Shown here: positions 1 to 36,509 of the stretch, piece by piece
Position numbering within the stretch: the stretch's first letter is position 1
Layout of the letters: each line of letters starts with the position of its first letter
Source: Pseudomonadota bacterium
GTDB taxonomy: Bacteria > Pseudomonadota > Gammaproteobacteria > Burkholderiales > JAKAFK01
Length of the DNA stretch: 36,509 nucleotides
Assembly (NCBI GenBank): GCA_021817985.1
Contig: JAKAFK010000035.1
Location: 1 to 36,509 of the forward strand
Direction of reading: 5' to 3'
Made by a program: the position numbers and the translations under genes
The notes under the pieces: generated by a model
What the model saw: the letters and a program-made list of their open reading frames with translations, nothing else
Database searches by the model: none
What the model was told of the DNA's origin: nothing

Positions 1-243
<243 letters not shown>

Positions 244-326
244 GGATCGAGATAGCCAGGACGAAAGCGCCGGAGATTGGCGAACAAGGATTAGATGGTG
301 CCGGAATGCAATATTTCCAATGCAAC

Positions 327-342
327 CTGCTAATATACGCAA
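327..342. promoter_or_regulatory. Candidate LexA (SOS) box between uvrA and the MFS/ssb genes
   Basis: On the minus strand the 16 bases read TTGCGTATATTAGCAG. This fits the proteobacterial LexA pattern CTG-N10-CAG except for the first base, and it has an AT-rich alternating core. It lies 41 nt before the MFS start and 84 nt before the uvrA start. In E. coli the uvrA-ssb intergenic region carries a LexA box, so the position is biologically sensible. The site is called by eye, with one half-site mismatch. Confidence 0.4.
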
Positions 343-382
343 TTCCCGAGGACTAACTCAACTTATTTCAAGAGGGACACGC

Positions 383-1771
383 ATGGCGAAAGCAAAAGAC
401 AACGGCGCGGCGATGACGCCGGCGGAGCGACGATCGGCCGGCAGTCTGGCGAGCATTTTCGGGCTGCGGATGCTGGGGATGTTTCTCATCCTGCCGGTGT
501 TTTCCCCCTATGCGAAGGGGCTCCCGGGCGGCCAGAATGCCACGCTGATCGGACTCGCCCTCGGGGCCTATGGCCTGACCCAGGCGCTGTTGCAATTGCC
601 TTTCGGCATGCTCTCCGACCGCTACGGCCGCAAGCGGATGATTTATCTGGGTCTTGCGATATTCGCCGCAGGCAGTTTCGTGGCGGCGGCCGCCCACACC
701 CTCTACATCATCATCCTCGGGCGCTCGATTCAAGGCGCGGGCGCGATTTCCGCCGCGGTGACCGCGCTTACGGCCGATCTGACGCGCGAGGAGCATCGCA
801 CCAAGGCGATGGCGATGATCGGCACCACGATCGGACTGACCTTCGCGATCTCGCTGGCGCTCGGCCCGGCGCTCTATGCGCTGATCGGCATTCCCGGCAT
901 TTTTGCGCTGACCGGCGTGTTGGCTATTGTCGCGATGGGGGTCGTCAAGTGGGTCGTGCCCGATCCTGTGGTCAGCCATTTCCATTCCGACGCCGAGGCC
1001 TCGACCAACAAACTCAGGGAGGTGCTGCGCAATCCCCAACTCCTTCGCCTCGATTTCGGGATCTTTTCCTTGCATGCCGCCCAGATGGCGATGTTCGTGG
1101 TGCTGCCGTTTGCCTTGGCGAAGACCGGGGGCATCAACGAATCGGATCACTGGAAAATTTATTTGCCCGTGATGCTGGTCTCGTTCATTATCATGGTGCC
1201 TGCCATCATTTATGGCGAGAAGCGCGGCAAGCTCAAACAGGTATTCGTGGGGGCTGTGGCCCTGATGGTGGTGACCCAGGCCTCCATGATCGATGCGATC
1301 CACCACTTCTGGGGCATCGTCGGGCTGTTGCTGGCGTATTTCATTGCCTTCAACATCCTGGAGGCGACCTTGCCCTCGCTGATTTCCAAAATCGCGCCGG
1401 CGGCCTCCAAGGGGACGGCGATGGGCGTCTACAATACATCGCAGTCGCTGGGACTTTTTACCGGCGGCGCGGTGGGGGGCTACCTGTCCTCGGTGTTCGG
1501 GGCGTCGGGCGTGTTTGTCTTCTCGACGGTGCTGATGGCGGTGTGGTTCCTGGCGGCGACGGGCATGAAGGCGCCGGCGGCGGTGCGTTCGCAAATGTAC
1601 CATCTCGGCGGGTTGAGCGCCGAGCGTGCACGTGAGCTTACCGCGAAGCTGACCAAATTGAGCGGCGTCGCTGAAGCGGTCGTGTTGGCTGACGAAGGGG
1701 TGGCCTTGCTGAAGGTCAGCCAAGGCGGCTGGGATGAACAGGGAGCGTTGGAGTTGATCGGGGGGATGTGA
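383..1771 (+). CDS. YajR-type major facilitator superfamily transporter
   Basis: A 462-residue inner-membrane protein with about 12 hydrophobic segments. The MFS motif A is seen between TM2 and TM3 ([11 protein letters not shown], residues 75-85). After the last membrane helix there is a soluble tail of about 60 residues (from about MYHLGGLS to the end). This is the architecture of E. coli YajR, which carries a ferredoxin-like YAM domain after TM12. The substrate is unknown; proton-driven efflux is usual for the family. The ATG at 383 was chosen because it is preceded by AAGAGGGA and gives a normal N terminus; an in-frame extension upstream has no transporter features. It ends one base before the ssb start, so the two are probably co-transcribed. 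Family assignment is firm; the YajR subfamily is inferred from the tail and the neighbours. Confidence 0.9.
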
Positions 1772-1772
1772 T

Positions 1773-2222
1773 ATGGCATCGGTGAACAAAGTCATTTTGA
1801 TCGGAAATCTCGGCGCGGACCCAGAGGTGCGCTACATGCCGAGTGGAGACGCCGTGACGAGCGCGCGTCTTGCGACGACCGACACATGGAAAGACAAGAA
1901 TGGCGAGAAGCAGGAGCGGACCGAATGGCATCGCGTGTCGTTCTTCGGGAAATTGGCCGAGATTGCCGGCGAATACCTGAAGAAGGGAAGCGCCGTGTAT
2001 GTGGAAGGGCGCCTGCAGACCCGCAAATGGCAGGACAAGGATGGCCAGGAGCGCTATACGACTGAGATCGTCGCCGACCGCATGCAGATGCTGGGCGGGC
2101 GTGGCGCCGCGGGCGGACCATCGGCCTCGGTTCCGACGGAATCCGCGTCCGCGCCGGCGCCCGGCTCGCGCGCCGGCGGAACCGGCGGATTCGATGATTT
2201 CGAAGATGATATTCCTTTTTAG
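1773..2222 (+). CDS. ssb: Single-stranded DNA-binding protein SSB
   Basis: A 149-residue protein that coats single-stranded DNA in replication, recombination and repair. The N-terminal OB fold (about residues 1-110) begins [18 protein letters not shown] and contains the conserved [22 protein letters not shown] region. A short Gly/Ala/Pro/Ser linker follows, then the acidic tip ending DDIPF, which recruits partner proteins. Length and tip are normal for a homotetrameric bacterial SSB. It follows the MFS gene with a one-base gap and is followed by a strong intrinsic terminator, so it is the last gene of the transcript. Confidence 0.98.
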
Positions 2223-2251
2223 ATCTGACCTTGACATAAGTTGTAAATAAG

Positions 2252-2284
2252 ATCCCGGTAAGCCTTGTGCTTACCGGGATTTTC
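2252..2284 (+). terminator. Intrinsic terminator after ssb
   Basis: A perfect 12-bp stem (ATCCCGGTAAGC at 2252-2263 with GCTTACCGGGAT at 2269-2280) closes a 5-base loop and runs into TTTCGTTT. It lies 30 nt after the ssb stop. This is the clearest terminator in the window. Confidence 0.9.
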
Positions 2285-2497
2285 GTTTCCGTCACGAGAT
2301 TAACGCGACCGGCCTTCAGCCGGCAGGTTTCGCCGCGCTCCGACTGTTCGGTGTTGGCAGCCGGATGTACGCCCAGGACGTGCGACCGTGCGATGGTTTT
2401 GCAGCGCAGGCCGCATGTGCCGCGGATTCAGTCCGCGCGGGCCCGCCCCCTAATCTTCCCTCTTCAGAGGGCGGTTTCTTGGTTCAAGGGAGAAAAC

Positions 2498-2980
2498 GTG
2501 AACAAGACCCTGACACAGATTCTGAGACACGCTTTGCTGGCTGCCCTGGCGACATTTTTTTCAGCATTCACCGCAGGAGCAGCCCAAGCCGCCCCACAAC
2601 TTCAGATGCAGATCAACGCGAACACGCTAGGCCCCCTGATTCAGGAGCACAATCTGGAAGCCCGCGCGTATTTCATGCAAGTCGAACAGATCGTTGCGCA
2701 TAAAGTCAGAAAATTGCGTGTGGCCGAAGAGCGTAACGATATCGCCCAAATGGGCCATCCGGTCGAACTGCCTACGGGGATCTGCGATGCCATCGTCAGC
2801 ATCAAGCCGGATGGCACCGTGTTCCGCACGGAACTGGGGGCATGCCGACATCAGGCCCTCGGCGTCACGCTGAAAGAGGCCATCAACGAGGCTTCTCCGC
2901 TGCCTCCGCCAGGGCAAGCCTATAACCTGACAATTGCGGTCAACGCTAATGTCCCGACCCCAGGTTACGACGGCAATTGA
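2498..2980 (+). CDS. Small exported protein with TonB-C/TolA-III-like domain
   Basis: A 160-residue protein. The GTG at 2498 is chosen because AAGGGAGA lies just upstream and translation then starts directly with a classical signal peptide: a Lys near the N terminus, a hydrophobic core, and AAQA-AP at the likely cleavage site near residue 30. The mature part starts with a helical segment. It ends in a region resembling the C-terminal domain of TonB/TolA, with SIKPDGTVFRTELG followed by ASPLPPPG. Two cysteines (GICDA and GACRH) bracket the central strands and could form a disulfide. It lacks the membrane anchor and proline-rich arm of a true TonB, so it is a free periplasmic or secreted version. 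The gene lies 162 nt before a two-component system on the same strand. Function unknown; the domain call is by pattern only. Confidence 0.7.
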   Translation: MNKTLTQILRHALLAALATFFSAFTAGAAQAAPQLQMQINANTLGPLIQEHNLEARAYFMQVEQIVAHKVRKLRVAEERNDIAQMGHPVELPTGICDAIVSIKPDGTVFRTELGACRHQALGVTLKEAINEASPLPPPGQAYNLTIAVNANVPTPGYDGN

Positions 2981-3142
2981 ACTGCGAGGGGGCTGATCGT
3001 CTGCGCCGGGGAAGAGGTGCAATTCTCGTCGATCCCGGTATGCCCGCCTTGGCAAGTCAAGCGCACGGGCGGAGTCTGTGTATTGCCGATCCCCGTTGCC
3101 GACGGCATGCAAGCAAGCAAAGAACTGACGGGACGCGCTCAC

Positions 3143-3850
3143 ATGAGATGCTTGGTGATTGAAGATGACGCGGACACCTCCCGGTATGTCTGCAATGGGT
3201 TGAAGGAAGCGGGGCATGCGGCCACGCCATGCGGCAACGGACTCGATGGCCTGCACTACGCCGTCAATGAAAACTGGGACGCCATCATTCTCGATCGCAT
3301 GTTGCCTGGCCAAGTCGACGGCTTGTCGATCGTCGGCAAATTGCGGGATCTCGGGAAGCGCACGCCCGTGTTGATCATCAGCGCGCTGACAAGCGTCGAT
3401 GAGCGCGTGCGCGGACTGCGGGCCGGCGGCGACGACTATATCTCCAAGCCGTTTGCCTTCTCCGAGCTGCTCGCGCGCCTTGAGGCCTTGCGCCGCCGTG
3501 CCTGCCCTGGACAAGAATCGATGCGGCTGCAGGTGGCGGATCTCTCCCTCGACAAGCGCACCTTTCAGGTCGTCAGGGCCTCGCAATCCATCAACCTGCA
3601 GCCGCGGGAGTTTCGCCTGCTCGAGTACCTGATGCGTCACGAAGGGCAGGTCGTGACGCGGACCATGCTGCTCGAAGCCGTCTGGGACTGCCATTTCGAT
3701 CCCCAGACCAACGTCATCGACGTTCAGATCAGCCGGCTGCGAAACAAGATCGACAAGGGGTTTTCCCCTGCATTGATCCATACGGTACGGGGCAGCGGCT
3801 ACGTGCTTGCCGCCCGCGAATCTGCTCCATTGGCGGCCGACGCGCCTTGA
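3143..3850 (+). CDS. OmpR/PhoB-family response regulator
   Basis: A 235-residue transcription factor. The receiver domain (residues 1-120) shows the acidic pocket E7-D8-D9, the phospho-acceptor D51 in DAIILDRMLPG, S80 and the K102-P103 pair (YISKPF). A winged-helix DNA-binding domain follows, with LQPREFRLLEYLM, VVTRTMLLEAVW and the C-terminal VDVQISRLRNKID and HTVRGSGYVL signatures. The ATG at 3143 is taken because it puts the receiver at the very N terminus; upstream in-frame starts would add about 42 unrelated residues. It sits 92 nt before a sensor kinase gene, which is almost certainly its partner. The regulon cannot be read from the sequence; the neighbouring envelope and metal genes are candidates. 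Confidence 0.95.
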   Translation: MRCLVIEDDADTSRYVCNGLKEAGHAATPCGNGLDGLHYAVNENWDAIILDRMLPGQVDGLSIVGKLRDLGKRTPVLIISALTSVDERVRGLRAGGDDYISKPFAFSELLARLEALRRRACPGQESMRLQVADLSLDKRTFQVVRASQSINLQPREFRLLEYLMRHEGQVVTRTMLLEAVWDCHFDPQTNVIDVQISRLRNKIDKGFSPALIHTVRGSGYVLAARESAPLAADAP

Positions 3851-3942
3851 TGCGGCGCCGACGAAAGGCGAGGTGAACACTCCGCCATGAGACGATGCCC
3901 GTTCCCGCCCGCGCCGGGCGTTGATCCGGCGTCCGCGGCCTG

Positions 3943-5340
3943 ATGGTCGTCCTTCGACGCTCCGTCACCACGCAGCTCGCGCTCGCCTACGGGCTGGTGG
4001 TCGCCGCCTCCGTCGCCCTGGTCTCCGCCGCGTTGTTTTTCGGCACGATCGGGGTTTTGAACCGGGCGGTGGACGCCAAGATCGAACGCGTTTCAAACCG
4101 CCTGATGCAAAATGACGGCAAAGGGCCCGCGTACGCCGTTCTTGCGCGCAGAATCAACCGGCTGCTCGCCGACGGCATCAACAGCGACACGGAGATTTAT
4201 CTGCTGCTCTCGCCCGGAGGGCGGCCCGTCGCCGGCAACATCTCGACTTGGCCGGACGCTTCGACGCCCTTTTCACGACCCGTGACCCGCCATGTGATCA
4301 GGGTCGGACGACCATCTTTGGCGCGGATCATCGTCCGGCGGCTGCCCGGCGGGGCACGCCTGTTCGTCGGCAGCGACCTGCGCCCCGAAGCGCTGATCCA
4401 CACCCTCGTCGTGCGCGCCCTCATCGCGGGCGCAGGCTTGTCCCTCATTCTCGTCGTCATCGGAACGGTCTATCTTCGGCGCCAGATCGAGCGCCGCATC
4501 GCCGAAATCGGCCGTACCGCACGGGAAATCGAGGCGGGAGACCTGACCCGCCGCGTGCCGTCCTTCGGCGACGACGAGTTCGGACGCCTGGGTCTCGGCA
4601 TCAACCGTATGCTCGATCGGATAGAGAATCTGATGGATGGGGTGAGGCATGTCTCGAATGCCATCGCGCATGATCTGCGCACGCCACTGGCCCGCGTCCG
4701 CGCCCGCCTCGAGGAGGCGTTGAGGCCCGGGCGTTCCCGGGAAGAACTCTCAGAGGCGGCCACGGAAGCCATTGAGGGGATCGACACCCTCATTCGGGTG
4801 TTCGAGAAGCTCCTGCAGATCGCCGAAGCCGAGTCGGGGATGCGCACGCGCTCTTTCGAGACCGTCGACCTGAATCGGGTCGTCCACGATATGGTCGAGC
4901 TCTATGATGCCATGGCCGAACAAGAACAGGTGGGCTTGACGACATCCGGTGAGGCGCCCGTTCTCGCCTTGGGCGATCGCGACCTGCTCGCGAATGCAGT
5001 GGCGAGCCTCATCGACAATGCCATCAAATACGGGGGGGCGGGGGCCCAGGTGCAGGTTTCGGCTTCTTCCGACAGCCGTTGTCTCCATCTGACAGTCCAA
5101 GACAACGGACCCGGGATCCCCTCCGAAGAAATCCCGCGGGTCACGGAACGCTTCTATCGTCTCGACCAAAGCCGCAGCCTCTCGGGCAACGGCCTGGGGC
5201 TGTCCATCGTGCGCGCCATCGCGACGCTCCACGGCGGCTGGCTCGAACTTCGGAATGCGTGCCCCGGGTTGGTGGCCCGTATCGTCCTGCCCACGGCGCG
5301 TGACGCGGCGGACGAGGATTCGCCGACACGCATCGCGTGA
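3943..5340 (+). CDS. HAMP-containing sensor histidine kinase
   Basis: A 465-residue inner-membrane kinase and the likely partner of the preceding response regulator. TM1 spans about residues 11-36 and TM2 about 157-178, leaving a periplasmic sensor region of about 120 residues with no recognised fold. A HAMP linker follows (about 179-232). The phospho-accepting His is H243 in AIAHDLRTPLARVRARLEE. The ATPase domain shows the N box (LIDNAIKYG, N359), the G1 box DNGPGIP and the G2 box GNGLGLSIV. The organisation matches the QseC/CusS/TctE class. The start at 3943 gives a short cytoplasmic N terminus (MVVLRRS) before TM1. The signal sensed is unknown. Confidence 0.93.
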   Translation: MVVLRRSVTTQLALAYGLVVAASVALVSAALFFGTIGVLNRAVDAKIERVSNRLMQNDGKGPAYAVLARRINRLLADGINSDTEIYLLLSPGGRPVAGNISTWPDASTPFSRPVTRHVIRVGRPSLARIIVRRLPGGARLFVGSDLRPEALIHTLVVRALIAGAGLSLILVVIGTVYLRRQIERRIAEIGRTAREIEAGDLTRRVPSFGDDEFGRLGLGINRMLDRIENLMDGVRHVSNAIAHDLRTPLARVRARLEEALRPGRSREELSEAATEAIEGIDTLIRVFEKLLQIAEAESGMRTRSFETVDLNRVVHDMVELYDAMAEQEQVGLTTSGEAPVLALGDRDLLANAVASLIDNAIKYGGAGAQVQVSASSDSRCLHLTVQDNGPGIPSEEIPRVTERFYRLDQSRSLSGNGLGLSIVRAIATLHGGWLELRNACPGLVARIVLPTARDAADEDSPTRIA

Positions 5341-5665
5341 GCGGGCCAAAGCTTTCCAATCCGTAATCGTCCCGATAGCTGGCGGCAAGGCGGCCTGTGC
5401 TACGATTTTTCGTGCCTGCCCGGAGCAGCGGATGCCCTTGATGGCGCGTCGCCGCGTGTCAAAAGCGTCCGGCAGGGCGGCGTGCCTCTGATCGGTGGTC
5501 TGACCCGTCGCCGGCCGCGGCGCGCAGACGCGATTCGGGCTGCATTCAGCCGCCGGAGGGTCCGCAAGGCCATGGCGGCGCTTGCACGATTCCCTCGCAA
5601 CGCGCAGGCCTGTTGCGCCCCAATGGTCTCAAACAAGCCCCAACACCATAGTCTGGTGGGTCCGC
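5341..5665 (+). other. 325-nt gap upstream of the hflK-like operon
   Basis: No convincing gene is seen here. A TTG-initiated extension of the downstream hflK-like gene reaches back to 5582, but it has no ribosome-binding site, and the ATG at 5666 is preceded by GGTGGG. The promoter of the four-gene operon is expected in this gap. The only hint is a -10-like TACGAT in the CTGTGCTACGATTTTT stretch near 5400, without a matching -35. No metal riboswitch fold was recognised. Confidence 0.4.
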
Positions 5666-6970
5666 ATGCTGAAAGCCTATCTTCTCATCGCCGGGATGCT
5701 GGTTATCCTGCTGCCCATCTTTGGGGCCATCATCTGGGCCATGAAGCCCAGTCACGCCGATGCCCATGGGCAGTCCATCCTCATGGACGATGACCTGGAT
5801 TTGCTGGGCAGTTTACGCGGGCAGCGCCCCGCCCCCGATGATGGTCAGGCGGCGGCCGGTGCGCCTGGCGCGCAGCAGTCACCGGCAGACCCGCAGACCT
5901 CCCGCACGGCCGAGGACTCGGACCTGAAGGGCGACGCGAGGCGGGCGCAGGGTGCGCGGCCGGCATCCCCAACCTCCGGCGCTGACCCGCGGCCGGGAAT
6001 TGGGCCGCTTGGCCGGCGCCTGTGGGTGCGGCTGGGCGATACGTTCCAGCTTCTCGGATTGCGGGGAGGCAAGGGCTTGGCCCTGGTGGGCGCACTGGCG
6101 GCACTGGTGTGGCTGGCCAGCGGCATCTATCTCGTCCAGCCGGACGAGCAGGGCATCGTGCTGCGGGTCGGGCGCTGGGTCGCCACGACGGGCCCGGGCC
6201 TGCACTACCATCTGCCCTGGCCCGTGGAAGCGCTCAGGCTGCCCAAGGTGACGCAGATTCGGCAGCTCGAGCTGGTTGACCTGGGCGAAGGGGCGATGCC
6301 CACGGGCGATGAGAACCTTGTCGACGCCAAGGCCACGGTCTTCTGGCGCATCGGCAATGCGGGGGAATTCCTGTTCAATACCAAGGATCCCGAACTTGCG
6401 CTGCAGGTCGCCGCGGAGAGCGCATTGACCAACGTCATCGCGCGCACGCCCATCGAGGCGGCGATGGCCACCGGGCGCCAGCAAGTGGCCGACGAGGCGC
6501 AGGCGCTGCTGCAGCGCTGGCTGGATGAGGAACGTTCCGGGATCGTGGTCACCGACGTGGTGCTCCAGAGCGTCGATCCACCGTCGGAAGTGATCGATGC
6601 CTTCAATGACGTTCAGCGGGCGCGGGCGGACGAGGCCCGCGAGCGCAACGTGGCGCTCGCCTACCGAAACAAAATCCTGCCTGCCGCGCAGGGCGAGGCC
6701 AACCGCATATTGGCGGACGCCGCCGCCTACCAGAGCCAAGTCGTCGATCTTGCCCAAGGTCAGGCCAAGCGCTTCACCGCCTTGGACGCGACGTACCGCA
6801 ACGCCCCCAACGTGACCGCCTGGCGGCTGTATCTCGACAGCATCGATGCGGTCCTCAAGAAGGCGAATAGGGTGATCGTCCTTGATTCCTCCGCAAAGTC
6901 GGTGCCCGGCGTGATACCCTACCTTCCCCTGCACAGCCAGGGCTCCACGCCCGCCGGGAGCCGGCGATGA
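5666..6970 (+). CDS. HflK-like SPFH-domain membrane protein
   Basis: A 434-residue SPFH/prohibitin-family protein resembling HflK, which with HflC forms a large inner-membrane cage around the protease FtsH. The SPFH part begins after a hydrophobic helix at about residues 136-157. It carries QPDEQGIVLRVGRW, GPGLHYHLPWPVE, a VDAKATVFWRI strand, and the helical tail EARERNVALAYRNKILPAAQG typical of HflK. Unusually, another hydrophobic segment occupies residues 4-26 (MLKAYLLIAGMLVILLPIFG). A low-complexity Pro/Gly/Ala region of about 100 residues follows it. Canonical HflK has one membrane helix. The ATG at 5666 is chosen for its GGTGGG site. The gene overlaps the hflC-like gene by 4 nt (ATGA). 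It is separated from the usual hfq-hflX neighbourhood and may be a paralogue. Confidence 0.85.
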   Translation: MLKAYLLIAGMLVILLPIFGAIIWAMKPSHADAHGQSILMDDDLDLLGSLRGQRPAPDDGQAAAGAPGAQQSPADPQTSRTAEDSDLKGDARRAQGARPASPTSGADPRPGIGPLGRRLWVRLGDTFQLLGLRGGKGLALVGALAALVWLASGIYLVQPDEQGIVLRVGRWVATTGPGLHYHLPWPVEALRLPKVTQIRQLELVDLGEGAMPTGDENLVDAKATVFWRIGNAGEFLFNTKDPELALQVAAESALTNVIARTPIEAAMATGRQQVADEAQALLQRWLDEERSGIVVTDVVLQSVDPPSEVIDAFNDVQRARADEARERNVALAYRNKILPAAQGEANRILADAAAYQSQVVDLAQGQAKRFTALDATYRNAPNVTAWRLYLDSIDAVLKKANRVIVLDSSAKSVPGVIPYLPLHSQGSTPAGSRR

Positions 6971-7848
6971 AGGCCCGGCGCTGGCGCGGCATCGGGTGGG
7001 TCCTGGGTTTCGCCGGCCTATGGGTGCTTTCCTTGGCGCTCTATATCCTGCCCGAGGGTCAGGCAGCCCTGGTGCTGCGCGACGGCGCGCCGATCGCCGT
7101 CGAACGGCGGCCGGGACTGAAAATGAAGATTCCCCTGATCGACGCGGTGCAGTATTTCGACACCCGGCTTCAGATGTTGGCGCCGGGTCCCGAGGAAGTG
7201 ATCCTGGGCGACGAAAAGCGTCTGTCGGTGGCGACCTACACCCGCTACCGGATCGTCGATCCCCTGCGCTTTTATCAGGCGCTGGGCGATGAGCGGCAGG
7301 CCGAGGCCCAGTTGGGCATGCTGGTCAGCGGCGCGCTTCGCCGCGAGCTCGGCACCGTCCCCCTGACCGACCTGCTTTCCTATCGCCGAGAGGCGCTCAC
7401 CAGAGCCATCCAGCAGCACGTCGCCGCCCAGGCCCGTCCGCTGGGCGTCGAGGTGCTTGAAGTGCGTCTGCATAGCGCGGACCTGCCGCCGTCGACCAGC
7501 CAGGCGTTCTACGCCCGCATGCGTTCGTCCCGTGAGCAGGAGGCTGATCAGTTGCGTGCGCAAGGGGCGGAGACGGCCCAGGAGATCGAGGCCAAGGCGG
7601 ACGAGGAGCGCACCGTGATCCTGTCGCAGGCGCAACGCCAGGCCACCATCATCCGCGGCAACGCGGATGCCCAAGCGAACCGCATCATGGCCGCCGCCTA
7701 CGGCAGGGACCCGAAGTTCTATCGACTCTTCCGTGCCCTGCAGACCTACAGCGGGCCGTTGGCCGACGCGCACGCCACCCTGGTCCTTACGCCGGATGCC
7801 GCTTCGCTTCGCGATTTCATCCACGGCCCCTCGCTGCGCCGGCCGTGA
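6967..7848 (+). CDS. HflC-like SPFH-domain membrane protein
   Basis: A 293-residue partner of the preceding HflK-like protein. One N-terminal membrane helix (about residues 9-27) leads into an SPFH domain with EGQAALVLRDG, RPGLKMKIPLIDAVQYFD and the HflC-typical ATYTRYRIVDPLRFYQALG. The coiled tail contains YARMRSSREQEADQLRAQG and ends DPKFYRLFRALQTY, as in HflC. In the family, HflK and HflC alternate in a ring that regulates FtsH access to membrane substrates. The start overlaps the stop of the upstream gene (ATGA), indicating translational coupling. A Nramp-like gene starts 19 nt downstream, so the SPFH pair is apparently co-expressed with metal transporters. Confidence 0.88.
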   Translation: MKARRWRGIGWVLGFAGLWVLSLALYILPEGQAALVLRDGAPIAVERRPGLKMKIPLIDAVQYFDTRLQMLAPGPEEVILGDEKRLSVATYTRYRIVDPLRFYQALGDERQAEAQLGMLVSGALRRELGTVPLTDLLSYRREALTRAIQQHVAAQARPLGVEVLEVRLHSADLPPSTSQAFYARMRSSREQEADQLRAQGAETAQEIEAKADEERTVILSQAQRQATIIRGNADAQANRIMAAAYGRDPKFYRLFRALQTYSGPLADAHATLVLTPDAASLRDFIHGPSLRRP

Positions 7849-7867
7849 AGGCGCGGGAGGAGCATCC

Positions 7868-9109
7868 ATGATACAGGCCGAGCAGACGTTGTCGCTGCGC
7901 ACGCTGAAGCGAGTGGCCCTGGCCGTCGGACCCGGCTTGGTGGTCATGCTGGCGGATACCGACGCCGGCAGCGTGATCACCGTGTCGCAAAGCGGCGCGC
8001 AATGGGGCTACAGGCTGCTGCTCCTTCAGTTCATGATCATTCCGCTCCTGTTTGTCGTCCAGGAGCTGACGGTCCGGCTGGCGTTGGCCACCGGCAAAGG
8101 CTATGGCGAACTCATCCTTCAGCGTCTGGGCCGCCCGCTGGCGCTGGTCGCGATGGGCACGCTGGGGGTGAGCTGCTTCGGCGCGCTGGTGACCGAGTTC
8201 AGTGGGATGGCGGGCGTCGGGCAGTTGTTTGGGGTCCCGGTGGACGTGATGGTGACCGCCGTAGGCGGGCTGGTGTTCCTCATGGTGCTCACGGGCAGCT
8301 ATCACTCGGTGGAACGGGTCGCGATCGTCCTGGGGGCATTCGAGCTGGCCTTCCTGGTGGTGGCGTGGCACGCGAAGCCGGATTGGCGCCTCCTGGCCGA
8401 CGGGCTTCGGCACCTGCCGCTGTCGAGCCCCGGCTATCTGTATCTGTTGGCGGCCAATCTGGGCACCAGCATCATGCCCTGGACAGTGTTTTACCAGCAG
8501 TCGGCATTGATCGACAAAGGGGTGAGCCTCGCGGAGCTCAGGACCGCCCGTATGGACACCTTGGTGGGGGCGGTCCTTTGTCAGGTGGTCACCGCCGCCG
8601 TGCTGATCGCTGCCGCGGCCGCCTTCGGCCACCGCGGGGGTGTCACGCTGGACAGTGTGCCGCAGATTGCCGATGCGTTCACGCCGGTACTGGGCGCGGG
8701 CGTGGGCGAAGTGGTGTTCGCCATGGCCTTGAGCGGCGGCGCGCTGGTCGCAACGATCGTGGTCAGCCTGTCGGCGGCCTGGGCGATGGGCGAGATTACC
8801 GGGGTGCGCCATTCGCTGGCTGACCATCCGCGCGACGCCCCGTGGTTCTACCTGGTCTTCGGCGCGTTGCTGGTGGCTGCCGGCGCATGGGTGGCGTCAG
8901 GCATCAACCTCGTCCGGTTGTCTATCGCGATCGGGGTGGTCAATGCGCTTTTGCTGCCGGTGGTGCTGGGCTTCCTGTACTGGCTGGCACGGCGCGAATT
9001 GCCGGAGCCGTATCGCCTCAAGGGGACTTACGCGCGAATTGTCGGCGGGATGTTCCTCGCCGTGGCGGCTCTCGGCCTGTATGCCGGCATTGCCGGCTCG
9101 CTGGCATAG
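7868..9109 (+). CDS. Variant Nramp-family metal transporter (DAGS/MPW type), copy 1
   Basis: A 413-residue membrane protein with about 11 hydrophobic helices that aligns with Nramp/MntH carriers. The segment MLADTDAGSVITVSQSGAQW corresponds to Nramp TM1, where the metal-binding motif is normally DPGN. Here it is D32-A-G-S35, so the Asp is kept while Pro becomes Ala and the metal-coordinating Asn becomes Ser. In TM6 the usual MPH is M203-P-W205, so the Met is kept and the His is lost. Nramp proteins import Mn2+/Fe2+ with protons; whether this variant does is unproven. GGGAGGAG precedes the ATG at 7868. It lies in an operon with hflK/hflC-like genes and a TerC-like gene. A paralogue with the same motif changes is at 19184-20443. 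Confidence 0.85.
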   Translation: MIQAEQTLSLRTLKRVALAVGPGLVVMLADTDAGSVITVSQSGAQWGYRLLLLQFMIIPLLFVVQELTVRLALATGKGYGELILQRLGRPLALVAMGTLGVSCFGALVTEFSGMAGVGQLFGVPVDVMVTAVGGLVFLMVLTGSYHSVERVAIVLGAFELAFLVVAWHAKPDWRLLADGLRHLPLSSPGYLYLLAANLGTSIMPWTVFYQQSALIDKGVSLAELRTARMDTLVGAVLCQVVTAAVLIAAAAAFGHRGGVTLDSVPQIADAFTPVLGAGVGEVVFAMALSGGALVATIVVSLSAAWAMGEITGVRHSLADHPRDAPWFYLVFGALLVAAGAWVASGINLVRLSIAIGVVNALLLPVVLGFLYWLARRELPEPYRLKGTYARIVGGMFLAVAALGLYAGIAGSLA

Positions 9110-9120
9110 GGCGGCGACAC

Positions 9121-9957
9121 ATGGGAGTCGGCCATCTCGCCCATGCCGTCGGCTTGACCGCGCAGGTTTTCTTCCTGGATCTGCTGCTCAGTGGCGACAA
9201 CGCCCTCGTGATCGCACTGGCCTGCCGCGGATTGCCGAAACCCCTGCTGACGCGCGCGGTGATGCTGGGCACCGTGCTTGCCATCGTCTTGCGCGTGGCG
9301 CTGACCGCTTTCGCCTCCGTGCTGCTCACGCTGCCGCTGGTCAAGCTCCTCGGTGCCGTCGCTCTGGTGAGCATCGCCCTGAAGCTCCTCCTGCCCGACG
9401 AAGACCCGGCGGCGGACGCCGGGCACTCCGGGGCAGGGCCCGACGGATTGGTGTCGGCCATTCGGATCATCGTCACCGCCGACGTCTTGCTGAGTCTCGA
9501 CAACGTCGCGGCGCTGGCCGCCGTGACCCAGGGGCATCTCCTGCTTCTCGCTCTGGGCGTGTTGCTGAGCGTCCCGCTGCTGATGTACGGCAGCCTTTTC
9601 GTGACGCGACTGGTGCGCGAGTATCCGCTGCTGGTCCCGGCCGGCAGCGCATTGCTGGCCCTGATCGCCGGCCGTTTGGCCCTATCCGATGCGCTGCTGG
9701 CTTCGTGGGTGACCGAGAAAGCGCCGGCGCTTGGCGTCGTCGTGCCGGTCGCCTGCGCGGTTTTCGTGCTCGCCGAGGCGCGCATCGTGCAAGAGCAACG
9801 CAACCGGTTGTCCGGGCCGCTCTTGGTCCCCGCACCGCAGGCCACCTCCTTCGGCGGGCGGGATGGCTTGGTCGATGGCCCTCCGCAGCCCGGCGCACCG
9901 GATCGGTCCGCCGGCGAGGGTGGGGATGGTCTTGCGCAACGATCAAGAACCACGTAA
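9121..9957 (+). CDS. TerC/YjbE-family integral membrane protein (putative metal exporter)
   Basis: A 278-residue protein with about 7 hydrophobic helices. The family signatures are the repeated acidic membrane motifs LDLLLSGDNALVIALA (D20, D26, N27) and DVLLSLDNVAALAAV (D121, D127, N128). These are conserved in TerC proteins, several of which export Mn2+ or help load metal onto secreted proteins. The last 60 or so residues are a Pro/Gly-rich, probably disordered tail. It starts 11 nt after the Nramp-like gene, so import-type and export-type metal proteins appear to be made together. Metal specificity is inferred from the family, not seen. Confidence 0.85.
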   Translation: MGVGHLAHAVGLTAQVFFLDLLLSGDNALVIALACRGLPKPLLTRAVMLGTVLAIVLRVALTAFASVLLTLPLVKLLGAVALVSIALKLLLPDEDPAADAGHSGAGPDGLVSAIRIIVTADVLLSLDNVAALAAVTQGHLLLLALGVLLSVPLLMYGSLFVTRLVREYPLLVPAGSALLALIAGRLALSDALLASWVTEKAPALGVVVPVACAVFVLAEARIVQEQRNRLSGPLLVPAPQATSFGGRDGLVDGPPQPGAPDRSAGEGGDGLAQRSRTT

Positions 9958-10119
9958 AAATCACCCGTCCGGGCGCGATGAGTCGCAGCGCGCGGGGCGC
10001 CCTCCAAATGCGAGACGATGGTCGTGCATCTGCGCGCGCAAGACGATCAGGAGGTGCTCGATTGCGCGCCATTGCCGACAGCGAAAACAACAAAACAACA
10101 AAACCATGAGGAGGCAGGA

Positions 10120-11235
10120 ATGAGGCTTTGGGGACACAAGGCGGATGGCTCGCAGGCAGAAATTGCCCGGTTGACGGCCGAACTCGGAGAAATGAATTCC
10201 CAGGTTGCACTGGCCAAGGCGCGCGCCGATGCCGCCGAAGAACGGGCGTCGGCATCGGCGGCAAGAATCGCGCTCTTGAGCGACGTGCTGGCGAATATGT
10301 CGATGTTTTCACAGACCATGACAGTGACACAATCCTCGCTGGCCACTCTGGCCAACAACATGCGGGAAGAGAAGGACCGGTCTGCCGACGCGCAAGGATT
10401 ATCGCTCGACAGCGGGCAGTCGATTGATCGCATTGCGAGGAATCTGTCTAAATTGGCGGAGGCCTCCGAGGGCGCCGCCGGGAAAGTGGGCCAGCTGGAC
10501 GAGCGCGCGCAGCAGGTTGGCGGCATTCTGAAGCTCATCAAGGATATTGCCGATCAGACGAATCTTCTGGCACTCAACGCCGCGATCGAGGCGGCCCGTG
10601 CGGGGGAGGCCGGACGCGGATTTGCCGTCGTGGCCGACGAGGTGCGCAAACTGGCCGAGCGCACCGCGAATGCGACGGCCGACATCGCCAATCTCGTGCA
10701 GATCATCCGGGCCGACAGCGCGGGCAGCCGCGACCAGATGGCTCAGCTGGCTGCGCAGGCCGCAACGTTCAGTCAGGATGGCCAAGCGGCTGCCGGCACG
10801 ATGCGGCGCCTCCTGGAAATGTCCGGCCATATGGAGCAAACCATCGCCGCGTCCGCGCTGCGCGGGTTCTGTGAACTTGCCAAGGTGGATCATCTGATCT
10901 ACAAGTTCCGCGTCTATCAGGTCATTCTTGATCTGTCGGACGAAGGCGAGAGCCACTTTGCAGACCACCATACCTGCCGGCTGGGCCAATGGTATTACGA
11001 GGGGGAAGGCAAGGAATGTTTTTCCCAGTTGCCCGGATACCGCGAAATCGAGTCTCCCCACACCAAGGTTCATGAGTCTGCGCTTGCGGCGCTGCGTGCG
11101 CATGCCGGGGGCGATGAACGCGGCGCGGTACAGGCCGTGTCCGAAATGGAAAAGGCGTCGATGGCCGTCTTGGAGGGGTTGGAGCGCATGGCGCAACAGG
11201 GCGAAGCGGATCGAAGTCTGTTGTGTCGGCACTGA
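10120..11235 (+). CDS. Soluble methyl-accepting chemotaxis protein with C-terminal CZB zinc-binding domain
   Basis: A 371-residue cytoplasmic chemoreceptor without any membrane segment. An N-terminal coiled coil (residues 12-70) leads into a receptor signalling domain. Its hairpin tip is [20 protein letters not shown], and [18 protein letters not shown] follows. The C-terminal third is a chemoreceptor zinc-binding (CZB) domain with the four expected ligands: H258 ([10 protein letters not shown]), C286 ([10 protein letters not shown]), H314 and H318 (PHTKVHE). CZB receptors such as TlpD respond to zinc status or to oxidants at the Cys. The ATG at 10120 follows a strong GAGGAGGCAGGA site. No other chemotaxis gene is nearby. 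The next stretch begins with a GC-rich hairpin at 11271. Confidence 0.93.
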
Positions 11236-11270
11236 CGGCGCCGACGGTCCTCGGCCTGGCGTGAGCGTCT

Positions 11271-11294
11271 GACGGGGGGCGGGCCCCCCTCGTC
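11271..11294 (+). terminator. GC-rich hairpin after the CZB chemoreceptor gene
   Basis: GACGGGGGGC (11271-11280) pairs with GCCCCC and CGTC (11283-11288 and 11291-11294), with a two-base bulge. It lies 36 nt after the stop codon. There is no T tract, so it is at best a weak or factor-assisted terminator. Confidence 0.4.
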
Positions 11295-11517
11295 GATCCG
11301 GCGGTTGATCCCGCTCGCGCCCTCGCCTTCTATGCCCCTTCCGGCCCGCGCCCGGGATGCGTCTCAACCGCGACCGGCATAACACCCCGAAACACTCCCG
11401 CAGGAACGGTCCCGTCCAAAGGCGACGCCGGTCCTTGCTCCTGCGAAACGGCTGCGGCCGCTTCGATCCTCATTCGAGTCGCCGGCGCACGCTCCGGCAC
11501 GGCAAAGATCCGTTTGT

Positions 11518-11534
11518 CGCTCCGCAGCGGAGCG
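11518..11534. repeat. 17-base perfect palindrome
   Basis: CGCTCCGCAGCGGAGCG reads as two 8-base arms around a central A, within the long gene-free gap. It could be an operator or a hairpin; nothing ties it to a known regulator. Confidence 0.5.
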
Positions 11535-11752
11535 TCCCACCCAGATGCGTCGCACCATCCACCGCCGTCCATGGCCTCGGAAATGCCCGTGCGCCAAGCC
11601 CTCAGAGCCGTTCTCCGCTGTCTCCGCCGACGGTGTAAAGAGGACAATGATGTATATTTATTAAGAGGGAGGCGGTTTCCGGTTCATGCCGATGGCCGGG
11701 TCATGCGCCGCCGTTCGCGAGCCCATTACAGACTGTCAATACGGAGCCCCAT

Positions 11753-12070
11753 ATGGAATCAGGACGCAGATTCGCAGTTGCCGCAATGCTGGTGGCCATG
11801 GTGTTCTCCGGCTCCGCCCTAGCCCAGTGGGGAGGGAGGGGTTATCGGTTCAACCAGGGCAATACCCCCGGATGGACGCTGATGACGCCGGCCGAGCGCA
11901 CGGCCTATCGGGACCAGATGCTCTCTGCGAAAACCTATCGAGAATGCCACACGATCTGGGTCACGCACCGCAAGGCGATGGAAGCGCGGGCCAGGGAAAA
12001 GGGCGTCACGCTGAATACGCCCCGTTTCAATGCATGCGATCGAATGAAGGCGCGCGGGCTCATCAAATAG
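11753..12070 (+). CDS. Small secreted protein with two cysteines (hypothetical)
   Basis: A 105-residue protein. A clear signal peptide (hydrophobic core about residues 8-20, cleavage after ALA at residue 24) is followed by a short Gly/Tyr/Asn-rich stretch and then a helical region. The helical part begins LMTPAERTAYRDQML and contains REKGVTLNTPRF. Similar small periplasmic helical proteins with the pattern 'TPAER..YR..M' are widespread in proteobacteria but uncharacterised. C65 (RECHTIW) and C95 (FNACDRM) may form a disulfide after export. ACGGAG precedes the ATG. It stands alone between the CZB chemoreceptor and the P-type ATPase. No function can be assigned. Confidence 0.8.
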   Translation: MESGRRFAVAAMLVAMVFSGSALAQWGGRGYRFNQGNTPGWTLMTPAERTAYRDQMLSAKTYRECHTIWVTHRKAMEARAREKGVTLNTPRFNACDRMKARGLIK

Positions 12071-12369
12071 CCGGCGCTCCTCTTTGCACGAGACCGGACG
12101 GCGCAGCCCAGTAAAGGGGAGAAGGGCGCTGCCGTCCCGGCCGCGCCTCGCGCGCAGGGCCGGGTTTCTCTTCGCAACTGTTGCGGAGCGCGAATCGTCT
12201 CGGGCTTATCGGGGATAGACGTGAGCATGACGCGAGGGGCGGGTCCCTCTACAAGGACGATTTCCGATGGCCGGCGCACCGACGTGGGCCGACTGGCGGG
12301 GGCGTATGCGCTCCTCCCGCACGGCATGGGGACTTCGTGTGACGTGCCCTGCCCCGAGCGAGGCCCTTC
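12071..12369 (+). other. 299-nt gap before the P-type ATPase
   Basis: No gene is supported. A short inverted repeat (GAGGG at 12234-12238 and CCCTC at 12245-12249) is present, about 120 nt before the ATPase start. No clear promoter was recognised. Confidence 0.4.
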
Positions 12370-14928
12370 ATGAGCGCCCCTGCTTCACAATGCCCTGCCG
12401 GACTGAGCGTGGCGGAGGCCGCCCGGCGTCTGCGCGCGGAAGGTCCCAACGCGTTGCCCAGCGGAGCACGGCGGACGGCGTGGGACATCGCGCGGGACGC
12501 GAGCCGCGAGCCGATGTTCGTGCTCCTCTTCGGCGCGGGCTTGCTTTACCTTTCGTTTGGCGACGTGCGCGAGGGGTTGACGCTGTTCGGGTTCGTGGTG
12601 GTCATCGTGGCCATGACGCTCTACCAGGAAGGCAAGGCCGAGCGGGCGCTGGAGGCGCTGCGCGATCTGACCAGCCCGCGGGCGCGGGTGGTGCGCGAGG
12701 GCGCCGTGCGCCACATTGCCGGCGCGCAAGTGGTTCGCGGGGATGTCTTGCTGCTGGGCGAGGGCGAGCGTGTGCCCGCGGACGGCATTTTGCTGTCCGC
12801 CAACGACCTCCAGGTGGACGAGTCGTTGCTGACCGGCGAGGCGCTTCCCGTGCGCAAGCGCGCGGCCGCAGACAGCCTTCCGCCGGCGCGTCCGGGGGGC
12901 GAGGACACGCCGTTTGCCTTTGCCGGGACGATGGTCGTCGGGGGCCAGGGCGTCATGACGGTGCGCGCGACGGGTGCGCGCAGCGAGATCGGGCGCATCG
13001 GCATCGCGCTGGAGACGATTGCGCCGGAGGAATCGCCCCTCAAGCGACAGACCGCGCTGCTGATCCGCAATCTGGCGCTGCTCGCGCTGGCGGTCAGCGT
13101 CTTGCTCACCCTCCTGCAGGGACTGCTGCGGGGCGACTGGCCGGACGCCGCATTGGCCGGCATCGCGCTGGCCATGTCGCTGCTGCCCGAAGAATATCCC
13201 GTGATCATGACGGTGTTTCCCGCGCTTGGGGCTTGGCGCCTGGCGCGCGAGCGTGTGCTCACGCGACGGATATCCGCCATCGAGGCGCTGGGGGCCGCCT
13301 CGATCCTGTGCGTGGACAAAACCGGCACCTTGACCCAGAACCGCATGCAGGTCGCCGAACTGTATGCCCGGGGGCGACGGCAGGAGGCCGCACCGGACGC
13401 CCCCGTACCGGCGTCTTTCCACACCCTCATCGAGTTCGCGGTGCTCGCCAGCGAGATTGCGCCCTTCGACCCGATGGAGCAGGCGTTTCATGCCCTGGCC
13501 CGGCAAGCCTTGCCGGAGTCCGCATGGGCGCATCCGGGCTGGTCGCTGGTGCATGAATACTCCCTTGGGGTCGACTTGCGCGCCATGGGCCACGTTTGGC
13601 ATCCGGCTCGAGACGGCGCATTCATCGTCGCCGCGAAGGGGGCGCCCGAAGACATCCTGGCGCTGGGTCGGGAATCGGATGACGGGCGGTCGGCGGCGCT
13701 GGCTGCCGCCGATGCGATGGCCTCGCGCGGCATGCGGGTCATCGCGGTCGCTCATGCGACCTTTGCGGGCGGCGACTGGCCGGCCGACCTGCACGGATTC
13801 GACTTCGCATTCCTGGGGCTGCTGGGGCTCGCCGATCCGCTGCGCGAAGGCGTTCGGGAGGCGGTCGGGCAATGCCGCGAGGCCGGCATCCGCGTGCTCA
13901 TGATCACCGGCGACTATCCGGCCACGGCACGGGCGATCGCCGAGCGGGCGGGGCTCGCGCCGGGCGAGGTGATCAGCGGGGAGGAGATCGCCTCGCTGCG
14001 CGCTGAGGACCTGCGGGTCCGGCTCCATGGCGCGCAGGCGTGCGCCCGCATCACACCCGAGCAGAAGCTGCGCATCGTGCAAGCCCTTCAGGCCGAGGGG
14101 GCGGTCGTGGCCATGACCGGTGACGGGGTCAACGATGCGCCGGCATTGAAGAGCGCGCACATCGGCATCGCCATGGGCGGCCGGGGCACGGACGTCGCGC
14201 GCGAGGCGGCGGCCCTCACCTTGCTGGACGACAACTTCGTGTCGATCGTGTCGGCCGTGCGCCTGGGGCGACGCATCTTCGACAACATGCAACGGTCGAT
14301 GTCCTACATCCTCGCGGTCCATGTGCCGATCGCGGGAGGGGCGCTGCTGCCGGTGCTGGCCGGCTGGCCTGCGCTGCTCTCGCCGATGCATATCGCGTTC
14401 CTCGAACTGATCATCGGTCCGGCGTGTTCCCTGGCTTTCGAGGGGGAACCTGCCGATCCCGGGCTGATGCGCCGCCCGCCCCGGGCGTCGCAAGTGCCCC
14501 TGTTTGCCCGTGACCGGATCGTTCTGGCGGCGGTGCAGGGGGGATTGTTGTTGGCGGCGGTGATCGCCGTTTACGGGTGGGCGCTTGCGCATATGCCCGA
14601 GGACGCCGCGCGGGCGGCTGCCTTCGTGGCGATGGTGACGGGCAACCTGACCTTGTTGCTCTCCTTCCGCTCGCAGACTTATTCGATCATCGAGACGCTC
14701 CGGCGTCCCAACCCGATTCTATGGGCAATCATCGTGGCCTGCGTGGTGTTGCTGGCCGGTGTCATCTACGTCCCGGGACTGCGGGACGCCTTTCGGATGA
14801 GGGCGCCGATGCCGGCGTTCCTGGGGGCCGGCGTGGGGGTCGGCATGGTCTCGGTCCTATGGTTTGAGGCCATCAAGTGGGTGGGCCGGCGTCTCGAACG
14901 CCGTCGCAGTAGCCTGCGTGCACGATGA
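12370..14928 (+). CDS. P2-like cation-transporting P-type ATPase (PEEYP type)
   Basis: An 852-residue membrane pump. The phosphorylation site is D316 in CVDKTGTLTQN. The actuator loop has LLTGEALP, in place of the usual TGES, and the hinge has MTGDGVNDAPALKSA. About 10 membrane helices are present, and an N-terminal cation-ATPase domain (SVAEAARRLRAEGPNALP) marks the P2 class. The TM4 ion-site motif is P273-E-E-Y-P277, not the PEGLP of Ca2+ pumps nor the CPC of heavy-metal pumps. The M6 segment reads LELIIGPACSLAFE. The transported ion is therefore not predictable; a divalent cation is likely. The ATG at 12370 has only a weak AGG upstream. It lies in a region rich in metal carriers, but is not obviously co-transcribed with them. 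Confidence 0.92.
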   Translation: MSAPASQCPAGLSVAEAARRLRAEGPNALPSGARRTAWDIARDASREPMFVLLFGAGLLYLSFGDVREGLTLFGFVVVIVAMTLYQEGKAERALEALRDLTSPRARVVREGAVRHIAGAQVVRGDVLLLGEGERVPADGILLSANDLQVDESLLTGEALPVRKRAAADSLPPARPGGEDTPFAFAGTMVVGGQGVMTVRATGARSEIGRIGIALETIAPEESPLKRQTALLIRNLALLALAVSVLLTLLQGLLRGDWPDAALAGIALAMSLLPEEYPVIMTVFPALGAWRLARERVLTRRISAIEALGAASILCVDKTGTLTQNRMQVAELYARGRRQEAAPDAPVPASFHTLIEFAVLASEIAPFDPMEQAFHALARQALPESAWAHPGWSLVHEYSLGVDLRAMGHVWHPARDGAFIVAAKGAPEDILALGRESDDGRSAALAAADAMASRGMRVIAVAHATFAGGDWPADLHGFDFAFLGLLGLADPLREGVREAVGQCREAGIRVLMITGDYPATARAIAERAGLAPGEVISGEEIASLRAEDLRVRLHGAQACARITPEQKLRIVQALQAEGAVVAMTGDGVNDAPALKSAHIGIAMGGRGTDVAREAAALTLLDDNFVSIVSAVRLGRRIFDNMQRSMSYILAVHVPIAGGALLPVLAGWPALLSPMHIAFLELIIGPACSLAFEGEPADPGLMRRPPRASQVPLFARDRIVLAAVQGGLLLAAVIAVYGWALAHMPEDAARAAAFVAMVTGNLTLLLSFRSQTYSIIETLRRPNPILWAIIVACVVLLAGVIYVPGLRDAFRMRAPMPAFLGAGVGVGMVSVLWFEAIKWVGRRLERRRSSLRAR

Positions 14929-14958
14929 GCGGAGCCTGAAGGGGCATTGGGAGGGGGG

Positions 14959-14971
14959 GCCGCCGGGCGGC
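14959..14971 (+). repeat. Short GC hairpin after the P-type ATPase gene
   Basis: GCCGCC and GGCGGC flank one G, about 30 nt after the stop codon. There is no T tract. A TATAAA at 14984-14989, just downstream, could be the -10 of the triple-barrel gene, but no -35 was seen. Confidence 0.35.
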
Positions 14972-15012
14972 ACCCACCCTGACTATAAATAGCTGTTGGC
15001 GGTAGGTGTGCC

Positions 15013-17769
15013 ATGAAGAAAAGTACTCGCGTATCGGTACGGCAGCCGCGGTGCGGGCGCAAGCACCTGGCTTGGGTGATCGGCGTCTTGTTTTGCGCGG
15101 CCGAGTCCGCCCGGGCCGATCCACCCACGCTCACGCCCGGGGTGAGCGCGGGGCCGCCGGCGATCTCGGGAGAGCTCTTGCGTCAGCAAGGCAATCCCGC
15201 CGTCCCGGTGACGCCCATATCTCCAACCGACGTGCTGTCGCCGGAGGCCTTGTCTTCCGCCAAGCCCCAACCGGGCGGATTGCGCGCCGGCTCGTTCCTG
15301 TTCTACCCGGATCTGTCCGTGTCCGAGCTTTACGACAGCAATCTTTATTCGACCCGTACGGACGAGGTCCATGATTGGGCGACGGTCTGGTCCCCAACGC
15401 TGGCCGTCCGCTCCAACTGGGCGCATCACAGCCTGAATTTCTGGACCGGGGCCGATGCCGAGCGCTATCGCACGCACAGCAGCGAAGATGTCACGGACGA
15501 ATGGTTCGAGGGCCAGGGACGCTACGATATTTCCCAGAAAAGCAATGTCTACGCCGGCGGCGGGATCAGCCGCAATCATGAGGACCGCTACAACATCGAT
15601 CCGGCGCGCACCGGTCTGACGCCGACGGTCTTCTGGGACACCAAGGCGAACGCCGGCGGGTTCCACCGGTTTGGCCGCACGTCGCTGCGCATCGGTGCCA
15701 CCTATGAGCATTTGCGCTATGAAAACGTCGCGGCGCCCGCCGGCGGGATGATCGACAACAGCGATCGCGACGTGACCCTCACTTCGGTGGGCGGACGGGC
15801 GGCCTGGCAGCTGACACCCAGGTACCAGGCTTTTGCCCAGATGGCCACCGATACGCGCCGCTACGACATGAGCGGCGTCGGCCGGGATTCGAACGGCTAC
15901 CGGGCCGCGGTCGGCCTCGGGCTCGACCTGGGCGGCAACAACACGGCCGAAGCCTATTTCGGCCACATGCGGCAACGTTACGACAACAGCGCCTATTCCA
16001 CCCTCAGCAAGCCTTATTTTGGCGCCAGCGCGAAATTCGCCATTTCTCCCATGGCCTACGTCACCGGCTTCGTGGACCGGACGCTCGAAGAAACCACCCT
16101 GCCCGGATCGTCCGGTTATCTCGACACGGTCGTGGGGGCCCGGATCGATCAGGACGTGACGCAGAATCTTGCCGTGAATGGCCGGTTGGCGATAGAGAAA
16201 AGCCAGTTCCAGGGCATCGACCGGCAAGACAATTACCTGGATGCCGGATTCGGCGCCAAATACTACGTCAGCCGGGAAATCTACCTCGTTGCCGATTACC
16301 GCATGCTGCTGCGCCGCTCGAACGCAACCACGGCGGTGGTGAACGGGGTGCAGGATACGTTCGACTTCGCGCGCAATCAGGCCTTCGTCGGCATCGGCTA
16401 TACGCCCGGGCGCGTGCCGCGCGCCGATGATCCCGGCGATGCTCTTTCATCGGAGACGGCCGGCGGGGGCGGTTCTCACGGTTCCGCCGCTGCGCCGACG
16501 GATTATTCCGGATTGTACCTGGGCGGGCTGCTGGGCGCGAACACCCTGTCCTCGGAGGTCTTCAGTCCCCGGTCGGGCGAAGGCGGCACGGATGAGATGG
16601 ACATGGCCAACGACGGCGGCGTCAGCGAGGCGGCGTTTGTCGGCTATGGCTGGATGTGGAAGCGCTGGTACGCTGGCGTCGAATTGGAGGGCGGGTCGTC
16701 CGATGCCTCGTGGTTTCACCAGAAAAACAAGGCGGACGCCCACACCATGTCGCTGGCGCAGAAGCAGGACTTTGGGGCGAGCCTGCGCCTGGGCTATGCC
16801 CTTCAGGGCGGTCTGTTGTATGGGAGCGTCGGCCGGGTCCGCAGTCATCTCAAGACGTACGACACGGAGAACCTCTATGCGGCCACCGGCGCGGCGGCCC
16901 TGGATCAGCATGTGAGCGGCACCCGCTATGGCGTCGGCCTCGACATTCCGGCCACCGAACGCCTGTTCGTGCGTACGGCGTACACGTATACGGACTATGG
17001 CAGTTACGGGGCCACTTACCAGACCGGGTCTGCGGCGACCACGACCGACCAATACAGTGATGCGGACGGCGTCTTCGAGCTCGGCTTGGGCTGGCGTCTC
17101 GGCGGGGCCGGGCGGCAACGCCGCGAGCCGCGTCCGGCGGCAAGTGCCGACGGCGTTGCCGGTTTTTATGTCGGTGCGCAGGTCGGGGCGGATAGCCTGA
17201 CCACCCGACTCGATGCCGTGCAAAACGATGGCGGCGGATCGGGGTGCACGAACTGTGCCTTTACCGGGGATTTCGGCAAGACTGCGGGCAATTGGGGGTT
17301 TTTCACGGGCTACGGTCTGATTTTCCACCGGGTCTATCTCGGCCTGGATCTCGATGCGGAGTCCTCCAACGCCGGCTGGGAGAATGCCCGCACGACCAGC
17401 GGCGGCGGGGGACGAACGTTCGGCGTGGAACTGAAGGAAAGCATCGGTGCCGGCGTCCGGCTGGGCTATGTGCTGAGCAACGGTGCCCTGCTGTATGCCC
17501 GAGGAGGGCAGGTGCGCAGCCGCTTCGACACCACCTATGCCAAGGGCAATAGCACGGCGACATGGGTCGATCGGGACGACGTGCTGAGCGGAACCCGGTT
17601 CGGGGTCGGGGTCGAAGTGCCCGCCTACGGCAAGTTGTTTCTCAAGATGGAATACGACGTGACGCGTTATGGCGCCTACGGGTTCACCACGACGCAGCAT
17701 CTTTCCGATACCCCCTCGTTCAAGAATGAGGACAGCGTGTTCAACATGGGCCTGGTATTGCATTTCTAG
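15013..17769 (+). CDS. Outer-membrane protein made of three consecutive beta-barrel domains
   Basis: A 918-residue exported protein. The signal peptide ends near ARADPP (residue 36), followed by a Pro-rich spacer. Residues about 90-465 resemble the putative beta-barrel porin-2 (BBP2) type, starting FLFYPDLSVSELYDSNLY and ending FVGIGYTPGR. After a Gly/Ser linker, residues 497-about 705 form a smaller porin/OmpA-like barrel (GLYLGGLLGANTL to FELGLGWRLGG). Residues 717-918 form another one (GFYVGAQVGADSL to FNMGLVLHF, ending in Phe as outer-membrane barrels do). The two small barrels are clearly duplicated: both contain a 'GYxxxxGxLLYxxxGxVRS' segment and SGTR(Y/F)GVG. Single chains with three barrels are unusual. 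A secreted Gly-rich protein follows 121 nt later. Exact barrel boundaries are estimates. Confidence 0.85.
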   Translation: MKKSTRVSVRQPRCGRKHLAWVIGVLFCAAESARADPPTLTPGVSAGPPAISGELLRQQGNPAVPVTPISPTDVLSPEALSSAKPQPGGLRAGSFLFYPDLSVSELYDSNLYSTRTDEVHDWATVWSPTLAVRSNWAHHSLNFWTGADAERYRTHSSEDVTDEWFEGQGRYDISQKSNVYAGGGISRNHEDRYNIDPARTGLTPTVFWDTKANAGGFHRFGRTSLRIGATYEHLRYENVAAPAGGMIDNSDRDVTLTSVGGRAAWQLTPRYQAFAQMATDTRRYDMSGVGRDSNGYRAAVGLGLDLGGNNTAEAYFGHMRQRYDNSAYSTLSKPYFGASAKFAISPMAYVTGFVDRTLEETTLPGSSGYLDTVVGARIDQDVTQNLAVNGRLAIEKSQFQGIDRQDNYLDAGFGAKYYVSREIYLVADYRMLLRRSNATTAVVNGVQDTFDFARNQAFVGIGYTPGRVPRADDPGDALSSETAGGGGSHGSAAAPTDYSGLYLGGLLGANTLSSEVFSPRSGEGGTDEMDMANDGGVSEAAFVGYGWMWKRWYAGVELEGGSSDASWFHQKNKADAHTMSLAQKQDFGASLRLGYALQGGLLYGSVGRVRSHLKTYDTENLYAATGAAALDQHVSGTRYGVGLDIPATERLFVRTAYTYTDYGSYGATYQTGSAATTTDQYSDADGVFELGLGWRLGGAGRQRREPRPAASADGVAGFYVGAQVGADSLTTRLDAVQNDGGGSGCTNCAFTGDFGKTAGNWGFFTGYGLIFHRVYLGLDLDAESSNAGWENARTTSGGGGRTFGVELKESIGAGVRLGYVLSNGALLYARGGQVRSRFDTTYAKGNSTATWVDRDDVLSGTRFGVGVEVPAYGKLFLKMEYDVTRYGAYGFTTTQHLSDTPSFKNEDSVFNMGLVLHF

Positions 17770-17890
17770 GATTCGCGGCAATGGCATCGAGCAAGCGGCA
17801 TTGCGCGATGAGCGTCGGAATGACGTCGTTGGGATCTTCGCACTCGGCTTTCCGATGGTTGTTTCGTGGACTTTTTTGAGGAAGACGAAA

Positions 17891-19126
17891 ATGGACAACA
17901 GAAGACGGAAACTCCAATGGATCTTGATGGCCGCGAGCGCCGCGGCGTTCGGGGCGATCGCGATGGGGCCGGGTGGACAGCCGATGAGCGGCGGCGCGTT
18001 CAGTCTGGTTTCTCCTGCGTGGGCTGCCGAGGGCAGCGGAGGCGGTGGCGGCAGCAGCGGTCACGGCACGCATGGCGGGGGCGGAGAGCATGAGTCGGGC
18101 GGCGAGGCGGGCGCCACGCATGGCAGCGGGAGCAGCGGGAATGATCTCATGATGCACGGCGGGAGCGGCTCGGGCGGCGGCGGCCGTCCGGTCTATGGCG
18201 GCACCCAGGGCGGCAAGAGCGGCGCGGGCGCCCGACCCAGCGCGACGGGGACGACTCATGGCAGCGGGCAGGGTGGCCCGGGGGAAGACAGCGACCGTCC
18301 GATCTGGGCCGGGATCAAGGGCGGCAAGGCCGGGGCGGGGACGAAGCCGACCGGCGCGGGGACGACAAAAGGGGATCTGTACGGCGATTTGTGGGTCATC
18401 TTGCGCGATGCGAACGGCGTCCCGATCCTCAATGCCGCCGGACAGGTCCAGCCGATCGATGCCAACGGCAACCTGATTCCGCTGGATGCCGAAGGCCAGC
18501 CGCTGGATGCCACGCTGGTGCAGACGGTTGAATTCAGCCGCCTGAGCGTCGCGCGCTCGCCGACGAAGGTGCTCGACAAGGCGCTCAACGAGGCGATCAG
18601 CGCGATCACGGCGCCGGGGGCGGTCATCACGCTGGATCCCGCGGGGCGGATCGTGGTGAACGGCACCCTCATCGATTCGCCGCTGGAGAATTTGGCGCTC
18701 TATAAGGCAGTGATGACCGACACGCTGCCGACGAACGTGAAAGCGCTCCTGCCGGCCAACCTGTCCGCCGCTTCGCTGCTGGCCGGCGCGGCAGACAAGA
18801 CCAGCACCATCACGGTTGACACCGTGGAGTACCTCAACTCGATTTTGGGCATCAATCAGGTGACCGATGGCGTGACGACGAAATATTACGACTTTTCGTC
18901 GGTGAAATACGACCGCGCCGCCACGTACGACGGGGTGAGCGCCACGGTGCTGGTGAAGCAGAGCGACGGCAGCTATGTGGCCACGCCGGTCAACCTCTAC
19001 GATGCGGTGTTCAGCGGCTCGAACTGGGTGGATCCGACGCCGACAGGAGGCGCGGCGGATTTTGCGGCCGAAGCGAATGACGCGCTGCGGGTGGTCGAGT
19101 TCCTGCACGACAATTCGGCGCCGTGA
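17891..19126 (+). CDS. Secreted glycine-rich protein with internal repeats (hypothetical)
   Basis: A 411-residue protein. The N terminus has a basic stretch (MDNRRRKLQW) and a long hydrophobic segment ending SPAWAAEG, read as a signal peptide of about 46 residues. Residues 47-165 are dominated by Gly, Ser and His. They hold two related 26-residue units starting at R99 (RPVYGGTQGGKSGAG) and R136 (RPIWAGIKGGKAGAG). The Gly region ends at TKGDLYGDLWVILRDANGV, a junction motif that recurs in other uncharacterised secreted proteobacterial proteins as far as recalled. The rest (about 165-411) is a non-repetitive domain without a recognised fold and without Cys. GAGGAAG precedes the ATG. Its place after the triple-barrel gene suggests a surface partner or cargo, but that is inference. 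Confidence 0.75.
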   Translation: MDNRRRKLQWILMAASAAAFGAIAMGPGGQPMSGGAFSLVSPAWAAEGSGGGGGSSGHGTHGGGGEHESGGEAGATHGSGSSGNDLMMHGGSGSGGGGRPVYGGTQGGKSGAGARPSATGTTHGSGQGGPGEDSDRPIWAGIKGGKAGAGTKPTGAGTTKGDLYGDLWVILRDANGVPILNAAGQVQPIDANGNLIPLDAEGQPLDATLVQTVEFSRLSVARSPTKVLDKALNEAISAITAPGAVITLDPAGRIVVNGTLIDSPLENLALYKAVMTDTLPTNVKALLPANLSAASLLAGAADKTSTITVDTVEYLNSILGINQVTDGVTTKYYDFSSVKYDRAATYDGVSATVLVKQSDGSYVATPVNLYDAVFSGSNWVDPTPTGGAADFAAEANDALRVVEFLHDNSAP

Positions 19127-19131
19127 TCACG

Positions 19132-19174
19132 CGGGCCGGCGGCGTTGCCGCATGGCGCAGCGCCGTTCGGCCCG
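19132..19174. terminator. Candidate bidirectional terminator between convergent genes
   Basis: CGGGCCG (19132-19138) pairs with CGGCCCG (19168-19174), and inner CGGCG/CGCCG arms extend the stem. It fills the 57-nt gap between the Gly-rich gene (+) and the Nramp-like gene (-). A short TGTTT follows on the plus side. The fold and position fit a shared terminator, although the T tract is weak. Confidence 0.5.
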
Positions 19175-19183
19175 TGTTTCGGG

Positions 19184-20443
19184 TCAGCTGAATGCCCCGG
19201 TCAATCCGGCGTACACGCCGAAGCCTGCGGTGGCCAGGCAGACCGCGCCGACCAGCCAGGCATAGGCGCCCTTCAATCGATGGCTCTCGGGCAGGGTCTT
19301 GATCGCGAGAAGGAACAGGAATCCCAGCACGACGGGGAGCAGCAGGGCGTTCATGACTTCCACGGCGAGGGTCACCGAGATCAGATTGATTCCCGAGGCG
19401 ACGATGGCGCCGGCGGCCAGCACGCCGAAGGTGAATACCCCGTAGAACCAAGGCGCTTCGCGCGGATGATGCTCGAGGGATCGCTTGTACCCGGCGACTT
19501 CACCCAGGCCCCAGGCCGCCGTCAGCGAGACCACGATGGCCGCCACCAGAGCGGCGCCCAGGATGCCGAGGACGAACACCCACTGGCCGGCGGTGCGCCC
19601 GAGAAACGGGGTGAGCGCCTCGGCGATCTGCTGGACGGTGTTGAGGGGCGCGTTCGGATTGGTGCGTCCCAGGGTGGCCGCGGTCGTCATCAGGACAGCC
19701 GCCATGATCACCTGCGTGACCACCGCGCCCACCGCGGTGTCGAAACGGGCGACCTTGAGGTCCTTGGTGGTCAGTCCCTTGTCGAGCACGGCGGACTGCT
19801 GGTAGAAGACCATCCAGGGCATGATGACCGCGCCGACGTTGGCGGCGGCCAGATAGAGATATTTGCTGTCGTGCAGCGGAACGCTGACCAGGCCTTGCAT
19901 GACGACGTGGGCGTCGGGGTGGGCGAGGCAGACGACGGCGATGAAGGCGAGCTCGAAGGCGCCCAGGGCGATGGCGATGCGTTCCACGGACACGTAGGAG
20001 CCCGTCCATACGATCGCCAGCAGCGCGGTCACGGCAAGGATCATGCTGGCCCATGCGGGGATGCCGAACAGAAGCCCGGCGCCGGCGATGCCGGTGAACT
20101 CGGTGATGAGGGCGCCGACGCAGGCGAACATGAGGGTCGACACGGACAGCCAGGCCCAACCGGCACCGAAGCGCTCGCGGATCAGTTCCCCATGGCCGCG
20201 TCCCGTGACCAGCCCCAGCCGCACGGTGAGTTCCTGGACGACGAACAGGATGGGAATCAGGACGAGCTGGAGCGCGAGCAGCTTGTAGCCCCACTGGGCA
20301 CCGCTCTGGGCAGCCGTGACGACGCTGCCGGCATCGGTGTCCGCCAGCATGACGACGATGCCCGGGCCGATGACGGTGAGCCAGCGCCGGGCACGTCCGG
20401 CGGGAGTCGAGGGTGCGAAGGTCTGGGCCGCGGCGTTATCCAA
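19184..20443 (-). CDS. Variant Nramp-family metal transporter (DAGS/MPW type), copy 2
   Basis: A 419-residue membrane protein, paralogous to the transporter at 7868-9109. Shared stretches include MLADTDAGSV, QSGAQWGYKLLALQL and EAPWFYGVF. The Nramp TM1 motif is D37-A-G-S40 in place of DPGN, and the TM6 motif is M208-P-W210 in place of MPH. It differs from copy 1 in keeping the usual small Ala before the TM6 Met (VGAVIMPW rather than LGTSIMPW). The start is a TTG (20443-20441) preceded at about 10 nt by AAGGA; no ATG or GTG fits better. The gene stands alone with its own promoter at 20486-20514, unlike copy 1, which is in an operon. The substrate is probably a divalent metal; this is untested for the motif variant. 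Confidence 0.85.
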   Translation of the reverse strand: MDNAAAQTFAPSTPAGRARRWLTVIGPGIVVMLADTDAGSVVTAAQSGAQWGYKLLALQLVLIPILFVVQELTVRLGLVTGRGHGELIRERFGAGWAWLSVSTLMFACVGALITEFTGIAGAGLLFGIPAWASMILAVTALLAIVWTGSYVSVERIAIALGAFELAFIAVVCLAHPDAHVVMQGLVSVPLHDSKYLYLAAANVGAVIMPWMVFYQQSAVLDKGLTTKDLKVARFDTAVGAVVTQVIMAAVLMTTAATLGRTNPNAPLNTVQQIAEALTPFLGRTAGQWVFVLGILGAALVAAIVVSLTAAWGLGEVAGYKRSLEHHPREAPWFYGVFTFGVLAAGAIVASGINLISVTLAVEVMNALLLPVVLGFLFLLAIKTLPESHRLKGAYAWLVGAVCLATAGFGVYAGLTGAFS

Positions 20444-20485
20444 TTTCGTGTGTTCCTTATATAAGAATACGTCTCATTTACAACT

Positions 20486-20514
20486 ATTATGGACCAGAGC
20501 GTCTGAATTGTCAA
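20486..20514 (-). promoter_or_regulatory. Near-consensus sigma70 promoter for Nramp copy 2
   Basis: On the minus strand, a -35 TTGACA (20514-20509) and a -10 CATAAT (20491-20486) are separated by exactly 17 nt. This is one mismatch from consensus. The -10 is 42 nt from the TTG start. It is the best promoter seen in the window. An imperfect AT-rich inverted repeat downstream of the -10 could be an operator. Confidence 0.75.
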
Positions 20515-20664
20515 CGACCTTGCTCGAGAAAGGGGATTTGGGCGGGCCGCATGAGGCCAGGACGGCGCTGCGTGGGGGCGATCGCCCGAGTCGCGCCGCA
20601 CCAGGGGCGCCTCTTGCAAATCGCCGAGCCGCCATCATATAGTGCAGTGCGCTTTGGCTCTAGG

Positions 20665-20670
20665 TATAAT
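20665..20670 (+). promoter_or_regulatory. Candidate -10 element for fmdB-DUF502
   Basis: A perfect TATAAT lies 25 nt before the fmdB ATG, followed by TTTTGCTTAATTT. No good -35 is seen at 16-18 nt upstream, so the promoter may need an activator. Confidence 0.5.
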
Positions 20671-20694
20671 TTTGCTTAATTTTTGGAGGTCGTT

Positions 20695-20946
20695 ATGCCT
20701 ATCTACGAATATCGCTGTTCATCCTGTGGGTTCCAGAAGGAGTATATCCAGAAGATGACCGATGCGCCGCTGGCGTCCTGCCCGGAATGCGGACGCGAGA
20801 CCTTCGGCAAGATGATCAGCGCCGCAGGCTTCCAGCTCAAGGGGAGCGGGTGGTACCAGACCGATTTCAAGGGGGGGGCGAAGAAGAAGGAAGAAGCGCC
20901 CGCGCCCGCGTGCGGAGCAGGCGGCTGCCCGGCTTGCAAGGGATGA
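20695..20946 (+). CDS. FmdB-family zinc-ribbon protein
   Basis: An 83-residue protein starting MPIYEYRCSSCGFQKEY, the hallmark of the FmdB/CxxC_CxxC_SSSS regulatory family. Two CxxC pairs (C8/C11 and C29/C32) form a zinc ribbon. A Lys/Glu/Ala-rich tail ends in three more Cys (ACGAGGCPACKG). The family was named from a formamidase/amidase regulator, but its role in most bacteria is unknown. GGAGGT lies just before the ATG. The stop overlaps the start of the DUF502 gene (ATGA). The fmdB-DUF502-aspS order is common in beta- and gammaproteobacteria. Confidence 0.93.
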   Translation: MPIYEYRCSSCGFQKEYIQKMTDAPLASCPECGRETFGKMISAAGFQLKGSGWYQTDFKGGAKKKEEAPAPACGAGGCPACKG

Positions 20947-21569
20947 AGCGCTACTTCATCACGGGGCTTCTGATTTGGGTCCCCTTGGGGATCACCCTGT
21001 GGGTGCTGAGCCTGGTGATCGGCGCCATGGATCAGAGCCTCCTCCTGTTGCCTGCGAACGCTCGGCCGGCGCACTGGCTCGGGATGAACATCCCGGGCCT
21101 GGGCACGTTGCTGACCTTGCTGGTGGTCTTTCTGACAGGCCTTTTTACCACCAACATCGTCGGCCAGCGCCTGGTCTTGTTCTGGGAGGCGGCGCTGGGG
21201 CGAATCCCGATCGTCAAGTCGATCTACTACAGCGTCAAGCAGGTGAGCGATACCCTCTTCTCCGGGCGGGGCGAGGCCTTTCGCAAGGCGCTGCTGGTCC
21301 AATACCCGCGGGCCGGCACCTGGACCATCGCCTTTCAAACCGGCCACCCCGGGGGCGAGGTCGAAGCCAAGTTGACGGGCAGCCATCTGAGCGTGTACGT
21401 GCCCACGACGCCGAATCCCACCTCGGGCTTCTTCCTGATCGTGCCCAAGGCGGACGCGATCGAGCTGGAAATGAGCGTCGACGATGCGCTCAAGTACATC
21501 ATCTCCATGGGCGTCGTGGTGCCGACCGAACGCATTCAGCAACTGGCCAGGACCTACCCCGGGGACTGA
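20943..21569 (+). CDS. DUF502 family membrane protein
   Basis: A 208-residue protein with two hydrophobic segments: about residues 3-26 (YFITGLLIWVPLGITLWVL) and about 52-75 (LGTLLTLLVVFLTGLF). A soluble domain follows with the family signatures RIPIVKSIYYSVKQV and VYVPTTPNPTSGFFLIVPK. DUF502 proteins are widespread and uncharacterised. The gene overlaps fmdB by 4 nt and is followed after 83 nt by aspS, for which a -10-like TATAAT (21599-21604) can be seen in the gap. Confidence 0.93.
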   Translation: MKRYFITGLLIWVPLGITLWVLSLVIGAMDQSLLLLPANARPAHWLGMNIPGLGTLLTLLVVFLTGLFTTNIVGQRLVLFWEAALGRIPIVKSIYYSVKQVSDTLFSGRGEAFRKALLVQYPRAGTWTIAFQTGHPGGEVEAKLTGSHLSVYVPTTPNPTSGFFLIVPKADAIELEMSVDDALKYIISMGVVVPTERIQQLARTYPGD

Positions 21570-21598
21570 TTGCCCGCGGGCGCACAGGCAATGTTGGC

Positions 21599-21604
21599 TA
21601 TAAT
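21599..21604 (+). promoter_or_regulatory. Candidate -10 element for aspS
   Basis: TATAAT occurs 48 nt before the aspS ATG, in GTTGGCTATAATTGCG. No convincing -35 is spaced at 16-18 nt. It may give aspS a promoter separate from fmdB-DUF502. Confidence 0.45.
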
Positions 21605-21652
21605 TGCGTCTCTCGAAACGGGCCTTGCCCACTGCCTTGATTGGAAACTCAC

Positions 21653-23455
21653 ATGCGTACTCATTATTGCGGCCATGTCAACCGCAACCACCTGGGCCAG
21701 TCGGTCACGCTTTGTGGCTGGGCCCACCGCCGGCGCGATCACGGCGGGGTCATCTTCATTGATCTGCGCGACCGCGAAGGCGTCGTGCAGGTCGTGTGCG
21801 ATCCCTCCCGCGTCGAGACCTTTCGCACCGCCGAGCGCGTGCGGGGGGAATTCGTCCTGAAAATCGAAGGGCGCGTCCGGCCTCGGCCCGAAGGCACCGT
21901 GAATCCGCACCTCTCCACGGGCGAAATCGAAGTCGAGGTGCGCACGCTCGAAATCCTCAATCCCTCACAGACGCCGCCTTTCCTGCTCGAGGACGAGAAT
22001 CTGAGCGAAAACGTGCGGCTGACCCACCGCTATCTCGATCTGCGCCGTCCGGCGATGCAGGCGAACCTGAAGCTGCGCTATACGGTGGCCAAGACCATGC
22101 GCAACTTCCTGGATACGCGTGGCTTCATCGAGATCGAAACGCCGATGCTGACCCGCTCCACGCCGGAGGGCGCGCGCGACTATTTGGTGCCTTCCCGCGT
22201 GCATCCGGGTCAGTTCTATGCGCTGCCGCAGTCGCCGCAGCTGTTCAAGCAGCTGCTGATGGTGTCCGGGTTCGAGCGCTATTTCCAGATCACCAAGTGC
22301 TTCCGCGACGAGGACCTGCGGGCCGATCGGCAGCCTGAATTCACGCAGGTGGACATCGAGACCTCTTTCATGACGGCCTCGGGCATCATGGATCTCGTCG
22401 AGGAGATGATTCGCCAGGTCTTCCGCAGCGTGCTCGATGTGGAGCTGCCGGACCCGTTTCCGCGCCTGACGTATGCCGAGGCGATGGCCCGCTACGGGTC
22501 CGACAAGCCCGACTTGCGCGTGAGCCTGGAGCTGGTTGAGCTCACGGATCTGATGAAGGACATCGAATTCAAGGTCTTCCGCGAGGCGGCGGCGCACCCG
22601 GAAGGGCGTGTCGCCGTGCTGCGCGTGCCTGAGGGGGGCAGCCTGTCGCGCAAGGAGATCGATGATCTCACCGATTTCGTGAAGGTCTACGGCGCCAAGG
22701 GTCTGGCGTACATCAAGGTGAACAATCTGGCCAAGGGCATGGAAGGCCTTCAGTCGCCGATCCTCAAGTTCTTGCCGGAACAGACCGTGAAGGCCATCAT
22801 GGAGCGCAGCCAGGCCTCCGATGGCGACCTGCTCTTCTTCGGCGCCGACAAGGCGAAAATCGTCAACGACGCGCTGGGCGCCTTGCGTACCCGGATCGGA
22901 CATGCGCGGGGGCTCGCGTCCGCCGAATGGAAGCCTCTGTGGGTCGTCGATTTCCCGATGTTCGAGTTCGATGAGGACGCCGGCCGCTGGGTGGCCTTGC
23001 ATCATCCCTTCACCTCTCCCGCCGACGGACATGAGGATCTGCTCGACGCCGATCCCGGCAAGGCCTTGTCGAAGGCCTATGACATGGTGCTCAACGGCTG
23101 GGAGATCGGCGGCGGGTCCATCCGTATCCATCGCCAGGACGTCCAGTCCAAGGTGTTCGACGCCTTGAATCTGGGTGCGCAAGAGGCCCGCGAGAAGTTC
23201 GGCTTCCTGCTCGACGCGCTGCAGTATGGCGCCCCGCCCCACGGCGGACTGGCCTTCGGACTCGACCGGCTGGTCGCGCTCATGGCGCGCGCGGACTCGA
23301 TCCGGGACGTGATCGCCTTTCCGAAGACCCAGCGCGCCAACGACCTCATGACGCAGGCCCCGAACACCGTGTCCGAGGGGCAGTTGCGCGAACTCCACAT
23401 CAGGCTGCGCCAGGCGGCTGTCGAGGCGCAAGACCCCGCGGGGCATCCGCACTGA
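21653..23455 (+). CDS. aspS: Aspartyl-tRNA synthetase (possibly non-discriminating)
   Basis: A 600-residue class IIb synthetase that charges tRNA-Asp. It opens [20 protein letters not shown], the standard bacterial AspRS start. It then shows the anticodon-binding OB fold, motif 2 ([20 protein letters not shown]) and motif 3 ([14 protein letters not shown]) near the C terminus, with the bacterial GAD insert between. The ATG at 21653 matches family N termini better than the TTG four codons upstream. Position 30 is His in RRRDHGG. In Pseudomonas-type AspRS, a His here is linked to relaxed tRNA recognition (Asp-tRNA-Asn formation with GatCAB), while E. coli has Leu. It ends overlapping nudB (TGATG). 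Confidence 0.97.
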
Positions 23456-23940
23456 TGAACGAGGCACCGACGGCCCATGCCCATGCGGACGCGCCCTACA
23501 AGGAGCCCGTGTCCGTGCTGGTGGTCATCCACACGCCCTCGCTCGATGTGCTGCTGCTCGAGCGGGCGGATCACCCGGGCTATTGGCAGTCGGTGACGGG
23601 CAGCCGGAATCCCGGCGAACCCCTGTACGATACGGCGGTGCGGGAGGTCTACGAGGAGACGGGGCTTTCGCCGGGACAGTATGTGCTGACCGATTGCGGC
23701 CAGGAGACGGTCTACGAGATCTACGCGGAGTGGCGCCATCGGTATCACCCGGGCGTGACCCACAACACGGAACACCTCTTCCAGTTGGTCGTGCCGGAGC
23801 CCCTGCCCGTCAAGGTGTCGCCGGCCGAGCATTTGGCGTACGTCTGGGTGCCGCGCGAACGGGCACGCCAGATGGTCTTCTCGCCCAGCAATGCCGCCGC
23901 CCTCGGCCGCCTGTCGCCGGCCGGCCGGCATGGCGCGTGA
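23455..23940 (+). CDS. nudB: Dihydroneopterin triphosphate diphosphatase, Nudix family
   Basis: A 161-residue Nudix hydrolase. The Nudix box runs from G49 to about L71 (GSRNPGE, then REVYEETG). The surrounding sequence (YWQSVTGSRNPGEPL and the WRHRYHPGVTHNTEHLF segment) is typical of NudB. NudB removes pyrophosphate from dihydroneopterin triphosphate in folate synthesis and also acts on some dNTPs. Its start overlaps the aspS stop by one base (TGATG), suggesting coupling; aspS-nudB adjacency is well known in gammaproteobacteria. Confidence 0.93.
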   Translation: MNEAPTAHAHADAPYKEPVSVLVVIHTPSLDVLLLERADHPGYWQSVTGSRNPGEPLYDTAVREVYEETGLSPGQYVLTDCGQETVYEIYAEWRHRYHPGVTHNTEHLFQLVVPEPLPVKVSPAEHLAYVWVPRERARQMVFSPSNAAALGRLSPAGRHGA

Positions 23941-24037
23941 CGGGTCCGCGCATCCGGGACGCGGAATATGGTATCGTTATAAATGAGGATTTCAAGGTAT
24001 TGACACCTTATTTCCCGTTTCCGATGCGCCTGGCGCC

Positions 24038-24790
24038 ATGCATAGAACCCTTCATGTAGCCACCTACAATATCCATAAAGGATTCTCGCAGTTTAGCCGG
24101 CGCATGACCGTGCATGAATTGCGCGAGGAGCTCCGCGGGCTTCACGCGGATGTCGTCTTCTTGCAGGAAGTGCTGGGCACGCATGCCGGCCACGCCGAAC
24201 GCTACGAGAACTGGCCCGAGACCCCCCAATACGAGTTTCTGGCGGACGCGATCTGGTCCGATTTTGCGTATGGACGCAACGCGGTCTACGAGGAAGGCCA
24301 TCACGGCAACGCGATCCTGAGCCGCTATCCGATCGAGCGCTGGGAAAACGAGGACGTCTCCGCCCACCGTTTCGAGAGTCGCGGGCTCCTGCATTGCGAG
24401 ATCGCCGTCAACGGATGGGATGAGCCCTTGCACTGCGTGAACGTGCATCTGGGGCTGTTCGCGCGCGATCGGCGCAAGCAGCTCCTGGCTTTGAAGGAGC
24501 GCATGTTGCGCCTGGTCCCGCCGCACCATCCCCTGATCGTCGCGGGGGACTTCAATGATTGGCGCATCGAGGCGGGCGAGATCCTCGCCAGTGCGCTGCA
24601 GATGGAGGAAGCCTTCGAGCTTGCCCACGGCAGGCCCGCGCGCAGCTTTCCCTCCGCCTTGCCCCTCCTGCAGCTCGACCGCATCTATGTGCGCGGCTTC
24701 AAGATCAAGTCCGCCGAGGTGCTTCACGGGCGCCCCTGGTCGAAGCTGTCGGATCACGCGGTCCTCTCGGCGACCGTGATTCGCCTATGA
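24038..24790 (+). CDS. Endonuclease/exonuclease/phosphatase family protein, YbhP-like
   Basis: A 250-residue metal-dependent hydrolase of the DNase I-like superfamily. Conserved positions seen are N11 (ATYNIHKGF), E44 (VVFLQEV), the GHHGNAILSRYP segment, VNVHLG, AGDFNDW and the terminal LSDHAVLSA. E. coli has the equivalent pair ybhP-ybhO, with ybhO encoding cardiolipin synthase B, and here too the next gene is clsB-like with a 4-nt ATGA overlap. The substrate is unknown; a role with phospholipids is suggested by the pairing. No signal peptide is present. The upstream 97 nt contain an AT-rich TTATAAAT that could be a -10. Confidence 0.88.
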   Translation: MHRTLHVATYNIHKGFSQFSRRMTVHELREELRGLHADVVFLQEVLGTHAGHAERYENWPETPQYEFLADAIWSDFAYGRNAVYEEGHHGNAILSRYPIERWENEDVSAHRFESRGLLHCEIAVNGWDEPLHCVNVHLGLFARDRRKQLLALKERMLRLVPPHHPLIVAGDFNDWRIEAGEILASALQMEEAFELAHGRPARSFPSALPLLQLDRIYVRGFKIKSAEVLHGRPWSKLSDHAVLSATVIRL

Positions 24791-25983
24791 TCCATTTCGT
24801 TGCCGGCAACAAGATCGCGCTGCTGCACAACGGACAGGAATACTTCCCGGCGCTCGAGGCGGCTTTGGATCGCGCGCGCCAGACCATCTATCTCGAGACG
24901 TACATCTTCGAGCAGGACGCGACCGGACGCCGCATCGCCGAGGCCCTGATCAGGGCGGCGCGGCGCGGCGTGCGTGTCCATCTCCTGATTGACGGGTTCG
25001 GGTCCCGCGCCCTGGACAAGCGCTTGATGAGCGACATGATGGAGGCCGGCGTGCGGCTCCTGGTCTACCGCCCCGAGCGGGCGCCCTGGCGGCTCCGGCG
25101 CCATCGGCTGCGCAGGCTCCATCGCAAGGTGGCGGTGGCCGACCGCCAGATCGCCTTCGTGGGCGGCATCAACGTCATCGACGACCTGGACACGCCCGGG
25201 CAGCGGCCCCCGCGATTCGATTACGCGGTGGCGGTGGAAGGCCCGCTGGTGGCCGCGATTTTTGCCTCGAGCAAGCACCTGTGGTCGCTCGTCGCATGGA
25301 CCTATCTCCACCGCGGCTGGCTGCGGGAACGTCCGGTCGCGCTGCCCCATGGGAGCGCCGGCACCATGCGCGCCGCCTTCGTGGTGCGCGACAATCTGCG
25401 GCATCGGCGCGACATCGAGCAAGCCTACCTGGCGGCGATCGCGAGCGCCCGCTCGGAAGTCATCCTGGCCAATGCCTATTTCCTGCCCGGCCTCAATTTC
25501 CGGCGCGCCCTCGTGGACGCCGCCGCACGCGGCGTCAAGGTGACCTTGCTGCTGCAAGGACGCGTGGAATATTTCCTGCTGCACTATGCCTCACGGGCGT
25601 TGTACGGCAACTTTCTCGATGCCGGCATCGAGATCCAGGAATACCGCAAGAGCTTCCTGCACGCCAAGGTGGCCGTGGTGGACGGGCACTGGGCGACCGT
25701 AGGTTCGTCCAATATCGACCCGTTCAGCCTGCTGCTCTCGCGCGAGGGGAACGTCGTCATCGAGGACGAGCGCTTCGCCCAAGAGCTGAAGCAAAGCCTT
25801 CTGGCCGCCATGGCGGACGGGGCGGCGCCCATTCTGCCCGACAGCTGGGCGCGACAGCCTTTGCGATTGCGGATCGCGACGTGGCTGAGCTATGGCATCG
25901 TGCGCTTCCTGATGGGGATGGCGGGCTATGCACACGAGGACCATAAACCGAAGGCGGGCCCCTTCCGCAAGGTGGCGCTGTGA
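24787..25983 (+). CDS. clsB: Cardiolipin synthase B-like phospholipase D protein
   Basis: A 398-residue phospholipase D superfamily enzyme. It has two HKD motifs: H112 (HRKVAVADRQIAFVGGIN) and H292 (HAKVAVVDGHWATVGSSN). The start MIHFVAGNKIALLHNGQEYF and the absence of N-terminal membrane helices match ClsB rather than ClsA. ClsB-type enzymes condense phosphatidyl groups into cardiolipin at the inner membrane. It overlaps the YbhP-like gene by 4 nt, as in the E. coli ybhPO pair. It ends 307 nt before yebC, the longest gap in this part of the window. Confidence 0.9.
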   Translation: MIHFVAGNKIALLHNGQEYFPALEAALDRARQTIYLETYIFEQDATGRRIAEALIRAARRGVRVHLLIDGFGSRALDKRLMSDMMEAGVRLLVYRPERAPWRLRRHRLRRLHRKVAVADRQIAFVGGINVIDDLDTPGQRPPRFDYAVAVEGPLVAAIFASSKHLWSLVAWTYLHRGWLRERPVALPHGSAGTMRAAFVVRDNLRHRRDIEQAYLAAIASARSEVILANAYFLPGLNFRRALVDAAARGVKVTLLLQGRVEYFLLHYASRALYGNFLDAGIEIQEYRKSFLHAKVAVVDGHWATVGSSNIDPFSLLLSREGNVVIEDERFAQELKQSLLAAMADGAAPILPDSWARQPLRLRIATWLSYGIVRFLMGMAGYAHEDHKPKAGPFRKVAL

Positions 25984-26290
25984 GCGCCCGGCTGTTCATG
26001 GCGCCACGTTGTCTGCCATCGGTTCTAGAATGAGGCCATGCGAGTCGTGCAGCCGCCTTTGCAGCGCGGGCGAGCCCCCCTCGAGCGGCAAAAGTATTAT
26101 CATATATAGCGTGTCTTTTTTTTGAACGCGCTGTGCCGCCGGCATCGCGACGCCGTCCGCTCCGGGGCCTCGGGGGCGTTGGGTGGACCGGCGTGCTGAC
26201 ACAGGCGCTCCCGTGCCGGCGCGGCGGGACGATTGGGATCAAGACAGTGCGTGCGGCGCGTCGCCGCACGCCGGGCAACCGAGGAAGAAC
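25984..26290 (+). other. 307-nt gap before yebC with an AT-rich patch
   Basis: No gene is supported. A strongly AT-rich patch (about 26092-26125) contains AAAAGTATTATCATATATAG and a run of eight T (26116-26123), standing out from the GC-rich surroundings. It may hold the promoter of the yebC-ruvCAB block, although no -35/-10 pair at proper spacing could be fixed. A perfect hairpin at 26250-26270 lies between it and yebC. Confidence 0.5.
26250..26270 (+). repeat. Perfect 9-bp hairpin in the yebC leader
   Basis: CGTGCGGCG (26250-26258) pairs fully with CGCCGCACG (26262-26270) around a 3-base loop, ending 10 nt before the yebC ribosome-binding site GAGGAAG. There is no T tract, so it is more likely an mRNA stability or translation element than a terminator. 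Confidence 0.55.
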
Positions 26291-27016
26291 ATGGCAGGTC
26301 ACAGCAAGTGGGCCAACATCAAGTATAAGAAGGCAGCCGCCGATGCGAGGCGGGGCAAGATCTTCACGCGCCTCATCAAAGAGATTACCGTGGCCGCGAA
26401 GCTGGGCGGCGGAGATCTCTCCACCAACCCGCGCCTGCGGCTCGCGGTGGACAAGGCCTATGACCAGAATATGCCGAAGGACAATGTCGAGCGCGCCATC
26501 AAGCGGGGCACGGGCGACCTGGAAGGCGTCAACTACGAGGAGGTGCGCTACGAGGGCTACGGGATCGGGGGCGCGGCCGTGATGGTGGACTGCCTGACCG
26601 ACAACAAGACGCGCACGGTGGCCGATGTGCGCCACGCCTTCACCAAGCACGGGGGAAACCTGGGCACCGACGGATCGGTCAGCTACCTGTTCAAGCATTG
26701 CGGACAACTCGTCTATGCCCCCGGCACCGACGAGAATGCGCTCATGGAAGCCGCGCTGGATGCAGGGGCGGACGACGTCATCACGAACGAGGACGGCAGC
26801 ATCGAGGTGACGACGCCCCCGCACGATTTCGCGGCGGTCAAGGAAGCCCTCGACAAGACGGGTTTGCGCGCCGAGTTGGCGGAAGTGACGATGAAGCCCA
26901 GTCTCGAAAACGTGCTTCGCGGCGACGATGCGCTCAAGATGCAGAAGCTCCTGGACGCCCTGGAAAGCCTCGATGATGTGCAGGAGGTCTATACCACGGC
27001 GGTCATCGAGGACTGA
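26291..27016 (+). CDS. yebC: YebC/TACO1-family protein
   Basis: A 241-residue protein starting [20 protein letters not shown], the invariant YebC start. It continues with [28 protein letters not shown] and GPGGAA-like [19 protein letters not shown]. The family was long annotated as transcriptional regulators; recent work on family members supports a role in translation through difficult peptide stretches. GAGGAAG precedes the ATG. It sits directly before ruvC, the usual gammaproteobacterial arrangement. Confidence 0.96.
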
Positions 27017-27051
27017 GTCGTCTGCGCCTTACGGCCGCGTGGCCACCTTTC

Positions 27052-27576
27052 ATGACCACCAGGATCTTGGGCATCGATCCGGGCTTGCGCGTCACGGGCT
27101 TCGGCGTGGTCGACAAGGGCGGACGGCTGCTTCAGTACGTCGGCAGCGGGTGCATCCGCACGCCGGCGGGCGACCTTCCCGCGCGGCTCAAGTCCATTCT
27201 TGCGCATCTGGACGAAATCATCTCCGAGTACAATCCCGTCTGCGTCGCCATCGAAAAGGTGTTCGTCAACGTCAATCCCGCCTCCACGCTGCTCCTGGGG
27301 CAGGCGCGCGGGGCGGCGATCTGTGCGGCGGTCCTGCGGAATTTGCCGGTCTCGGAATATACCGCGCTGCAGGTGAAGCAGGCCGTGGTGGGCAATGGCC
27401 ATGCCCACAAGGAGCAGGTGCAGGAGATGGTCACAAGGCTCCTGAATCTCCAGGGCGTGCCCCAGGCGGATGCGGCAGACGCCCTGGCGTGCGCCATTTG
27501 TCATGCGCATGCCGGCATGGGCCTCGGGCCGCTGGCCACGCGCGGATTTCGCATAAAAAAAGGCCGCCTCGTGTAG
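27052..27576 (+). CDS. ruvC: Holliday-junction resolvase RuvC
   Basis: A 174-residue endonuclease that cuts four-way DNA junctions. The catalytic acidic residues are visible: D9 ([13 protein letters not shown]), E68 (VAIEKVF), D140 and D143 ([14 protein letters not shown]). The [17 protein letters not shown] segment is typical. It lies 35 nt after yebC and 51 nt before ruvA. A hairpin occupies most of the ruvC-ruvA gap. Confidence 0.97.
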
Positions 27577-27582
27577 CGAACG

Positions 27583-27612
27583 GCGAACGCCCAAGCGCTG
27601 CCTTGGGTTCGC
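27583..27612 (+). repeat. Hairpin between ruvC and ruvA
   Basis: GCGAA (27583-27587) and CCCAAG (27590-27595) pair with CTTGGG (27602-27607) and TTCGC (27608-27612). The stem has 11 bp with one two-base bulge and a 6-base loop. It ends just before the ruvA ribosome-binding site (GGGAGGAG, about 27617-27624). There is no T tract; it may process the transcript or tune ruvA translation. Confidence 0.6.
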
Positions 27613-27627
27613 GGCAGGGAGGAGACG

Positions 27628-28206
27628 ATGATTGGTCGGATCGCTGGAAAGATCCTGGAGAAGCGCCCGCCGCTCGTGTTGGTCGACGTGGGCGGGGTCG
27701 GCTATGAAATCGACGTGCCGATGAGCACGTTCTACACCCTGCCCGAGATCGGCGCGGGGACCTTGCTGCATACGCATCTCATCGTGCGCGAGGACGCGCA
27801 TCTGCTCTTCGGTTTTGCGACGCCCTCCGAGCGCGAGGCGTTCCGGCAGTTGATCCGGGTGAGCGGGGTGGGGGCCAAGACGGCGCTCGCCGTGCTGAGC
27901 GGGATGAGCGTCGCGGAGCTCGCGCAGGCCGTGGCCGGCGGCGACCTCGCGCCGCTGACTCGCGTGCCTGGAATCGGCAAGAAGACAGCCGAACGGCTGT
28001 TGCTCGAACTGCGCGGCAAGTTCGCGCCGGCGACCGGGGAACTGCCGGCGTCCGGTTCCGCGCCCGAGCATGGGGACATCGTCAACGCGCTCCTGGCCTT
28101 GGGATATAATGACCGGGAAGCGGCGCGGGCCGTCAAGACGCTCGATCCGGACGTCGCGGTGCCGGAGGGCATCCGCCAGGCGCTCAGGCTGCTGTCGAAG
28201 GCATGA
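27628..28206 (+). CDS. ruvA: Holliday-junction DNA helicase subunit RuvA
   Basis: A 192-residue junction-recognition protein. Domain I begins [12 protein letters not shown] and includes [19 protein letters not shown]. Domain II has the two helix-hairpin-helix motifs [15 protein letters not shown] and [20 protein letters not shown] flexible linker and the small RuvB-binding domain III ([19 protein letters not shown]) follow. Its strong GGAGGAG site and the preceding hairpin suggest separate control of translation. ruvB follows 34 nt later. Confidence 0.97.
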
Positions 28207-28240
28207 TTCCCTTCTCCATTGATGGATGCCCATCCTCGCC

Positions 28241-29275
28241 ATGATTGAGAGCGACCGACTGATCGCGCCGCGCCCGGCGTCTTCGCAGGAAGAGGCGCAG
28301 GAACGCGCGCTGCGTCCCCGGGAACTCAACGAGTACGTCGGTCAGGAGAAGGCGCGCGGGCAGCTGCAGATCTTCATCGAGGCCGCCCGCAAGCGCGCGG
28401 AGGCACTCGACCACGTGCTGCTCTTCGGGCCGCCCGGGCTCGGCAAGACCACGCTGGCGCACATCGTCGCCCGGGAGATGGGGGTGAGCCTGCGCCAGAC
28501 CTCGGGGCCGGTGCTCGAACGGGCAGGGGACCTTGCGGCCCTGCTCACCAACCTGGAGCCGCGCGATGTGCTGTTCATCGATGAAATTCACCGCTTGAGC
28601 CCGGTGGTCGAAGAGATCCTGTATCCGGCGCTTGAAGATTTCCAGCTCGACATCATGATCGGCGAAGGACCGGCCGCCCGCTCGGTGAAACTCGATCTCC
28701 CGCCGTTCACGTTGGTGGGCGCGACCACCCGCGCGGGCATGCTCACCAATCCGCTGCGCGACCGCTTCGGCATCGTGGCGCGTCTGGAATTCTATACGCC
28801 CGATGAACTCAGGCGGATCGTGACGCGATCGGCCTCCTTGCTGGCCATGGACCTCTCGGATGAAGGCGCCCTCGAGATCGCGCGCCGCTCGCGCGGCACC
28901 CCGCGGATCGCCAACCGTCTCCTGCGGCGCGTGCGCGACTATGCCGATGTTCGATCGGGCGGGCGCGTCTCGCGCGAGGTGGCCGATGCGGCTCTCAAGA
29001 TGCTCGACGTCGACGCGGCGGGCCTCGACGTCATGGACCGCAAGCTGCTCGAGACCATCCTGGGCAAATTCGGAGGCGGCCCGGTCGGCCTGGACAATGT
29101 CGCCGCGGCCATCGGCGAGGAGCGCGACACCATCGAGGACGTCCTGGAACCGTATCTGATCCAGCAAGGCTATCTGATGCGGACGCCCCGCGGGCGGGTG
29201 GCGACATCGCTCGCCTACCAGCACTTCGGACTGTTGATTCCCAGCGCCCACGGCGACCTGTGGGACGCCTCCTGA
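28241..29275 (+). CDS. ruvB: Holliday-junction DNA helicase motor RuvB
   Basis: A 344-residue AAA+ ATPase that drives branch migration with RuvA. Walker A is GPPGLGKT (residues 63-70), Walker B is [10 protein letters not shown], sensor 1 lies in [11 protein letters not shown], and the arginine-finger segment is [17 protein letters not shown] winged-helix domain closes the protein. The ATG at 28241 (MIESDRLI) matches RuvB family starts; an in-frame ATG five codons earlier (28226) is possible but has no better ribosome-binding site. It is the last gene of the ruv group before ybgC. Confidence 0.96.
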
Positions 29276-29353
29276 CGTAAGGGGTTTGTAAGGAAGACGG
29301 GCTATGATCGGCGACGCTGAGGCATCAGGGCGCACGGCGGAGCGCCTTCCCGC

Positions 29354-29803
29354 ATGAGTATGGATCGCGACGCGCGCGCGGCGAACTTCCGGCTCGGTGT
29401 CAGAGTCTATTACGAGGACACCGATGCGGGCGGGGTGGTCTACTATGCCAACTATCTCAAATTCATGGAGCGGGCGCGCACGGAATGGCTGCGCGCCATG
29501 GGGTTGGAGCAGACGCGGCTTGCGCGCGATCATGGGATCGTGTTCGTGGTTCGCAGCGCCCGCGTCGAGTACCTGCGCCCGGCACGCCTCAACGACTGGC
29601 TGCAGGTGAGCGTCGAGCCGACCGAACTGGGGGGCAGCCGCATGGCGTTCGCGCAGCATGTGCGCCGCCCGCGGGAGGCGCAGGAGGACGAGCTGTTGGC
29701 GCACGGGCAGGTCACCATCGCCTGCGTCCACGCGGAAGCGTTCAGGCCGGTGAAGATTCCGGAAGCCGTGCGCGCGACGCTCGCGCGCAACGGGCTGCCG
29801 TGA
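29354..29803 (+). CDS. ybgC: YbgC acyl-CoA thioesterase of the Tol-Pal cluster
   Basis: A 149-residue hot-dog fold thioesterase. The motif VYYEDTDAGGVVYYANYLKF contains the catalytic Asp, D24 here (equivalent to D18 of the E. coli protein), followed by ERARTEWLRAMG. YbgC hydrolyses acyl-CoA or acyl-ACP esters and is conserved at the head of the tol-pal cluster, though it is not essential for Tol function. The N terminus is about six residues longer than in E. coli; no strong ribosome-binding site is visible. A GGCGGC/GCCGCC hairpin (29816-29837) lies in the 72-nt gap before tolQ. Confidence 0.95.
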   Translation: MSMDRDARAANFRLGVRVYYEDTDAGGVVYYANYLKFMERARTEWLRAMGLEQTRLARDHGIVFVVRSARVEYLRPARLNDWLQVSVEPTELGGSRMAFAQHVRRPREAQEDELLAHGQVTIACVHAEAFRPVKIPEAVRATLARNGLP

Positions 29804-29875
29804 GAGCGCTTGGGGGGCGGCGGCCGGTTTAGCCGCCTGGAATGACGCAACGCCCATGAGGGCAAGGTATTTTCA

Positions 29876-30559
29876 GTGGATATCGGTGCTTCGCAGAACA
29901 TTTCCTTCCTGAGCCTGGTGATGCACGCGAGCATCCTCGTGCAGATGGTGCTCGTCTTGCTGCTGTGCGCCTCTCTCCTGTCCTGGTGGCATATTTTCCT
30001 GAAGCTCTTTTCGATCCGGCGCGCCGTGAGCCAGTCGGGCTATTTCGAACGGGAATTCTGGAGCGGCGCCGATCTGCAGACGCTCTACCAGAGGGCCAAG
30101 TCGGGGCGTGATGCCGGCAGCATGGAGCGCATCTTCGAGTCGGGCTTTCGCGAATTCACCAAGCTCGTGCACCAACCGGGCATGGACATCAATGCGGTGA
30201 TGGACGGGACGCGGCGCGCCATGCGTGCGGCCTATCACCGGGAGATGGACGCATTGGAGTCCCATCTCGCGTTTCTGGCCACGGTGGGCTCGGTCAGCCC
30301 GTACGTGGGGCTCTTCGGGACGGTGTGGGGCATCATGAACGCCTTCCGGGGATTGTCGAACGTGGTGCAGACGACGCTCGCGCACGTGGCCCCGGGGATC
30401 TCGGAGGCGCTGGTTGCAACCGCGATGGGGCTGTTTGCCGCGATCCCGGCAGTGGTGGCCTACAACCGCTACAGCCATGACGTGGATCGGTTGGCGGTGC
30501 GCTTCGAGACCTTCATGGAGGAGCTCTCCAACATCCTGCAGCGGCAGGCACGGGTATGA
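29876..30559 (+). CDS. tolQ: TolQ, Tol-Pal proton channel subunit
   Basis: A 227-residue inner-membrane protein of the MotA/ExbB/TolQ family. It has three hydrophobic helices: about residues 14-38, 133-155 and 165-190. The conserved cytoplasmic and pore segments ATVGSVSPYVGLFGTVWGIM and ALVATAMGLFAAIPAVVAYN are present. With TolR it uses the proton motive force to energise TolA. The start is a GTG (29876) preceded by AAGG; no ATG fits. It overlaps tolR by 4 nt (ATGA). Confidence 0.97.
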   Translation: MDIGASQNISFLSLVMHASILVQMVLVLLLCASLLSWWHIFLKLFSIRRAVSQSGYFEREFWSGADLQTLYQRAKSGRDAGSMERIFESGFREFTKLVHQPGMDINAVMDGTRRAMRAAYHREMDALESHLAFLATVGSVSPYVGLFGTVWGIMNAFRGLSNVVQTTLAHVAPGISEALVATAMGLFAAIPAVVAYNRYSHDVDRLAVRFETFMEELSNILQRQARV

Positions 30560-30975
30560 TCGAGCGGCGCCCGCGCAGGCTGATGAACCAGATCAACGTC
30601 GTGCCATACATCGACGTGATGCTGGTGCTGCTCATCATCTTCATGGTGACCGCGCCGCTCATCAATCCCGGCGAGATCAACCTCCCCAAGGTCGGCGAGT
30701 CGCTCCAGGCGCCCGTCGCGCCGCTGGAGGTCGACATCCGGGCGGACCGGAGCCTGTGGCTGCGGGACCGGCAAACCGGGGGGACGGCGCGTCCCATGAC
30801 GCGCCAGGAGCTCGTTCAGGCGATCCAGGACAAGCAGGCGCGAAACCCCGATCAGCCGGTCGTCATCGCCGCCGACAAGTCGATTCCCTATGGCGACGTG
30901 CTGAAGGTGATGGATATCCTGCAGCGCAATCAGGTCAAGCGCATCGGGCTGCTGGCGCAGCCGAGGACCAGCTGA
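30556..30975 (+). CDS. tolR: TolR, Tol-Pal proton channel subunit
   Basis: A 139-residue single-pass inner-membrane protein of the ExbD/TolR family. The proton-carrying Asp is D20 in NVVPYIDVMLVLLIIFMV (D23 in E. coli). The periplasmic domain ends with VVIAADKSIPYGDVLKVMD, the family's C-terminal signature. It overlaps both tolQ (ATGA) and tolA (TGATG), so translation is coupled through the motor genes. Confidence 0.97.
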   Translation: MIERRPRRLMNQINVVPYIDVMLVLLIIFMVTAPLINPGEINLPKVGESLQAPVAPLEVDIRADRSLWLRDRQTGGTARPMTRQELVQAIQDKQARNPDQPVVIAADKSIPYGDVLKVMDILQRNQVKRIGLLAQPRTS

Positions 30976-31922
30976 TGTCGTGGGAGCGTTCCGAACCCGG
31001 GCGTGTGCCGGCTGGCGTTCTCGCCGTCCTCGTCCATGTTCTGTTCCTGGCGCTGATCATCTTCGGTGTGACCTGGCATGTGCACGAACCTGCGCCCGTG
31101 CAGGTCGCTTTGTGGAAAGATCTGCCCGCGCCCCAGGCGGCTAAGCCGGCACCGCGCATGCCGGAGGTCCGTCGCCAGGCGAGCAAGCCCATCGCGGCGC
31201 CGCCCCGGCCCTCGGCGCTGGCGGCCGAGAAAATCCAGGCGGACATCGCGCTCAAGCGGGAGAAGAAACGGCGCGCGCTCGAGATCCGGAAGGCGGAAAG
31301 GCAGGCGCTGGCGATTGAGCAGGCCAAGGAAAAGGCCCAGCGTGAAGCCGCCAAGCGCGAGGAACAGGCCGCCTTGGCGGCCCGGGAGAAGGCCCGGCAG
31401 CGCAAGCGCGAAGACGCCGCGCGAGCCGCGCAGCAAAAGGCCCGGAAACTCGAGCGCGAACAAGCGGCGCGCGCGCAGGCCCTCGCCCGGCTGAACCGGC
31501 AGCGGACCCTCGCCCTTCAGGCCCAGTTGGCCGCGGCGCAGCAGGCGGCGCGCCAGCAAATGCTGCGCGCCGATGAGGAGCGATTCGCGCGCGCCCAGGC
31601 CATCGCCAGCACGCAGGGCTTCGATTCGCGCCTGATCGCGCGCTACACCGCGCGGATCAGGGCGAAGATCCTGCGCTTCATCATTTTGCCGCCCAATCTG
31701 TCGGGCGATCCGTCGGCCGAGTTCTCGGTGACGCTCATGCCGAACGGGCAGGTCGCGGCGCACTCGCTCGTGCGCGGGAGCGGGAATGCGGCGTACGACG
31801 CGGCCGTGGAGCGTGCGATCCTCATGGCGCAGCCATTGCCGCTGCCGCCGGATCCGGCGCTCTTCGACGCGAAGTTCCGCGAACTGGACCTGCGCTTCAG
31901 GGCCAAGGACAGTGGCGGTTGA
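30975..31922 (+). CDS. tolA: TolA, inner-to-outer membrane coupling protein
   Basis: A 315-residue protein. An N-terminal membrane helix (about residues 13-36, LAVLVHVLFLALIIFGV) is followed by a Pro/Ala stretch. A long charged helical domain (about 85-200) rich in Lys, Arg, Glu, Ala and Gln comes next. The C-terminal TolA-III/TonB-like domain shows FSVTLMPNGQVAAHSLVRGS and AQPLPLPPDPALF. It spans the periplasm to contact Pal and TolB. The start overlaps the tolR stop by one base. Confidence 0.96.
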   Translation: MSWERSEPGRVPAGVLAVLVHVLFLALIIFGVTWHVHEPAPVQVALWKDLPAPQAAKPAPRMPEVRRQASKPIAAPPRPSALAAEKIQADIALKREKKRRALEIRKAERQALAIEQAKEKAQREAAKREEQAALAAREKARQRKREDAARAAQQKARKLEREQAARAQALARLNRQRTLALQAQLAAAQQAARQQMLRADEERFARAQAIASTQGFDSRLIARYTARIRAKILRFIILPPNLSGDPSAEFSVTLMPNGQVAAHSLVRGSGNAAYDAAVERAILMAQPLPLPPDPALFDAKFRELDLRFRAKDSGG

Positions 31923-31953
31923 GGCAACTTTTACATCAAGGTGCGGGAGGAGC

Positions 31954-33255
31954 ATGCGTGGACTGACCAGGATGGCCGTCGCGGCCGTGGGGCTCGCGGC
32001 GTTGATGGCGGGGTTTTTCGGGCAGCCGGCCTTCGCGGCGCTCACGATCGAAATCACGGGCGGGGCGGCGACACAGATTCCGGTCGCCATCGTCCCCTTT
32101 GCGCATGAGGCGGGCGGGGCGCAAAGCGTGAGCGGCGTGATTGCCGCGGACCTCGCGCGCACCGGTCAATTCAAGCTCGTCGACCCCAGCGGCGTGACCC
32201 CGCCGCCGCATCATGCGGCCGACGTGCACTATTCGGATTGGGTGAGCCGCGGTGCCGATGCGCTCGTCATCGGGCATGTCGACCCAAGCCCCAATGGGCG
32301 CCTGACCGTCACCTTTCGCCTGCTGGACGTGGGGAGCCAGGCCTCCCTCGCGAGCCTGAGCTATACGATCGAGCCCTCGCTCGTGCGCGTGACGGCCCAT
32401 GAAATTGCGGACGTCATCTACCAGAAGCTGACCGGCATTCGCGGGGTGTTCGATACGCGCATCGCCTACGTCTCGCAGCACGGCAGGCGCTATCAGCTGA
32501 TGGTGGCCGATGCCGACGGCTACAATGGCCGGCCCATCGTCACCTCGCTCGAGCCCATCATTTCGCCGGCCTGGTCGCCGCACGGCAACCGCATCGCCTA
32601 CGTGTCCTTCGAAAAGGGGCACCCCATCGTCTACGTGCAGTCCCTGAACACGGGCCGCCGCTACGTGCTCGCCGGCTTCAGGGGGGATAACAGCGCGCCG
32701 GCCTGGTCTCCCGGGGGGCGCCGGCTCGCCGTCGTGCTGAGCAAGGACGGGAATTCGCAGATCTATATCATCAATGCGGACGGCACGGGCCTCAAGAGAC
32801 TCACCCGCAGCGACGGCATCGACACCGAGCCGAAATGGTCTCCGGACGGTCGATTCCTTCTGTTTACGTCCGACCGCGGCGGCAGCCCCCAAATCTATCG
32901 CATTCCCTCCGACGGGGGCGAGGCCTCGCGCCTCACCTTCGACGGCAATTACAACGTCTCTCCCAGTTTCCGTCCGGATGGCCGGGCCTTCGCCTTCATC
33001 CATCGGTCGCGCGGCGCGTTTCAGGTGGCCGTTCAGAATCTGGCGAGCGGCCAGATGCAGGTCCTGACGCATAGCCGTTTGGACCAGTCGCCGAGTTTCG
33101 CGCCTAACGGCACCATGATCCTGTATGCGACGGAGCTGGGCGGCCGCGGTGTCCTGGCCGAAGTTTCAAGCGATGGCACCACGAACGAGCACCTCATTGC
33201 GGCATCGGGCGACATCAAAGAACCGGCTTGGGGACCCTTCCCGGCCAATCATTAG
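31954..33255 (+). CDS. tolB: TolB, periplasmic beta-propeller of the Tol-Pal system
   Basis: A 433-residue exported protein. The signal peptide ends PAFA at about residue 28. An N-terminal domain (IPVAIVPFAHEAGG onward) is followed by a six-bladed propeller. Its repeats are visible as SPAWSPHGNRIAYVS, APAWSPGGRRLAVVLS, EPKWSPDGRFLLFTSDRGG and SPSFAPNGTMILYAT. TolB binds Pal and TolA and helps recycle Pal during cell division. GGGAGGAG precedes the ATG. pal follows 17 nt later. Confidence 0.97.
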   Translation: MRGLTRMAVAAVGLAALMAGFFGQPAFAALTIEITGGAATQIPVAIVPFAHEAGGAQSVSGVIAADLARTGQFKLVDPSGVTPPPHHAADVHYSDWVSRGADALVIGHVDPSPNGRLTVTFRLLDVGSQASLASLSYTIEPSLVRVTAHEIADVIYQKLTGIRGVFDTRIAYVSQHGRRYQLMVADADGYNGRPIVTSLEPIISPAWSPHGNRIAYVSFEKGHPIVYVQSLNTGRRYVLAGFRGDNSAPAWSPGGRRLAVVLSKDGNSQIYIINADGTGLKRLTRSDGIDTEPKWSPDGRFLLFTSDRGGSPQIYRIPSDGGEASRLTFDGNYNVSPSFRPDGRAFAFIHRSRGAFQVAVQNLASGQMQVLTHSRLDQSPSFAPNGTMILYATELGGRGVLAEVSSDGTTNEHLIAASGDIKEPAWGPFPANH

Positions 33256-33272
33256 ACGAAGAGGAGAAGCAC

Positions 33273-33803
33273 ATGAGAAGCATCCTATTGAGCGCGGTCC
33301 TTTGCGGCATGCTGGCCGCCTGCGCGAGCACGGGGCCGGCCCATAAGGCCGCGGTGGTCGACAAGAGCCTCAACGCGCCGGCCGCCGGCACGGCACAGGC
33401 GCAGGGCGTGAAGAACCCGGAGGTGAGCGGCAATCCCCTGACCAACCCGAATAGCATCCTGTCTCAGCGAAGCATCTATTTCGCCTACAATAGCGATGCG
33501 ATCAAGAACCGCTACCGGCCGCTCATCGAGGCGCATGCCAAGTACCTCATGGACCATTCGAAGGCCAACGTGGTCTTGCAAGGCAACACGGACGAACGCG
33601 GCAGCGCGGAGTATAATCTGGCGCTGGGTGAGCGCCGTGCGACCAGCGTGAAGAATGCGATGACGCTGCTCGGGGTTCCGGCGTCGCAGATCAGCACGGT
33701 GAGCTTCGGCGCGGAAAAGCCCAAGGCGCTGTGTCACAACGAGTCCTGCTGGAAGCAGAACCGGCGGGTCGACATTGTCTATCAGGGCGAACAGGGTGAC
33801 TAG
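33273..33803 (+). CDS. pal: Pal, peptidoglycan-associated outer-membrane lipoprotein
   Basis: A 176-residue lipoprotein. The lipobox LAAC gives lipidation at C17. An Ala/Gly-rich linker leads to an OmpA-like peptidoglycan-binding domain with SIYFAYNSDAIK, LQGNTDERGSAEYNLALGER and QNRRVDIVY. Two C-terminal cysteines (CHNESCW) may pair in the periplasm. GAGGAG precedes the ATG at 33273. The end overlaps the GTG start of cpoB by 8 nt. Confidence 0.97.
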   Translation: MRSILLSAVLCGMLAACASTGPAHKAAVVDKSLNAPAAGTAQAQGVKNPEVSGNPLTNPNSILSQRSIYFAYNSDAIKNRYRPLIEAHAKYLMDHSKANVVLQGNTDERGSAEYNLALGERRATSVKNAMTLLGVPASQISTVSFGAEKPKALCHNESCWKQNRRVDIVYQGEQGD

Positions 33804-34629
33804 GGTATTCAGAAACGCGCTCCTCGTGGGCGTTCTGTGCGCGAATTCGGTTGGGCTGGCCCGTGCGGGGCTGTTCACCGACGATGTGGCGCAAGCCAGG
33901 ATCACGGCCCTTCAGCAAGAGGTTCATGCGCTGAAGGATCGCGTGGGCAAGCTGGAGAACGCCCAGCAAAACCAGGCGATGAACCTGCTCACGCAGGTCG
34001 AGGCGGCCAAGGACAGCGTGGCGACCCTGCAAGGGGAAGTGCAGGTGCTGAGCCACAACATCGACATGCTCCAGCAGGGCCAGAAAACGCTCTACGCGGA
34101 TCTCGATGCGAGGCTGCGCAGACTGGAGGGGACGGGGGGCGCGGCGCCGGCGCCGTCCGGCGCCGTGCAGACGCCGCCCTCCGCCGCGGCGGCTCCGGCA
34201 GCTCCGGCGGCCGGGACTTCCGCCGGCCAGGCCACACCACAGGCCGGCACGCAAGGGGACGAGCTGGGCGACTATGCCGCGGCACTCGGCCTCTTCAAGG
34301 GCAAGCACTATAAGGGCGCGATCGACGCTTTTCGCGCCTTCATCGCGCAATACCCCGGGAGTCGCGAGGCCGCCAGCGCACGCTACTGGATCGGGAACGC
34401 CTATTTCGCCTTGGGCAACTACAAGGCGGCGATTGCGACTCAACGGGCGCTGATCAAGGCGTATCCCCACGATGCCAAGGTGCCGGATGCCCTGCTCAAT
34501 ATCGCGAGTGCCCAGTCCGAGCTGAGCCAGACCTGGGCGGCAAAAAAGACCTTGCGTGCCTTGGTCGCCAAATATCCCAGCAGCGCCGCGGCGGCGATGG
34601 CCAAGGAGCAGCTGGCGGCGGACCGCTGA
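33796..34629 (+). CDS. cpoB: CpoB (YbgF), Tol-associated periplasmic coordinator
   Basis: A 277-residue exported protein. The GTG at 33796 is preferred because translation then begins VTRVFRNALLVGVLCANSV, a normal signal peptide ending ARAGLF; an earlier TTG lies inside pal. An N-terminal coiled coil (ITALQQEVHALKDRVGKLE) trimerises in the family. An Ala/Pro-rich linker (about residues 115-155) and TPR repeats follow (YAAALGLFKGKHYKGAIDAF, ARYWIGNAYFALGNYKAAI). CpoB links outer-membrane constriction with peptidoglycan synthesis through TolA and PBP1B. It is the last tol-pal gene. Confidence 0.94.
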   Translation: MTRVFRNALLVGVLCANSVGLARAGLFTDDVAQARITALQQEVHALKDRVGKLENAQQNQAMNLLTQVEAAKDSVATLQGEVQVLSHNIDMLQQGQKTLYADLDARLRRLEGTGGAAPAPSGAVQTPPSAAAAPAAPAAGTSAGQATPQAGTQGDELGDYAAALGLFKGKHYKGAIDAFRAFIAQYPGSREAASARYWIGNAYFALGNYKAAIATQRALIKAYPHDAKVPDALLNIASAQSELSQTWAAKKTLRALVAKYPSSAAAAMAKEQLAADR

Positions 34630-34635
34630 GGGCCA

Positions 34636-35298
34636 ATGGGCGCGACTGAGGCTAGGCCGGCGCGGCTGCGGGTCAACGAGATCTTCTACTCGCTGCAAGG
34701 CGAGACGAGCCGCGTGGGCTTGCCCACCGTGTTCGTGCGGCTCACCGGTTGCCCGCTGCGCTGCGGGTACTGCGATACGACCTACGCCTTCCACGAAGGG
34801 ACTTCCATGCTGCTCCCGGAGGTGTTGGCCGGGGTCGCGCAATACGCCCCGCGGTACGTCACAGTCACGGGAGGGGAGCCCCTGGCCCAGCGGGGATGCC
34901 TCGAGCTTCTGCGTGTCCTGTGTGACGCCGGCTACTCCGTGTCGCTCGAGACCAGCGGTGCCTTGGATATCTCGGGCGTGGATCCCAGGGTCTCGAGGAT
35001 CGTGGACGTCAAGACGCCCGGTTCGGGCGAGGCGGACAAGAATTTCTGGGCGAATCTGGAGCGTCTTTTGCCCTCCGACGAGATCAAATTCGTCCTCTGC
35101 GGCGAGGAAGACTACCTGTGGGCGAAGGACGTCGTCCTGGATCGGCGCCTCTTTGATCGAGCGCCGGTCCTGTTTTCCGGGGCGGCAGGACAGCTCGAGC
35201 CGGCCATGCTTGCCGACTGGATCCTGCGTGATGCGCTGCCCGTACGCCTGCAAATCCAGCTGCACAAAGCACTCTGGGGCGAAGGCCGCGGCCGCTAG
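34636..35298 (+). CDS. queE: QueE, 7-carboxy-7-deazaguanine synthase
   Basis: A 220-residue radical-SAM enzyme making the 7-deazaguanine ring for queuosine. The iron-sulfur cluster cysteines are C39, C43 and C46 (CPLRCGYC). The SAM-binding GGE motif ([11 protein letters not shown]) is at residues 79-81. The substrate-site opening [23 protein letters not shown] is intact in form. It starts 6 nt after cpoB, and queC follows after 35 nt; the tol-pal-queE-queC order is common in gammaproteobacteria. Confidence 0.95.
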
Positions 35299-35333
35299 GC
35301 GCAGGCCTCACTCCGTTACGAGAGGGTAGTCCT

Positions 35334-36014
35334 TTGTCCCGGGAAAAAGCCGTTGTCCTCCTGTCCGGAGGCCTCGATTCCGCTACGGCGCTGGCCATGG
35401 CGCGCGCCGCAGGCTTTGAAGGCTATGCCTTGAGCGTCGACTACGGACAGCGCCACGGGGCGGAACTCGAGGCCGCCGCGCGCGTGGCGCAAAGCCTCAA
35501 GGCTGCCGCCCACCGCACGGTGGTCCTGGATCTTCGCCCCTTCGGGGGATCGGCCTTGACCGATGCGTCGATTGCCGTCCCCGAGGCGCCCTCGAGCGGG
35601 ATTCCGGTGACCTACGTCCCGGCGCGCAACACGATCATGCTCTCGCTCGCGCTGGCATGGGCGGAGGTCCTGCAAAGCCGCCACATCTTCATCGGGGTCA
35701 ATGCCGTCGATTATTCCGGCTACCCCGACTGTCGTCCCGAATACATCGAAGCCTTCGAGCGCATGGCCAATCTTGCGACGAAGGCCGCGGTCGAAGGCCG
35801 GGCGATGCACATTCATACGCCGCTTATCGCGCTGTCGAAAGCCGAGATCATCCGTCGCGGCGTTTCACTCGGCGTCGATTACGCCTTGACCGTCTCCTGC
35901 TACCAGGCGACAGAGGACGGCCGCGCCTGCGGCGTGTGCGATTCCTGCCGGCTGCGGCGGCAGGGCTTCATCGACGCCGGTCTTTCCGACCCCACGCGCT
36001 ACCGGGACGCCTGA
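35334..36014 (+). CDS. queC: QueC, 7-cyano-7-deazaguanine (preQ0) synthase
   Basis: A 226-residue ATP-dependent enzyme that converts the QueE product to preQ0. The PP-loop motif is [12 protein letters not shown] near residues 10-21, followed by the [15 protein letters not shown] segment. The zinc ligands are C189, C199, C202 and C205 ([17 protein letters not shown]). The start is a TTG (35334) after GAGAGGG; the next ATG would remove the PP-loop, so TTG is required. A GC-rich hairpin follows the stop. Confidence 0.95.
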
Positions 36015-36318
36015 GCGCTCCTCGGCGCCGCCCCGTCGCGGCGGCTTGGGGTTCGGGGAGCAATGGAACAGCAAAGTCAGTTAAGTCGCTAGCATAATCC
36101 GGAGAGATCCGCGTTTCCCATGAGCACATTGCTTCCCGAGAAGCGCTGACGACCATCCACCTCGCTTGCCTGGGCCTTAACCGCTACCGGGTGGGGGCCT
36201 TTTGCCGACGAAAGCGTTCGTCCGGTCTGTGGCGATCACGCTTCGCGTGCACCATTGAGCGGCCTCAGTTCCCCACGCGCAACGGCGTCTGGCACTGAAA
36301 ACGAATGAACGACTCCCG
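36015..36318. other. 304-nt gap between queC and the TnpB-like element
   Basis: No gene or tRNA is recognised. Besides the queC hairpin, a GGGCC...GGGGCC inverted repeat near 36172-36200 runs into CTTTTGCC and may be a second terminator. The right end of the insertion element, and any guide-like sequence of its RNA, should lie around 36280-36311. Confidence 0.4.
36027..36045 (+). terminator. Candidate terminator hairpin after queC
   Basis: GCCGCC (36027-36032) pairs with GGCGGC (36040-36045) around a 7-base loop, 13 nt after the queC stop. It is followed by TTGGGGTTCGGGG, a poor T tract, so termination efficiency is uncertain. Confidence 0.4.
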
Positions 36319-36342
36319 CTAAGCTGCGGCTATAGTGGGAGT
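36312..36342 (-). mobile_element. Right-end hairpin of the IS605-like element
   Basis: ACTCCC (36312-36317) pairs with GGGAGT (36337-36342). CTA and AGC arms inside pair with TAG and GCT, giving a nearly perfect 13-bp hairpin with one G-T pair and one bulged A. It overlaps the last codons of the TnpB-like gene. IS200/IS605 elements carry such subterminal hairpins, and the 3' end of the TnpB guide RNA is made from this region. The exact element boundary cannot be set. Confidence 0.7.
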
Positions 36343-36509
36343 TTCGGACAGGCGCGGCGTTCCGCCGCAATCCTCGCCTGTTCGGCTCGTTCCAAGCCAA
36401 AAATCCCCCTCGAGCAGCCAGCGCAGGAGTGTCTTCGCGGCGTTCTCGTCCCGACCGCAATGGCAGCCGCAGGAGCAGCGGTGTTCGCGCTCCGACAGGT
36501 CCTTGGGCA
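36319..36509 (-). CDS. tnpB: TnpB / IS605 OrfB-type protein (C-terminal part; continues past window edge)
   Basis: The last 62 residues of a minus-strand frame end at a TAG at 36321-36319. They contain DLSEREHRCSCGCHCGRDENAAKTLL, read here as two parts: the Cys-rich knuckle (HRCSCGCHCG) and the final RuvC motif (RDENAA). This is the TnpB/OrfB signature 'C-C-G...DRDxNAA', in which the Asp is the last catalytic residue of the RuvC nuclease. A tail of about 30 residues, rich in Gly and Thr, follows. TnpB proteins are RNA-guided nucleases carried by IS200/IS605 elements. Here the knuckle has C-x-C-x-C-x-C spacing, tighter than usual. Upstream parts, and whether a tnpA is present, lie outside the window, so intactness is unknown. 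Confidence 0.85.
   Translation of the reverse strand, partial: PKDLSEREHRCSCGCHCGRDENAAKTLLRWLLEGDFWLGTSRTGEDCGGTPRLSETPTIAAA

Follow-up and report, generated by a model that had tools for sequence, protein, structure and literature searches.

A second hflKC pair linked to a TerC-family gene and, at roughly half of its loci, to an NRMT-like transporter gene

The locus and its second hflKC pair

The window analysed here, a stretch of 36,509 nt from a Burkholderiales contig, holds four genes, hflK2-hflC2-nramp2-terC, that occupy positions 5666-9957 on a single strand with gaps of -4, 19 and 11 nt, exactly as a sequence-only reading of this DNA had placed them. Upstream lie the genes for a response regulator and a histidine kinase:

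3017..3850, plus strand: OmpR-type response regulator, upstream of the module (PF00486/PF00072)
3943..5340, plus strand: sensor histidine kinase, upstream of the module (HATPase_c, HAMP, HisKA)
5666..6970, plus strand: hflK2, HflK-type SPFH protein, second copy (TIGR01933; Band_7, 7.5e-21)
6967..7848, plus strand: hflC2, HflC-type SPFH protein, second copy (TIGR01932; HflC tree)
7868..9109, plus strand: nramp2, SLC11 Nramp-related (NRMT-like) transporter (PF01566, 2.2e-64; EleNRMT, 7qia)
9121..9957, plus strand: terC, YjbE-type TerC metal-export family membrane protein (TIGR03717)

The hflK2 and hflC2 frames overlap by 4 nt, and nramp2 is preceded by a GGAGGAG ribosome-binding site. Between positions 5200 and 10300, a promoter-like sequence occurs once, on the minus strand; terminator-like sites number three, against 2.6 expected, and the only one of them on the plus strand falls within terC. 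At the annotated hflK2 start, 5666, there is no clear ribosome-binding site, and the annotated protein has 156 residues ahead of the V-Q-P-D-E-Q motif, compared with about 50-100 in most relatives, as well as an additional hydrophobic stretch at residues 6-24; together, these features suggest that the true start may lie downstream. The top NCBIfam model for the OmpR-type regulator is that of a heavy-metal response regulator, at 236 bits below the cut-off of 279. Relatives of the regulator (63-66% identity) and of the kinase (52%) are found near the module in two other loci, L069 and L071, and the two upstream proteins are possible, if weakly linked, regulators of the module.

Both SPFH proteins score above their family cut-offs: HflK2 reaches 227.3 bits against TIGR01933 (NCBIfam hflK, cut-off 159.4) and is 55-57% identical to five relatives, and HflC2 reaches 187.5 bits against TIGR01932 (NCBIfam hflC, cut-off 134.4), the solved structures nearest to it being the HflC chains of HflK/HflC complexes. 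Because both proteins exceed the equivalog cut-offs for FtsH modulators, they may simply modulate FtsH. This is the main rival to the TerC scaffold proposed below: HflK2 and HflC2 would form a dedicated adaptor that cages FtsH and decides on the degradation of TerC (and of the Nramp), tuning the abundance of the carriers, in line with the protease-control role put forward in the sequence-only reading. The structural kinship of HflC2 fits such an adaptor, as does the finding that native HflK/C offers membrane substrates a route into FtsH (PMC12048511). What speaks against it is the absence of the poly-Gly N-terminus, which occurs in none of the 60 module HflKs measured (of 65 in the clade described below) as opposed to 8 of 8 canonical-context alphaproteobacterial HflKs (of 11). 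This argument is weak since the canonical HflK of the same genome, with its short Gly/Asn-containing start, also lacks poly-Gly, so that the feature fails to separate the two copies here. Overall, we consider a dedicated FtsH adaptor rather unlikely.

The canonical hflKC pair of this genome (3.97 Mb, 184 contigs) resides on a separate contig, C38, in the order der-hfq-hflX-hflK-hflC-hisZ-purA, as read from translated frames, with the names other than hflK and hflC given by resemblance. The module is, then, a second copy, and the possibility that the window harbours the sole hflKC locus, which the sequence-only reading had kept in mind, falls away. The module proteins are 35.5% (HflK) and 35.9% (HflC) identical to the canonical pair, and the canonical neighbours (hfq-hflX, or apbC/degP in alphaproteobacteria) are not beside the module hflKC; TerC is there instead.

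Conservation and distribution of the linkage

Scanning a collection of named genomes with an HflC2 alignment yielded 77 loci, of which 65 form the HflC2 clade and 11 lie in the canonical alphaproteobacterial setting; the last, L126, is fragmentary. The search patterns were built from TerC-linked HflC2s and thus favour close relatives, and the 11 canonical loci are labelled by gene context, the degP/mrp names coming from resemblance and annotated controls. A TerC gene lies no more than 4.5 kb from hflC2, in the same orientation, in 62 of the 65 clade loci, and an Nramp gene does so in 36; within the same distance, the 11 canonical-context loci have neither (0/11 for each). Two of the three clade loci without TerC run off the contig end: L097 stops within nramp, and L105 opens with a receiver-domain frame immediately ahead of hflK2, which we take for the tail of a TerC fused to a receiver. 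In the third, L054, nramp is shortened and TerC was not found.

Because TerC is present in 62 of the 65 loci as against 36 for Nramp, the constant core of the module is the dedicated SPFH pair plus TerC, and the importer is optional. The earlier view that hflKC travels with both an importer and an exporter is borne out for TerC; constancy of the Nramp is not. Likewise, the arrangement is not confined to this genome: the linkage spans beta-, gamma- and alphaproteobacterial and Magnetococcales lineages with differing flanks, in hosts including Chromobacterium, Aquitalea, Crenobacter, Andreprevotia, Glaciimonas, Rhodoferax, Polaromonas, Pseudomonas fluorescens, P. brassicacearum, Xanthobacter, Rhizobium, Rhodoblastus and Magnetococcales. 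With hflK2, hflC2, Nramp and TerC abbreviated K, C, N and T, the 65 loci comprise the orders K-C-T (25), K-C-N-T (21), N-T-K-C (5), K-C-T-N (3), T-K-C (3), K-C-N (2), C-T-N (1) and K-C (1), along with two scored as K-C-K-N-T, which we read as K-C-N-T with a stray K match, and two K-C-N-T loci with an extra upstream Nramp. Many junctions are short or overlapping, for instance, -4 from TerC to HflK2 in L067 and -4 from HflC2 to Nramp in the Chromobacterium and Aquitalea loci, the starts being first-codon guesses. Since the linkage is kept across the loci counted, the grouping of these genes exceeds chance.

The same association is seen from the side of the importer: among 300 genomes of the order, hflC2 and terC adjoin all of the top five outside matches to nramp2 (64-66% identity), and neither gene was found next to the Nramps at 58% identity or less that were fetched from the same genomes with flanks of up to 1.5 kb. 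A plasmid-borne form of the module was considered and dropped: the three plasmid matches are only 43-45% identical, and the two that were viewed are annotated apbC/Mrp, hflK, hflC, degQ loci.

In an 84-row tree of HflC, 68 TerC-linked rows lie on one side of a single branch, with support of 97/93, and shuffled labels require 14.9 changes on average. These 68 rows are the 65 clade loci, the window and two further loci (L152 and L153) in which TerC was checked separately; they include L054, L097 and L105, in which no whole TerC was seen. The 11 canonical-context rows do not form one group (2 changes; L124 stands apart). Of 19 loci from the class that were considered for the tree, a frame could be extracted from 8; L128, L131, L132 and L138 were then excluded because of a wrong frame, which left 4.

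It could be argued that these genes are only co-regulated, without contact between their products, in an envelope or metal-stress operon where the SPFH pair protects membranes and the transporters adjust metal. Contact cannot, indeed, be inferred from operon linkage alone, and E. coli HflKC has been linked to tolerance of aminoglycosides and of oxidative stress (PMC10434171). Yet, the gene order shifts while the partners stay, and one HflC2 branch keeps one transporter family, and we regard mere co-regulation as improbable.

Across genomes, the distribution of the module is rare and patchy. HflC2 (E<=1e-82) is present in 8 of the 300 genomes of the order, the genome under study included, and a YjbE-type TerC scores above the cut-off in 174. 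In all 8 HflC2 genomes, the linked TerC is the sole YjbE-type TerC above the cut-off, and each of the 8 has, besides HflC2, an HflC that scores in the canonical range. HflC2 thus goes with TerC and not the reverse. Most YjbE-type TerCs exist without HflC2 (174 vs 8 of 300), an observation that counts against the TerC scaffold proposed below. In the class, an HMM search at 1e-60 matched 250 of 369 genomes, nearly all with canonical-range scores, and none of the 369 except the genome under study beat 4.3e-81. Of 398 genomes sampled across the phylum, 16 get past 1e-84, and only four (G000, G741, G792 and G808) reach about 1e-140 or better. For 11 of the 15 outside genomes, the loci were inspected for TerC to a distance of about 1.5 kb, and two (L173 and L174) have it. 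In the G808 locus, L175, there is none in the short flank, and TerC presumably sits further upstream, as in L067, because the contig position matches that of L067. The other eight are 39-44% HflC matches with no TerC within about 1.5 kb.

Such patchiness, with 8 of 300 genomes in the order, could betray a mobile or accessory block that moved these genes together, leaving a linkage devoid of function. In the sister genome G001 (92% complete), there is neither an HflC2 nor a YjbE-type TerC above the cut-off, and positions 1-11.5 kb of the window have only short or paralogue-level DNA matches there. Set against this is the persistence of the linkage, amid different flanks, in beta-, gamma- and alphaproteobacteria and in Magnetococcales, and functionless hitch-hiking appears highly improbable.

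TerC and the optional NRMT-like protein

The TerC of the window scores 173.2 bits against TIGR03717 (YjbE-type), above the cut-off of 134.8, and module TerCs in general score low on this model (about 174-200 bits). The idea that they constitute a distinct type by score was dropped given that the best TerCs of ten HflC2-less genomes (E values of 5.7e-43 to 4.8e-59) are in the same range or below. Many module TerCs carry C-terminal additions of three types: a last hydrophobic segment; such a segment followed by a domain with two invariant cysteines; or a receiver domain (8.2e-16 in L067, 1.3e-21 in L071). The TerC of the window has a short tail without an extra hydrophobic segment. The two cysteines are invariant in 20 of 20 aligned tails, several of which are near-identical sequences. 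In the AlphaFold model of the TerC of L077, a P. fluorescens FW300-N2E3 locus that has no Nramp (mean pLDDT of the model, 63), the C-terminal domain, with blocks at 82-89, is predicted to be beta-rich, and a fold search with this model returned nothing at E<=0.001 (best, 0.1). Assuming that the TerC core ends in the cytoplasm, an extra segment that crosses the membrane would bring the cysteine domain to the periplasmic side, and TerCs lacking the segment would keep their receiver in the cytoplasm, a topology that fits all three tail types. A putative fusion of TerC with a histidine kinase in L106 (ORF 11055-14396) was rejected: the translation is a kinase without TerC, and the TerC match is in another frame. 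Manganese-sensing yybP-ykoY riboswitches are common upstream of TerC genes; none was found at the Rfam gathering score in the window, in L050, L055, L066 and L077, or in one canonical locus.

The description of the importer as Nramp-like holds at the level of the family (218.2 bits against Pfam Nramp, cut-off 29.8), but nramp2 resembles the Mg2+ transporter EleNRMT more closely than it does MntH. EleNRMT (7qia) is its nearest solved SLC11 relative, at 184 bits and 3.5e-53, and the other 15 SLC11 sequences give at most 65 bits (next best, 4.5e-17). With the MntH proteins, nramp2 shares the Pfam family and the TM6 Met; it differs from them in lacking, in the alignment, the classical DPGN and MPH motifs and in falling below the cut-offs of all three NCBIfam Nramp/MntH models that match it. 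The NRMT metal-site motif is DxxG-TxxA/T, whereas classical Nramps keep the Met (PMC8806188). Aligned with these, nramp2 lacks the NRMT motif and reads DxxS...TxxM-P-W: it has the same Thr as EleNRMT/NrmT and the P-W after the TM6 site, and departs from them in DxxS and Met where NRMTs have DxxG and Ala/Thr. By its residues, then, this site appears intermediate between NRMT and classical Nramp. The Met argues for transition metals as candidate substrates; the site Thr is important for Mg2+ in EleNRMT (PMC8806188). The site also varies among the module Nramps, with E replacing D in Chromobacterium, Pseudomonas and others, and the L067, L069 and L071 group carrying Ala and Asn or Ser as its TM6 site residues. 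Furthermore, the reported genomic context of NrmT, an MgtE-N-like gene (PMC4072509), is unlike the module.

Possible functions and relation to known systems

The reading that we tentatively favour, giving it slightly less than an even chance, is that HflK2 and HflC2 are a scaffold or cage dedicated to TerC. These paralogues, kin of the FtsH-modulating HflK/HflC, would build an assembly that is anchored in the membrane and probably periplasmic. Its standing client would be the YjbE-type TerC exporter, joined at roughly half of the loci by the NRMT-like importer. The assembly would most likely hold, stabilise or gate the transporter within one membrane patch, such that Mn2+ (possibly Mg2+) could be exported where needed, either for relief of metal excess or for loading of secreted metalloproteins, as with Bacillus TerC. 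We infer the physical complex, the metal and the function by putting together the periplasmic cage that HflK/C makes with FtsH and the pull-downs of B. subtilis TerCs. HflK/C proteins face the periplasm (PMC2636767), an orientation that HflK2 and HflC2 would share by analogy, and form a cage or nautilus together with FtsH (PMC12048511). The TerCs of B. subtilis export Mn and serve exoprotein metalation; FtsH is listed in pull-downs of MeeF and MeeY together with the flotillins FloT and FloA, and it becomes essential in cells that have lost the two TerCs (PMC10550928).

A more elaborate form of the TerC scaffold, which as a whole we deem quite unlikely, is a periplasmic dome of HflK2/HflC2 over TerC, and over the NRMT-like importer where present, that amounts to a nanocompartment. 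The last membrane segment of TerC and its two-cysteine tail, where present, would be inside the dome; TerC would raise the inner metal level, client exoproteins would be metalated there, and the importer would recover unused metal, with the dome preventing futile cycling by the exporter-importer pair. In some lineages, phosphorylation of the fused receiver domain might switch TerC export.

The association points to a metal-ion-handling membrane assembly that is directly testable. It bears on two wider questions, namely which proteins other than FtsH are contained in SPFH assemblies and how TerC comes to sit where exported proteins acquire their metal. An HflK/HflC lineage with a single standing transporter partner offers a clean genetic handle on both: with a separate canonical hflKC present, the module can be deleted and the housekeeping pair left intact. 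There is also a warning here: annotation by cut-off as "FtsH protease activity modulator" may hide a different main client.

The module is conserved and probably undescribed. No description of an association of TerC or Nramp with HflK/HflC/SPFH was found among the titles and abstract starts listed by searches of the open-licence literature, in which subscription work may be missed. In the main text of one SPFH survey (PMC2636767), the words "TerC" and "transporter" are absent, as is "TerC" in that of another (PMC13086221), and a paper on bacterial transport tallies TerC and a single SPFH protein as separate items (PMC3180692).

Several known systems come close. SPFH-NfeD operons similarly combine an SPFH gene with a constant membrane-protein partner (PMC2636767), but the partner in the module belongs to a metal-transport family; in SPFH3, NfeD is not found (PMC2636767). 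MeeF and MeeY of Bacillus share with the module the TerC family, and SPFH proteins and FtsH figure in their pull-downs; however, meeF belongs to yceCDEmeeF and meeY is under a Mn riboswitch (PMC10550928), whereas the TerC of the module is of the YjbE type and frequently extended at the C-terminus. With canonical HflK/HflC (SPFH3), the module pair shares the family models, a predicted N-terminal hydrophobic segment and the K-C order with a 4-nt overlap. From the canonical pairs, it is set apart as a separate branch and a second copy, at 35-36% identity, that has TerC beside it where canonical pairs have hfq-hflX or apbC/degP.

Flanks of the module and the sister genome

The window also holds features beyond the hflK2-hflC2-nramp2-terC module.

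10120-11235: methyl-accepting signalling (MCP) domain plus CZB zinc-binding domain, just 3' of terC
19184-20443, minus strand: a second Nramp of the NRMT-like type, sharing 57% identity with nramp2

No hydrophobic segment was predicted in the MCP-domain/CZB protein. The second Nramp, with the site motif DxxS-AxxM, has a counterpart of 97% identity in the sister genome G001. Also kept in G001 is the block at window 11573-19126, which encodes a PMR1-like P-type ATPase along with a beta-barrel porin; the G001 contig stops there, and matches of G001 to window 1-11.5 kb are short or paralogue-level only.

Module neighborhoods in other genomes

A gene belonging to a single sequence cluster occurs near the module in 8 loci (L059, L081, L089, L090, L095, L106, L108 and L109), on either strand and in both beta and alpha lineages; the L089 member of this cluster is a BacA/UppP undecaprenyl-diphosphatase by Pfam. 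Upstream of hflK2 in six Aquitalea loci lies a DUF4337 protein (copies in L044, L057, L058, L060, L062, L063 and L107).

L044:5793-6380: DUF4337 protein, the copy identified by Pfam

The HflC of contig L116, assigned to a 'Stygiobacter' MAG, nests among those of Magnetospirillum; this contig was probably mis-binned.

C-terminal extensions of TerC

Some module TerCs carry C-terminal additions, two kinds of which are listed here.

L077:10915-12153: TerC, last hydrophobic segment and two-cysteine beta domain (alignment A5, predicted model)
L067:2951-4351: TerC with a fused response-regulator receiver domain (Pfam, 8.2e-16)
L071:7617-8915: the same arrangement (Pfam, 1.3e-21)

The first, a domain of about 80 residues following the last hydrophobic segment in L077 and 19 more loci (alignment A5), is beta in the predicted model and contains two cysteines, invariant across the alignment; Pfam matched this region in 0 of the 5 sequences scanned, and a fold search with the L077 model yielded no match. 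The second is the receiver domain at the C-terminus of the L067 and L071 proteins; these metal-transport proteins are apparently open to control by phosphorylation.
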